Position numbers and translations under genes: made by a program. From Xenococcaceae cyanobacterium MO_188.B32 (lineage in GTDB: Bacteria; Cyanobacteriota; Cyanobacteriia; Cyanobacteriales; Xenococcaceae): a stretch of 50,827 nt of DNA. The notes below the pieces were generated by a model that was not told the origin of the DNA, did not search any database, and worked only from the letters and a program-made list of their open reading frames with translations. This document shows, piece after piece, positions 1-50,827 of this stretch (position 1 is the first letter of the stretch; the number at the start of each line of letters is the position of its first letter). The stretch covers positions 1 through 50,827 of the forward strand of contig JASJDJ010000022.1 in assembly GCA_030065635.1 (NCBI GenBank), written 5' to 3'.

Positions 1-1
1 T

Positions 2-94
2 TATTCAGTAGAAGATATAGCCGAAGATTACAGAGTTAATTGCCTAATGATTGAAGAAGTACTTCGTAGCCTCATTAAGACAATGAAGACTTGA
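2..94 (+). CDS. C-terminal fragment of a probable DUF433-family protein
   Basis: An open frame runs in from the window edge and ends in TGA at 92-94, giving about 30 residues. The stretch SVEDIAEDYRV followed by IEEVLRSLI looks like the C-terminal helices of DUF433 proteins. These are small winged-helix-like proteins, often antitoxins next to a PIN-domain toxin. No toxin gene follows; a strong terminator comes 24 bases after the stop. The N-terminus lies outside the window, so the family call rests on a short motif only. Confidence 0.4.
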   Translation, partial: YSVEDIAEDYRVNCLMIEEVLRSLIKTMKT

Positions 95-117
95 ATATAG
101 CTTTGTCTTGGTTACTC

Positions 118-151
118 CCCGATCGTACCGTGAAATACGATCGGGTTTTTT
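118..151 (+). terminator. Rho-independent terminator
   Basis: A perfect 10-bp stem (CCCGATCGTA at 118-127 with TACGATCGGG at 136-145), an 8-base loop and six T residues at 146-151. It closes the transcript of the partial gene at the left edge. Confidence 0.85.
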
Positions 152-662
152 AGTGCTTACATTTTAAAAATGTATAATATACATTTTTGATTTACGACCA
201 TACCTGAAAGTACTATAACGCCGTCAAACAACTAAAATTCGTGCTTCTGTCCGAGTAAAACGCTGAAAGTACTGATATCAAAGGATTTATTTTTCAAAAT
301 CGGCTGTAGGTTTTGAGTTAAAAGTATAGCAGTGACAATTTAACTAGGTAGGGAATTTTCCGCTCAGCTTTTTGGCGATCGCGTTTCTTTAGATAAAAAA
401 TAGAGTGAATAGTTGATTTGACAGAATTGCCACGCGGTGGTAAACACCAGCATTTAGTGATAGAGGCTAGCTGGTTATTTTTATTTGGGGACTAACTTTA
501 CAAGAAATAGATCAAGATGAAAATTTAATGTAAAGTACTTGCCTACAGATATGTTTTTTGGGGACAATTTGGGGACAACTAGTAAATCCCAATTTGTTTT
601 TACCTATATTTGCTCAGTGGTTGAGCAGGTACGATGTAAGCCCAATAAGGCTTTTAAGGTTA
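152..662. other. Gap without a recognisable gene
   Basis: About 510 bases lie between the terminator and the tRNA. I see one HIP1 octamer (375-382) and no open frame with a convincing family signature. A short open run at 420-495 reads LPRGGKHQHLVIEA and could be a gene remnant, but I cannot assign it. Being just downstream of the tRNA 3' end, the stretch could be an old integration scar; I found no duplicated tRNA end to support that. Confidence 0.5.
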
Positions 663-736
663 TGGCTCGGGGCAGATTTGAACTGCCGACCTTGGGCTTA
701 TGAGTCCCCTGCTCTAACCAACTGAGCTACCGAGCC
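663..736 (-). tRNA. tRNA with CAT anticodon, probably elongator tRNA-Met
   Basis: The complement folds as a 74-nt cloverleaf. It has an acceptor stem GGCTCGG/CCGAGCC, a D arm GCTC/GAGC, an anticodon loop CTCATAA, a 5-nt variable loop, a T stem GGCAG/CTGCC with loop TTCAAAT, and discriminator A. CCA is not encoded. Anticodon CAT fits elongator Met or, if modified to lysidine, Ile2. The acceptor start and D arm resemble bacterial elongator tRNA-Met, so I prefer that. The anticodon stem has only three Watson-Crick pairs, flanked by A-G and G-A oppositions. Confidence 0.85.
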
Positions 737-851
737 CTATGATGTTTGTTTTTTGGCAACTTTTCTATCATACAATAAAACTAACAATAGTTCGAGATTT
801 TTTTGGCTTTTAAAGCAAGAAAATTAACTTGTGGCAATTTCCCAAAGCGAA

Positions 852-1850
852 CTACTTGAAAGGTGTACATTTACCACCTAATCCCTCCACAATGGCACAA
901 GTATTACTAGTCATCATGCCAATATAATTATCTGTAGTAGTTCCTGTTCGTCCTAAACTTTCGGTTAATAAGGCTGTTTCTCCTACTTTTACGTTAGCTT
1001 CGCGAGCAATGCTATTAATAAGACGATCGCTCTCTCCCGCTTCAGCAAAAATGGTTGGTACGCCAATTTCTTGAATTTTTGTAGCTAGTTTACCTAGGTT
1101 AGCAGCCGTAGAACCCGCTTCATCCCCTAGACCTTGTAATGTTTGGTAGTCGGCAAAGTCATAGGCTCGAGCGTAATAATTTAAAGAATCGTGAGCAGTA
1201 ACTAAAATATTTTGTCCTTCTGGAATAGTAGCAATTTGTTCTCCAATCCAAACATTGAGTTGTCCTAGCTGCCCACTTAAAGCTTGACTATTTTGGAGAT
1301 AAAGTGCAGAATCGCTAGGATTGAGTTGAATTAGTTGTGATTGAAGCGACTCTACTATTGTCATGACATTATTCACATCATGCCAAACATGAGAATCTGG
1401 TTGTAGTTTTTCTTCTTCCTTAGTTGCTTCTGCTTGGGGGTCATCATTAATATCTTCGCCTTCATGATGATGTTCTTCCACCATAATCGGTTCTGTAACC
1501 GCCATTTCATACAGTGGAAGTTTTGGGGCAGGGTTTTCAGTAGCTTTAACTAATTTGACTATAGTTGGCTCTAATTGATAACCCCCGTAGAGAATAAGTT
1601 GAGCCTCTTCGATCGCTTTTTTGTCAGCAGGGGTAGGACGATAAGTGTGAATATTTTGACCGGAATCCTGCAAACAGTTTAACTCAATAGTATCTTCGGC
1701 AATGGCTTTAGTTAAATCGCAAAGAACATTATGGGACACTACCACCTTTGGTTTATTTTGAGCTACAGCAACTAGATTGTGGTTAATTGTGCTGCATCCC
1801 GTAAATCCTAAAGTTAAACACAAAATTGAACTACGCAGTATATTTTTCAT
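852..1850 (-). CDS. znuA: Zinc ABC transporter substrate-binding lipoprotein
   Basis: A 332-residue cluster A-I metal-binding protein that captures a divalent metal, most likely zinc, in the periplasm and hands it to an inner-membrane permease. Residues 1-19 form a lipoprotein signal ending in a lipobox with Cys19. Likely ligands are His68 (NIHTYRP), His154 (SHVWHD), His220 (TAHDSLNYY) and Asp307. His rather than Glu at the third position matches zinc-type ZnuA/TroA proteins. Residues 125-150 form a His- and acid-rich loop typical of ZnuA. The gene is divergent from the broken znuC-znuB genes, across an intergenic region with Fur/Zur-like boxes. The gene looks intact, although its cognate transporter genes here do not. 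Confidence 0.85.
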   Translation of the reverse strand: MKNILRSSILCLTLGFTGCSTINHNLVAVAQNKPKVVVSHNVLCDLTKAIAEDTIELNCLQDSGQNIHTYRPTPADKKAIEEAQLILYGGYQLEPTIVKLVKATENPAPKLPLYEMAVTEPIMVEEHHHEGEDINDDPQAEATKEEEKLQPDSHVWHDVNNVMTIVESLQSQLIQLNPSDSALYLQNSQALSGQLGQLNVWIGEQIATIPEGQNILVTAHDSLNYYARAYDFADYQTLQGLGDEAGSTAANLGKLATKIQEIGVPTIFAEAGESDRLINSIAREANVKVGETALLTESLGRTGTTTDNYIGMMTSNTCAIVEGLGGKCTPFK

Positions 1851-1867
1851 TTTTAAATAATTTAGTT

Positions 1868-1889
1868 AATGATAATGATTTTGATTGTA
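1868..1889. promoter_or_regulatory. Fur/Zur-like box, proximal to znuA
   Basis: AT-rich TTAATGATAATGATTTTGAT lies about 20 bases upstream of the znuA start. It contains GATAATGAT, the left half of the Fur-family consensus, and a degenerate right half. Its position fits repression of znuA by Zur when zinc is plentiful. The call is a motif match only. Confidence 0.5.
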
Positions 1890-1910
1890 TAATGAAACAG
1901 ATTAGTTTAT

Positions 1911-1929
1911 GATAATGAGTCTCATTTTC
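1911..1929. promoter_or_regulatory. Fur/Zur-like box between znuA and the znuC remnant
   Basis: GATAATGAGTCTCATTTTC matches the 19-bp Fur-family consensus GATAATGATAATCATTATC at 15 positions and is a clear inverted repeat. It sits in the divergent promoter region, where a single Zur dimer site could control both directions. Which regulator binds cannot be told from sequence. Confidence 0.6.
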
Positions 1930-1974
1930 ACAAAAACTTGACGAAACTTACTCATGATTGAAATCTATACCTGA

Positions 1975-2280
1975 CAGTTCATTAAGATACCTGAAGAAAT
2001 ACAAGAAGCAGATTTATTATTTTTTGATGAGCCATTTAATAACATCGATCGCCAAACAGAATCAATTATTTTTACTATTTTTGCCGAACTAAAACAGCAA
2101 AACAAAACTTTAGTGGTAATTAGTCACGATCTGGGTATGACTCTTGAGAATTACGATCGATTTTTATTACTCAATCAACATATAATCGCCACAGGCTCAA
2201 AACAAGAAGTATTAACTAAAGAAAATTTACAAAGAGCTTATGGTAAGGTGAGTTCGGAAGTCGTAGTTCGTAGTTTGTAG
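1975..2280 (+). pseudogene. znuC: Remnant of zinc ABC transporter ATPase (ZnuC), N-terminal half missing
   Basis: The open frame from 1975 to the TAG at 2278-2280 holds only the C-terminal part of an ABC ATPase. It has the Walker B region LLFFDEPFNNID, followed by the H-loop VISHDLG. Walker A, the Q-loop and the LSGGQ signature are absent, and an in-frame stop at 1972-1974 blocks any extension, so it cannot bind and hydrolyse ATP alone. Homology starts near 2005, roughly 80 bases beyond the Fur/Zur-like box, as if an internal deletion removed the promoter-proximal half. The last codons lie in a heptamer repeat (AGTTCGT units). It was presumably the partner of the neighbouring znuA and znuB. 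Confidence 0.85.
2251..2280. repeat. Heptanucleotide tandem repeat at the znuC remnant stop
   Basis: Degenerate seven-base units of the type GTTCGTA run to and include the TAG that ends the ATPase remnant. The same unit recurs at 25397-25417. Confidence 0.5.
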
Positions 2281-2287
2281 AGATTTA

Positions 2288-3216
2288 GTGTTAATTAATT
2301 GGTTTATTGAACCTTTAAGTTTTGAATTTATGCGCCTGGCGATCGCTGTGGGTTTTTTCCTAGGTATTTTGGGGGCGGTAGTTGGCAGTTATTTGATTTT
2401 GCAGCAAATGGGCATGATGAGTGGTGTTATTTCTCATGCTGTTTTACCCGGTATTGCTATTGCTTTTTTCTTAGAGATTAATCTATCAATAGGTGCATTT
2501 ATAGCAGGGATATTAAGTGCTTTAGTCGTAATGATAATCAAATCACGATCGACTATTAAAGTAGATGCTGCTATGGCATTAGTATTGAGTAGTTTTTTAG
2601 CTTTAGGGGTAATTTTAATTACTTTACTTAAACCCATCAGATAGATTTAACTAATCTGTTATTTGGAGATATCTTAGCTATTACTCCTAGAGATGTAATT
2701 CAAACAGCTATAATTACAGCTATTATCTTGGTCTTAACCAAACTTTTTTACAAAGAATTAGAGTTTTATACTTTCGATCCTATTGGGGCAAAAGCTTGTG
2801 GCTTACCAGTTAATTTGCTGTATTTTGGGTTAATTTGCGCTATCACTCTGACTATTGTTGCCAGTATGCAAACAGTAGGTGTTTTGCTCGTTATGTCGCT
2901 TTTAGTTGGCCCTGCTATTACAGCCTATTTATTAGTCAAAGAGCTACATCAAATGATGACTTTGGGTGCAATTATTGGTATATTTTCTACCATTAGTGGT
3001 ATGTATCTCAGTTATTATTTCGACTTACCTTCTGGTGCAGCAATAGTAATGATTGTCTTCGGATTTTTCTTACTAGCTTTTCTCTTCAGTCCTAACCAAG
3101 ATATTTTAATGTCGCTTTTTTCCTTCCCAGATAGAAGAGCATCAACTGCACCTAAAATTAACAGAAAGAAGACTAATTTGCCTAAGCAAATTAAAGGAGA
3201 TCGAGAAATAAAATGA
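2288..3216 (+). pseudogene. znuB: Zinc ABC transporter permease (ZnuB), frameshifted
   Basis: Two adjacent frames together encode one ABC-3 family metal permease. The first part, from a GTG at 2288, runs 118 residues and carries the typical start GAVVGSYLILQQMGMMSGVI and several hydrophobic segments. It ends prematurely at 2642-2644. The protein resumes one frame over at about 2637 with IDLTNLLFGDILAI, the conserved mid-loop of this family, and continues to 3216. A one-base deletion or two-base insertion near 2630 explains the break. The TGA overlaps the ATG of the MscS gene (ATGA, 3213-3216). A sequencing error could mimic the frameshift, but the truncated ATPase next to it argues for real decay. 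Confidence 0.8.
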
Positions 3217-4910
3217 ATTTAAGACTCATTATTGGGCAGAAATCTCGCTCTTGGCAATTCTCTAATCTAGTAATTATATTCTTCACTAGCCTGTTTGTCT
3301 TTATTATTGCCACTAACTGGATTAGCCAAGCTACTGCTAGAGAAGACACCTCCAGTAATCTTCCTCTAGTTTATGCCTATGTCCGACTTGATGGGCGCGA
3401 ACTATTTCCCGTCGCAGCAATGGCAGCAACTAATTCTAACTCCCACTCTACTACTATCTTACCCATGAATATGCGGGTAAAAATGTACGAGGAGCGATTA
3501 CAGGAAATTATCCGTACGGGTTTCGATCCCGAAACTCTTACTGTCACTACCAGGAATCTAGATGAGCAAACCTTTATTACTGTTACCGATAAGAGAAAAT
3601 TACCACCACAGCAGATTGTTACCGTTACACGACTAGATGCTCAAATCCATGGCTTATCGGTGCCTTCTTTAGCCAACCAGTGGAGTCAAATTATCCGCAC
3701 AGCCTTAATTCAAGCTCAACAGGAACGTCAACCAGAGTACTTACAGCGTCAACTTCTGACTGCTGGAGCGATCGGACTCGGAATGATAATGGTTTGCGGG
3801 TTGTTCCTTATCTGGCAGAAACGCTTGAAACGCCAATGGGAAGCTCTGCTGTTACAGCAACCCACACCAGACAACACATTACTAACCGAGCGAACAGAAA
3901 ATCTCGAATCAAAAGAAATAGCTGCTACTCAACGGACGAGGATCGTAGCGATTATGGAGCAAAAAGTAGTTTGGCAGAGGCAGAAAAATCTTAACGCTCT
4001 CAAGCGAAGATTACTACACATCGGGCATGTAATTGTTTGGCTGATTAGTATAACCTGGATATTGGGACTTTTTCCTTACACTCGCAACCTGCAAAAATGG
4101 CTATTTAATAAGTGGGAATTGGTAGGAATTGTTCTAGGAACTTATGCAGCAATTAAGGCTAGCGTTGTTGGCATTGATTACCTATCAAAGGGGTTGAGAG
4201 AAGAATTAAGAGAAGCAACAACATTTTCTCAGCGACGCACATTAAGACTGACTACTTTGTTTCACGTCCTGAAGGGAATTATCAGCTATGGTCTGATAAT
4301 AATTGGTATTCTATTAATACTGGCTCATCTACGTATTCCTATCGGTCCTTTGTTAGCAGGTGCAGGTATTCTAGGCTTTGCCATCTCTTTTAGTTCTCAG
4401 AATTTAATTCGAGATATTATTAACGGTAGTCTAATTGTTTTAGAAGACCAATATGCGATCGGTGATGTTATCGCGATTGGAGAAGCAGCGGGCTTAGTTG
4501 AAGAAATGAACCTACGCATGACTCAATTAAGAGGTGAAGGGGGGCGTTTGACAACTATTCCTAACAGTAGTATCGCGATCGTTCATAACCTGAGTAAAGA
4601 TTGGTCGCGTATCGATTTCACCATTCAAATCAGCCATGAAGCAGATGTAGATCAGGCAATGAAGATAATTAGAGAAGTTGCAGAACAAATGCAACGCGAT
4701 CCAGAATGGCAAGAAGAAATTATCGATCCCGTTAATGTCTTGGGAGTGAACGATCTTTCAGAAACTGGAGTGGAAATTTTACTGTGGCTCAAAACTCAGC
4801 CCCTAAAACAGTTTGCGGTGGGGCGTGAATTTCGTCGTCGCCTCAAGTTAGCTTTGGACGAAGAGAATATTTCTATAGGTATTCCCCTTCGTTTACTCGG
4901 TCAAACGTGA
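3213..4910 (+). CDS. MscS-family mechanosensitive ion channel
   Basis: A 565-residue membrane protein that probably opens under membrane tension to release solutes after hypo-osmotic shock. A hydrophobic segment or signal lies at about 17-38, followed by a roughly 140-residue extracytoplasmic region and a transmembrane helix near 180-200. Further helices lie around 268-325 and 350-390. The MscS core follows: GPLLAGAGILGFAISFSSQ with the pore-lining helix, then the beta domain with LEDQYAIGDVIAIG and GRLTTIPNS. It is larger than E. coli MscS (286 residues), so it is an MscS-like member with an added N-terminal domain. It overlaps the frameshifted znuB by four bases, suggesting one transcript, perhaps with translational coupling. 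Confidence 0.85.
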   Translation: MNLRLIIGQKSRSWQFSNLVIIFFTSLFVFIIATNWISQATAREDTSSNLPLVYAYVRLDGRELFPVAAMAATNSNSHSTTILPMNMRVKMYEERLQEIIRTGFDPETLTVTTRNLDEQTFITVTDKRKLPPQQIVTVTRLDAQIHGLSVPSLANQWSQIIRTALIQAQQERQPEYLQRQLLTAGAIGLGMIMVCGLFLIWQKRLKRQWEALLLQQPTPDNTLLTERTENLESKEIAATQRTRIVAIMEQKVVWQRQKNLNALKRRLLHIGHVIVWLISITWILGLFPYTRNLQKWLFNKWELVGIVLGTYAAIKASVVGIDYLSKGLREELREATTFSQRRTLRLTTLFHVLKGIISYGLIIIGILLILAHLRIPIGPLLAGAGILGFAISFSSQNLIRDIINGSLIVLEDQYAIGDVIAIGEAAGLVEEMNLRMTQLRGEGGRLTTIPNSSIAIVHNLSKDWSRIDFTIQISHEADVDQAMKIIREVAEQMQRDPEWQEEIIDPVNVLGVNDLSETGVEILLWLKTQPLKQFAVGREFRRRLKLALDEENISIGIPLRLLGQT

Positions 4911-5165
4911 GTTCGGAGTTTGGCTCGCGCGTTCGCGATAGCGAGGAAGCGGAGGAAGCCCGCGTCGGCGTAAGCGGTCGGAACTTGGCGACGCGCCACA
5001 GCCCCTCAGGTTTCCTCGCCTTAAGCACGCCGACCGAGCAAGGGAATGCTGCTCTAGCAAGGGAACGTCCTCCAAGACAACCTCGCCAGGGGGAGAAAGG
5101 GAGCTTTCTAAAGTTTAAACTCTATATCCGAAGCTAATTCGCTTGGTTCTAAAGCTCCCCTTCCC
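4907..5165. repeat. GC-rich repeat patch downstream of the MscS gene
   Basis: Base composition changes sharply to GC-rich at 4915-5060, with many GCG/CGC steps, unlike the AT-rich neighbours. A 9-bp inverted repeat follows (GGGAGCTTT at 5099-5107, AAAGCTCCC at 5151-5159). GTTCGGAGTT occurs at the left edge and GGGAGTTCGG just past the right edge. Open frames on both strands have low-complexity, Arg/Ala-rich products and are not credible genes. It looks like a nested cluster of small cyanobacterial GC-rich repeats. Confidence 0.55.
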
Positions 5166-5250
5166 GCGCTCGGGAGTTCGGAAAAAATAGCGTGTTAGTT
5201 AGAGCTAAAAACCCAAAAATTAGAATAAGGACAATTTACATCGGGCGTAT

Positions 5251-5748
5251 CTACGATTGCCAAGCCTGCTGTAGTCTGTCCCAGAAAGTTGTAACAGTTT
5301 GCTTAACTTGGTTTTGAAAATCCCAACGTTGAAAGGCTCTTTCGTATTCTTCTCCTTCACATTGAAATGTTTTCCAGGCATTAAGAGCCAAACCCAATCC
5401 CCAGAATAATAATACATATAACGACCAAGTAAGAGTTCCCGTAGCAATTACATTGAGAGATACTAAAAAAGTATTGACAATTAGATATTTGGTTGTCTTT
5501 TGTTTTAATCTATTACGCCGATATAAATTAAAAGCTTGGCGTTTTTGTTGTATTACTTTTCCTTGCAACCAATCTCTTTCGGCAGCTTGTAAAGTATTTC
5601 TATCTAGATCCAATTCATCAGCGATTTCCCAAAGTTGTTCACGACTCAACTCTTCTCGGTCTCCTTGACGAGCGATCGCTAGATGGAGAATTTGCTGAAT
5701 ATCTTCTGGACTGTAAGATTCTGGATATGTTGAAGGATAATCAGACAT
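5251..5748 (-). CDS. 2TM domain-containing membrane protein
   Basis: A 165-residue protein. Residues 10-60 form a charged helical region (SPEDIQQILHLAIARQ, then LSREQLWEIADELDLD), a pattern seen at the N-terminus of cyanobacterial proteins with a 2TM domain. Residues about 86-106 and 108-125 form two closely spaced transmembrane helices, followed by a polar helical tail. Function is unknown. In relatives the helical region resembles a small DNA- or protein-binding module, but nothing here proves it. It is divergent from the M50 protease gene and is probably transcribed alone. Confidence 0.6.
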   Translation of the reverse strand: MSDYPSTYPESYSPEDIQQILHLAIARQGDREELSREQLWEIADELDLDRNTLQAAERDWLQGKVIQQKRQAFNLYRRNRLKQKTTKYLIVNTFLVSLNVIATGTLTWSLYVLLFWGLGLALNAWKTFQCEGEEYERAFQRWDFQNQVKQTVTTFWDRLQQAWQS

Positions 5749-5926
5749 AAGTTTTAATGATATCTCTAATCTTATTATGCCTAAGGATTTTCAATTGTGA
5801 CCGTACTTTTAATGTCGGTTTTCACTGTATGAGAAAGATAGGAGTTTTTTTTACATTTCGTTACAATTTTTTTAAAGAGAAAGGCGAAAATACATATAGT
5901 TCGCCATCGACAAAGGAGAAGACAAG

Positions 5927-7051
5927 ATGAAAGGAAGCATTCGCATTGGCAGTTTATTTGGTATTCCTTTCTATATCAATCCTTCCTGGTTTTTTGTCTT
6001 AGGGCTAATAACTTTGACTTATGGGACAGATTTAGGGCAATCATTTCCCCAGCTAGGAGGTATTTTTCCCTGGATTTTGGGTTTTATTGCTGCAATACTG
6101 CTATTTTCTTCCGTTTTAGCCCATGAATTAGGTCATAGCTTTGTAGCGATCGCTCAAGGCATACCTGTAAAGTCTATTACCTTATTTATTTTTGGTGGGT
6201 TAGCCACCTTAGAAAAAGAATCGGAAACACCCTTACAGGCTTTTTTAGTGGCGATCGCAGGGCCTGTAGTTAGTTTACTCTTATTCGTGCTATTTGCGGT
6301 AATTAGTTTCAGCTTACCCTTAGCTGCCCCAATTAAGGCGATTGTTTCTTTACTAGCTTACATTAACTTAGTATTAGCTTTATTTAACCTCATTCCTGGC
6401 TTACCTCTAGATGGAGGTAATGTACTCAAGTCTATTGTGTGGAAAATTACTGGCAACCCCAATAAAGGAGTTATTTTTGCTGGTAGAGTTGGTCAAGTAT
6501 TCGGCTGGCTAGCAGTTATTATGGGTGGATTAGCTATTGCAGGAATCAGTTCTATTGGCAGTGTTTGGACATTATTTATCGGTTGGTTTTTACTCCAGAA
6601 TGCTGGTTTTGCTGCCCAGTCTGCCAGTGTTAGTGAAAAATTAAGCAACTATACCGCAGAAGATGCAGTTGCTGAGGATAGCCCTATCGTTTCAGCGAGT
6701 TTAACCCTCAGAAAGTTTGTCAATGATTATGTCATTGGTAAAGATAAATGGCGCAAATTTTTAGTTACTGACGAAGAAGGAAAACTCATTGGAGAAATAG
6801 CCACTGAAGATTTGAAACAAATTCCTACATCTCAATGGACAGAAATTAAGGTAGAGGAATTAATTAAAGAGTCGGCAGGTATTACCACAGTAAAATCGAA
6901 CCAATCTTTGATGGAAGTAATACAGCTAATAGAAAAACAAAATCTTAGTGAAATAGCTGTAATTAAGGAAGACGGAGTTGTGGTTGGCTTACTGGAAAAA
7001 ACCTCGATTATCAATCTACTCAAACAAGAAGCAGAAGCTAAAGCAGCGTAG
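5927..7051 (+). CDS. Site-2 protease (M50 family) with CBS domains
   Basis: A 374-residue intramembrane zinc metalloprotease that cuts substrates within the membrane. The zinc-binding HELGH is at residues 66-70, and the second motif NLIPGLPLDGG, providing the Asp ligand, at 154-164. About six hydrophobic segments fill residues 15-230. The C-terminal part (about 245-370) matches a CBS pair, which in this family may sense adenine nucleotides. The substrate cannot be inferred. A good ribosome-binding site (AAAGGAG, eight bases before ATG) supports the start, and the upstream 120 bases are AT-rich and promoter-like. Confidence 0.9.
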   Translation: MKGSIRIGSLFGIPFYINPSWFFVLGLITLTYGTDLGQSFPQLGGIFPWILGFIAAILLFSSVLAHELGHSFVAIAQGIPVKSITLFIFGGLATLEKESETPLQAFLVAIAGPVVSLLLFVLFAVISFSLPLAAPIKAIVSLLAYINLVLALFNLIPGLPLDGGNVLKSIVWKITGNPNKGVIFAGRVGQVFGWLAVIMGGLAIAGISSIGSVWTLFIGWFLLQNAGFAAQSASVSEKLSNYTAEDAVAEDSPIVSASLTLRKFVNDYVIGKDKWRKFLVTDEEGKLIGEIATEDLKQIPTSQWTEIKVEELIKESAGITTVKSNQSLMEVIQLIEKQNLSEIAVIKEDGVVVGLLEKTSIINLLKQEAEAKAA

Positions 7052-7161
7052 CTAATTCCAGCTTGATTATCTCTTTATATGTAAGGATAAAAGTTTTACC
7101 AAAGCTTTATTAGATACACCTTATATTTTAGGGTGATTCGAGATATTCTAAAGAGACTACT

Positions 7162-7193
7162 ATATTGGTTTTATCAGTTGATAAGACCAATAT
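7162..7193. promoter_or_regulatory. Long inverted repeat in the leader of the next gene
   Basis: Arms of 15 bp (7162-7176 and 7179-7193) with a single mismatch that would be a G-U pair in RNA, separated by two bases. It ends 30 bases before the start at 7224. It could be an operator for a dimeric regulator or a leader hairpin. No T-run follows, so it is not a simple terminator. Confidence 0.5.
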
Positions 7194-7223
7194 TTATTTG
7201 CTCTTGCGAATGCTGTTTAGACA

Positions 7224-7661
7224 ATGAATTTACGCATAAATTCTTTATTCGAGAAACCTATAGGTCAAGTTTTAAAACAAGCCGGACTCATTTCTCCCCT
7301 TCAATTAGACTTAGCTCTTAAAGAACAATCTTTGAATCGGCAAATGTCGATCGGTGAGATTTTAGCATCGAGAGGATGGATTAAAAAAGAAACGGTAGAA
7401 TTTTTTGTTAATTGCTTACCGAACTTAATGCATAAAAAACAAAAACAACCTTTAGGATATTATCTACAAAAAGCTGGTTTGCTAACTGATAATCAAGTCA
7501 AATATATTCTTTCGTTACAAAACCAAGAACAAAGTTGGATTAGATTTGGTAAATTAGCTGTTATTAATAATCTTCTCAAACAAGAAACTTTAGATTTTTT
7601 TCTGGGCAATGTCTGTACCAAAAGCTATCTCGATCGAGTCTATCTCAGTGATGAATATTGA
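7224..7661 (+). CDS. Hypothetical protein with two GspE/MshE N-terminal-like repeats
   Basis: A 145-residue soluble protein made of two similar halves. Residues 12-60 begin IGQVLKQAGLISPLQLDLAL and residues 76-126 begin PLGYYLQKAGLLTDNQVKYI. Each half ends in a similar segment (KKETVEFF, KQETLDFF). This resembles the MshEN fold at the N-terminus of type II secretion and pilus ATPases, which in some proteins binds cyclic di-GMP. No ATPase domain follows. It may be a stand-alone ligand- or protein-binding module; the function is unknown. It is convergent with the TauE/SafE gene, only 12 bases away. Confidence 0.55.
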   Translation: MNLRINSLFEKPIGQVLKQAGLISPLQLDLALKEQSLNRQMSIGEILASRGWIKKETVEFFVNCLPNLMHKKQKQPLGYYLQKAGLLTDNQVKYILSLQNQEQSWIRFGKLAVINNLLKQETLDFFLGNVCTKSYLDRVYLSDEY

Positions 7662-7673
7662 TTTTAATAGGTC

Positions 7674-8444
7674 TTAAATCTTCAAAGCTTCCCAAAAGGT
7701 GTACACAGCAAGAGTGACCAACAAAATATTAAAACACCAACCAATTACTTTGTTGGGTAATTTAGGTAAAAATCGGGTACTAATTTGCGCTCCCAACAAA
7801 CCACCTACTCCCAAAATTAATCCTTCTACCCATAAAACATTGCCCTGATAAGCATGACCTATACAAGCAGAAATAGAAGTAAGAACAATTACTCCTAAGC
7901 TAGTCTGAATTGCTTTTTTGATATTTTCAGCTAATAAAAGCATTTGCAGAGGAACCATAATTACCCCGCCACCAACCCCAAATAAGCCAGCTAATAAACC
8001 AGCAGCACTTCCAGTAAAAATTCTGGCAAACCAGGGATTTACACTGGATTGTTTTGTATTTATTTTTCTTCTAATTAAACGTTTACGCAAACCAGCTAAA
8101 AAGATATTAACAAGTAGTAGAATTCCAAAGGAAAAAAGTAGAATATTAGGAGGTATTTTAGGCACAAAAAAAGCCCCAACTTGCGCTGTCAATAAAGAAG
8201 GAAAGCCTAGAGAGATAACTCGTCGCCAACTAAGATTACCCATGCGGTAGTTTTGAATGCTACCAGAAAGAGAAGTTATAAAAATTACTAAACTGCTAGT
8301 GGCTACGGCTTTGGCTGGGAGATAACCAAGAGTGACTATCATGGGTACTAAAACTGTACCACCTCCTATTCCCAGTAAACCAGCTAAAGACCCAGAAAAT
8401 AAACCAAAGCCAACCAGAATAAACCAATTAATTAACCCATTCAT
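7674..8444 (-). CDS. TauE/SafE-family anion transporter
   Basis: A 256-residue, very hydrophobic protein with about eight transmembrane segments in two homologous halves. Each half has the family's glycine-rich turn: SGSLAGLLGIGGGTVLVPM near residues 18-36 and AGLLAGLFGVGGGVIMVPL near 148-166. Members export or import sulfite, organosulfonates or related anions across the cytoplasmic membrane; the substrate here is undetermined. No sulfur-metabolism gene is adjacent. A six-unit heptamer repeat lies directly upstream of the start, so the promoter must lie within or beyond it. Confidence 0.9.
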   Translation of the reverse strand: MNGLINWFILVGFGLFSGSLAGLLGIGGGTVLVPMIVTLGYLPAKAVATSSLVIFITSLSGSIQNYRMGNLSWRRVISLGFPSLLTAQVGAFFVPKIPPNILLFSFGILLLVNIFLAGLRKRLIRRKINTKQSSVNPWFARIFTGSAAGLLAGLFGVGGGVIMVPLQMLLLAENIKKAIQTSLGVIVLTSISACIGHAYQGNVLWVEGLILGVGGLLGAQISTRFLPKLPNKVIGWCFNILLVTLAVYTFWEALKI

Positions 8445-8456
8445 TATTTATTCTTT

Positions 8457-8498
8457 TTAGTTATCAGCTATTAGCTATCAGCCATTAGCCATTAGCCA
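8457..8498. repeat. Heptanucleotide tandem repeat, six units
   Basis: Units TTAGTTA, TCAGCTA, TTAGCTA, TCAGCCA, TTAGCCA, TTAGCCA run without a break between the TauE/SafE start and the hydrolase gene. This is an STRR-type cyanobacterial repeat. Confidence 0.8.
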
Positions 8499-8601
8499 CT
8501 AAATGGTGAATATCAAAGTCGATTAAACTCATCTGTCTTAATTAACGGTATTAAACATCATGGAGAATTATCATAAGATTTTTAACCCTGAAAGTCAGGA
8601 T

Positions 8602-9930
8602 TTAAGAACAAGAAAGAGTAGTATTATTTAAATCGGGTCGTTTAGCTTTTTCTTGAAAGAGAAATTGAAACCTATATTGACGATTTAGAGGCGATTCTGT
8701 TGCTAAATTCCACAGACTTTCGTAGAAGAAGAAAGAAACTCCTGCTAAATTGCGGTCTCTGGTAGCATCAACCTGCTGTTGAATTCTACCTACAGGTACA
8801 AAACGACCTTTTAAACCAGATAAAATACCAATACCTACAGGAATATGTTCTTTGGCTGCTTTAATTTCTGGTTTATTCAATTCAGTAATAAAACTAGCTT
8901 GTTCGTGACGATAAACTTGGACAATTAATTCCTCAATTAATCCTTTTTTTTGCCACTTGTCCCAATCTAACAAAAAATGTTTTAAAGAAAAATTATAGGG
9001 ATTAGGAGAAAGAGAAACGATCGCCTCAGGGTTAGCATCTTTAATAGCATGGAAAAGTTGCTCTACATAAGCAGTTATTTTATCTGCCCGCCATTGAATC
9101 CATTGAGGGTCTTTGGTGTCTTTTGGGGGTGATTTACCTCCATGTTCTTGTTTGTATAGTTCGACGGTAAAATCATCGTAACCAAAATCTGAGGGATAGC
9201 CAAAATGATCGTCTAATTGAATACCATCAACATCATAATGACTGACAATTTCGACAATTAGATTGGTAATAAATTGCTGGACTTCTGGGTGCAGGGGATT
9301 TAGCCAAACTCTTTGATGCTGTTTTCCTTCCCACCAAATAATATTACCGTCTTGTCTCTTTGTTAACCATTCAGGATGACGTTTTGCCAATGCCGAATCT
9401 GCTGGTGCCATAAAACCAAATTCAAACCAAGGGATTACAGCCATTTGCCGTTTGTGCCCCTCTTCGATAATTTCTTGTAAAATATCTCTTCCTTTTAATT
9501 CTTCAATGGGATCGACAGCTTTACCCGATACAGCTTCAGCTATCGGAGAAGGGTAAAGAGTGTAGCCCCAATTCCACACTGTGGGATAAAGAGTATTAAA
9601 ATTTAGATCGGCCAGAGTGGCGATCGCATCCTTGAGCTTTTGACGAGAAAATAAGACATCGCTATCTATATTAGTGAGCCATACTCCTCTCAATTCTCTA
9701 GAAATGTTTTGAATCGAACAAGTCTTTTTTTGCGCTACTTGTGTGCTGGTTAATTTATCTGTATTTAACTCGATCGCTCCTTGAGAATGGCTCATAGAAG
9801 GAACAACGGTAATTATAGTCAAAGTCAAGATGAACAAAAAAGTTAACCATCCTTGACGACCATATCTTTGACTAAACAATACTAAACCATTTGCCCAGGA
9901 GTTAAATAGCTTAGAAACATAATTTTCCAT
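8602..9930 (-). CDS. Family 10-like glycosylhydrolase (GHL10/DUF187)
   Basis: A 442-residue exported or membrane-anchored glycoside hydrolase. A hydrophobic signal/anchor lies at about 27-50 after a 25-residue polar leader. The GHL10 core starts with LRGVWLTNIDSDVLF at about 79 and continues through LNFNTLYPTVWNWGYTLYPS. Typical strands and acidic residues follow, including VIPWFEFGF and VDGIQLDDHFGYP. Members of this family are thought to act on cell-wall or exopolysaccharide glycans, but no substrate is established for this one. Heptamer repeats lie beyond both ends of the gene. Single-gene unit. Confidence 0.85.
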   Translation of the reverse strand: MENYVSKLFNSWANGLVLFSQRYGRQGWLTFLFILTLTIITVVPSMSHSQGAIELNTDKLTSTQVAQKKTCSIQNISRELRGVWLTNIDSDVLFSRQKLKDAIATLADLNFNTLYPTVWNWGYTLYPSPIAEAVSGKAVDPIEELKGRDILQEIIEEGHKRQMAVIPWFEFGFMAPADSALAKRHPEWLTKRQDGNIIWWEGKQHQRVWLNPLHPEVQQFITNLIVEIVSHYDVDGIQLDDHFGYPSDFGYDDFTVELYKQEHGGKSPPKDTKDPQWIQWRADKITAYVEQLFHAIKDANPEAIVSLSPNPYNFSLKHFLLDWDKWQKKGLIEELIVQVYRHEQASFITELNKPEIKAAKEHIPVGIGILSGLKGRFVPVGRIQQQVDATRDRNLAGVSFFFYESLWNLATESPLNRQYRFQFLFQEKAKRPDLNNTTLSCS

Positions 9931-10015
9931 TAATCTTTATGTTTGAGATTACTTCACACTAGAAATTAAATAAGGCGATTATAGCCTTTTCTGATTCTCG
10001 ATGGCTTTAATAAAA

Positions 10016-10050
10016 AGAGCTATTAGCTATTAGCCATTAGCTCTTAGCCA
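10016..10050. repeat. Heptanucleotide tandem repeat, five units
   Basis: Units AGAGCTA, TTAGCTA, TTAGCCA, TTAGCTC, TTAGCCA fill much of the gap between the divergent hydrolase and acetyltransferase genes. Confidence 0.8.
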
Positions 10051-10085
10051 GCAATTAACTAGTTAATCACTCTCTATTCAAATTT

Positions 10086-10571
10086 ATGATTCGCAAAGCC
10101 AAAGAAACAGATTTACCAACCATCGTCGAGATTTACAATAGTACAATTCCCGATCGCCTGGCAACGGCAGACCTCAATCCTGTTTCTGTGGAAAGTCGTT
10201 TATCTTGGTTTCGCGATCGAGATTGGTCAACTCGTCCTCTGTGGGTGTTTGAGATGGACAATAACGTTGCTGGTTGGCTTGGTTTCCAATCTTTTTACGG
10301 TCGTCCTGCTTATCGGCAGACAGCAGAGGTGAGTATTTATGTAGCTAGTGCTTATCGTCGTCAGGGGATTGGCAACAAACTCTTACAACAAGCTATTTTA
10401 CAGAGTTCCGAACTAAAAATTAACACTCTGCTAGGGTTCATCTTTGCTCACAATCAACCAAGTTTAGAATTATTTAAGCAACATCAATTCAGTCAATGGG
10501 GTTATCTTCCTCAAGTAGCAGATATGGATGGAATAAAAAGAGATTTAGTTATTGTTGGTCGTCGTCTCTAA
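10086..10571 (+). CDS. GNAT-family N-acetyltransferase, phosphinothricin acetyltransferase-like
   Basis: A 161-residue acetyl-CoA-dependent N-acetyltransferase. The N-terminus IRKAKETDLPTIVEIYNSTI matches the Pat/Bar/YncA subgroup. The acetyl-CoA pyrophosphate-binding turn is YRRQGIGNKLLQQAI at about 91-105, and the conserved stretch TLLGFIFAHNQPSLELFKQH lies at about 115-134. The subgroup acetylates small amines such as methionine derivatives or phosphinothricin; the natural substrate here is unknown. A terminator-like hairpin follows at 10609-10652. Confidence 0.85.
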   Translation: MIRKAKETDLPTIVEIYNSTIPDRLATADLNPVSVESRLSWFRDRDWSTRPLWVFEMDNNVAGWLGFQSFYGRPAYRQTAEVSIYVASAYRRQGIGNKLLQQAILQSSELKINTLLGFIFAHNQPSLELFKQHQFSQWGYLPQVADMDGIKRDLVIVGRRL

Positions 10572-10608
10572 ATACTAATGATGTGCGATAGATTTTTATT
10601 TCTATAAA

Positions 10609-10652
10609 AGGGTTTGGAGTTAGATTGTACCATTTCTCAAACCCTACTTTTT
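10609..10652 (+). terminator. Probable terminator of the acetyltransferase gene
   Basis: An 8-bp stem AGGGTTTG/CAAACCCT (10609-10616, 10638-10645) with a 21-base loop and a T5 run at 10648-10652. The loop is long, so this is only moderately convincing. Confidence 0.4.
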
Positions 10653-10663
10653 GTTGATAATTC

Positions 10664-10698
10664 TAAGAGCTAAAAGCTAAAGGCTAATAACTAACCAA
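10664..10698. repeat. Heptanucleotide tandem repeat overlapping a stop codon
   Basis: Units TAAGAGC, TAAAAGC, TAAAGGC, TAATAAC and TAACCAA form a period-7 array. It covers the stop codon (complement of CTA at 10691-10693) of the minus-strand YrdC/Sua5 gene. Confidence 0.65.
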
Positions 10699-11344
10699 CT
10701 ATATCTAACCAATTTTCAACTTCTTTCCAGCCTAAACCTTTACGAATAACACTAGGTTCTTCTGCGGTAAAATCGAGAATTGTGGAGACTTGAAATCCTG
10801 GCTCTATACTATTGTCGATAATAATATCAACTTGACTTTCTAAAGCATCAAACAATCTGGCTTTTTCTACGTTAAGAGTGGGAAATTCTCCCTCTCGATC
10901 GGGTAGATGGGCAGAAGTTGAAATAATGGGATTGCCGAGAGCTTGTAATAATTCTTGACAAACTTGATGATCGGGAACGCGAATACCAGTAGTTTTCCTT
11001 TTCGGACTCATCACTAATTTTGGTACTAATTTGGTAGCTGGCAAAATAAATGTATAAGGACCAGGAATCAAATGTTTCATGATTCTGTAAGCTCGATCGC
11101 TCACTCCCGCATATTGAGCAATATTAGATAAGGAGGAACATAAAAAGGTCAGAGGTTTATCATTGGATAATTGCTTTAACTGTCTGACTTTGGTAACAGC
11201 CGACTTAACATTAAGATCGCAGCCGATCGCGTAAACGGTATCAGTAGGATATAAAATAGTCGCACCATCTTTTAAGGCATCCGCAATAGTTTCGATGGTA
11301 CGCTTTTGGGGATTCTGGGGATGTAGTTCGTACAATATAGCCAT
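10691..11344 (-). CDS. YrdC/Sua5/YciO-family protein, threonylcarbamoyl-AMP synthase type
   Basis: A 217-residue protein with the YrdC fold, which makes threonylcarbamoyl-AMP from threonine, bicarbonate and ATP for the t6A37 tRNA modification. Visible motifs are YPTDTVYAIGCD (32-43), KQLSNDKPLTFLC, PGPYTFILPA, and GIRVPDH with STSAH. The sequence has the compact length of the TsaC/YciO group and lacks the C-terminal Sua5 domain. The YciO branch is not always active in t6A synthesis, so I leave the symbol blank. It is divergent from larC with only 41 bases between starts, so the promoters overlap. Confidence 0.8.
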   Translation of the reverse strand: MAILYELHPQNPQKRTIETIADALKDGATILYPTDTVYAIGCDLNVKSAVTKVRQLKQLSNDKPLTFLCSSLSNIAQYAGVSDRAYRIMKHLIPGPYTFILPATKLVPKLVMSPKRKTTGIRVPDHQVCQELLQALGNPIISTSAHLPDREGEFPTLNVEKARLFDALESQVDIIIDNSIEPGFQVSTILDFTAEEPSVIRKGLGWKEVENWLDIVG

Positions 11345-11385
11345 AAAATAATAACTCCAAGAAAACTAGGGATTGAGGAGAGAAT

Positions 11386-12603
11386 ATGAGCAAGTGTGCC
11401 TACTTAGAATGCCCCACTGGAATTGCTGGTGATATGTGTTTAGGCGCATTAGTGGATGGGGGCGTACCCTGGCAGTATTTAATCGATCGCCTCCAAGGTT
11501 TGGGTATAGAACAGGAATATCAGTTAAGGGTAGAAAAAGTTCATCGTCAGGGTCAACTAGCAACAAAAGTTCATGTAGATTTACTAAATACCAAATTAGC
11601 TTCTCATCATCACGAGCGTCATCATGATTCTGCTAGACATTTACCAGAAATAGAACAAATAATTAAATCTGCCGAGCTACCACCCAGGGTAACAGCATGG
11701 AGTTTAGAAATATTCCACAATCTAGCGTCCGCTGAAAGTGCAGTTCATGGTGTCGAACCAGAAAAAGTACATTTTCATGAAGTGGGGGCAACCGATGCTA
11801 TTGTCGATATTGTGGGTACTTGTTTGGGTCTAGATTGGTTGGAAATCGAACAACTTTATTGCTCTCCTTTACCGACAGGCGGTGGTACTGTTAAAGCTGC
11901 TCACGGTATTTTGCCCGTTCCCGTCCCTGCGGTGCTAAAGCTATGGGAGACAAGAAAAGTCCCAGTTTACAGTAATAATATCGCTAAAGAGTTAGTTACG
12001 CCTACAGGAGCAGCGATCGCGGTAACTTTAGCCACTAGTTTTGGTTCTCCTCCCGCTATGAAGATCGACAAGATTGGCTTGGGTGCTGGTAGTTCGGATT
12101 TACCTATTCCCAATATGTTGAGACTGTGGCTAGGGACAACAGACTCTACTTCATCTTACAAACAAGAAACCATTTCTGTTCTAGAAACTCAGATTGACGA
12201 TCTCAATCCTCAGGCGATCGCGTATACTTTAGAACAACTTTTGGCTGCGGGGGCATTAGATGTCTTTACTCAAAGCATTGGCATGAAAAAATCGCGGACG
12301 GGAATTTTATTAACGGTTATTTGTCCTTCCGCCCAAGTTTCTATCTGCCAACAAATTATTTTCCGCGAAACTACTACTCTGGGTATTCGTCAGCAAACCC
12401 AAACCAGAAGTATTTTAGAGCGAGAAATACATTCAGTAGCCACAAATTATGGAGTAGTCCGAGTAAAAGTAGCTAGTCAAGAGCGAGAGGTTATTAATAT
12501 CCAGCCAGAATATGAAGATTGCGCCATGATAGCAAGAAAAAATAATTTGCCTTGGCGCACAATCCATCAAATGGCTTTAGATGCTTGGCATCAACATAAT
12601 TAA
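11386..12603 (+). CDS. larC: Nickel pincer cofactor biosynthesis protein LarC
   Basis: A 405-residue CTP-dependent cyclometallase that inserts nickel into the pyridinium-dithiocarboxylate precursor to make the nickel-pincer nucleotide of lactate racemase-type enzymes. The family start YLECPTGIAGDMCLGALVD is clear, with a His-rich loop at about 68-80 (HHHERHH), then KVHFHEVGATDAIVDIVG and a C-terminal domain with ETQIDDLNPQ. Some bacteria make LarC by a programmed frameshift, but here it is one uninterrupted frame. The start is fixed by GAGGAG six bases before ATG. No larA, larB or larE is in the window, so the enzyme served is unknown. Confidence 0.93.
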   Translation: MSKCAYLECPTGIAGDMCLGALVDGGVPWQYLIDRLQGLGIEQEYQLRVEKVHRQGQLATKVHVDLLNTKLASHHHERHHDSARHLPEIEQIIKSAELPPRVTAWSLEIFHNLASAESAVHGVEPEKVHFHEVGATDAIVDIVGTCLGLDWLEIEQLYCSPLPTGGGTVKAAHGILPVPVPAVLKLWETRKVPVYSNNIAKELVTPTGAAIAVTLATSFGSPPAMKIDKIGLGAGSSDLPIPNMLRLWLGTTDSTSSYKQETISVLETQIDDLNPQAIAYTLEQLLAAGALDVFTQSIGMKKSRTGILLTVICPSAQVSICQQIIFRETTTLGIRQQTQTRSILEREIHSVATNYGVVRVKVASQEREVINIQPEYEDCAMIARKNNLPWRTIHQMALDAWHQHN

Positions 12604-12606
12604 TTG

Positions 12607-13548
12607 TTAGTAATCGAAATTAATGGGATTACGTCCCCGATCGTTATCTGGTTTTGGGGGTTGTTCTGGAGAGCGAGAATTATCTTGTTCCCAATCATTA
12701 TCGTCTTGATAATCTGTTCCCAAATTATTTAAATCTAGAGGTTGATAGTCAACATAATTTGCTCCCGACGTTTCTGTATTATCGTCATAAGAGCGACCTA
12801 AATCTCTTGGACTAACAGGTGGTCTCCTCGAAGAAGGCGGATAATCATTTCTGTCATAGCGATTATCATCGTAAGGAGAACGGGATGGATATTCTGGTTC
12901 ATTCCATCTATCTTCTTGTTCCCATGCATCATAGCGATTATCTGTTTCTCTGCGTTCCTCATAGCGATCGCGACGGGGAGAAGAACTAGGACGACGGCGA
13001 GTACGACTATCTTCCCGGTCGCTATCATCTCTGTAATTGTATTCTTCAGGACGATTACGACTGCGATAGCTTCTAGTTTCTCTTTCTACATTACTTACTC
13101 TACGGGTAGGACGGGATTTGGGTTCTTCATAACCCCGCAATCTGGGGCTATTGTAATTTACTCTTGCTGTTGAAGGATATTCGTCTGCCTCGATGCGGTC
13201 TAATTCTGCTTCTGTGTATACTCTAGTACGACTCACAGGACGTTCTCTGTCCACAGTAGGAGTATTTCGTCTGGCTTGTTCTGTAGCTACCTTGCGTAAA
13301 CGAATACTTTCTACAGCAAAGAAAACTGCCGAACCACTTAGAAGTACTTGACTAAATTGAAGAATGGGATCGAGTCTCCATCCTTGAAATAACAGAATAA
13401 AACCGCATAATAAACCCACAGCAGCAAAAAATATATCGTGGTCTCTTGACAATTCTGGGCGCACAGAGCGCATAAAATACAAAGAAGCTCCTGCTACTGC
13501 TAAAAATATGCCAAGAAGACTGGCTGCATTTAGCCCAAAGTTAACCAT
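12607..13548 (-). CDS. ycf66: Ycf66 family protein
   Basis: A 313-residue membrane protein. Residues 1-95 match Ycf66, a family of cyanobacteria and plastids, with three hydrophobic segments (about 8-26, 38-56, 62-82). From about residue 100 the protein becomes a long low-complexity tail rich in Arg, Asp, Glu, Ser, Pro and Tyr, with many RRDRYEERRE-type runs, probably disordered and cytoplasmic. Ycf66 has no established biochemical role. It lies upstream of psbX's 3' end on the same strand, with a YggT/Ycf19-type gene just beyond, so three plastid-type genes are clustered. It is convergent with larC, three bases apart. Confidence 0.85.
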   Translation of the reverse strand: MVNFGLNAASLLGIFLAVAGASLYFMRSVRPELSRDHDIFFAAVGLLCGFILLFQGWRLDPILQFSQVLLSGSAVFFAVESIRLRKVATEQARRNTPTVDRERPVSRTRVYTEAELDRIEADEYPSTARVNYNSPRLRGYEEPKSRPTRRVSNVERETRSYRSRNRPEEYNYRDDSDREDSRTRRRPSSSPRRDRYEERRETDNRYDAWEQEDRWNEPEYPSRSPYDDNRYDRNDYPPSSRRPPVSPRDLGRSYDDNTETSGANYVDYQPLDLNNLGTDYQDDNDWEQDNSRSPEQPPKPDNDRGRNPINFDY

Positions 13549-13915
13549 TACTACTCTCCTAATACGGTTTTATGGTAGCTACTGATGTTAATAGTTTTCT
13601 ACCTTAACCAGATTTTTTTGTTTTATCTACTGTTTTAACTTTTGTTTTATTACTATTTTCTCTAATAATCAAAAAAATGACCTCCCTATTTCCGAGGAAA
13701 ATAGGCAAGTTTAAAATTTACAGGTTCAAAGTGTAATTTTTTCATAGCTATTGGCTAATAGCTATTAGCTATTAGCTTGCTCTCAATTCGAGCGCTCGAA
13801 ATTAGGGATTAAGAGAGTTAAGGTGTTTGGTGTGAAAAATTTTAGCGGTGGGTTTAATTCCTCTTATCGATTTTTCTTATTCCCCAGTCACCTAATCCCT
13901 ATTCCCCAATTACCA
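13549..13915. other. Gap between ycf66 and psbX
   Basis: This stretch holds the ycf66 promoter region, a five-unit heptamer repeat (13744-13778), a perfect 14-bp palindrome TTCGAGCGCTCGAA at 13787-13800, and short CCCCA-rich direct repeats near 13880-13910. No coding signal is seen. Confidence 0.6.
13744..13778. repeat. Heptanucleotide tandem repeat, five units
   Basis: Units ATAGCTA, TTGGCTA, ATAGCTA, TTAGCTA, TTAGCTT, of the same family as the repeats at 8457, 10016 and 17884. Confidence 0.8.
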
Positions 13916-14056
13916 TTAGGTGCGTGTAATTTTATCGTTTTGGCTCAGAAAAAATAAAAGTCCTGCAGCAGGAATTACTACAATTACAGCTCCTAAGGCC
14001 AAACTCCAGAAAAAACCAGATAAAGAGGGAGTTATAGTTGCTAATGAGAAAGTCAT
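13916..14056 (-). CDS. psbX: Photosystem II protein PsbX
   Basis: A 46-residue single-helix protein, below the usual size cut-off and easy to miss. It begins MTFSLATITPSLSGFFWSL, and a hydrophobic helix LGAVIVVIPAAGLLFFLS (about 21-38) is followed by the polar tail QNDKITRT. This matches cyanobacterial PsbX, which has a short lumenal start with TPSL, one membrane helix and a charged stromal end. PsbX is a peripheral subunit of the photosystem II core near cytochrome b559. It lies on the same strand as ycf66, 367 bases upstream of that gene. The next gene, a YggT type, is divergent. Confidence 0.9.
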   Translation of the reverse strand: MTFSLATITPSLSGFFWSLALGAVIVVIPAAGLLFFLSQNDKITRT

Positions 14057-14279
14057 AGTTTTTTATCCTTATTTATTTACTATCGATCATCTAGTTCGTT
14101 AATAATTCTAAAAGTTTTTCTGCCAAAACTAAACTCGAGGGACAAAACTTTTACTGAGAAAGAGATAAGGCTATATATGAGCTAGCTTGGTTATACTCAA
14201 GTTACAATACTTAAAAGTATAATTTACAATCTGTAACGATATTAACAAGTTGAAATATTTATCTAGTTACGCTTGAATT

Positions 14280-14576
14280 ATGAATTTACCTAATTTAGCT
14301 ACTTTACTACTTAGTCTGTTTCTAGGACTAATGACCCTCTTATTTATCTTAAGAATTGTCTTAACTTGGTATCCTCAAGTAGATTTGAATAAGCTTCCTT
14401 TTAATTTAGTTGCTTGGCCTACAGAACCATTCTTAAAGCCATTGCGTAAGATAGTATCCCCTATTGGTGGTGTTGATATTACTCCAGTTATTTGGGTTGG
14501 AATTATAACTCTGCTGCGAGAGATACTTCTAGGTCAACAAGGTTTAATTACTATGGCACTTAACAGTTATCAGTAA
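14280..14576 (+). CDS. YggT family protein (Ycf19/YlmG type)
   Basis: A 98-residue membrane protein with two hydrophobic hairpin regions (about 5-28 and 66-92). The family motif is RIVLTWYPQVDLNKLPFN followed by EPFLKPLRKIVSPIGGVDITPV. YggT/Ycf19/YlmG proteins help organise membranes or assemble cytochromes and distribute nucleoids in plastids and cyanobacteria; the exact role of this copy is unknown. Its last codons and stop are part of a heptamer repeat (14561-14588), so its C-terminal residues NSY may derive from the repeat. Confidence 0.85.
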   Translation: MNLPNLATLLLSLFLGLMTLLFILRIVLTWYPQVDLNKLPFNLVAWPTEPFLKPLRKIVSPIGGVDITPVIWVGIITLLREILLGQQGLITMALNSYQ

Positions 14577-14588
14577 ACAGTTATCACT
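14561..14588. repeat. Heptanucleotide tandem repeat spanning the YggT stop codon
   Basis: Units TAACAGT, TATCAGT, AAACAGT, TATCACT. The TAA stop at 14574-14576 is inside the array. Confidence 0.65.
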
Positions 14589-14722
14589 CTTATAATCGGG
14601 AATAATTTTTAACAAGCAGATAGGTGGCTAAGAAAGTTTTATCAGTTGGCACTAGAAGCGATCGCTCTTTACTCCTACTAGCTCAAAGAAACCGATCCAA
14701 CGTATAAAGCTTAAAATCAAAG

Positions 14723-14755
14723 CATCCCCATAAACAACCAAATCAATAGGGGATG
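14723..14755. promoter_or_regulatory. Leader hairpin before the coiled-coil gene
   Basis: A 7-bp stem CATCCCC/GGGGATG (14723-14729, 14749-14755) with a 19-base loop ends 38 bases before the start codon at 14794. It has no T-run. It may be a leader structure or chance. Confidence 0.3.
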
Positions 14756-14793
14756 TCTCGATTATTTCTCTTACACCTATATGGAGTATAACA

Positions 14794-15105
14794 ATGGAAA
14801 ATCCAGTAATTCAAACGGATTTAGCAGAAGTATTAAAAAAACTTGATTCTCGGTTTGATAAGCTAGACAATCGGCTGGACAGAATCGACGAACGCCTAAA
14901 CAAATTAGAAGTAGGTCAAGCCGAGATTAAGGGTGATATCAAAGCTATTGACGAAAAACTTTCAGGACAAATCAAAGCATTAGACACCAAAGTAGAACAA
15001 CTAGATAAGAGAATAGGCAACCAGGAATTTACCAATCGAGGTGTATTGGTTGGGTTAATTATTGTCATCTTAGGTGGTGCAGCCAAGTTTTTTGGAATCA
15101 GATAA
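14794..15105 (+). CDS. Small coiled-coil protein with a C-terminal membrane anchor
   Basis: A 103-residue protein of no recognised function. Residues 8-78 are a nearly continuous coiled coil with repeated units such as LDSRFDKLDNRLDRIDERLN and IKALDTKVEQLDKRI. Residues about 83-100 (GVLVGLIIVILGGAAKFFG) form one transmembrane helix, so it is likely tail-anchored with the coil in the cytoplasm. Similar small proteins are common in cyanobacteria. The start follows GGAG eight bases upstream. It is convergent with accC, six bases away. Confidence 0.65.
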   Translation: MENPVIQTDLAEVLKKLDSRFDKLDNRLDRIDERLNKLEVGQAEIKGDIKAIDEKLSGQIKALDTKVEQLDKRIGNQEFTNRGVLVGLIIVILGGAAKFFGIR

Positions 15106-15111
15106 ACCAGT

Positions 15112-16473
15112 TTAAGAGTTAGAGGATTGATTCATCAGATGCTCTTCGACAAAATTAGTGTAAATTTCTCCCTTTAAAAAGGCAGGGGTTTCTAGAATCT
15201 TTTGATGAAAACCAATGGTTGTGGGTATTCCTGTAATAGCACATTCTCTTAAAGCTCTTTTCATGCGTTTAATCGCAGCTTCTCGGTTTTCTCCCCAAAC
15301 AATTAACTTGCCAATTAGAGAGTCGTAGTAAGGTGGTATTTCATAGTCTGTATAAACATGGGAATCCATTCTTACCCCTGGTCCTCCTGGGGGCAAATAC
15401 GCGCTAATTCTGCCAGGATGGGGCCGAAAATTATGTTCGGGGTCTTCCGCATTAATCCGACATTCGATCGCGTGACCTTTTAATTCTACTTGTTTCTGGG
15501 TTATGGATAGTTTCTCTCCCTGAGCAACACGAATTTGCTCGGCAATCAAATCTAGTCCCGTAACTACCTCAGTAACGGGATGTTCGACTTGAATGCGCGT
15601 ATTCATCTCCATAAAGTAGAAATTACCAGATTTATCGACTAAAAACTCTACCGTACCCGCACCAACATAATCGATCGATTTAGCAGCTTTGACCGCAGCT
15701 TCTCCCATTTTGGCTCTTAACCGTGGGGTAAGTATGGCACTAGGAGATTCTTCTAAGAGTTTTTGATGACGGCGTTGAATCGAACAATCTCTTTCTCCTA
15801 GATGGATGACGTTACCATAACTATCGGCTAAAATTTGAAACTCGATGTGACGGGGACGTTCGATAAACTTTTCGAGGTAAACTCCTGCATTGCCAAAAGC
15901 AGCCTCTGCTTCTCCTTGAGCAGCCTGAAATAATCTCACTAATTCACTCTCATTGCTCACAAACCGCATTCCTCGTCCGCCACCCCCTGCTGTGGCTTTA
16001 ATCATCACGGGATAACCAATGCTCCGTGCTGTAGCGATCGCCTCTTCTTCATCTCTGAGTAAACCATGACTGCCTGGAACAGTTGTTACTCCTGCTTTCT
16101 GCATAGTTTTTTTAGCTGTAGATTTATCCCCCATGGCCAGAATTGCTTCTGTAGTTGGTCCGATAAAAGCAATTTGGTGATCGGCACAAATTTCGGCAAA
16201 ACGAGCATTTTCAGCTAAAAAACCATAGCCTGGATGAATAGCTTCGGCGTTACGAGTTAAAGCAGCAGCAATTATATTCGGAATATTGAGATAACTTTTA
16301 CCGCTAGGAGGTGGTCCTATACAAACACTTTCATCTGCTAACTGGACGTGAAGAGCTTGGCGATCGATAGTAGAATGAACTGCCACGGTAGCAATTCCCA
16401 TCTCTGCACAAGTATGTATAATGCGCAGAGCAATTTCTCCTCTATTGGCAATTAAAATTTTGGCAAATGGCAT
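15112..16473 (-). CDS. accC: Acetyl-CoA carboxylase, biotin carboxylase subunit
   Basis: A 453-residue ATP-grasp enzyme that carboxylates biotin on the biotin carboxyl carrier protein, the first half-reaction of malonyl-CoA synthesis. It starts with the family sequence [14 protein letters not shown]. Lys159 and the glycine-rich ATP loop AGGGGRGM (162-169) are present, followed by [16 protein letters not shown] and the active-site stretch [15 protein letters not shown]. Its length matches the family. Nearby genes are unrelated, as is usual in cyanobacteria where acc genes are scattered. Confidence 0.97.
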
Positions 16474-16548
16474 CTTTTAGGTATTTAATTTAACTGACAT
16501 TTAAGTAGCATAAATTCTTTCTGACCCCTAAGAAAGAGGTGATGATTC

Positions 16549-16788
16549 TCAATCCTTCAAATCTGAGGTTGGGCGATCGCTACTCCATGCCCACCAAACA
16601 GTATTACACTCACACCAGTAAAACTCTTGCCATTTACGGCGATTATTGCCAAAGGAGACAGGGGCGCGACGATTGAGCCAAACTTCTTTAGCTTCTGCTG
16701 CACTGGCTTGACAATTAGGGCAACCAAAATTAACAGCATGAGTAGCTTTATTGGTCCATTGGGGAGGAGTCGAGGCAAAAGCATCCAT
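16549..16788 (-). CDS. Small Cys-rich hypothetical protein
   Basis: A 79-residue protein with a CPNC pair (24-27) and a CEC triplet near 59-61, suggesting one zinc site. It is rich in Trp, including QEFYWCECNTVWWAWSS. I do not recognise the family beyond a general resemblance to small conserved cyanobacterial proteins. Its frame avoids rare codons, and it starts 67 bases from the divergent pdhA start. It could be a nucleic-acid or protein-binding zinc-ribbon-like protein. No function is assigned. Confidence 0.6.
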   Translation of the reverse strand: MDAFASTPPQWTNKATHAVNFGCPNCQASAAEAKEVWLNRRAPVSFGNNRRKWQEFYWCECNTVWWAWSSDRPTSDLKD

Positions 16789-16855
16789 ACGATCTTAATA
16801 AACTGTTTTATGATATTGTAAGTGTTTATGTTTTGATCCAAATACTACAGACTAT

Positions 16856-17887
16856 ATGTGTGCCGAAAGAACTCTACCCAAATTTGATAATACTTCGATC
16901 GAGATTAGCAAAGAAGAAGGATTGCGCCTTTATGAAGATATGGTTTTAGGACGCTTGTTTGAAGATAAGTGTGCTGAGATGTACTATCGGGGTAGGATGT
17001 TTGGTTTTGTCCATCTCTACAATGGTCAAGAGGCAGTCTCTACAGGGGTAATTAAAGCTATGCGAGCTGATGAAGACTATGTCTGTAGTACCTATCGCGA
17101 TCATGTCCATGCTCTCAGTGCTGGTGTCCCCCCTAGAGAAGTAATGGCAGAGTTGTTTGGTAAAGCAACAGGCTGTAGTAAAGGTCGGGGTGGTTCTATG
17201 CATATGTTCTCTTCAGAACACAATCTCCTGGGGGGATACGCTTTTGTGGCAGAAGGAATTCCTGTAGCTACGGGGGCAGCTTTTCAAACTAAGTATCGAA
17301 GAGATGCCTTAGGTGATACCAGTGCCGACCAGGTAACAGCTTGTTTTTTCGGAGATGGAGCTAGTAACAACGGTCAGTTTTTTGAATGTTTGAATATGGC
17401 TGCTTTGTGGAAACTACCAATTATCTACGTGGTAGAAAATAATAAATGGGCAATTGGCATGGCTCACGATCGAGCAACTTCTCAACCGGAAATTTTTAAA
17501 AAAGCCAGTGTTTTTGGCATGCCTGGGTATGAGGTAGACGGTATGGATGTATTAGCCGTCCGTTCCGTAGCTCAAGAAGCAGTTGCTCGCGCCCGTGCTG
17601 GAGAAGGCCCAACTCTAATTGAAGCTCTTACTTATCGTTTCCGAGGACACTCTCTTGCCGATCCTGATGAGTTGCGATCGCCTGAAGAAAAACAATTTTG
17701 GGCAGAAAGAGACCCTATTACTAAATTTGCTAATTATTTAACCAAGCAAAACCTGGCTACCAAAGAAGAATTAAAAGAAATTGACAACAAAATACAAGCG
17801 CAGATTAATGATGCCGTAGAATTCGCAGAATCTAGTCCAGAACCAGATCCTAGCGAATTACGCCGTTATATTTTTGCTGAAGATTAG
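16856..17887 (+). CDS. pdhA: Pyruvate dehydrogenase E1 component subunit alpha
   Basis: A 343-residue thiamine-diphosphate enzyme subunit. With the beta subunit it decarboxylates pyruvate and passes the acetyl group to the E2 lipoyl domain. The TPP-binding motif runs from GDGASNNGQ (166-174) to VENN (193-196). Other typical blocks are [17 protein letters not shown] and [16 protein letters not shown]. The beta subunit gene is not in the window, as is usual in cyanobacteria. The stop codon is at the edge of a six-unit heptamer repeat that fills the gap to the next gene. Confidence 0.95.
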
Positions 17888-17925
17888 TTAATAGCTAACA
17901 GCTATTAGCTATTAGCTATTAGCTT
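17884..17925. repeat. Heptanucleotide tandem repeat, six units, from the pdhA stop
   Basis: Units TTAGTTA, ATAGCTA, ACAGCTA, TTAGCTA, TTAGCTA, TTAGCTT. It begins one base before the pdhA TAG and ends two bases before the convergent gene's stop. It ends in a T-run, so it may also act as a weak terminator. Confidence 0.8.
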
Positions 17926-17927
17926 TT

Positions 17928-18302
17928 TTAGTCTAAATAACCCATTAAAGATGCGGGGTCGTCAATTTCGTTGGAAGCAACGGGACGATTACCCATGATT
18001 GTGTGGGTTTCACTGACATTAAGAGTACTAACAGCAATAGGACGGTGACCAGAAACAGTAATACTACTGCTGATTTTCATGCTACCTTTAGCAATTGGAC
18101 GGTTAGCACCAAGAGAAGAGTAGGTTCCTACCACTTCTAAGTGGCTAGGTTCAATAGGTCTATTATTAGGAAGTAGAGTTCCTTTATTAACAGATAATGC
18201 TAAGGCTTCTCTGCCTTTATTTTCGTTAGAGTCCACTGCGTGTTCTTCTGTATGCTCTTCTGTTGACTGGTTGCCATTGGCTTCTAAATTTTCAACCGTC
18301 AT
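17928..18302 (-). CDS. NRPI-repeat hypothetical protein
   Basis: A 124-residue acidic protein of unknown function. Residues 1-40 are Glu/Asn/His-rich and probably disordered. Residues 41-124 hold four short repeats of 19-20 residues, each marked by (N/H)RP(I/V), at 47-50, 67-70, 86-89 and 105-108. These are followed by Ser/Thr/Val-rich segments and a C-terminus ending DDPASLMGYLD. Alternation of hydrophobic and Ser/Thr residues suggests beta strands, perhaps a small solenoid. I recall similar cyanobacterial hypothetical proteins but no function. It is convergent with pdhA. Confidence 0.6.
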   Translation of the reverse strand: MTVENLEANGNQSTEEHTEEHAVDSNENKGREALALSVNKGTLLPNNRPIEPSHLEVVGTYSSLGANRPIAKGSMKISSSITVSGHRPIAVSTLNVSETHTIMGNRPVASNEIDDPASLMGYLD

Positions 18303-18683
18303 CGGATAATCTCCTCTGCTTGAATAATGTTTAAATGTTTGTACGGATTTGTCGAGCGCTCGGAATTATTAATCTTCTGCTTTTATTTTCTCTTAATAAT
18401 TGCTTTTATTGTGACATTCTAAAGTTTCTACGGCAAGAGTCAAGGGTTGGTTAATTAGTTTATTAGGTGTAAGTAATAAAAATTTCTGATATCGAGGCAA
18501 TATTTGATTTTTACCACTAAGATTATGTCTTAGCTCGATTAAAGTTCCAGATAAACTTAGTCTTATCTAGTTTTGTATTTTACCGATACTCTAATTTGAT
18601 GTTTAGCCAACTTAGGAAAACTTTTCTTTAAGCCGAATAATTAAGGGACTCATGCTTGTCGGCACTTAATCTGTTAAAAAGTT
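18303..18683. other. Gap upstream of the NRPI-repeat gene
   Basis: AT-rich stretch with a 10-bp palindrome CGAGCGCTCG at 18353-18362, which also forms the core of the palindrome at 13787. It must contain the NRPI gene promoter. No gene is seen. Confidence 0.5.
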
Positions 18684-18786
18684 AAGCTCGAACTATCCAA
18701 GCTTCTTTCCAAGGCGATCCGCCTATTTCTAAACCAGCAACGCAACTATTTGCTTGAAGAATAGTTTTTCCCAAGCGCGATCGCCT
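18684..18786 (-). pseudogene. Duplicated 3' end of a tocopherol cyclase gene
   Basis: The complement encodes GKTILQANSCVAGLEIGGSP followed by WKEAWIVRA and a stop. This aligns with the last 31 or so residues of the full tocopherol cyclase gene 500 bases away, at nearly 90% nucleotide identity by eye over about 93 bases. Many of the changes are silent or conservative. Nothing upstream continues the match beyond the HIP1 octamer near 18780, so only the tail is present. It probably came from a diverged paralogue or an old partial duplication. Confidence 0.75.
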
Positions 18787-18832
18787 ATTTGAGATGGAGC
18801 ATCAGTGTTTTTTGCTAAATTTATAACCATAG

Positions 18833-20322
<1,490 letters not shown>

Positions 20323-20407
20323 TTAACTAGCGATCGCTAATCCTCAAAAACAGTTTTGTTTATACTTGTACTCTCTTACTATAAATACATTAAATAAGCG
20401 TATAACA

Positions 20408-21553
20408 ATGAAGCAACGCAAAATTCTGTTTGTCGATCATGCTGCTGTTTTGGGGGGGGCAGAACTTCATTTATTAGATATTGCCACTGCTTATAAGGAA
20501 ACTAGTCGTGTATTTTTATTTACTGATGGAGCTTTTAGACATAAATTAGAAGCTGCTGGAATTAAAGTACGAGTAGCCCAAGCGAACCAATCAATTTTAA
20601 ATGTGCGGGCTTCTTCTGGACTAGAAGCATTTAAAGTACTCCCCAACTTATGGAAGATGGCAGGGCAAGTTGCTTCGGCTGCCCGAGGTTTTGATTTAAT
20701 CCACGCTAATTCGCAAAAGGCTTTTGTTGCCTCTGCTTTAGCTACCTTCAGAGGGAGTCCGCCTGTAGTGTGGCACTTACAAGATATTTTGACTGCCAAG
20801 CATTTTAGTAGTATTAATCGGCGTATTGCAGTTTGGTTGGCTAATAATTGTGCTACTAGGGTGATTGTCAATTCTGAGGCTACAGGTAAGGCGTTTGTTG
20901 CTGCTGGTGGAAGAGAAGAGTTAGTTAGAGTAGTCTACAATGGCTTTGACTCTACTCCCTTCGATCGCATAACTCCAGAACAAGCCCAACAGATACGTAC
21001 CCAATTAGGAATTAAAGATGTTCCTGTAGTGGGCGTGTTTAGCCGTTTATCTTATTGGAAAGGTCAGCATATTCTGTTAGAAGCAATTAGAAAATTGCCA
21101 GAAGTTCATGCCTTGTTAGTGGGAGAGGCACTTTTTGGTGAAGAAGAATATGTTACTGAATTAAAATCTTTAGCTGCCGTACCTGAATTAGCAGGAAGAG
21201 TTCATTGGTTGGGATTTCGGGATGACGTACCTGTTGTGATGAAAGCCTGTGATATTATTGTCCATACTTCTACTGAACCAGAACCCTTTGGTAGAGTTAT
21301 AGTAGAAGGAATGTTAGCACAAAGACCCGTAATTGCCACTGCTGCGGGAGGCGCGATCGAACTTATTGAAGACAGGGTAACTGGTCGTCTTGTCCCTCCT
21401 GGAGATGCAAAAGCTTTAGCTAAAACTATTAAAGAATTATTAGACGATCGTACCACTGCGATCGATTTAGGAAAACAAGGTTATAAACAAGCAAAAACTA
21501 ATTTTTCCTTAGAAACTATCTTAACAACGTTCGATCGAGCTTTACCGAAATAG
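20408..21553 (+). CDS. Glycosyltransferase family 4 protein
   Basis: A 381-residue GT-B fold retaining glycosyltransferase that would transfer a sugar from an activated donor to a lipid-linked or polysaccharide acceptor. I chose the ATG at 20408 (MKQRKILFVDHAAVLGGAE) because the longer frame adds a non-homologous leader. The N-terminal domain has GGAELHLLDIA. The C-terminal donor-binding domain has RLSYWKGQHILLEAI, then STEPEPFGRVIVEGMLAQRP and the EX7E-type segment with GGAIELIEDRVTGRLVPPGD. No sugar-pathway gene is directly adjacent, so the acceptor is unknown. Confidence 0.9.
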   Translation: MKQRKILFVDHAAVLGGAELHLLDIATAYKETSRVFLFTDGAFRHKLEAAGIKVRVAQANQSILNVRASSGLEAFKVLPNLWKMAGQVASAARGFDLIHANSQKAFVASALATFRGSPPVVWHLQDILTAKHFSSINRRIAVWLANNCATRVIVNSEATGKAFVAAGGREELVRVVYNGFDSTPFDRITPEQAQQIRTQLGIKDVPVVGVFSRLSYWKGQHILLEAIRKLPEVHALLVGEALFGEEEYVTELKSLAAVPELAGRVHWLGFRDDVPVVMKACDIIVHTSTEPEPFGRVIVEGMLAQRPVIATAAGGAIELIEDRVTGRLVPPGDAKALAKTIKELLDDRTTAIDLGKQGYKQAKTNFSLETILTTFDRALPK

Positions 21554-21837
21554 ATTATCGATCGGGTTCATATTTTCTTTATATGAATAAAATTGGAGTA
21601 TTCGTATTCTTCCCAAGAAACGGGAGTAATTATTTTAATTTCGTCTTTATTGATATCTAAAAGTTGCATAGGCGATCGCGTTACTCATATCGGACTAGTA
21701 CTGCTACACAGAAGTAATAAGTATAAATTTACAGGATTTTCGATGATTTCAAATGGTAGGTTTATTTAAGCCCATGTCTACTAGTTTGCCATAGCTGGAA
21801 ATTGTTTTACTATAGTTTGACTTATCGTAAAAGTCTA
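21554..21837. other. Gap with a possible gene remnant
   Basis: The minus strand at 21570-21671 reads MQLLDINKDEIKIITPVSWE in about 33 codons before a stop. The VSWEEYE stretch is vaguely like the start of Uma2/DUF820 proteins, but nothing follows. An inverted repeat TTCATAT/ATATGAA lies near 21568-21590. I see no functional gene. Confidence 0.35.
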
Positions 21838-22749
21838 ATGAATCTCCCTATTGTCTATCACCCTGATTATGTTGCCCCGCTACCAGAAGCGCATCGTTTT
21901 CCCATGCCCAAGTTTAAGTTATTGCATGAGTTATTATTAGCAGAGAACATTATTAAACCAGAACAAGTTTACCTTCCCGAGCTACCATCAACAGAATTAA
22001 TCGAGTTAGTCCATACTCCAGATTATGTTAAAGGTTATTGTGAAGGAACACTAGATGCTAAAGCTCAACGTCGCATTGGTTTACCCTGGAGTAGTGCCTT
22101 AGCTAAGCGTACCCGTATAGCTGTAGGGGGGACTATTTTAACAGCTAAATTGGCTTTAAAGCATGGTTGTGCTTGTAATACGGCAGGAGGAACTCATCAT
22201 GCTTTTCCCAGTTACGGTTCGGGGTTTTGTATTTTTAACGATTTGGCGATCGCAGCTAAGACAATCCAAAAACAAGGATTAGTCAACAAAATTTTAATTG
22301 TCGATTTAGATGTCCATCAGGGGGATGGCACAGCCTGGATTTTTCAAAATGACGAGACTGTCTTCACTTTTTCGATGCATTGTGAGGCTAATTTTCCTGG
22401 TAGAAAACAAACCAGCGATTTAGATATTCCTTTACCCGTGGGCTTAGATGACGATGGCTATTTACAAATACTAGCCAAACAATTACCCGATTTACTGACA
22501 GAAGTTAAACCCGACTTAGTTTTGTTTGATGCAGGAGTAGACACTCACGTGAGCGATCGCTTGGGTAAATTGGCGTTAACCAATTGGGGTATTTATCGTC
22601 GAGAAAGGTTAGTTTTGAGTACTTGTCTTGCTGCTGGTTATCCCGTCGCCAGCGTAATTGGTGGTGGTTATAGCAACAACATTCAAGAGTTAGTCTATCG
22701 TCATTCTTTAATTCATCGTGCTGCTGTAGAAGTTTATTTTAGTTGTTAG
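21838..22749 (+). CDS. Histone deacetylase family protein
   Basis: A 303-residue zinc-dependent deacetylase of the arginase/HDAC fold. In bacteria such enzymes remove acetyl groups from small amines or proteins. I chose ATG 21838 (MNLPIVYHPDY) since an upstream TTG adds only an unconserved leader. The active site is clear: GGTHHAF (118-123, the His pair), VDLDVHQGDG (155-164, zinc ligands Asp158 and His160), and DAGVD with Asp235 as the third ligand. Substrate unknown. The stop TAG lies inside a TTAGTTG heptamer repeat. Confidence 0.92.
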   Translation: MNLPIVYHPDYVAPLPEAHRFPMPKFKLLHELLLAENIIKPEQVYLPELPSTELIELVHTPDYVKGYCEGTLDAKAQRRIGLPWSSALAKRTRIAVGGTILTAKLALKHGCACNTAGGTHHAFPSYGSGFCIFNDLAIAAKTIQKQGLVNKILIVDLDVHQGDGTAWIFQNDETVFTFSMHCEANFPGRKQTSDLDIPLPVGLDDDGYLQILAKQLPDLLTEVKPDLVLFDAGVDTHVSDRLGKLALTNWGIYRRERLVLSTCLAAGYPVASVIGGGYSNNIQELVYRHSLIHRAAVEVYFSC

Positions 22750-22759
22750 TTGTTAGTTT
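22739..22759. repeat. Heptanucleotide repeat containing the HDAC-like gene's stop codon
   Basis: Units TTAGTTG, TTAGTTG, TTAGTTT. The TAG at 22747-22749 is part of the second unit. Confidence 0.7.
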
Positions 22760-22774
22760 GGCAACAATTTTGTT

Positions 22775-24103
22775 TTAGACATAATAAAAAGCATTATCCC
22801 AAACGTAATCGATAACTTTTGTGGCACGATCTAGAGGTAATGGGTGTAAATAGTTTTGTTCGTCTTGTTGGAGTAAAGCAACTTCTGTTAATTCTCGATC
22901 GTCTTCTGGGTTTAAATTGACTTTACCTCGGATCGATCGAAGGTTCTTAATTGTCTTATAGATATCAAAATCTATTTTTTTACCTATTTTTTCTTCCGTC
23001 CATACTTCAATGCGATCGTCTAATTCTTCTGAAGTCAGCAAAGTATTACTCGTTAATAAGTGATAGTAGACCAAAATAATCTCTTTGCATTCTTCTTCTT
23101 CTGCTGCATCGATAAGATACTGAAATACTCCAGTATTGTTTGCCATATTACGGAAAAAGAGAGTTTCGGTAATGTTTTTTTGAAATTTAATTTGCTTACT
23201 TTTATAACTAGTATATTGTTTAAAAGCAAATCCACCTAAAGTTATTAGTAAAGAAAGAGTGGTTACGAGTAAAGGAGTTACATCTCTAACTTCTTCTTCT
23301 CTGACTGGAACGACATCCGTGGGTATATCTCCTAAAACTACATAAAGAATAACCCCGATAATTAATAACAGTTGCGGTAAAATCTTTGCTACTAAAGAAA
23401 TACCTGCCCCAATTGCGGGAATACCAAAAAGCAAACGATCTTTCCACGTCATACTCATTTGGACATTAGGAAAAATAAATTCAATATCTAGCTTAGATAA
23501 ATTTTTATAGAGATAAATATAAACACAGCCAGGCTTAAAACTTAGTTCTGACTTAGGAGTAGGCTTATCAGCAAAATGCTTTTCTTCTTTGAATTTAATT
23601 AAAAGTACTACTCGCTCGAAAACATCAATTGTCTTCTCTTTTTTGAACCAAAACTTTTTAATAGTAATATTTTTCCGACCATCTCCCTGACAATAACAAA
23701 GCATTTCGGCAAAATCAGCAAAATCTACTTCTGTTTTTAGATCGAATAAAGAATCGTCTTCTAATGCTCTTCTTAAAACCCCTTTAGATAAAGGATAATA
23801 ATTAGCTTTATTTAAAATAGTAGTAAAATCTTCGAGCAGATTTTGAGTCATTTCTCCTTTGCTTGCTCGATCGTATTTAGTTAAATTAGATCCACTAGCA
23901 TCAGGATCGAAAGGGGTGTAATTATGCTTGATATTTTCTAGATAGCTGTGAAACTTAAAATGATAATAAGCAGCCAAAATTTGACAAAACTCTCTAAATT
24001 GTTCTTTTTCGGTAACAGTTAAGTTATCATCTGACAAACAAAGGTCGATTAGAGCTTGTCGAGTATAAGGAATAAAAGCTTCTCTATCTTGATAAATAGC
24101 CAT
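22775..24103 (-). CDS. TMEM143/DUF3754 family membrane protein
   Basis: A 442-residue protein matching the DUF3754 family, which is shared by cyanobacteria and eukaryotic organelles (TMEM143). Residues 1-230 form a soluble region with the recognisable start REAFIPYTRQALIDLCL and VFERVVLLIKFKEEKHF near 160-176. Two hydrophobic segments follow (about 235-260 and 280-300), then a soluble C-terminal domain. No biochemical function is established for the family. A TTAGTTG heptamer repeat begins directly upstream of the start codon. Transcribed alone. Confidence 0.75.
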   Translation of the reverse strand: MAIYQDREAFIPYTRQALIDLCLSDDNLTVTEKEQFREFCQILAAYYHFKFHSYLENIKHNYTPFDPDASGSNLTKYDRASKGEMTQNLLEDFTTILNKANYYPLSKGVLRRALEDDSLFDLKTEVDFADFAEMLCYCQGDGRKNITIKKFWFKKEKTIDVFERVVLLIKFKEEKHFADKPTPKSELSFKPGCVYIYLYKNLSKLDIEFIFPNVQMSMTWKDRLLFGIPAIGAGISLVAKILPQLLLIIGVILYVVLGDIPTDVVPVREEEVRDVTPLLVTTLSLLITLGGFAFKQYTSYKSKQIKFQKNITETLFFRNMANNTGVFQYLIDAAEEEECKEIILVYYHLLTSNTLLTSEELDDRIEVWTEEKIGKKIDFDIYKTIKNLRSIRGKVNLNPEDDRELTEVALLQQDEQNYLHPLPLDRATKVIDYVWDNAFYYV

Positions 24104-24106
24104 TTT

Positions 24107-24134
24107 TAAGTTGTTAGTTGTTAGTTGTTAGTTG
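24107..24134. repeat. Heptanucleotide tandem repeat
   Basis: Three TTAGTTG units (24114-24134) preceded by a degenerate one, starting four bases before the DUF3754 start codon on the opposite strand. Confidence 0.75.
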
Positions 24135-24285
24135 TTATCAAGAGTATAAATATCTGCTACTAGCTGCGTTGATCTAATCATTCTCCAATTCTATGGCTAT
24201 CTAATATCAATACCATATAATTTCTTAAGCGCGATCGAGAACGAAAATTGTAAAATACGAGCAAATATTTTTATCTTAAATCTTA

Positions 24286-25389
24286 GTGAATTTATCAACA
24301 GAATTTGAACCGACTTCTTTTGACAGAGAAATGATGCAAAGATGTCTGCAATTAGCAGCTAAAGCATCGGGTAAAACATCTCCCAATCCTCTGGTGGGGT
24401 CTGTAGTTGTACGAGGTAAGATAGTTGTTGGGGAAGGATTTCATCCAGAAGTAGGTAAACCCCATGCAGAAGTTTTTGCCCTAAGAGAAGCAGGAGAAAA
24501 AGCACGAGGAGCAACTATTTATGTTAGCTTAGAGCCTTGCAATCACTACGGACGTACTCCTCCCTGCACAGAAGCTTTAATCGCTGCGGGAGTAAGCAAA
24601 GTAATAGTAGGTATGGTAGACCCCGATCCTCGTGTTTCTGGTGGGGGAATAGCCAGATTAAGAGATGCAGGAATAGAAGTAGTTGTAGGAGTAGAAGAAG
24701 CAGCCTGTCGCCAACTAAATGAAGCTTTTATCCATCGCATTTTGTATCGACTTCCTTTTGGTATTCTTAAATATGCGATGACCTTAGATGGAAAAATTGC
24801 TGCTACTTCAGGGCATAGTGCCTGGGTAACGACTAAAGCCTCTCGTCAGAGGGTGCATCAGTTACGGAGTACTTGCGATGCGGTAATTATTGGCGGTAAT
24901 ACCGTCCGTCGTGATAATCCCCAGTTAACTACTCATGGGATCGGCGATCGCAATCCTTTAAGAGTAGTTATGTCTCGTTATCTAGATTTACCAGCAGATT
25001 GTAATTTATGGAATACAGATACTGTACCTACTGTTATCTTTACCCAAAAAGATAGTAACCAGCAGCTACAGCAACAGTTAAAAGATAAAGGAGTAGAAAT
25101 AAGCGAATTAGCTTCTCTCACTCCCAAATTAGTCATGAAACAGTTATACGATCGCGGATTATCTAAAATTTTATGGGAATGTGGGGGAACTCTAGCAGCA
25201 AAAGCGATCGCGGATGGGGTAATTCAGAAAGTAATGGCATTTATTGCCCCTAAAATTATCGGTGGTGAAACTGCCCCTTCTCCTGTTGGCGATTTAAATT
25301 TAACTAAAATGACCGATGCTTTACAGTTGGAGAGAATTAAATTACAGGCGATCGATTCGGATATTTTGATAGAAGGATATTTAAAATGA
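24286..25389 (+). CDS. ribD: Bifunctional riboflavin biosynthesis protein RibD
   Basis: A 367-residue enzyme for steps two and three of riboflavin synthesis. The N-terminal cytidine-deaminase-like domain has the zinc site HAE (60-62) and EPCNHYGRTPPC (Cys85, Cys94), and removes an amino group from the pyrimidinone intermediate. The C-terminal reductase domain begins FGILKYAMTLDGKIAATSGH at about 159 and has IIGGNTVRRDNPQLT. The frame begins at GTG 24286; a later ATG near 24331 is too close to the deaminase core. No FMN riboswitch is seen upstream. Confidence 0.95.
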   Translation: MNLSTEFEPTSFDREMMQRCLQLAAKASGKTSPNPLVGSVVVRGKIVVGEGFHPEVGKPHAEVFALREAGEKARGATIYVSLEPCNHYGRTPPCTEALIAAGVSKVIVGMVDPDPRVSGGGIARLRDAGIEVVVGVEEAACRQLNEAFIHRILYRLPFGILKYAMTLDGKIAATSGHSAWVTTKASRQRVHQLRSTCDAVIIGGNTVRRDNPQLTTHGIGDRNPLRVVMSRYLDLPADCNLWNTDTVPTVIFTQKDSNQQLQQQLKDKGVEISELASLTPKLVMKQLYDRGLSKILWECGGTLAAKAIADGVIQKVMAFIAPKIIGGETAPSPVGDLNLTKMTDALQLERIKLQAIDSDILIEGYLK

Positions 25390-25396
25390 GTTAAAA

Positions 25397-25417
25397 GTTC
25401 GTAGTTCGTAGTTCGGA
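25397..25417. repeat. Heptanucleotide tandem repeat, GTTCGTA type
   Basis: Units GTTCGTA, GTTCGTA, GTTCGGA begin eight bases after the ribD stop. Confidence 0.7.
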
Positions 25418-25428
25418 GTTATTTTTTG

Positions 25429-25456
25429 AACAACTAACAACTAACAACTAACCCCT
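25429..25456. repeat. Heptanucleotide tandem repeat abutting the fetB stop
   Basis: Units AACAACT three times, then AACCCCT. The last unit reaches the first base of the stop codon (complement of TCA at 25456-25458). Confidence 0.75.
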
Positions 25457-26235
25457 CAAGACAAAATCAATTGAGCATCCTCATTAAAAAAACGACGATA
25501 TAAACCTTCCGTTACCAGTACAGTAGAAGTTAAATTAGTTAAGACGATCGCGAATAAAATCAAAATTTGATAGGAAGCAGCATTAAGGGGATCGCTTCCT
25601 GCTAATACTTGACCTGTAAACATTCCTGGTAAGCTAACTAAACCCACTACCATCATGTTATTGAGTGTAGGAATTAAACCAGTACGGATAGCTTCTTGAC
25701 GATAGGTAGTTATAGCTTGATGGGGATTTGCACCCAAACAGAGATGGGTTTCCACTTCTAAACGATTTTGCTTAATTGCATTAGTAAAGCGATCCCCTGC
25801 CAAAGAAGCTCCATTCATGGCATTACCTAATAGCATACCCCCTAAAGGAATTAAATATTGTGGCTCGTACCAATTAGATGGTTGAATAATCAGCAAGATA
25901 GTATAACTAACGCTCAAAGCACTACTCGCCAATAAAGATAGCCAGACAACAGGTAACAAACCCCGAATCTTTTTACTAATGCGATTGCGGGCAACAACTG
26001 CTGCTATGGTAGTCATAACCCCTAAAATTAGTAATACAGACCAAAAAGTATTCAGAGCAAAAATAATCTCTAAAACATAGCCTACTACTAGCAATTGCAG
26101 AATAGAACGCCCTGCACCGAAAATTAACTGTCCTTCTAAACTTAATTTTTGCCAGAGAGAAAGCGCGATCGTCAGTCCAATAAGTCCTAAAGCTAGGGCT
26201 AGATCGATAAAATCAAGCTCGATTAAATTATTCAC
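25456..26235 (-). CDS. fetB: FetB/UPF0014-type ABC transporter permease
   Basis: A 259-residue membrane protein with about seven hydrophobic segments, matching the UPF0014 (FetB/YbbM) family. Characteristic blocks are GAGRSILQLLVVGYVLEIIF, RNRISKKIRGLLPV and LGGMLLGNAMNGASLAGDRF. The conserved LPGMFTGQVLAGSDP near 200-214 is also present. E. coli FetAB has been linked to iron export and oxidative-stress resistance; plant relatives (STAR2/ALS3) to aluminium tolerance. No FetA-like ATPase is adjacent, so its partner must be elsewhere. The metal specificity is unproven. Confidence 0.85.
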   Translation of the reverse strand: MNNLIELDFIDLALALGLIGLTIALSLWQKLSLEGQLIFGAGRSILQLLVVGYVLEIIFALNTFWSVLLILGVMTTIAAVVARNRISKKIRGLLPVVWLSLLASSALSVSYTILLIIQPSNWYEPQYLIPLGGMLLGNAMNGASLAGDRFTNAIKQNRLEVETHLCLGANPHQAITTYRQEAIRTGLIPTLNNMMVVGLVSLPGMFTGQVLAGSDPLNAASYQILILFAIVLTNLTSTVLVTEGLYRRFFNEDAQLILS

Positions 26236-26381
26236 TATGAGTTATTCTTTATCTATATTTGGAGTAATTTTAAAATTCTATTACTTACAGACAAGCGTAA
26301 ATCAAAAACTTCATATGCTAATTGTCTGACCATGCTCTATGATTAAGAGCAAAATTTAATTTTATTGAAAATAATATCTTA

Positions 26382-27524
26382 GTGAGCAGAGTGAAAAAGA
26401 TTCCTCCTGTCGATTTAACCAGACAATATCAAGTCATTAGCGAAGAAGCAACTCAAACTGTTATCGAAATTCTTAATTCTGGTCGTTATATTGGTGGTAC
26501 AGCCGTTACTACTTTTGAGCAAGAATTTGCCAACTATCTCGGTGTAAATAAATGCGTTGGTTGTAATTCTGGTACAGATGCTCTATATATGGCTTTAAGA
26601 GCCTTGGATATCGGGCAAGGAGATGAAGTTATCACTACTCCTTTTACTTTCATTGCTACAGCAGAAGTAATTACCAGAGTAGGTGCAACACCAGTATTTG
26701 TCGATATTGAAGCCGATACTTTTAATTTCGATCTACAACAAGTTTCCGCAGCTATTACCCCTAAAACCAAAGCAATTATTCCCGTACATCTATTTGGACA
26801 ACCAGTAGATATGCAAAGGTTAATGGAAATTGCCCAGGCACATAATCTCTATGTAATTGAAGACTGCGCCCAAGCCACAGGGGCAGAATGGAATGGTCAA
26901 AAAGTTGGTAGCATCGGACATATTGGTTGTTTTAGCTTCTTTCCCACTAAAAATTTAGGTGCTTGTGGTGATGGTGGTGCTTTAACTACTAATGATAAAG
27001 CGATCGCCTCCCAAGTAATAATGTTAAGAGAACACGGTCTAAAAACCCGCTATAGTCACGAGTTAACAGGAATTAATAGCCGTTTGGATAGTATTCAAGC
27101 AGCCCTACTTTCTATTAAACTCCGTTATCTAGATAGTTGGAATCAACAACGACAGCAAGCAGCAGCCTATTATCACCAACTACTACAACCTGTTACTGGG
27201 GTTAAACTTCCTCAAGCTTTAGCAGGTGGTACAAGCGTCTGGAATCAATATACTATTCAAATAAAAGACGATCGACTAGATGGAGAACCACGACGCGATC
27301 GAGTTAGGCAAAAATTAGCAGAAATGGGGGTTATTGCCATGGTTTATTATCCTCTCCCCCTTCATTTACAACCCGTTTATCAGGATTTAGGCTATCGATC
27401 GGGTCAACTACCCGTTGCAGAACAAGCTGCCCGTGAAGTGCTATCTTTACCTATGTTTCCAGGTATTTTAGAGGAAGAACAGGAACAGATAGTTTATAGC
27501 CTCAAAGATTGTCTTTCAACATAA
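26382..27524 (+). CDS. DegT/DnrJ/EryC1/StrS-family aminotransferase
   Basis: A 380-residue PLP-dependent aminotransferase that typically converts a keto-sugar nucleotide to an amino sugar for surface glycans. The PLP lysine is Lys190 in CFSFFPTKNLGACGDGGA. Other family blocks are CNSGTDALYMALRAL (61-75), TTPFTFIATAEVI, PVHLFGQP and EDCAQATGAEW. A GTG at 26382 starts the frame. It is separated by 20 kb from the sugar operon at the right end. Regulation is not evident. Confidence 0.9.
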   Translation: MSRVKKIPPVDLTRQYQVISEEATQTVIEILNSGRYIGGTAVTTFEQEFANYLGVNKCVGCNSGTDALYMALRALDIGQGDEVITTPFTFIATAEVITRVGATPVFVDIEADTFNFDLQQVSAAITPKTKAIIPVHLFGQPVDMQRLMEIAQAHNLYVIEDCAQATGAEWNGQKVGSIGHIGCFSFFPTKNLGACGDGGALTTNDKAIASQVIMLREHGLKTRYSHELTGINSRLDSIQAALLSIKLRYLDSWNQQRQQAAAYYHQLLQPVTGVKLPQALAGGTSVWNQYTIQIKDDRLDGEPRRDRVRQKLAEMGVIAMVYYPLPLHLQPVYQDLGYRSGQLPVAEQAAREVLSLPMFPGILEEEQEQIVYSLKDCLST

Positions 27525-27607
27525 ATTACTAGTTGAGTAAGGGAACAGGGACTCACAATTATGGATTTTTTACATCTAGGAAAAATTAGAAAAAAACAAA
27601 GTTTATT

Positions 27608-27730
27608 TAGGGCTTGCTGAATAAGTCAAAAACTCTTTATTCATAAGGATATGAAGCTGTTTTGAGCTGCGCCCGATGCAAGGTTTTTTAAGAATTTTGG
27701 TCATTTTCTTTGCATTTGGGCACATACAGA
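27608..27730. mobile_element. Probable insertion-sequence end or solo remnant
   Basis: The stretch opens with GGGCTTGCTGAATAAGTC and continues with GAGCTGCGCCCGATGCAAGG and TTTTGGTCATTTTCTTTGCA. I remember this as the non-coding end of a common cyanobacterial insertion sequence or related MITE. There is no transposase frame and no matching opposite end, so it is a scar. This identification is from memory of sequence style only. Confidence 0.4.
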
Positions 27731-27751
27731 CTAATTATTATCATGACTTGT

Positions 27752-28867
27752 TTACCTTTGCAAGCTGCGGGGATCTAAAGCATCTCTCAAACCATCCCCT
27801 AATAAACTAAATGCCAATACCGTGAGGATAATTAACAAGGCTGGAGGCCAAATTAACCAGGGTTGTAAGACTAAAATTGAGGCATTAGTAGCGATCGACA
27901 GAAGATTACCCCAACTAGGATCGGGTTGTTGGATACCCAACCCAAGGAGACTGAGTACTGATTCTGCTACGATAAAGCTAGGTACGGCTAAGGTTGCAGA
28001 AATAATAATGTAGGTTGCCGTTTGGGGTAAAACATGACGCACGATAATATATAGAGGTTTTGCGCCCATGGCTTTAGCTGCTTGCACGAACTCCCTTTGT
28101 TTGAGAGATAGTACCTGTCCTCTAATTATTCTTGCTAATCCCGACCAACTAATAAAAGAAGTAATTAACACAATTAATAAAAAGCGTTGTGCGCTACTCA
28201 AACCAGGTGGTAAAACGGCTGCTAAAGCTACTAGTAAATAAATGCTCGGAATAGTCATCAATACTTCGACTAAACGCATTAAAATAGCATCAATCCAACC
28301 ACCAAAATAACCAGAAATCCCCCCGACTAACATCCCCAAAGGGAAAGAAATGGTAATCCCTACTAAGCCAATAAAGAGACTAATTCTACCCCCAAAGATT
28401 AAACGGCTAAATTCGTCTCTTCCTTGTTCGTCTGTGCCTAAAAGATTAATTTTGCCCTCACCGATGGTACCAAATAGATGGCGTTGCCAAGGAATACCAC
28501 CGAAAACCGTTACTTCTTCAAAATTAGGGGGTAGAGGTAAAGTAATTTGAAATAAATTATAAGGTGTCCCTTTTACAAACAGACGTATAGGGGAAGGTTG
28601 AGAAAAATCTACTCTTAATTCTCGATCGCCTGTTTCCACTTCTGTCGGGCCTAAAGTAGTAGGATAAACATGAGGGCCAATCCATTCTCCTTCAGGCGAT
28701 CGCCAGTAAATTTCGGTTGGTGGTAATAGAGAACCATCTGTCTGAGATGAATAGGGGTCGTAGGGAGCAACAAAATCGGCAAAAATTACCGCTACATAAA
28801 ATATAATCAGTAAAATAGCCCCAAACCTTGCCAAAGGATTTTTTTTGAGTTTTCGCCACCAGTCCAT
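27752..28867 (-). CDS. ABC transporter permease, DppC/OppC type
   Basis: A 371-residue inner-membrane permease of the peptide/nickel importer family. The N-terminus KKNPLARFGAILLIIFYVAV with FADFVAPYDPY matches DppC. A roughly 90-residue extracytoplasmic insert follows. The conserved core has LLGTDEQGRDEFSRLIFGGR, then five or so helices and the ATPase-contact EAA loop region REFVQAAKAMGAKPLYIIVR. Oligopeptides are the usual cargo. No other subunit gene is adjacent, which is common in cyanobacteria. Confidence 0.9.
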   Translation of the reverse strand: MDWWRKLKKNPLARFGAILLIIFYVAVIFADFVAPYDPYSSQTDGSLLPPTEIYWRSPEGEWIGPHVYPTTLGPTEVETGDRELRVDFSQPSPIRLFVKGTPYNLFQITLPLPPNFEEVTVFGGIPWQRHLFGTIGEGKINLLGTDEQGRDEFSRLIFGGRISLFIGLVGITISFPLGMLVGGISGYFGGWIDAILMRLVEVLMTIPSIYLLVALAAVLPPGLSSAQRFLLIVLITSFISWSGLARIIRGQVLSLKQREFVQAAKAMGAKPLYIIVRHVLPQTATYIIISATLAVPSFIVAESVLSLLGLGIQQPDPSWGNLLSIATNASILVLQPWLIWPPALLIILTVLAFSLLGDGLRDALDPRSLQR

Positions 28868-29006
28868 ATTCGTCTCCAGTCAACTCAGACAAGCCAATAA
28901 TCAACAACTATAAGATAATTATCCAAAAAATTGTTTAACACTCCTGACTTCTTTACGGGTAAAGTAATGTTTTGCTTCTGTTTTAAGCGAATTTATTTTA
29001 AATAAT

Positions 29007-29831
29007 TTAAGCTGACTTAGCTCTAATAAACTGTTCTACTAAAATTAAGACATCATTACGAGTTAGTTTTTCTTTTCCTGACGCAATAGCCTCTAAAGTG
29101 CCATAAGCTAAAGCCAGAGGAATTTGGCAAAAATCTAATGCCGGACCTGAAGTTAAAGATTGAGTATATAGATCGGCTAATTTAAGATTACGACGGGCGT
29201 AAGCTTGCATATCTTTGATAGTCCAATCAGCAGGTAAAAAATCAACTCCTCGTCTTAAATCTTCACTATGATTGCGCACGATATTTACTGCTTGTAAGCC
29301 ACGACCAAAACCAATAGCATAGGCACGATTAGTTTGAGTTCCATCATACCAAGCCCATAAGTCAGAGAGTAATAGTCCGACTGCACCCGCGACACTAAAA
29401 GTATAACGATCTAAATCTGCTTCTGTGTGAATAGTCCAATTATTTTCTGCCCAATATGCCATACGAGCTGCCATAGCTGCTGTAGCATCCCAAATACGTG
29501 GTGCAATAGTTTCTGGTGCCAGTATCGACCATTCGCCGATTTGTAAGGTAACTTCGGGTAAAATTTGTTGATAAGCTTCCAAACCTTGGGTGAAATGGTG
29601 GGAAGGAGAATTAAAGACAGTTGCTTGTAAATTTAGACTAATCTGCTTTAATAATTTTGCCTTAGTGAAATTATCTAATTCTGAATGATCTTCAATTTCA
29701 TCGATCGCCCGCATACATAAGTAAGCTGAAGCTACTGCTGCTTGCAATTTTTCGGGTAAGAGACTAATGGGAATATAAAAAGTCCGACTCGTTGTCTTAA
29801 GGACTTCCAAAGCATGGGTATGCAAATTCAT
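29007..29831 (-). CDS. Squalene/phytoene synthase family protein
   Basis: A 274-residue head-to-head prenyl synthase relative. The first aspartate-rich motif is DEIED at 44-48 within CMRAIDEIED. The second region reads NIVRNHSEDLRRG (183-195), where the usual first Asp of DxxxD is Asn187 and Asp191 is kept. SRTFYIPISLLP near 15-26 matches the family start. The length is like the family's. Substitution at the metal-binding Asp makes squalene or phytoene synthesis uncertain, and I recall a subfamily with Asn at this position. No carotenoid or hopanoid gene is adjacent. Confidence 0.75.
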   Translation of the reverse strand: MNLHTHALEVLKTTSRTFYIPISLLPEKLQAAVASAYLCMRAIDEIEDHSELDNFTKAKLLKQISLNLQATVFNSPSHHFTQGLEAYQQILPEVTLQIGEWSILAPETIAPRIWDATAAMAARMAYWAENNWTIHTEADLDRYTFSVAGAVGLLLSDLWAWYDGTQTNRAYAIGFGRGLQAVNIVRNHSEDLRRGVDFLPADWTIKDMQAYARRNLKLADLYTQSLTSGPALDFCQIPLALAYGTLEAIASGKEKLTRNDVLILVEQFIRAKSA

Positions 29832-30051
29832 TCAAATAACTCCTCACACTAACTTGATTGATAGCATACACTGAACTACTACTATATGGATTAGGTAAAG
29901 TTTAAAATTTTGGCTAGATTAGCGAGGAGAATAGGGTAATAACTATACTTTTTTTTTAAAGATACACTGTTGACTTATTGCTAGTTCCATGAGGTAATCT
30001 CATTTCAGAGTAAAATCTACCTCAAATCCAATTTATCGAGCTATCGAGCTA

Positions 30052-31917
30052 ATGTCTAAAAAAATTATTTTTCTTTGCCAATTGGTAACTTTATGGTGGG
30101 CAAAGGCAGAATTACCTACTATCGCTAATGAGGTAGTTAATATCTCCGAACAAGATGCAACCCCTCTAATATCGGAGACAAAAGAAACAACTCCACCAGT
30201 TCTTTTTACCATCAGTCCTTTGCTCGATCGCGTTTTTACTCAACCCACAGCCAAACATCTACGCCAAGGAGAAGTAATTTTTAACCTAGATAATCGTTTG
30301 TTTTTTTTACCTGACTTAGTACCGGGTGGAATTGACAATAATGATACAGCCCTTAACTATGGTGGTGGTTTTAGTTGGGGAATTACAGATAAGTTGGAAC
30401 TAACACTGCAATTTCAGCACGTAGACAGCAGTTTCCCCGCCAAACAGGGAGATTTTATCTCTGAACGGACAGAAGATAATGAAGCAGCTATAGAAATAAA
30501 ACAACAATTATGGCAAAACCCTGACAATACTAAATCTCTTAGTGGGGTTGTTTCTGCTTCTTGGGGGACTCGCGGATTCATGTTTACCAGAGATAACGAA
30601 GAAGTCGAAATTAATAATCGAGATATTTTTCTGGCATTTCAACTTCCTTTTACGGCTACGGTAGATCGAAGATGGCAATTTACTATTTCTCCTACTCTTG
30701 CCTTGTTCAATGATGAAAATGCTGGTTTTTACCATCGTCTTCCCAACGATAACGAAAGTTCTTTTGGTACTACTTTTGGTTTTACTGGTGCTGTTTCTTA
30801 TAGTCTCAGTCCCCGACTCGCTATTTGGGGAGACGCATTTATTCCTATTACGGGCAACAATAGTATTAGTCGAGAGTCAGGTGAGCCAGATACAGCGATC
30901 GCCTATAATGCTGGGATACGTTATCTATTTAATCCTCGTTTGGCACTCGATCTTTATGCTTCCAATACCCAGGGTAGTATAGGACCTTTGGCTTTAACGG
31001 GCGATCGAGATTTTGTTGCTTTTGGGACTAATCTGATTTTTATGCCAGATTTGTTTGCTGCTAACCGTCGCCAACCAGATCGATTTTCCTCCGCCCGACA
31101 AAATGATGATACTCCCACTCCTGTTGTCAACAGTGGTATTGCCTTTTTTGATGGAGGAACACTAGATAGCGGACAATTTTTAGTAAATGTGCAAGGAGGT
31201 AGTCAAGGCGTTCTTACTTCCTTACGCTATGGCTTTCTCAAGGATTTTGAAGCAGGTATTTACCTAGATTACGTATCGGGAGAAGTAGATGAGTCGGAAC
31301 AAGGATTTAGTGCCAAAATAAGATTTTTAAATCAAGCTGAAGATGATCCTCTTACTGCTAGTCTTGCTGTTACTATTGGTCTTACCAATCAACCTTTTGT
31401 TAACTTTTTCAATAACGACCGCGATGAATTCGATCGACGGGGTTTAGAAAAAGAAGTACCTATTGCCATTCCTGGTGCAGATAGTGCAGAAGAAAGAAAG
31501 GAATTTATATTTACTGCATCTGTCCCCCTCAATTACCAATTTGATAATAATGCAGCTATTTGGTTCACTCCTACTATCGGCTATGTCCAGCGTCTAAGTA
31601 CTGAAATTGCTGGATTTAATGTGGGTGGTTCTATTCCTATTACCCAAGAATTCAGTATTTTAGGGGAAGTGGGTGCCAACTTTGCTGGCGAGGGTAATGG
31701 TTTTATTGGTGATGAGTTAGCAGATTTGATTCCTTGGACTGTCGGTATTCGTTGGCAACCTCTATCTCTGTTTGGTTTAGAACCTTCTGCTAGTAATACA
31801 AATCCTCAATTAGAACTATATCTTACCAATCGCGTAGGTTCTTCTACTTGGCATCAACTTCGAGTCAGAGATCAAAATAAAACTGCCGTTGGTGTTGGTT
31901 TGATTTTACCGTTTTAG
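30052..31917 (+). CDS. Probable outer-membrane beta-barrel protein
   Basis: A 621-residue protein. The N-terminus is a probable signal peptide (about 1-20). The rest is rich in alternating aromatic and polar residues with many short strands, as in FSWGITDKLELTLQFQHV and FAVSYSLSPRLA-like blocks. It ends in GVGLILPF, a terminal Phe typical of barrel proteins that use the BAM insertion signal. Two similar halves are suggested by repeated blocks (RYGFLKDFEAGIYLDYVSG and similar). I recognise no specific family. Function could be a porin or a surface protein. Its promoter region has a direct repeat TCGAGCTA just before the ATG. Confidence 0.65.
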   Translation: MSKKIIFLCQLVTLWWAKAELPTIANEVVNISEQDATPLISETKETTPPVLFTISPLLDRVFTQPTAKHLRQGEVIFNLDNRLFFLPDLVPGGIDNNDTALNYGGGFSWGITDKLELTLQFQHVDSSFPAKQGDFISERTEDNEAAIEIKQQLWQNPDNTKSLSGVVSASWGTRGFMFTRDNEEVEINNRDIFLAFQLPFTATVDRRWQFTISPTLALFNDENAGFYHRLPNDNESSFGTTFGFTGAVSYSLSPRLAIWGDAFIPITGNNSISRESGEPDTAIAYNAGIRYLFNPRLALDLYASNTQGSIGPLALTGDRDFVAFGTNLIFMPDLFAANRRQPDRFSSARQNDDTPTPVVNSGIAFFDGGTLDSGQFLVNVQGGSQGVLTSLRYGFLKDFEAGIYLDYVSGEVDESEQGFSAKIRFLNQAEDDPLTASLAVTIGLTNQPFVNFFNNDRDEFDRRGLEKEVPIAIPGADSAEERKEFIFTASVPLNYQFDNNAAIWFTPTIGYVQRLSTEIAGFNVGGSIPITQEFSILGEVGANFAGEGNGFIGDELADLIPWTVGIRWQPLSLFGLEPSASNTNPQLELYLTNRVGSSTWHQLRVRDQNKTAVGVGLILPF

Positions 31918-32177
31918 TTATTATCAAAAACGCTCTTGCAGTACCAGACTAGACTCAAACAGCAAATCGCGATTTTGGCAGGATGTCTATTGATTTGACC
32001 GAAGGCAATCAAAACTGTTTATGCTAGATTTGGTGTAGCTGGAAAGCGGGACTTGGTTCGACTTCCGAAACTCATCTTGTTAAATGACACTTAGTTAGTT
32101 GTGCCTCCATTCCCCTATCCAGTTTTTGTATTTTTGCAATAGCATATAAGAATACAAAAAAAAAAGGTTAATGACTG

Positions 32178-33644
32178 ATGAAAACTTGGCTAGAGCAAGT
32201 AGCCGATATCGAACGAGAAGACATATTAATGTTTATCAATTCTTGTTTTACTTGCACTGGACAAAAAGAATTTTATAGCGATGCGGAAGGACAAAAAGTA
32301 TCGCTCAACTTTTTACACGATTATATTTTAGGTAACTATCGTTTGCTATACGCTCGTACCTTAGCAGCAGGAATTAATCATTTTAATATCGGTCAAATAA
32401 TTATCAAGCTGCTAGCTACAGGTAAAGATACCTTACCAGAACATAAAGAAGAAGAAGGACAATTAATTGCTCGGGCATTGCAAAATTTACCAACCCAAAG
32501 AGCTTGGAAAGTATTGGCACAACTGCAAACACTCCGTATTAACAATCGTCGTAGCAGAGCCATTGTCAGAGATTATCTTCAACAAAGAAAAGAGCTTAGT
32601 TTTGACGCGGTAAAATATCGCCTAAAGCTAAAATCGATCGCGGTTCATAATCATTTGTCATTAGAGGGGGAATTAGGAACTTTTCTATTTACTCCTCAAC
32701 AACCGAAGAGATATCAAAATGAGTTATTTGAAAACTTCAGACAGGCTCATTTTACTGCTGAGGCAATTTACAAATTACCTTTTACCATTGCCGAAGGATT
32801 GGCAGCAAAAAAAGGTATACCCCGCGCTGAATTTCTAACTCGTATCGAACCGCAAATGACTAGAGGGGAAAAGTTGCGTTATTTGCAGACAGCAGAAAGA
32901 GTTAGTACTCGCACCAAACAAGTTAAGTTAGATGTAGACTGGCAGCGTCTTTCGTTAACTCGTCTGGCATTATATATATTATCTCTCTCGATCGAGGATA
33001 GAAAAGCAGAATTCGCTTTATTACAAAAAGCATTAGTAACATCTGCTCAGAGAACCTGTAAAAAAACTGGTTTAAAATTGGGAAAAGTAGCTGCCATTCT
33101 CGATTGTAGCTATTCTGCTTCTGGTTCTGTCGAAAAACGCCGTCGTCCTTTGGGAATTGCCTTAGCAGCCCACTATTTGCTAGAAAAATGCGCTTCTGAA
33201 TATCGTTCTTTTTGGACGATACCAGTATCCGAGCCCTTACTCGTTCAAGCACGAGGACAAACCGATTTAGCAACACCATTACTCGATGCTTTGGAATGGA
33301 AAGCAGATTTAGTAATTATCATTTCTGATGGCTACGAAAACGATCCCCCAGAAGGGGCAGCAGAAGTACTACGGATATATAGAACCAAACTCGATCGCTC
33401 TCGTCAAACTTCTATTATTCACTGTAATCCCGTGTTCGCTCCCGATACTTTTTCTCCCTATATTTTGAGTCCTTATATTCCCACTCTCGGTATAAGAGAA
33501 GCAGAAGACTTACCAACTCTGATTAATTTTGCCCGTTTTGCTGACGGTGATGTATCTCTAAAAGAATTAGAAGATTATTTAGCGTTGAGAGTTCAGCAAA
33601 TGTTAACTACAAGTGAGTTCACAGTTCATTATGATGCAAAATAG
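32178..33644 (+). CDS. VWA-domain protein with an alpha-helical, TROVE-like N-terminus
   Basis: A 488-residue soluble protein. Residues 1-290 are predicted helical and include GEKLRYLQTAER, resembling the HEAT-like TROVE module of Ro60 proteins. Residues about 300-470 form a von Willebrand A domain with a complete metal-binding MIDAS: Asp309-x-Ser311-x-Ser313 (DCSYS), Thr362 (GQTD) and Asp384-Gly385 (ISDGYEND). VWA domains bind partner proteins through the metal. The next gene follows after 92 bases and encodes an ARPP-like protein with a helix-turn-helix. Ro60 homologues bind misfolded or Y RNAs, but RNA binding here is only a guess. Confidence 0.65.
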   Translation: MKTWLEQVADIEREDILMFINSCFTCTGQKEFYSDAEGQKVSLNFLHDYILGNYRLLYARTLAAGINHFNIGQIIIKLLATGKDTLPEHKEEEGQLIARALQNLPTQRAWKVLAQLQTLRINNRRSRAIVRDYLQQRKELSFDAVKYRLKLKSIAVHNHLSLEGELGTFLFTPQQPKRYQNELFENFRQAHFTAEAIYKLPFTIAEGLAAKKGIPRAEFLTRIEPQMTRGEKLRYLQTAERVSTRTKQVKLDVDWQRLSLTRLALYILSLSIEDRKAEFALLQKALVTSAQRTCKKTGLKLGKVAAILDCSYSASGSVEKRRRPLGIALAAHYLLEKCASEYRSFWTIPVSEPLLVQARGQTDLATPLLDALEWKADLVIIISDGYENDPPEGAAEVLRIYRTKLDRSRQTSIIHCNPVFAPDTFSPYILSPYIPTLGIREAEDLPTLINFARFADGDVSLKELEDYLALRVQQMLTTSEFTVHYDAK

Positions 33645-33692
33645 CAACCTAATAAGTACCCGAACAAGATCATTGGTATATTTTTAAACTTT

Positions 33693-33727
33693 TACTAACT
33701 ACTAACTACTAACCACTAACCACTACC
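33693..33727. repeat. Heptanucleotide tandem repeat, five units
   Basis: Units TACTAAC three times, CACTAAC and CACTACC. It ends ten bases before the TTG start of the ARPP-like gene, where a ribosome-binding site would be expected. Confidence 0.8.
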
Positions 33728-33736
33728 TAATTAATT

Positions 33737-34900
33737 TTGTCCAACTACTTATCCGATATCCAGCTAACAGGACTAGAAATTGCACCATCTCAAGTAAGGG
33801 GTGCGATTAGAATTGTACCGCTCCTAAAACATAACGTCCGTTATGACTTAAGACTACAGGGTTATAAATACGAAGAACCTTTAGCGATGGTATCTCTTTC
33901 AGGAGAATTATTCGATCGAGGAATTAAATACTGTAGCTATATTCCCGATGGCTTAGTAATGTCTTGGAGTAATGATGGTTCTCCCGTTGTAGCTTCGGGT
34001 ACTCAGTTAGGTTCTGCCAAAGGGAAAAAAATGCTCGGTGGTTTATTAAGAGTCATCCCCCGCATGAGTAAAAAGATCGATCGCGATCGACTGCGCTTTT
34101 TACCTCTACACTTGGCAATGGAAGGTTTTTTAGCGATGTTTTTTTCTGGCCCTGAAATTGCTTGGAGTGACTATTCTAGACGCGCTCGCTCTCAAGGATT
34201 AAATCCCCGTTGGGAAATTAGTTATAGCGGTAGAAGTATTATAGGCTTAGAAGATGCGTTGCGAGTATTTGAAATTCACCAAAGACAAGTAGGAGTTATT
34301 ATTTTTGTTGCTGAAGAGTTAGCCTCAGTATTTGTTGTCCCCACTCCTGAAGACTATCGTGCTTTGCATACTAGTTTACTTCAAGACTTTTACGGCGAGT
34401 TAATTTTTCAATATGCCTGTATGTATCAAACTACTTACCCGATGAATATGACAGTAGATGATGACAAAATTAATAATCTTGAGGATTTAAAGCAAGAAAT
34501 AGAGCAGGTTAGAACTTCTTGGGCTGATTGGCAAGGTTTTATGGCGAGTAGTTTATTACAGCGTCCAGTAAAAACCCAACAGGTTTATAAAGCTGGTTCG
34601 TTTACCCTACAGCGTTTCCTTACCGATCTCGATTCTCATCAAATAAATCATATCGGTGAAGCAATAGTAAGGGATACGGGCGAGTTAGAATACCTTAAAA
34701 CTTATCGTCTTTCCGAGACTCAAACTAAAAGAATCCATCTCTTAAGTAAACTAGCTGAGTACAATTGGAATTTAAATGATACAGCAGCAGGTTTGAAGAT
34801 CGGCAGAGATGAATTAATTCGTCGTTTTAAAAGAACTGGCTTGGATTATTTATTGACAGAACAGGCTACAAGATTAAAAGATTTTAATATCGATAACTGA
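33737..34900 (+). CDS. ARPP-like protein with a C-terminal Fis-type helix-turn-helix
   Basis: A 387-residue protein. Residues about 8-235 resemble the ARPP families (ARG and rhodanese-phosphatase superfamily-associated proteins): an N-terminal strand region VRGAIRIVPLL and a late strand-helix unit QVGVIIFVAEELASVFVVPT followed by PEDYRALHTSLLQDFYGELI. Residues 335-372 (LAEYNWNLNDTAAGLKIGRD) look like a Fis/NtrC-type DNA-binding helix-turn-helix. The start is TTG, with no upstream ATG in frame and no clear ribosome-binding site. It lies between the VWA gene (92 bases) and the LpxB-like gene (9 bases). ARPP families have, as I recall, been tied to predicted conflict systems; no activity is known here. 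Confidence 0.55.
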   Translation: MSNYLSDIQLTGLEIAPSQVRGAIRIVPLLKHNVRYDLRLQGYKYEEPLAMVSLSGELFDRGIKYCSYIPDGLVMSWSNDGSPVVASGTQLGSAKGKKMLGGLLRVIPRMSKKIDRDRLRFLPLHLAMEGFLAMFFSGPEIAWSDYSRRARSQGLNPRWEISYSGRSIIGLEDALRVFEIHQRQVGVIIFVAEELASVFVVPTPEDYRALHTSLLQDFYGELIFQYACMYQTTYPMNMTVDDDKINNLEDLKQEIEQVRTSWADWQGFMASSLLQRPVKTQQVYKAGSFTLQRFLTDLDSHQINHIGEAIVRDTGELEYLKTYRLSETQTKRIHLLSKLAEYNWNLNDTAAGLKIGRDELIRRFKRTGLDYLLTEQATRLKDFNIDN

Positions 34901-34909
34901 AAAGAATTC

Positions 34910-36205
34910 ATGCAGCCAATCGACATTGTTATACTTTCTAACGGACCCGGAGAAGTCGCTACTTGGGTACGTCCCGTAGTTAAAGCATTGCGGGCAGAAC
35001 TAAGAGACGATCGCGCTTCTTTGAGAATATCTGTAGTTTTGTCTCATTGCCCCCATGCTACTGGCAAAGAAGCGGATATTGTTGCTAGTTATCCAGAAGT
35101 AGACAGAGTTCAATCAGCCCAACATTTCTTTCCTTTTCTCCTTTGGGGAAAAACCGCCGATAATTGGGATTGGCGCAAACAAGGAATTGTCATTTTTTTA
35201 GGTGGCGATCAATTTTATACCCTGGCGATCGGTAAACGTCTCGGTTATCGCACCTTAGTATATGCAGAATGGGATGCTCGTTGGTATCGCTGGATCGATC
35301 GCTTTGCAATAATGAAAGCAGAAGTCATGACGAAAATTCCTCCTCAGTATCATCACAAATTTACTGTGGTAGGGGACTTAATCGCAGACATAGTCCAAGA
35401 AATAAACACTAAACCCACAATATGTAAGGGCGGTTCGCGAACCGCCCCTACGGCTAATACCTTAATCGGACTCTTACCAGGTTCAAAACCAGCCAAACTA
35501 GCCCAAGGAGTACCTTTGTGTCTGGCGATCGCTGAAAAAATTCACGCACGACAACCTGAGGTTAATTTTATTATCCCCGTTGCCCCAACTTTAGAGCTAG
35601 AGACATTAGCTAACTATGCCAATCCCCAATTCAATCCAGTTATCGATTTAATAGGTGGTGTTAGCGGAAAACTAATTTTAGCAGGAGATCGATCGCCATC
35701 TTCATTTTTATTAACTAGTGGCGGAACAAAAATAAAACTAATTACTCAATTTCCTGCTTACCAATTTTTAGTTCAATGTCAATTATGTCTGACTACTGTT
35801 GGTGCCAATACTGCGGAATTAGGTTCTTTGGGAATTCCTATGATTGTCTTGTTGCCTACACAACAATTAGATGCTATGAGAGCTTGGAACGGTATCCCAG
35901 GAATGTTATCTAATTTACCAGGCGTAGGCACGCTCTTTGCTAGTACGATTAATTGGTTAATTCTCAGACAAAAACGTTTATTTGCTTGGCCCAACATTTG
36001 GGCGAAAAAGCAAATAGTTCCAGAAGTAGTTGGTCAGATTACAGCAGATACTATTGCAGCAATGGTCTTGGATTTGTTGGCTTCTCCAGAGCGATTAATA
36101 GCGATGCACAATCTCTTGTTACAAGTGAGAGGAAGATCGGGAGCATCCCAAAAACTAGCCTGTATAATTAGACAAAAACTTTTAACAAATCTTGATGAAA
36201 TCTAA
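34910..36205 (+). CDS. LpxB-like GT-B glycosyltransferase
   Basis: A 431-residue protein resembling lipid-A-disaccharide synthase and related GT-B enzymes, which join sugars on a lipid carrier. It begins DIVILSNGPGEVATWVRPVV and continues with LGGDQFYTLAIGKRLGYRT. A donor-side region follows with LTTVGANTAELGSLGIPMIV near 299-318. Residues about 171-183 (ICKGGSRTAPTAN) are encoded by a perfect GC-rich palindrome at 35428-35447, apparently an in-frame repeat insertion between two conserved blocks. It starts nine bases after the ARPP-like gene and is likely co-transcribed with it. The sugar is unknown. Confidence 0.7.
   Translation: MQPIDIVILSNGPGEVATWVRPVVKALRAELRDDRASLRISVVLSHCPHATGKEADIVASYPEVDRVQSAQHFFPFLLWGKTADNWDWRKQGIVIFLGGDQFYTLAIGKRLGYRTLVYAEWDARWYRWIDRFAIMKAEVMTKIPPQYHHKFTVVGDLIADIVQEINTKPTICKGGSRTAPTANTLIGLLPGSKPAKLAQGVPLCLAIAEKIHARQPEVNFIIPVAPTLELETLANYANPQFNPVIDLIGGVSGKLILAGDRSPSSFLLTSGGTKIKLITQFPAYQFLVQCQLCLTTVGANTAELGSLGIPMIVLLPTQQLDAMRAWNGIPGMLSNLPGVGTLFASTINWLILRQKRLFAWPNIWAKKQIVPEVVGQITADTIAAMVLDLLASPERLIAMHNLLLQVRGRSGASQKLACIIRQKLLTNLDEI
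35424..35451. repeat. GC-rich palindromic repeat inside the LpxB-like gene
   Basis: A 20-bp perfect palindrome GGGCGGTTCGCGAACCGCCC (35428-35447) with GTA/TAC flanks. It lies within the coding sequence and stays in frame. This is a typical dispersed cyanobacterial palindrome. Confidence 0.85.
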
Positions 36206-36355
36206 AATATCTAAAATTTAGTTAGCGAAATTTTGCTGGAATAATGGTTATTGCTATGATAACCTGAGGAGAAATAGGATGCTTTGTCTGAATATTTTAA
36301 TTTGCTTCGATTATTTTTTTGGTAAACCATAACTTATTTATACTTTTAAAAAAAA

Positions 36356-36486
36356 CTAGGGTGGCAAAATACACTGGACTGGCAATTTAAACGTAGTAAA
36401 TCCGTTATCACTCGAAAATTAAATCTACGTGTTTAAGCCTGTTCAAACAACATAAAAAACTTCTCTAGTCAATTTTGCCACCCTAG
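36356..36486. mobile_element. MITE-like element with 15-bp terminal inverted repeats
   Basis: Perfect terminal inverted repeats CTAGGGTGGCAAAAT (36356-36370) and its complement (36472-36486) bound a 131-bp element. Inside, a second inverted pair ACGTAG/CTACGT (36391-36396, 36424-36429) lies around a short spacer. Both flanks have eight A residues, which could be a target duplication. No coding potential is present. Confidence 0.75.
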
Positions 36487-36523
36487 AAAAAAAGGATTAC
36501 TGTTATTTTTCCGAAGGTGAATC

Positions 36524-36750
36524 TCACCGTTCGCTTATTTTTTTGGCGGTTTCTAAAATTGAACTTACACTGTATATAGTGTAGATAACTTTTATAAACA
36601 CTATATATCGATTGAGGGGATGGGTTTTTTCTGGCGATCGCCAGAAAAAAAGAATTTCACTCCGGCGCTCGCGCTCATCAAAAAACCCTACAATCCTTTT
36701 ATCTCGTAAGCAATTTTTCACTCCTCATTTTAAAATGGGCGAACGGTGAG
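36524..36750. mobile_element. Second MITE-like element, 19-bp terminal inverted repeats
   Basis: CTCACCGTTCGCTTATTTT at 36524-36542 is the complement of the right end (36732-36750) with two mismatches, bounding 227 bp. Inside are a 16-bp near-palindrome ACACTGTATATAGTGT and a perfect 26-bp palindrome. No clear target duplication is seen. The right end is 35 bases upstream of the next gene. Confidence 0.65.
36625..36650. repeat. Perfect 26-bp palindrome centred on HIP1
   Basis: Six T, CTGGCGATCGCCAG, six A: perfectly palindromic, with the HIP1 octamer GCGATCGC at its centre. It could act as a bidirectional terminator-like hairpin in the spacer. Confidence 0.85.
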
Positions 36751-36785
36751 GTAAATAACTCACTATACTTAACATATTGTCTCAA

Positions 36786-38021
36786 ATGAAAATTAATGCG
36801 CTCTCTGCCAACAGTATCGTTCTTAAATTTATGCCAGGAGCAGTTATATTTATAACTTTTGGGGGAACTTTTAACAACACTGCTGTTGCTTCTAGCTTAA
36901 TAATGCAAGAAAAGAATAGCTACAATTTAGAAGAATTGAGTTATTTTAGTCTTAAATTAGATCGGGATATTTACAATCAACTAGAGAAAGAAATTTTAAA
37001 GCAAGAATCCGACTTTTCTGACTACATCAAACTGATTGATAGTGGATTGAGGCTCCCTCGATATCGCCTACAGGCGGAGCCTACCCTAAATATATTAGTC
37101 CAATCTGAAAAAAATAGAGAGGAAACATCATTTTTATCTTTTGTGGATAGCCTAAAGAAAATAGAATTTCAAGCATTTGCAGTGAATCCTTCCTCTCAAA
37201 CATCTGTACCTGTTTTACCTCAAGTAAACTATAGAAATGTCTATAAAGATGTATATGATTTTAGTATTAACTTAACCAACTCTTCCCAGAAAAAAACCTC
37301 TGTCAGTAGAGTGCCAAGAACTATTGTTAGAACTCAGCAACTGCCAGAAGATAAATATTTTTCCAGTTCTTTCATGAGAAAAAAATCTCCTAGTTATCCA
37401 TCATATAAGAGTCAACCGAGTATTATAAATAATAATAACTTTCATACAAATAATACTAATTCTTCTTTACTAGCACCTTCTCAAAAAAGACCTGTTTTAG
37501 ATAGTTTAACGAGTTCGCCTGTAGCTGGTTTATCCTTGGTAAATAATACAAGTCAAAGCCGACTCGGTCGTTTTACGGCGCAGCTTGCTCTGGACGTTGG
37601 TGACACTCCTTTTCAAGAAAATATTGTTGCTGATATTAACGGCCAAACCTACGACCAAAATTATTTAAAGCGTAATGATGATGATTTTCAGATAACAGAT
37701 AAAATACAGCCTGTTTATCTTCCCTCTACTAATATGGAAATTTATCAGATCGGCAAAATCGATATACCATCGCTTTTGAGTAGCTATAAAAAACCAGAAT
37801 ATCAAGAAGAACTCGATAAAGATATCCAAAAAAAGGAAAAGGAAATTCAAAAACAAAGACAAGAACTGTCCAAAAAGCTAGCTAAACTCAAAAAAGAAAG
37901 AGAACATAATCGAAAAAAAGAACTAGCAAACTATAGGAAGCAAAGACAACAACAATTAGTTAAAGCAATGAAAAATCAGCAAAGATTACAGGAGCAAAGA
38001 CAACGACAATTTAAATATTAG
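36786..38021 (+). CDS. Unrecognised secreted or anchored protein with a basic coiled-coil tail
   Basis: A 411-residue protein that I do not recognise. ATG 36786 is chosen; an earlier TTG adds three residues. Residues about 12-40 are hydrophobic, ending in NNTAVASS, a likely signal peptide. The middle (about 130-330) is Ser/Asn/Pro-rich and probably disordered. Residues about 335-411 are a Lys/Gln/Arg/Glu-rich coiled coil (QKKEKEIQKQRQEL), ending in Tyr. Residues near 89-101 (LRLPRYRLQAEPT) are encoded by an imperfect palindrome that looks like an inserted repeat. It sits just downstream of two MITE-like elements, in the most repeat-rich part of the window. Confidence 0.5.
   Translation: MKINALSANSIVLKFMPGAVIFITFGGTFNNTAVASSLIMQEKNSYNLEELSYFSLKLDRDIYNQLEKEILKQESDFSDYIKLIDSGLRLPRYRLQAEPTLNILVQSEKNREETSFLSFVDSLKKIEFQAFAVNPSSQTSVPVLPQVNYRNVYKDVYDFSINLTNSSQKKTSVSRVPRTIVRTQQLPEDKYFSSSFMRKKSPSYPSYKSQPSIINNNNFHTNNTNSSLLAPSQKRPVLDSLTSSPVAGLSLVNNTSQSRLGRFTAQLALDVGDTPFQENIVADINGQTYDQNYLKRNDDDFQITDKIQPVYLPSTNMEIYQIGKIDIPSLLSSYKKPEYQEELDKDIQKKEKEIQKQRQELSKKLAKLKKEREHNRKKELANYRKQRQQQLVKAMKNQQRLQEQRQRQFKY
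37050..37082. repeat. Imperfect GC-rich palindrome inside the coding sequence
   Basis: The right arm AGGCGGAGCCT (37072-37082) pairs with AGGCTCC (37050-37056) and GCCT (37066-37069), with a 9-base bulge. It remains in frame in the gene. Confidence 0.6.
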
Positions 38022-38059
38022 ATTATTATCTGCGGGTACTTAAACTTGATTTTTTGTGA

Positions 38060-38100
38060 GGGGCTGACCCCGCCCTCGAAGGGCGGGGCTTGTACGCCCC
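38060..38100. repeat. GC-rich palindromic repeat
   Basis: CCCCGCCCT/AGGGCGGGG (38068-38076, 38080-38088) with a three-base loop inside an outer GGGGC/GCCCC pair. It sits 39 bases after the preceding gene's stop, so may also slow transcription. Confidence 0.75.
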
Positions 38101-38148
38101 GTCAGAAATCGCTGCTTAAGAGTATGTCAAACTAAAGTCGTACATCTA

Positions 38149-38273
38149 CACAACTTGGAAGGTTTCTCTGAAATCATTATAAATTGGGGACTATAGAGAT
38201 CGAACATAAGTACTGTTTTAACGAAATTACGTTGTTTGAGTCTTGCTTAAAAATGCTAACCTTCCAAGTCGTG
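38149..38273. mobile_element. MITE with 16-bp inverted ends and a 7-bp target duplication
   Basis: A 125-bp element. The ends CACAACTTGGAAGGTT (38149-38164) and the complement of 38258-38273 match at 15 of 16 positions. A direct repeat ACATCTA flanks it exactly (38142-38148 and 38274-38280), as expected for a target-site duplication. No coding potential is present. Confidence 0.85.
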
Positions 38274-38320
38274 ACATCTAACATTAAAAAGAAAAAAGAC
38301 ATTATTAACTTTAACTTAAT

Positions 38321-39343
38321 TTACGGATGTGTACTACCGTCAGGCATAATTGTTCCTTTGAGGTTAATCCCACTTAAGATGCTGTTTTGAAGATTAGCTC
38401 CTCTGATATCTGCGCCTCGAAGATAAACATCAATTAAACTGGCATTTTGTAAAATAACATATTGCATTTTAGTTTCATGCAATAGAGCAAATCTTAAATT
38501 GGCATTTTTTAAATTTACTTTTTCTAAATTTGCTCTACTCAAATTAGCCGAACTAAAATCTACTCGACTGAGTTGATTTAACCCTGGCAAATTTAATTCG
38601 GAGATAGTTGCTAAACTAGTTCTGGCTTCTTTTAATAAAGCACCAGTCAAATCCGCTCCCCGTAAATTGGCTCCCCGAAAATTAGCTCCTTTGAGTATTG
38701 CCTGTTGTAAATTAGATTTTTGCAGATTACTCTCGCTCAGATCGGCTTTATTGAGATTGACATTAGTTAAATTGGCGTTTTTAAGATTTGCATGACTTAA
38801 ATCGGCACGACTAAAATCCGCGCCTTCTAGATTAACTCCACTTAGGTTGGCACCACTAAGATCGGCACGATTAAAATTAGCTCCTTCTAGATTAGCTCTA
38901 CTCAGATTGGCACCCCTAAGATTGGCACGATTAAAATTAGCTCTTTCTAGATTGGCTCCACTCAGGTTTGCATCACTTAAATTTGCATCTCTTAAATCCG
39001 TATTGCTTAAAAAAGATTGATTGAGATTAGCATTGCTCAAATCTACCCGAATGAGAATAGCTCCATCTAAGTTAGCCCAACTAAGATCTGCTCCGACTAA
39101 ATCGGCACCTTTAAGATTAGCTTCTATTAATTTGGCTCCAATCAGTCTAGCATGGAGTAAATCGGCACGACTGAGATTTGCCTTAGTTAAGTTTGTCCCA
39201 CTAAAGTTAATCCAATCTAACTGAGTACGACTTAAATCAATTGCTGGCAAATTACCTTGAATAATCTCGGCTTGACTTAAATCTGTGCGACTAAAATCCC
39301 TTTTTCCAGTTTGATAGAGCCATGTTAGTTCTTCGCCGTTCAT
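38321..39343 (-). CDS. Pentapeptide-repeat protein
   Basis: A 340-residue protein made almost wholly of tandem A(D/N)LXX pentapeptides (for example ANLSGANLERANFNRANLRG), so it should fold as a right-handed quadrilateral beta-helix. A short helical start (MNGEELTWLYQTGKRDF) caps it. The repeat register is interrupted near 225-250 by EARTSLATISELNLPGLNQL, which may be a loop. Such proteins are abundant in cyanobacteria and mostly of unknown function. It is located between a MITE and leuD. Confidence 0.9.
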   Translation of the reverse strand: MNGEELTWLYQTGKRDFSRTDLSQAEIIQGNLPAIDLSRTQLDWINFSGTNLTKANLSRADLLHARLIGAKLIEANLKGADLVGADLSWANLDGAILIRVDLSNANLNQSFLSNTDLRDANLSDANLSGANLERANFNRANLRGANLSRANLEGANFNRADLSGANLSGVNLEGADFSRADLSHANLKNANLTNVNLNKADLSESNLQKSNLQQAILKGANFRGANLRGADLTGALLKEARTSLATISELNLPGLNQLSRVDFSSANLSRANLEKVNLKNANLRFALLHETKMQYVILQNASLIDVYLRGADIRGANLQNSILSGINLKGTIMPDGSTHP

Positions 39344-39385
39344 TTATTGATCGATAAATAACTCAGCCACTACTCTATTCTGTAA

Positions 39386-39982
39386 TTAAGAAGTTTGCCA
39401 CTGTAGATAAGGTAACTGAGCCGTAGTTGCTTTAATTTGCTCTACAGAACTAATTAATTGACTACAATTATCCCAAGTACCTGTTAACAATCTTTGTCTC
39501 GAACCCTCATCCATACTTACACTGGTAGTTAATCCCTCGCAGCTAATTTTCATAGCTTCTAGATCGATATTCAAATTAGTTTGAGGAGTGTTTGTCAGTA
39601 GAGTTTGTAGTTTTTCCACTGTTTGTCGATCGCAGGTAACGCAAGGCAAACCAATAGCGACACAATTACCGAAGAAAATTTCGGCAAAGCTTTCGCCAAC
39701 AATGGCTTTAATTCCCCATCTGGCTAGGGCTTGAGGGGCGTGTTCTCTAGAAGAGCCACAACCAAAGTTATTATTAACTACTAAGATATTGGCATCTTGG
39801 TATTGAGGAAGATCGAAGGGATGTTTTCCTTTAGTTTGAACTCGATCGTCGGCAAAGGCTTGTTTTCCTAAACCATCAAAAGTAACACAACGCAGAAATC
39901 TGGCGGGAATAATTCTATCGGTATCGATATCATTACCAATAACTGGGACACCCGTACCAATAATTTGTTTAATTTGAGTCAT
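39386..39982 (-). CDS. leuD: 3-isopropylmalate dehydratase small subunit
   Basis: A 198-residue subunit of the leucine-pathway isomerase that converts 2-isopropylmalate to 3-isopropylmalate; the large subunit LeuC carries the iron-sulfur cluster. Family motifs are GNDIDTDRIIPARFLR (16-31), NNFGCGSSREHAPQAL (71-86) and GLPCVTCDR. The length is typical. leuC is not in the window. It starts 40 bases downstream of the next minus-strand gene's stop, so the two could be co-transcribed. Confidence 0.93.
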   Translation of the reverse strand: MTQIKQIIGTGVPVIGNDIDTDRIIPARFLRCVTFDGLGKQAFADDRVQTKGKHPFDLPQYQDANILVVNNNFGCGSSREHAPQALARWGIKAIVGESFAEIFFGNCVAIGLPCVTCDRQTVEKLQTLLTNTPQTNLNIDLEAMKISCEGLTTSVSMDEGSRQRLLTGTWDNCSQLISSVEQIKATTAQLPYLQWQTS

Positions 39983-40022
39983 AAATTTAGTTTTGTTGAT
40001 ATTGCTGCTAAAGATAATTTAA

Positions 40023-41318
40023 TCACGAACCCGATTCTAATCTTTGTTGCCATTCTCGATCGTCTCGATCGATATTTTTAAGATTCTGATCTAGTAAATC
40101 TGTTTCTGTGGTATAGGTTATATCGCGATCGCTAATTACTTTTGTCTGGGCAAATTGACGGGCAAAAGACATTTTTTGTCGTACATCTTCACCTGCCTGA
40201 TTGAGAGCAACTGCTCTAGCTTGACGAACAGAATTGCGGGTTTCTATTTTTTTATTTCGTCCTTGAATCCAGAAATAACGAATTAGAGGAACTGCTAAAA
40301 AAGCCGTACCATAGCCCAACAGTAGCCAATAAATAGAAGCAACTAGAGCAACTATACCTCCTAATTCCGCAGCAACCGTACCATCTTGAAGAAGAGAACC
40401 TAACACCAAAGCAAGAATTAAATTAAGCCCACCTAAACCAATAGACAGCATAATTTGCCCACTGCTTGCTTGGCTAAAACGCCATAAAATTTCTTGTAAA
40501 TAAGCCGATACTGGTTGAGGTTTTCTTTCCTTTGCCATTACCTGCAATTCAGGAAAATAATAGATAATTTCTCCTTGGGGAGATACTTCTGGATATCCAT
40601 TGAAACGACTTAAAACTGGCAACATATAATCTTCGTCTGCATCGACTTCGTCTAGATAAGGCGCAATTTGTTCGGCAACCACAGCACCATTATTATTCCG
40701 AATTACTGCGCCAATTTTTTGCCATCTTTCTTCGGCTAAATTCTCATTGGGATTACCATCACCGAAAAGAAAAGAGAAAATAGCTTCCAGAAAATTTATT
40801 TGAGACTGTCCAGAAACTTGTTGTCTGCGTTGACGACGGTATGTATTATAGTTGGGGTCGAAAAACCAAAATAAATCGCCGATCCAGAAGCGGGGTATAA
40901 ACATAAAGCCACCTCCGCGATTATATCCTCGATCGCGATCGTCTCCATCACGGCTAGAACTAACTGAAATAACAATAACCGCGATCGCTACTAGCATCAA
41001 AATGATAGAAGCGATTAAAATAATCCCGAAAGAAATGCGAATTATATAAAAGAGTACTTTCCAAACTTTTTCCCACCACTGTTGCAGTCTCAGACTCCAA
41101 TATTTATCCCGCAGAATAGAGCGAAAATTTTTGGGGAAGAGATACAAAATTTCTCCCGAATCTGCTACTTGCATATGTCCGCCAGCATCAGCAGCTAAAG
41201 CTAATAATCCTTGCTGGGCTAAATTGAGTTCTAGTCCCGCTTGTGCTGCTACGTCGCCGACAGTAACGCGATAATTCAGTTGTTCAACTGATTTGACTAT
41301 TTGGGGATTAGGAGTCAT
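40023..41318 (-). CDS. Conserved membrane protein of cyanobacteria and plastids
   Basis: A 431-residue protein. Residues 10-75 form a winged-helix-like region (RVTVGDVAAQAGLELNLAQQ), followed by LYLFPKNFRSILRDKYWSLR at about 59-78. Transmembrane segments lie at about 85-120 and, as a hairpin, at about 285-340. The middle (residues about 215-262) repeats the winged-helix theme (RFNGYPEVSPQGEIIYYFPE). I recall chloroplast homologues in plants annotated loosely with iron-sulfur biogenesis, but no function is established. It could be a membrane-tethered protein with a DNA- or protein-binding domain. Confidence 0.55.
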   Translation of the reverse strand: MTPNPQIVKSVEQLNYRVTVGDVAAQAGLELNLAQQGLLALAADAGGHMQVADSGEILYLFPKNFRSILRDKYWSLRLQQWWEKVWKVLFYIIRISFGIILIASIILMLVAIAVIVISVSSSRDGDDRDRGYNRGGGFMFIPRFWIGDLFWFFDPNYNTYRRQRRQQVSGQSQINFLEAIFSFLFGDGNPNENLAEERWQKIGAVIRNNNGAVVAEQIAPYLDEVDADEDYMLPVLSRFNGYPEVSPQGEIIYYFPELQVMAKERKPQPVSAYLQEILWRFSQASSGQIMLSIGLGGLNLILALVLGSLLQDGTVAAELGGIVALVASIYWLLLGYGTAFLAVPLIRYFWIQGRNKKIETRNSVRQARAVALNQAGEDVRQKMSFARQFAQTKVISDRDITYTTETDLLDQNLKNIDRDDREWQQRLESGS

Positions 41319-41593
41319 TGTTGGTTGGATTTTTAGAGTAAATGGCCTTCTCTTCTATGTTATCTTTTTCAGTTTTGGCAAAAATTATAATTGCGTTCGC
41401 GACAGCGACTACCGAAAGTCTTTCGGAACTCCGAACTCCTAATTCCTAATTACCCAATATTTCTAACTCTGAAAGTTGAGAATTAGCATAAAAGCACGCG
41501 CGAGTTGACAGCTTTTTTCTCCCTTGCTCCCTCTGCTCCCTCTGCTCCCCTGTTTTCTGTAAACAAAGGAGTACAGGAGAATCAGGCTTGCTA
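41319..41593. repeat. Repeat-rich gap upstream of the plastid-type gene
   Basis: It contains a hairpin CCGAAAG/CTTTCGG at 41412-41426 and GTTCG-type repeats nearby. A nine-base tandem repeat CTCCCTCTG (about four units, 41519-41552) is related to the repeat at 44698-44733 on the other strand. No gene is seen. Confidence 0.65.
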
Positions 41594-42130
41594 TTAGGTG
41601 CCAAGGTAGAAAGTAAGAGTAGTATTACCATAGGTTTTTGTTCGACTGATTTGCAATCCTGGAATTTCTGTGGCTTGCCACAATTTCGGATTATGTTCGA
41701 CTGCCATCTTTCCCGTTGAAGATAATAGCTGGTACTTGGCGATCGATTTTAAAACTGGTAAGTATAAATAACTATCGTAGGGTGGATCGAAATAAATGCG
41801 ATCGAACTTCTCTCCTACAAGGCTTTTTAGTTTAACGATGACATCTCCCCGCCATACTTTAAATTGTTGTTCTGGTTTAGCTATTTGTTGCCAGTTTTGT
41901 TTGATAATAGTACAAGCTCGTCCATTTTTTTCTATACCTACTACTTCAGACGCACCACGACATAATGCTTCTGCACCCATACAACCATTGCCTGCACATA
42001 AATCTAGCCAGCGACAACCCTCAATTTCTCCCTGCCAAATATTAAATAAGGCTTCTCTTACTCTTGCAGATGTAGGACGAGTAGCTTGTCCAGGTAATGT
42101 TTTTAATTGTCGATTGCCATAAATTTTCAC
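41594..42130 (-). CDS. rsmD: 16S rRNA (guanine(966)-N2)-methyltransferase RsmD
   Basis: A 178-residue SAM-dependent methyltransferase that modifies G966 of 16S rRNA in the 30S subunit. Motif I is WLDLCAGNGCMGAEAL (41-56) and the catalytic DPPY is at 115-118. The start RPTSARVREALFNIW (18-32) is the family signature. Heptamer repeats TTAGTAG lie four bases upstream of the start, so its promoter or leader runs through the array. It is divergent from the Asp-box gene. Confidence 0.92.
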   Translation of the reverse strand: MKIYGNRQLKTLPGQATRPTSARVREALFNIWQGEIEGCRWLDLCAGNGCMGAEALCRGASEVVGIEKNGRACTIIKQNWQQIAKPEQQFKVWRGDVIVKLKSLVGEKFDRIYFDPPYDSYLYLPVLKSIAKYQLLSSTGKMAVEHNPKLWQATEIPGLQISRTKTYGNTTLTFYLGT

Positions 42131-42134
42131 TTAA

Positions 42135-42155
42135 TTAGTGGTTAGTAGTTAGTAG
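42135..42155. repeat. Heptanucleotide tandem repeat upstream of rsmD
   Basis: Units TTAGTGG, TTAGTAG, TTAGTAG, ending five bases from the rsmD start codon on the opposite strand. Confidence 0.7.
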
Positions 42156-42279
42156 TTATTTAGCAAAATCGAGCGACTGGTAGTGCATGGTCAAATAAGC
42201 TATCTAAGGCTATATTGAACCTGTCTTTACTTATTTCCCATATATACATACTTTCTAGTTTTTACTTCCCATTTGCAAG

Positions 42280-44667
42280 ATGAATAAGTTAATGGCGATC
42301 GCCACAAGTGTAATTTTGGGTTTATTAGTATTTATAACTTGTTTCTGGGTAAATACAACTACTGTTTTTGCCCATCGCCCTCACGATGATGTTTATGCTG
42401 TTAAATTATCTAATAACTATCAGCAAGATCGCACAGTATTTACTCTTGTTCGTGGCAATTTGCTTAAGTCTACTGATGGGGGTATAAATTGGCAGCGATT
42501 GACTAATGGGATTGATAATCGGGGTATCATTTTTAATTTAACTATCCCTAAGCAAAATTCACAAATTCTCTATATCTCTTCTTTAGGAGATGGCATCTAC
42601 AAGTCAGAGAATGGGGGGGAAAGCTGGTTTAAAGTCGATCGAGGTTTAGATAATTTTAAGTTAGATTTACTTTTAACTGATTCTCAGGGAAATAGGATTT
42701 TAGCAGCAGGAGAGGAAAAGGGACTTTACTATAGTGACGATGGGGGAGCAAATTGGCGTAAAGTTATCGCTAAAGACAAAATTACCGCTTTATCTTTTAA
42801 TAATTCTCAATCCGAGCGATTATTAGTGGGCGATCGCCAAGGAGTATTACACTTGTCCGAAGATGACGGCAAAACTTGGCAACAAAAAGCAAAAATAGGT
42901 AGAGGTTCGGCAATTAGGGCGATCGCTTTTGCTCCTAACGATAAAACTATTTATATAGGAACAGAAAAAGAAGGAGTTTGGCAAAGTAAAGATGATGGTA
43001 ATACTTTTACGCCGATAAATAAAAAAAATGCTCCCGTTAATATCAAAGATATTGTGGTTACGGATGATAATACTCTTTTGGTATCCGAACGCAATAAGGG
43101 AGTTTTTGCCCTCAAGAAAAATAGTAAAAGTTGGACTAAGTCGAGTAAAGGACTGACTAAAGACAGGCAAGCAGACGAAAATAGTTTTCAAAGACCCCAT
43201 TTTAGCGATCTGGCTATCTCTCCTAGTTTTAGTCAAGGTCAGGCGAAGCCTGGCAGCGAAGCCGATCGCACTGTTTTTGTAGCTGGATTTAATGGTTTAT
43301 TTAAATCTACTGATGGCGGTAAGAAATGGTCGGAATTAGATGCTTTGTCTTCTAGGATAGTAGTAGGTTTGGCTATCTCTCCCAATTACGAACGGGATTC
43401 TACCCTCGCTGTGGTGAACTATGTCGGCGAAGCCTATATTAGTCGCGATCGCGGGTTAACTTGGCAACCAATGTATAAAGGGTTAGAAATACCTCGTTTT
43501 ACTAAAAGTTGGCGACAGCCAAAAGACGATCCGCGACGTTTTTTCGATCTTGCTTTTTCTCCTAACTATAGTAAAGACGGTCATTTATTTTTAGGTACAT
43601 TAAGAAATTATTTGCTTAAAAGTAGCAATCGCGGGGAAAATTGGCAGATAACTCATTTACCTAAAGCACCTGGCTATATTCGGGGCAATATGGTTTTAGT
43701 TTCCCCGAATTTGGCTGTCGATCGGGCGAAGCCTGGCAGCGAAGCCGATCGCACTGTTTTTGTCGCTACAAATCGGGGTCATTTGTATCAATCTACCGAT
43801 GAAGGGGATAATTTTTCTTTGGTAGGGGAAGTAGGAGAAGCAATATCTTCTTTGGTAATTTCCCCTAACTTTGCTAATGACTATACTTTCTATGCCAGCA
43901 GTGAGGATAAAATTTATCAATCGGTAGATGGGGGGCAAACCTGGACAAATATCATCGATCGTCCCGATTTTCAAGAATTTTGGCTAAAATTAGCTATTTC
44001 TCCTCAATATAAACAAGATAAAACTTTGTTCGCAGGGACAGACCTTTGTCTTTATAAAACAGAAGATGGAGGAGATGTTTGGCGTAGACTACCCAAAAGT
44101 AATTATGGTGGAGGAGGGATCGTAGAGGCGATCGCGCTGTCTCCTAATTATGCTCGAGACCGTACTTTAATTATTAGCATTAGAGGCAAAGGAGCATGGA
44201 AAAGTACCGATGATGGTGAAAGCTTTTCTCCTCTAGGTAAATTAGATGATTATTTATTACCTTTCTCTCACGTGTATGGCGTTCATGCTGCACCAACAAC
44301 AATTCAATTTTCGCCAGCATATAAAAAGGATAATACTCTTTATGGTTTTGGTCTACCCAAAGCAAGCGTCTTAAAATCAGAAGATGGCGGAGATACTTGG
44401 CAGGCGATCGATATTCCTCCCGCAGCAATTTTTGAAGCTTATAGAAATAATCAGTATGATTTGCTTACTTCTCTTTCTTTAACTTTTTTCCTCTATCGTC
44501 AGCTTTTAGGTAAGTTTTTCCTAGCTGCTATAGCGGGATTAGTGAGTTATTGGTTAGTCGATCGATTCAGATTAGACAAAATGCTATCTATGGATCGATC
44601 TATAGTTAAGCTTGGTAGTTCTGTCTTAGCTTTCTCGATCGTGTTTTTGATTTTGGTTGGGTTGTAA
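42280..44667 (+). CDS. Asp-box (BNR) beta-propeller membrane protein
   Basis: A 795-residue protein with a signal-like hydrophobic N-terminus (about 8-32). About 13 Asp-box motifs of the type S-x-D-G-G-x-x-W are visible (KSTDGGINW, KSENGGESW, YSDDGGANW, QSVDGGQTW, KTEDGGDVW and others). They imply two stacked beta-propellers, as in Ycf48 and sortilin-like proteins. Two helices near 735-757 and 775-795 anchor the C-terminus. The propellers would be extracytoplasmic. Two copies of a 39-bp DNA repeat put the residues AKPGSEADRTVFV at about 322-334 and 483-495. The role is unknown; photosystem assembly (Ycf48) is only a fold analogy. Confidence 0.75.
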   Translation: MNKLMAIATSVILGLLVFITCFWVNTTTVFAHRPHDDVYAVKLSNNYQQDRTVFTLVRGNLLKSTDGGINWQRLTNGIDNRGIIFNLTIPKQNSQILYISSLGDGIYKSENGGESWFKVDRGLDNFKLDLLLTDSQGNRILAAGEEKGLYYSDDGGANWRKVIAKDKITALSFNNSQSERLLVGDRQGVLHLSEDDGKTWQQKAKIGRGSAIRAIAFAPNDKTIYIGTEKEGVWQSKDDGNTFTPINKKNAPVNIKDIVVTDDNTLLVSERNKGVFALKKNSKSWTKSSKGLTKDRQADENSFQRPHFSDLAISPSFSQGQAKPGSEADRTVFVAGFNGLFKSTDGGKKWSELDALSSRIVVGLAISPNYERDSTLAVVNYVGEAYISRDRGLTWQPMYKGLEIPRFTKSWRQPKDDPRRFFDLAFSPNYSKDGHLFLGTLRNYLLKSSNRGENWQITHLPKAPGYIRGNMVLVSPNLAVDRAKPGSEADRTVFVATNRGHLYQSTDEGDNFSLVGEVGEAISSLVISPNFANDYTFYASSEDKIYQSVDGGQTWTNIIDRPDFQEFWLKLAISPQYKQDKTLFAGTDLCLYKTEDGGDVWRRLPKSNYGGGGIVEAIALSPNYARDRTLIISIRGKGAWKSTDDGESFSPLGKLDDYLLPFSHVYGVHAAPTTIQFSPAYKKDNTLYGFGLPKASVLKSEDGGDTWQAIDIPPAAIFEAYRNNQYDLLTSLSLTFFLYRQLLGKFFLAAIAGLVSYWLVDRFRLDKMLSMDRSIVKLGSSVLAFSIVFLILVGL
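43242..43280. repeat. 39-bp repeat copy 1 within the Asp-box gene
   Basis: Identical to 43725-43763 over 39 bases. It begins GGCGAAGCCTGGCAGCGAAG and ends with ACTGTTTTTGT, containing GATCGC. It codes for AKPGSEADRTVFV in frame. Confidence 0.9.
43725..43763. repeat. 39-bp repeat copy 2 within the Asp-box gene
   Basis: Identical to copy 1. Here GATCG occurs on both sides of the GC-rich part (43720-43724 and 43746-43750), so the inserted part is bounded by a short direct repeat. Confidence 0.9.
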
Positions 44668-44697
44668 TATGAAATATTTAATATTTTTTTATTAAAC

Positions 44698-44733
44698 CGC
44701 AGAGGGCGCAGAGGACGCAGAGAAAGCAGAGAG
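44698..44733. repeat. Nine-base tandem repeat, four units
   Basis: Units CGCAGAGGG, CGCAGAGGA, CGCAGAGAA, AGCAGAGAG. The complement matches CTCCCTCTG units at 41519-41552. Confidence 0.75.
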
Positions 44734-44811
44734 AGTTATAGGTTGTGTGTAACTAATTGATGAAGTAGAAAGAGTTTAATCATTTGTCCTGAATTATACT
44801 TCGATTGCTAT

Positions 44812-44832
44812 AACTGATAACTGATAACTGAT
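44812..44832. repeat. Heptanucleotide tandem repeat, AACTGAT type
   Basis: Three perfect AACTGAT units in the leader of mnmG. Confidence 0.8.
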
Positions 44833-44887
44833 AACCCTCACGTTAAAATGAGTAAATGTGCATCCTCGCCTATTCAGCTTTTACCCC

Positions 44888-46813
44888 ATGACCATTAACT
44901 CCCCCGTAGAATTTCAAGATAGTTTTGACATTGTTGTTGTCGGTGCAGGACATTCTGGTTGCGAAGCAGCTTTGGCATCTGCCCGTCTTGGCTGTCGTAC
45001 CCTGATGTTAACCCTCAATTTAGATAAAATTGCCTGGCAACCCTGTAATCCTGCGGTAGGAGGTCCTGCTAAGTCTCAGTTAACCCATGAGGTAGATGCT
45101 TTGGGTGGGGAAATTGGCAAAATGGCCGATCGCACTTACTTGCAAAAACGAGTCCTTAATTCTTCACGAGGCCCTGCTGTCTGGGCATTAAGGGCGCAAA
45201 CGGATAAACGGGAATACGCAGCCGTAATGAAGGAAATCGTGGAAAATCAAGCTAATTTAACCATCCGCGAGGGAATGGTTACAGATTTGGTATTGGGAAA
45301 AAATGATGAGGTGGTAGGGGTTGAAACCTACTTCGGCACTTGTTTTGCTACTAAAGCCGTTGTCTTAACCACAGGAACTTTCTTGGGTGGGCGCATCTGG
45401 GTAGGCAATAAATCGATGGAAGCGGGTCGGGCAGGGGAATTTGCTGCTATTGGTTTGACGGAAACCCTCGATCGGCTTGGCTTTGAGACGGGAAGACTCA
45501 AAACAGGTACTCCTGCTAGGGTAGATAAGCGATCGGTAGACTACAGCAAAATGGAAGTCCAGCCCCCTGATGAAGAACTGCGCTGGTTTAGCTTCGATCC
45601 AGAGGTATGGGTAGCCAGAGAACAAATGAATTGTTATCTCACTCGTACTACTGCGGAAACCCATAAAATAATTCGCGATAATCTCCATTTATCTCCCGTA
45701 TATGGAGGTTGGGTAGAAGCTAAAGGACCTCGTTATTGTCCTAGCATTGAAGATAAGATTGTTCGCTTTGCCGATAAAGAAAGTCACCAAATTTTTATCG
45801 AACCAGAAGGTAGAGATATTCCCGAACTCTATATCCAAGGGTTTTCCACTGGTTTACCCGAAAAATTGCAATTAGCCATGCTACATAGTCTGCCTGGCTT
45901 AGAAAATTGTGCCATGTTACGTCCTGCCTATGCGGTAGAGTACGATTATTTACCCGCAACTCAGTGCTACCCGACTTTGATGACCAAAAAAATCGAGGGT
46001 TTGTTTTCCGCAGGGCAAATTAACGGAACAACAGGCTATGAGGAGGCAGCAGCCCAAGGTATAGTCGCAGGAATTAATGCAGCTAGATTCGCCCGAGGTA
46101 AAGAGATGCTCGTATTTTCGAGGGAAGAAAGTTATCTCGGAACTCTGATCGATGACTTGTGTACCAAAGATTTACGCGAACCCTATCGAATGTTGACCAG
46201 TCGGTCAGAATATCGTTTAGTTTTGCGTTCGGATAATGCGGATCGCCGTTTGACTCCCTTAGGTAGAGAAATTGGCTTAATTGACGATCGCCGTTGGCAA
46301 CTCTACTGTGATAAACAAGCCAAAATTATCGCGGAAAAAGAAAGACTCCATGAAACGAGAATAAAAGAAAGAGAGGAAGTAGGAATTGCGATCGCCGAAG
46401 CTACCAATCAAAAAATTAAAGGTTCGATAACCATAGCAGATTTATTGCGTCGTCCTGGTTTTCATTATTCAGATTTAGCCAAATATGGTTTGGATAATAG
46501 CGATTTAACTCAAGCAGAAACAGAAGGTGCAGAAATCGATATCAAATACTCTGGCTATATCAAGCGTCAACAAATTCAAATCGAACAAATTGCCCGTCAT
46601 AGCAATCGAAAACTTCCAGCAGACTTAGATTATTTCGCGATCGATACTCTATCGATGGAAGCCAGAGAAAAATTAAGCAAAGTACAACCTCTAACTATTG
46701 GACAAGCATCTCGTATTGGTGGCGTTAACCCTGCGGATATTAATGCGTTGTTGATTTATTTGGAAGTTAGGAATCAAGAAAAAACAATTTCGGCTATTAG
46801 TTCACCAAAATAA
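44888..46813 (+). CDS. mnmG: tRNA uridine-5-carboxymethylaminomethyl(34) synthesis enzyme MnmG
   Basis: A 641-residue FAD enzyme that, with MnmE, modifies the wobble uridine of several tRNAs. I use ATG 44888 since the longer frame adds a non-homologous leader. The FAD motif is [15 protein letters not shown] (16-30), followed by [21 protein letters not shown] and [12 protein letters not shown]. Near the C-terminus are [17 protein letters not shown] and [19 protein letters not shown]. The length agrees with the family. MnmE is not in the window. The transcript likely ends before the GT2 gene 85 bases on. Confidence 0.96.
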
Positions 46814-46898
46814 CTCGGACATAATTAAATCTTTTTCAAGCAAAGGAGTAAGCAGAAATACTATAGTAAATTGCAACAATCATCTAAAAATATTGGTT

Positions 46899-47894
46899 AT
46901 GACAATAAAAGTATCTATTGTTATCCGTTGCTATAACGAGGAGCAACATATAGGAAGACTTCTGAGTGGTCTAATGCAACAAATAGAAAAAAATTTTGAA
47001 ATTATTGTTGTAGATTCTGGTTCCACTGATGCAACTGTTTCTATAGCCTCTCGTTATCCAGTTAAAGTTCTTTCAATTAAACCTGAAAACTTTTCTTTTG
47101 GCAGTTCTCTTAATCTTGGTTGTCAAGCTGCTAGAGGTGATTTTATTGTGATTGTTAGTGCTCATACTTACCCTGTTTACCAAGACTGGCTAGAAAAATT
47201 GTTAGAACCATTTAGCAATCCTCAGGTAGCACTTGTTTATGGTAAACAAAGAGGAAATGAAATCACTCAATATTCCGAACATCAAGTTTTTGCTAAGTGG
47301 TTTCCAGAGTTTTCCAACTTCAATCAAAATCACCCATTTTGCAACAATGCTAATGCTGCAATTCGACGCACTTTATGGGAACAAATTCCCTACAACGAAG
47401 CACTTACAGGACTCGAAGACCTAGACTGGGCTAAACGAGTAATGCAGCAGGGGTATTCTATTGCTTACTCTGCTGAAGCAGAAATCATTCATGTCCATGA
47501 AGAAAATTCTCGCAGTATTTATAATCGTTATCGGCGTGAAGCAATTGCTTTTAAGACCATATTTCCAGAAGAGCAGTTTAACTTCGGAGATTTTCTTCGT
47601 TTATCAATTACAAATATTATCAGTGACTACTATCATGCCTGGCAAGATCGAGTCCCGATCGAAAATCTTTTATCTATTACTTTATTTCGTTTAATGCAGT
47701 TTTGGGGAACTTATCAAGGATTTCGCCAACATGGTCTTGTTACCAAACAACTCAGACAGACTTTTTATTATCCTCGTCAATTGTCTTCTACCAAAAAAAA
47801 TCAGACTCTCAATAACGTAGCTTGTTCTGAAAATAGGAAGTCGATCGATTACAATCGACTAACAAAAGAAGTGCTATTGGACAAAATACATTGA
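46899..47894 (+). CDS. Glycosyltransferase family 2 protein
   Basis: A 331-residue GT-A fold transferase, probably for surface polysaccharide. I chose ATG 46899. The N-terminus KVSIVIRCYNEEQHIGRLLS and EIIVVDSGSTDATV give the nucleotide-binding half. The usual DxD is replaced by SAHTYP (a variation seen in related proteins), and the acceptor-side acidic motif is GLEDLDWAKR. A His-rich stretch IIHVHEENS follows. The C-terminal part (about 215-331) is Arg/Lys-rich and more variable. It is the first gene of a probable sugar operon, though the next gene is 143 bases away. Confidence 0.85.
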   Translation: MTIKVSIVIRCYNEEQHIGRLLSGLMQQIEKNFEIIVVDSGSTDATVSIASRYPVKVLSIKPENFSFGSSLNLGCQAARGDFIVIVSAHTYPVYQDWLEKLLEPFSNPQVALVYGKQRGNEITQYSEHQVFAKWFPEFSNFNQNHPFCNNANAAIRRTLWEQIPYNEALTGLEDLDWAKRVMQQGYSIAYSAEAEIIHVHEENSRSIYNRYRREAIAFKTIFPEEQFNFGDFLRLSITNIISDYYHAWQDRVPIENLLSITLFRLMQFWGTYQGFRQHGLVTKQLRQTFYYPRQLSSTKKNQTLNNVACSENRKSIDYNRLTKEVLLDKIH

Positions 47895-48037
47895 CATTTC
47901 CGTAGCTGTTTCTTCTAATTTATTTATAAGAGTGTTACTACAAACTTAAATATTTGTGGTAATCTTCGTGGATGTGCTGAGATTAGCATAGTTATTCTAT
48001 AACTAATCGTTTGGCTTTTAGTGAGGAAGGTTTAATT

Positions 48038-48748
48038 TTGTCTGAAATATCCCCTAGAATAGTGGCACTTTTACCGATGAAAGCACATAGTGAAAGAGTC
48101 AAAGGGAAAAATTTCCGTGATTTGAATGGTAAGCCTCTATTCCGTTGGATTTTAGATGGTTTACTATCGATATCGGCAATATCCCAAGTGGTTATTAATA
48201 CAGATGCTCGATCGATACTAGCAACTTATGAATTGACAGATTCAGAAAGGATTCAAATTCGCGATCGCCAGCTAGAACTTTGTGGAGATCTAGTTAGTAT
48301 GAATTTAATTCTAGCCGATGACATTGCCAATGTTCCTGCCGATATTTATCTAATGACCCATACAACTAATCCTTTATTGAGTAGCGAGACGATTGAGAAA
48401 GCTTTACAGGAATTCCTCGCAGCAAAAGCTAAAGGGACGGCAGATTCTTTGTTTACAGTCAATAAATTTCAAACTAGATTTTATCGTCAGGATGGAACGG
48501 CAGTTAATCACGACCCGAATAATTTAATCAGGACTCAAGATTTAGAACCCTGGTTTGAAGAAAATTCTAATCTTTATATCTTTACGGCAGAAAGTTTTGC
48601 TGCTACTAATGCCAGAATTGGCAAAAAACCGATGATGTTGGAAACACCCCGTCTAGAATCAATTGATATAGACGATCGAACTGACTGGGAATTAGCAGAT
48701 GCTGTAATTCGGTATATGAGTTCGGTGAAAAAACTAGAGGTGGCTTAA
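48038..48748 (+). CDS. Sugar cytidylyltransferase (acylneuraminate/KDO-type)
   Basis: A 236-residue nucleotidyltransferase that would activate a sugar acid or related sugar with CTP. The signature VALLPMKAHSERVKGKNFRD is the conserved glycine-poor CMP-sialate/KDO synthetase start. The catalytic-site residues include the VVINTDAR and THTTNPLLSS segments. The start is TTG 48038, set by a strong ribosome-binding site GAGGAAGG at 48023-48030. A longer frame from TTG 48011 is less likely. It is followed at three bases by a 2-hydroxyacid dehydrogenase, so the two are probably one operon. Confidence 0.8.
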   Translation: MSEISPRIVALLPMKAHSERVKGKNFRDLNGKPLFRWILDGLLSISAISQVVINTDARSILATYELTDSERIQIRDRQLELCGDLVSMNLILADDIANVPADIYLMTHTTNPLLSSETIEKALQEFLAAKAKGTADSLFTVNKFQTRFYRQDGTAVNHDPNNLIRTQDLEPWFEENSNLYIFTAESFAATNARIGKKPMMLETPRLESIDIDDRTDWELADAVIRYMSSVKKLEVA

Positions 48749-48751
48749 AAA

Positions 48752-49681
48752 ATGAAAGTACTAATTACTTGTCCGCCCATGCTACGTTCGATCGATCGAT
48801 TTAAACCCCTTTTTGCAGCCAAGGGAATAGAAATATTTTGCCCCGATGTAGTCCAAACTCTTTCTGTGGAGGAATTAAAATCTTTAGTGCCTCAGTACGA
48901 TGGCTGGATAATTGGCGATGACCCTGCCAATAGAGAAGTATTTACAGCAGGTAAAGCAGGGAACTTGAAAGCTGCTGTTAAGTGGGGTGTAGGTGTAGAT
49001 AATGTCGATTTTGTAGCAGCTAAAGAATTAGGTATTCCTATTGCCAATACTCCTCAAATGTTTGGTGCAGAAGTGGCAGATATTGCTATGGGTTACGTTA
49101 TTGCTTTAGCAAGACATACATTTATAATCGATCGAGGTGTAAGAGAGGGAAAGTGGCTCAAACCTTCGGGTATTTCTTTAGCAGATAAGACTGTCGCCCT
49201 CATCGGTTTTGGAGATATTGGCAGAAATACAGCCAAGCGGTTATTAGCTGCCGATATGCAGGTAATTGCTTATGACCCTTATTTTGAAGCAGTTCCAGGA
49301 TTAAAAGTGCGATCGGCACTATGGCCAGAAAGATTGGAAGAAGCTGATTTTATTGTTCTTACTTGCGCTCTAACTCCAGAGAATAAGCATATGGTGAATA
49401 AAGACATATTGGCGAAAGTAAAACCTGGGGTGAGAATTGTCAATGTGGCACGGGGGCCCTTGATCGATGAAACTGCTTTAGATGCAGCTTTAGCTTCCAG
49501 ACGAGTTCATTCAGCAGCCTTAGATGTGTTTGAAGTAGAACCTTTACCCACAGATTCTCCTTTGCGACAATACGAACAATGTATTTTTGGCTCTCATAAT
49601 AGCTCTCACACCATAGATGCCGTATGCCGTGCTAGCAAAAAAGCTATTTCTCTATTGTTCGGTTTTCTAGGAGTTGAATAG
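48752..49681 (+). CDS. D-2-hydroxyacid dehydrogenase (phosphoglycerate-dehydrogenase-like)
   Basis: A 309-residue NAD-dependent oxidoreductase. The NAD site is LIGFGDIGRNTAKRL near 150-164. Catalytic residues are expected in VNVARGPLIDETAL (Arg), the Glu of DVFEVEPLP, and the His of SHNSSH. The ACT domain of serine-pathway SerA is absent, so it is not a regulated SerA. Its place between the cytidylyltransferase and an SDR, with gaps of 3 and 5 bases, suggests it oxidises or reduces an intermediate of an unusual surface sugar. Confidence 0.85.
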   Translation: MKVLITCPPMLRSIDRFKPLFAAKGIEIFCPDVVQTLSVEELKSLVPQYDGWIIGDDPANREVFTAGKAGNLKAAVKWGVGVDNVDFVAAKELGIPIANTPQMFGAEVADIAMGYVIALARHTFIIDRGVREGKWLKPSGISLADKTVALIGFGDIGRNTAKRLLAADMQVIAYDPYFEAVPGLKVRSALWPERLEEADFIVLTCALTPENKHMVNKDILAKVKPGVRIVNVARGPLIDETALDAALASRRVHSAALDVFEVEPLPTDSPLRQYEQCIFGSHNSSHTIDAVCRASKKAISLLFGFLGVE

Positions 49682-49686
49682 TACCT

Positions 49687-50424
49687 ATGTCCCCAGCAGT
49701 CCTCATAACTGGAGCAAATGGCGGTATTGGACAGGCACTCTGTCAAACTTTTAAAGAAGCTGGATATTTGGTCTTGGCTTCCGACAAGGTTTCTGGTAAC
49801 TGTGTCTGTGATAGCTTTATTCAAGCAGATTTGGAAATCTTCTGCTCTGACAACAATTATCGAGAAAATATTTTGCGGGAAGTGCGAACTCATTTACCAA
49901 AAGAAGGACTTTTTGGGCTGATTAATAATGCTGCTATTCAAATTTTGGGAAAAACAGAGGAGATTCAAGTTGAAAATTGGCACAAAACCTTAGATATAAA
50001 CTTAGTAGCACCTTTCATCTTGATTCAAGGACTATTACCAGAACTTACTAAAGCAAAAGGCTCTATTGTCAATATTGCCAGTGTTCATGCTATTAGTACT
50101 AAACCCGGGTTTGTTTGTTATGCCACTAGTAAAAGTGCTTTAGTCGGTTTGACTAAGGCTATGGCTGTGGATTTAGGTGCTGCGGTGCGGATCAATGCAA
50201 TTTGTCCTGCTGCCACGGCTACACCGATGCTTATGGCTGGCTTTGAGGGTAAAGAAGAAGAGTTTACAGAATTATCCCAGATGCATCCTTTAGAGAGAAT
50301 TGCCGAACCAGAAGAAATTGCCCAGGTAGCCTTATTTTTACTATCACCCCAAGCAAGTTTTATTACTGGCGCATCTTTGAGTGTAGATGGAGGTATTGGA
50401 GTTAGGCTACACGACCCAGTTTAA
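49687..50424 (+). CDS. SDR-family oxidoreductase
   Basis: A 245-residue short-chain dehydrogenase/reductase. The cofactor turn is TGANGGIGQALC near 7-18, NNAAIQI is the structural motif, and the catalytic Ser, Tyr and Lys lie in NIASVHAISTKPGFVCYATS and following KSAL. The end SFITGASLSVDGGIGVRL is typical. It probably works with the preceding dehydrogenase on a nucleotide-activated sugar or its precursor. The specific substrate is unknown. A truncated FkbM gene follows. Confidence 0.9.
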   Translation: MSPAVLITGANGGIGQALCQTFKEAGYLVLASDKVSGNCVCDSFIQADLEIFCSDNNYRENILREVRTHLPKEGLFGLINNAAIQILGKTEEIQVENWHKTLDINLVAPFILIQGLLPELTKAKGSIVNIASVHAISTKPGFVCYATSKSALVGLTKAMAVDLGAAVRINAICPAATATPMLMAGFEGKEEEFTELSQMHPLERIAEPEEIAQVALFLLSPQASFITGASLSVDGGIGVRLHDPV

Positions 50425-50454
50425 CCAGTTTAAAGTATTGAAGAGAGAATAGTA

Positions 50455-50613
50455 ATGTCAAAAATAAATCTTATCGATATTGGTGCCGTTGGTGGTTTCG
50501 ATCGACCTTGGGGTTTTTATACAGATAAAATAGAGCGGAGTTTAAGTTTTGAACCAAACGAAGCACCTATAGTAACAGGAAAACATTTTAATATTAAAAG
50601 TTTACAGACCTAA
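50455..50613 (+). pseudogene. Truncated FkbM-family methyltransferase
   Basis: A 52-residue frame with a good start (GAGAG seven bases before ATG). It begins SKINLIDIGAVGGFDRPWGF and continues to LSFEPNEAPIV, which is the SAM-binding start of FkbM-type methyltransferases (IDIGA..GG, then an acidic FEP turn). It ends at TAA 50611 after KHFNIKSLQT, where full-length proteins continue for about 200 residues. The gene would have modified the glycan made by the preceding operon. A sequence from a repeat or another element replaces the rest. Confidence 0.7.
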
Positions 50614-50827
50614 AGGTTCTGAAAAAATCATTAAAGGCAAATCAATTACCTATCGTTTTATCCTGACTGCCTGACACAAGTACCTTAAACCCGCATTTCT
50701 CACAAATTTCGCGATCGCGATCTCTCAAAGGTTTACATAGTAAAGGTTTAATGGCAATTTCGCAGGCGACTCAAAAATGACAGTGTGTTATTTTAGCCAA
50801 TCGCCTGAAAACAAGACACCATAATCA
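50614..50827. other. Right edge: unassigned, possible inserted element
   Basis: The DNA after the FkbM truncation has HIP1-like GCGATCGCGATC around 50710 and no plus-strand gene. The minus strand encodes a short open run with CEKCGF and VLVSGSQDKT, ending at a TGA near 50653. This could be the tail of a small zinc-ribbon-like protein that reads in from the right, but an upstream in-frame stop makes it doubtful. Confidence 0.3.

Follow-up and report, generated by a model that had tools for sequence, protein, structure and literature searches.

What a VWA-domain protein and an ARPP-like protein do side by side is the question raised by two adjacent genes, here named A and B, of Xenococcaceae cyanobacterium MO_188.B32. 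The pair lies in a window of 50,827 nucleotides (contig JASJDJ010000022.1), which is the whole stretch of DNA analyzed in this work, and was tentatively read in an earlier note as a sensor dependent on metal that works with a responder able to bind DNA. A conserved structured RNA, R1, is found upstream of A (Table 1). Its presence points to a Ro/Y-RNA-like ribonucleoprotein (RNP) or to an RNA-based control element, and not to a sensor with its responder.

Organization of the locus

The two open reading frames lie on one strand at the positions given for them in the earlier note. The neighborhood survey of homologs kept the pair together: in 75 of 80 loci, which were the best among 106 related stretches, B is 3' of A on the same strand, a linkage that exceeds chance. 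The gap between profile ends ranges from -30 to 2002 nt and is 520 nt or less in 70 of these 75 loci, some of which have one or two small genes between A and B. The hosts are Cyanobacteria, Myxococcota, Planctomycetota and a gammaproteobacterium, and the module was also found on plasmids, including conjugative plasmids.

Two further features had been reported next to the pair. The tandem repeat between A and B is real. It is one of several arrays of 7- or 14-nt period in the window and looks incidental to the module. The LpxB-like reading frame does start 9 bases past the end of B, as described. It was rejected as a third partner because no relative of it was detected in 20 examined regions around related genes.

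Table 1. Positions of the features of the A-B-R1 locus in the window
Feature	Position	Strand	Description
Gene A	32178-33644	+	ORF, 488 aa, ATG start; Ro60-like by predicted fold, TROVE-like helical N-terminus and VWA domain
Gene B	33737-34900	+	ORF, 387 aa, TTG start; ARPP-2 domain and probable HTH
R1, conserved structured RNA	32036-32131	+	about 95 nt, 5' of gene A
Extended -10-like box TATGCTAGAT	32020-32029	+	8 bases 5' of the R1 outer stem
Tandem repeat between A and B	33693-33729		7-nt unit, 5.3 copies
R1 outer stem	32038-32046 with 32115-32123		paired
R1 bulged C	32047		
R1 GGG/CCC pairs	32048-32050 with 32112-32114		internal loop above
R1 stem P2	32055-32062 with 32098-32105		paired
R1 UUCCG	32063-32067		small hairpin P3 also in the model

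The proteins A and B

The domain content proposed for both proteins was borne out, with the HTH of B as probable. Neither of the two outcomes named in the earlier note as refuting it was obtained: the predicted structure of A matches the Ro60/Rsr fold, B matches Pfam ARPP-2, and the two genes stay adjacent or close in related loci. The VWA metal site (MIDAS) of A is complete, as claimed: D309, S311, S313 and D384 are invariant in 42/42 aligned homologs, and position 362 is T in 41 of them and S in one. AlphaFold predicts a helical N-terminus for A (mean pLDDT 69.1 for the model). A Foldseek search of the PDB with this model gave nine chains at E<=1e-3, all of them Ro60/Rsr, with human Ro60 (9nen, E 1.9e-7) at the top, which agrees with the likeness to the Ro60 N-terminus seen earlier. 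In VIA, the alignments to eight Ro60/TROVE entries cover nearly the whole protein, with Z 12.3-16.1 (for 9kop Z 16.1, with 342 aligned at rmsd 6.7 between residues 10 and 476 of the model). The rmsd values of 5-7 Å were obtained with a model of mean pLDDT 69, and two Ro60/Rsr entries, 9nen (Z 10.7) and 2nvo (Z 10.0), come after some VWA-only entries in the ranking.

The Pfam TROVE model (PF05731) matched 0/42 homologs at E<=0.1, with no match for the window protein at E<=1, and A was not detected by the Pfam VWA models. An hhalign comparison of the A alignment (42 rows) with seven canonical cyanobacterial TROVE proteins was co-linear across 367 columns and not significant (probability 7.2%, E 0.005). 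A separate canonical TROVE gene is also present in the source genome, and no close relative of A was found in viral contigs. By predicted fold, A appears to be a distant Ro60 look-alike over nearly its whole length, with a TROVE-like helical ring followed by a VWA domain with a full MIDAS. Since the Pfam TROVE model does not recognize it, A is called Ro60-like here and not a member of the family.

The ARPP-like domain of B is Pfam ARPP-2 (PF22549, residues 8-287, E 3.1e-107, 358 bits against a cut-off of 27), which is matched by 41/41 B homologs at E<=0.01. For the Fis-type helix-turn-helix (HTH) of the earlier note the support is moderate. The top five VIA rows for the C-terminus are NtrC/NtrX DNA-binding domains over 45-57 residues, at Z 6.1-6.4, where VIA warns that Z <8 may reflect just a common arrangement, and Pfam HTH_8 was matched by 2/41 homologs at E<=0.01. 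A Fis/NtrC-type HTH at about residues 325-370 is probable. The model of B was built from a shallow alignment of 10 rows (mean pLDDT 40). Outside the HTH its VIA matches have low Z (up to 5.8) and list no ARPP relative, so that they are uninformative on the fold of B, and at the sequence level no relative of solved structure is known for the ARPP domain. Among the ARPP-1 sister proteins, four alignment columns are Cys in 6/6; these invariant cysteines are not conserved in the 41 B proteins, where the best Cys column reaches 16/41 and may lie near the ARPP-1 site. No described function was found for ARPP-2.

The conserved RNA upstream of A

R1 is a conserved structured RNA that Rfam does not match. 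From the ends it is built of a paired lower stem of 9 bp, a bulged pyrimidine, three base pairs, an internal loop and an upper stem, the loop on the opposite side having 6-8 nt. The bulge, on the 5' arm, is C in 69 and U in 18 of 87 copies, at a column that was not fixed by the search pattern. Double-sided compensatory changes were found at 19 of 24 base pairs in these 87 copies, against 16.2 in shuffles (1/500), a count less striking than the other covariation measures. The covariation score is 0.600; shuffling gives 0.239, with 0/500 reaching the observed value, and sliding gives no more than 0.146. Of the cells, 95.2% are paired, and 77.2% after shuffling, in a shuffle control that ignores relatedness among the copies. 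The window copy scores 63.6 bits with the model (E 1.8e-14), being itself part of the training alignment, and its outer stem is interrupted by one A-A mismatch (32044/32117, alignment columns 9 and 88). Folded singly it has a z of -3.09, and six single folds, of this copy and five others, were better than all shuffles. The row of locus L229, taken at 140 nt of 194 nt and without its 3' half, gave z -1.08, with 36/200 shuffles as low.

Neither the R1 region in the window nor six loci on four distinct contigs gave an Rfam match at gathering. At E<=10, two single copies had no credible match, Y RNA families included. The R1 consensus has neither branch points nor a tRNA-like module, and ARAGORN reports only a tRNA-Met at 663-736 in the window. 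A GGTTCGA stretch of the window had been considered as the T-arm of a YrlA-type RNA and was dropped, because a strict search led to few other loci. The conserved element emerged from inspection of upstream regions and not from that search; it had been missed in the earlier note. One regex match, 216 nt upstream in locus L095, was removed before alignment, because the other parts of this match do not follow the family pattern.

Co-occurrence of R1 with A is near-perfect. With the pattern run on the strand of A, R1 was found 5' of A in 78 of 81 loci, and the three loci without it include two at contig ends. With the model on both strands, strong hits were obtained in exactly the 12 of 100 genomes that carry a clade-1 A (source genome included), and all 12 have a copy 5' of A. 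Among 386 genomes of the phylum, searched likewise, R1 is present in 16, all within the 17 that hold A; in the seventeenth, A is at a contig edge. The copies outside the training alignment number 5/12 and 9/16 in these two sets. A single copy was found in the source genome. Of 13 genomes picked for R1 at A, 11 have no further copy, and the two second copies are one at a second, partial A gene and one in tandem. Nine loci each contain two diverged copies, and one orphan copy lies 3.6 Mb away from A, where nothing matching A or B is present up to a distance of 1.5 kb. In the VWA and ARPP-1 pairs of cyanobacteria R1 was not found with default filters, and in 12 such loci it gave no credible hit with filters off (best E 0.5). 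R1 is absent from a phage pair, and an exact search of viral contigs with one R1 core pattern gave no match. Upstream of a distant A homolog on an Alkaliphilus plasmid, an RNA found by eye has a similar lower architecture (z -4.36), with a far larger apical part and a 2-by-2 loop in place of the single bulge of R1.

The outer stem ends 41 nt or less from the start of A in 55 of 78 loci and 150-572 nt from it in 10. In two loci (L081 and L083) R1 is about 30 nt before an alr0857-like gene, which precedes A. In 31 of 86 copies the motif TGNTANNNT precedes the GGGAC anchor by 8-40 bases, where base shuffles of these stretches would give 2.8, and the best hexamer starts 21-22 bases ahead of the anchor in 36/86; the remaining copy of the 87 (L130) was omitted as too near the contig start. 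A generic promoter scan did not list the -10-like box of the window, which is placed where predicted transcription would begin at the outer stem.

Ribonucleoprotein, leader or conflict system

On balance, and by a narrow preference, we read the locus as a diverged Ro/Y-RNA-type RNP module made of R1, A and, as a third component, B. The findings in favor are the Ro60-like predicted fold of A, the conserved structure of R1, its near-perfect co-occurrence with A, the linkage of A and B, the Y-RNA-like architecture of R1, the two diverged copies in nine loci and the RNA upstream of the Alkaliphilus homolog. The three probably come from one transcription unit, from which R1 would accumulate as a discrete RNA. 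A probably binds R1 via its TROVE-like helices, with predicted contacts at the outer stem with its bulged pyrimidine and at the conserved GGG/ACU/UUCCG core, and the VWA domain with its metal site would close the ring, as in Ro60. R1 would stabilize A, gate its ring or tether another protein, as the Y RNA of Deinococcus tethers PNPase to Rsr (PMC4726728). B would act on RNA or ribose ends, or tune expression through the HTH.

The Ro60/Rsr systems described in the relevant passages of PMC4726728 and PMC7790460 include the Rsr-Y RNA-PNPase complex of Deinococcus and the rsr-yrlBA-rtcBA operon of Salmonella. Deinococcus Rsr acts after UV irradiation and during starvation (PMC4726728). The present locus resembles them in the predicted TROVE-like ring and VWA domain with MIDAS, in a small structured RNA beside the protein gene, an RNA that pairs at its ends and has a pyrimidine bulge, and in a further gene 3' of the protein gene. 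It differs in that A is missed by the Pfam TROVE and VWA models and that the partner gene encodes ARPP-2, not RtcB/RtcA. R1 has its bulged pyrimidine below the internal loop, as in Y RNAs, the partner RNAs of the RNA-binding protein Ro60, with three pairs between the two in R1, and adjoins the gene of a protein that is Ro60-like by fold only and not a confirmed member. Its lower stem of 9 bp and loop of 6-8 nt differ from the 7 bp and 3-nt bulge given in PMC4726728, it matches no Rfam family, and it is without the tRNA-like part of YrlA-type Y RNAs. Several points count against the RNP reading: the lack of significant sequence homology between A and TROVE and of a Pfam TROVE match, the low pLDDT and high rmsd of the A model and the rank of 9nen and 2nvo, the missing Rfam match and the differing stem and loop of R1, the less striking count of double-sided changes, and the absence of R1 from the VWA and ARPP-1 cyanobacterial pairs and from the phage pair. 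The 2-by-2 loop of the Alkaliphilus RNA, itself found by eye, and the ARPP domain of B, with its poor model and no solved relative, weigh on the same side. More tentatively, and somewhat short of even confidence, we propose a new class of bacterial RNP, in which a Ro60-like ring would pair with a Y-RNA-like RNA of its own, both unlike known Ro/Y in sequence, and the protein recruited would be ARPP-2/HTH where other systems have PNPase or RtcB. This class would span Cyanobacteria, Myxococcota and Planctomycetota, with a divergent form on a Bacillota plasmid, and would extend to conjugative plasmids.

Cis-acting mRNA leaders include ribosomal-protein-type leaders and riboswitches. The main rival explanation is that R1 is such a 5' leader of an A-B operon, bound by A, B or a ligand, and that this autoregulatory element or riboswitch controls transcription or translation instead of being a stable partner RNA. 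We give it an appreciable chance, well below even. R1 is a conserved structured RNA 5' of one operon, nearly all copies being on the strand of A. The short distances to A, which also count against the RNP reading, fit a leader, as do the two copies just ahead of the alr0857-like gene and a -10-like box that would start transcription at the outer stem. A leader is harder to reconcile with the 10 loci where the gap is 150-572 nt, with the nine loci holding two diverged copies and with the orphan copy. If a Ro-like protein bound such a leader, the leader would itself mimic a Y RNA, and the leader and RNP readings therefore overlap.

The company of A and B also recalls conflict systems. ARG-centered systems contain both ARPP and vWA genes (PMC9503650, section 3.8), and the same section gives three further two-gene ARPP contexts (HIRAN, WYL, deacetylase), none with a Ro60-like partner. 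B matches ARPP-2 over the full length and has a vWA gene alongside, and the sister pair in other cyanobacteria consists of VWA and ARPP-1 (PF20208). An anti-phage or stress system of the ARG/rhodanese-phosphatase/vWA/ARPP type, with A as a vWA peptide-binding chaperone and B acting on ADP-ribose or other sugar moieties, would accord with the patchy spread (12/100 genomes), the plasmid copies and a NACHT-type gene 5' in 11/80 loci (one merely a 92-aa piece; the annotated representative has EAD4 and NACHT). We consider it unlikely. Neighboring genes from the 80 loci were clustered, and in the largest clusters, which were read and of which few were annotated, recurrent neighbors are lineage-specific, such as an alr0857-family gene in 14 loci (annotated in one representative); ARG, phosphatase, macro or nuclease genes were not seen to recur. 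Ten window neighbors scanned with Pfam include no ADP-ribosylglycohydrolase, phosphatase or rhodanese-phosphatase gene, and the flanking genes with a match are metabolic, transport or structural. PADLOC gave no credible match, with nothing for A at E<=1 and a single match for B at E 0.02, and none for four sister-pair proteins. B also departs from the ARPP-1/ARPP-2 proteins of ARG systems in its probable C-terminal HTH, its lack of a conserved cysteine, those invariant in ARPP-1 included, and the dedicated RNA that lies 5' of the pair. This reading, moreover, leaves the conserved RNA and the Ro60-like fold unexplained. A defence island was set aside on the PADLOC result and on neighbors that recur within lineages only, and is kept as a weak rival. 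The metal-dependent VWA sensor with B as DNA-binding responder is very improbable: the MIDAS is intact and an HTH is probable in B, but nothing pointing to sensing or signaling between A and B was found, and that A occurs so strictly together with an RNA points elsewhere.

The A-B-R1 locus offers ARPP-2 a testable context, and R1 is an added RNA family, unmatched in Rfam. Myxococcus and Nostoc are genera with laboratory genetics, and as the module is present in both the question can be addressed directly. If the RNP reading is true, a Ro-like ring would be paired with an RNA of its own for a second time, with different sequences, and comparison of the two would reveal what is essential in the Ro/Y design, the candidates being the pairing of the ends, the pyrimidine bulge, the ring and the metal site.

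Ro60-like protein A and ARPP-2 protein B

Genes A and B lie at the coordinates claimed in the earlier note (table). Protein A had no reliable match in Pfam, NCBIfam or PDB sequence searches. At E<=0.1, 0 of 42 A homologues matched the TROVE Pfam model and one matched the VWA model (E 0.032). The structure of A predicted from nine homologues (mean pLDDT 69) matched nine PDB chains at E<=1e-3, all of them Ro60/Rsr, with human Ro60 (9nen) at the top (1.9e-7). In VIA-align comparisons the model gave Z 16.1 with the TROVE structure 9kop (rmsd 6.7, 342 aligned), 15.2 with Thermus phage Ro60 and 14.2 with the Ro autoantigen 2i91. Eight Ro60/TROVE entries had Z of at least 12.3, and the alignments of this family reached at most model residues 10-476. 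VWA-only entries scored from 11.9 down, with the match confined to the C-terminal domain of A, and 9nen (Z 10.7) and 2nvo (Z 10.0) fell under some of them. The TROVE-like module and VWA domain proposed earlier thus agree with the predicted structure, which matches Ro60/Rsr (TROVE plus VWA) folds. The full MIDAS described for A is intact across the homologues, save one T-to-S change in 42. We name A Ro60-like because its modelled fold matches, but do not assign it to the Ro60 family, because the comparison of its profile with canonical TROVE proteins was co-linear and not significant, and because a canonical TROVE gene exists separately, elsewhere in this genome.

The ARPP-like domain proposed for B was borne out, as PF22549 (ARPP-2) was matched by B (E 3.1e-107 in Pfam) and by all 41 homologues in our alignment. 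A Fis-type helix-turn-helix had also been claimed. In the predicted model (pLDDT 40 overall, 70-85 at residues 331-370) a C-terminal segment folds as a helix-turn-helix, the top rows being the DNA-binding domains of NtrX, NtrC4 and NtrC1 (Z 6.1-6.4, rmsd 1.8-4.5, 45-57 residues). The claim stands in part: the modelled fold is of NtrC type, but a helix-turn-helix in B is likely rather than firm, because Pfam HTH models match few of the 41 homologues (HTH_8 2, HTH_28 3, HTH_23 1). Residues identical in 41/41 sequences, among others E129, W143, Y146, R158, E160, E179, Q184, D206, Y207, H211 and D217, suggest a candidate ligand or active site. B differs from the six ARPP-1 proteins compared in that their invariant cysteines are unconserved in it (best column 16/41).

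ARPP has been described in ARG-centred systems, where vWA chaperone genes also occur, and in three further two-gene contexts, none of which has a Ro60-like protein in the section concerned (PMC9503650, section 3.8), whereas here an ARPP-2 gene is paired with Ro60-like A. No description of the A-B pair or of the RNA was found in the literature searched; its coverage, bacterial Y RNA work included, was limited, and novelty in print is therefore not proven.

The window's genome comprises 6.39 Mb in 281 contigs, of which the window is contig C164; the best-matching named genomes are cyanobacterial. A Pfam scan of ten neighbouring genes (25456 to 41318) found UPF0014, DegT aminotransferase, oligopeptide permease, squalene/phytoene synthase, a beta-barrel protein, weakly LpxB-like and weakly OmpH-like proteins, pentapeptide repeats, an aconitase C-terminal domain and one gene without a match. 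A search of 20 regions around related genes turned up no relative of the LpxB-like ORF. The window holds several tandem arrays with a period of 7 or 14 nt, among them the 7-nt repeat between A and B.

Coordinates of the features discussed
Feature	Sequence	Position	Strand	Remark
Structured RNA	Window	32036-32131	+	Upstream of A
Gene A	Window	32178-33644	+	Ro60-like, 488 aa
Tandem repeat	Window	33693-33729		Between A and B
Gene B	Window	33737-34900	+	ARPP-2, 387 aa
Canonical TROVE gene	Window's genome, contig C49 (L212)	582-2210		542 aa
Orphan RNA copy	Genome G072 (L151)	1501-1595		3.6 Mb from truncated A
Region before A homologue and ARPP-1 gene	Alkaliphilus sp. B6464 plasmid pB6464 (L229)	5331-5524		194 nt
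NACHT-type gene	L061	4241-7732		Same region in other Nostocales
A-like and ARPP-1-like pair	Uncultured phage LR756500.1, 462 kb (L230)	5911-8537		Unannotated

A conserved structured RNA upstream of A

The regions upstream of A have in common an element of about 95 nt, which a loose pattern located on A's strand in 78 of 81 loci (the window and 80 others). L072 and L103, where it was missed, have <=261 nt available upstream of A; in L071 neither the pattern, within 1.5 kb upstream, nor the RNA model R1 found it. After one chance match was dropped there were 87 copies, nine loci having two. Conservation in alignment columns 13-18 and 27-34 is partly by construction, because the pattern fixed or restricted them; it placed no constraint on the 3' partner of any pair or on the remaining 18 of 24 5' columns. 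RNAalifold gave three helices with 24 pairs, 19 of which show double-sided changes. Paired cells made up 95.2%, against 77.2% in shuffled and <=45.1% in slid alignments, the covariation score was 0.600 against 0.239 (0/500 shuffles as high) and the excess of double-sided pairs was weaker (19 against a mean of 16.2, 1/500), shuffle figures that are not probabilities because the rows are related. Folded one at a time, the window copy (z -3.09) and five others (z -2.9 to -6.1) did better than all of their shuffles. Rfam had no match.

An outer stem of 9 pairs is followed by a single 5'-arm pyrimidine left unpaired (C in 69 of the 87 copies, U in 18), GGG paired with CCC, an internal loop (5' side opening with ACU, 3' side of 6-8 nt), a second stem of 8 pairs, UUCCG and a small hairpin. 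This architecture partly resembles that of Y RNAs; the sequence does not. At the position that would place a transcription start at the outer stem, a -10-like box is over-represented (31/86, 2.8 expected).

R1 found one copy in the window's whole genome, the one upstream of A. At E < 1e-12 it marked, among 100 genomes, exactly the 12 with close (clade-1) homologues of A, every one of which has the RNA upstream of that gene; three weak matches (E 0.016-0.03) fell in two other genomes. Across the phylum (386 genomes) R1 occurred at E<=0.001 in 16, all within the 17 bearing clade-1 A, and the 17th has A on a contig that breaks off <=3 bases from the gene fragment. A copy outside the training alignment is present in 5/12 and 9/16 of these genomes, including very divergent ones in G102 (40.6 bits) and G113 (53.2 bits). 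Among 13 genomes selected for having R1 at A, 11 were single-copy, one had the known tandem pair and one an extra copy at a second, partial A gene. The orphan copy in G072 has a changed base in GGG, and nothing within 1.5 kb of it matches A or B; ARPP-2 was not found in that genome.

Partner RNA or leader

We consider it marginally probable that the RNA and A form a Ro/Y-like RNP; that the RNA is a leader is a more doubtful reading. Measured to an extrapolated profile start of A rather than annotated starts, the distance from the end of the outer stem to A is at most 41 nt in 55 of 78 loci, a close spacing that favours a leader, but the gap is 150-572 nt in 10 of 78, and these long gaps, the double copies and the Ro-like nature of A speak for a partner RNA. 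The order in L081 and L083 is RNA, alr0857-like gene, A. Position alone is not decisive, because Y RNAs of some bacteria share an operon with their Ro gene (PMC7790460). On either reading, RNP partner or leader, A would be likely to bind the RNA.

In the paired copies of L061, L062, L063, L073, L080, L084 and L088 the A-proximal RNA has CCGUUCC and the distal one mostly CCGAACC, which suggests that two types of the RNA are maintained.

Distribution and relatives of the module

Of 100 genomes, the window's counted, 12 had clade-1 A (>50% identity) and 6 a distant relative (30-38%). ARPP-2 occurred in 17 (13 above cut-off), a count that takes in fragments (G007, G016) as well as weak matches in ARPP-1-type genes. 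The best 80 of 106 relatives in named genomes comprised 53 cyanobacterial loci (one Sericytochromatia) and 27 others labelled Myxococcota or related deltaproteobacteria, Planctomycetota, a Chromatiales symbiont and one 'Comamonas' record (label doubtful). The arrangement of A and B on one strand, noted earlier, recurs in this survey: 75 of these best 80 loci have B downstream of A in the same orientation. In L082 the contig stops directly after A, and in L077, L098, L117 and L127 ARPP-2 is elsewhere in the same genome. A divergent NACHT-type gene lies near the unit in 11/80 loci (one a 92-aa piece), with EAD4 and NACHT in the single annotated representative, and an alr0857-family gene in 14/80.

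The Alkaliphilus plasmid carries a distant A homologue with an ARPP-1 (DUF6569) gene. The region before them, containing ACUUUAUGCGAUUUCCGA, was not matched by R1. It folds (z -4.36) into an outer stem of 11 pairs and a second stem of 8, between which lie a 2-by-2 loop where R1 has a single bulge, then 3 pairs, then an internal loop; the lower part is R1-like and the apical domain expanded. Its kinship with R1 is suggestive only, because it was spotted by eye after R1 missed it. A TerD-family gene lies farther upstream. R1 was not found at the phage-borne ARPP-1-type pair.

In a sister clade the partner of ARPP-1 is a VWA protein related to A (hhalign probability 99%), at L050 (G079), L051 (G089), L052 (G064), L053 (G086), L054 (G041) and L055 (G034), of which two of six (L050, L052) were Pfam-tested. 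R1 was not found at these six modules. Several of their operons have TGTAGTAT upstream, repeated about 11 nt apart and promoter- or operator-like. XisH/XisI genes are interposed between A and B in L134 and on the Nostoc edaphicum conjugative plasmid pNe_3 (L231).

Because the sister clade has its own VWA and ARPP-1 pair, the association of Ro-like VWA proteins with ARPP seems old. The module is also carried on mobile DNA, since on pNe_3 the whole RNA-A-B unit is flanked by transposase genes.
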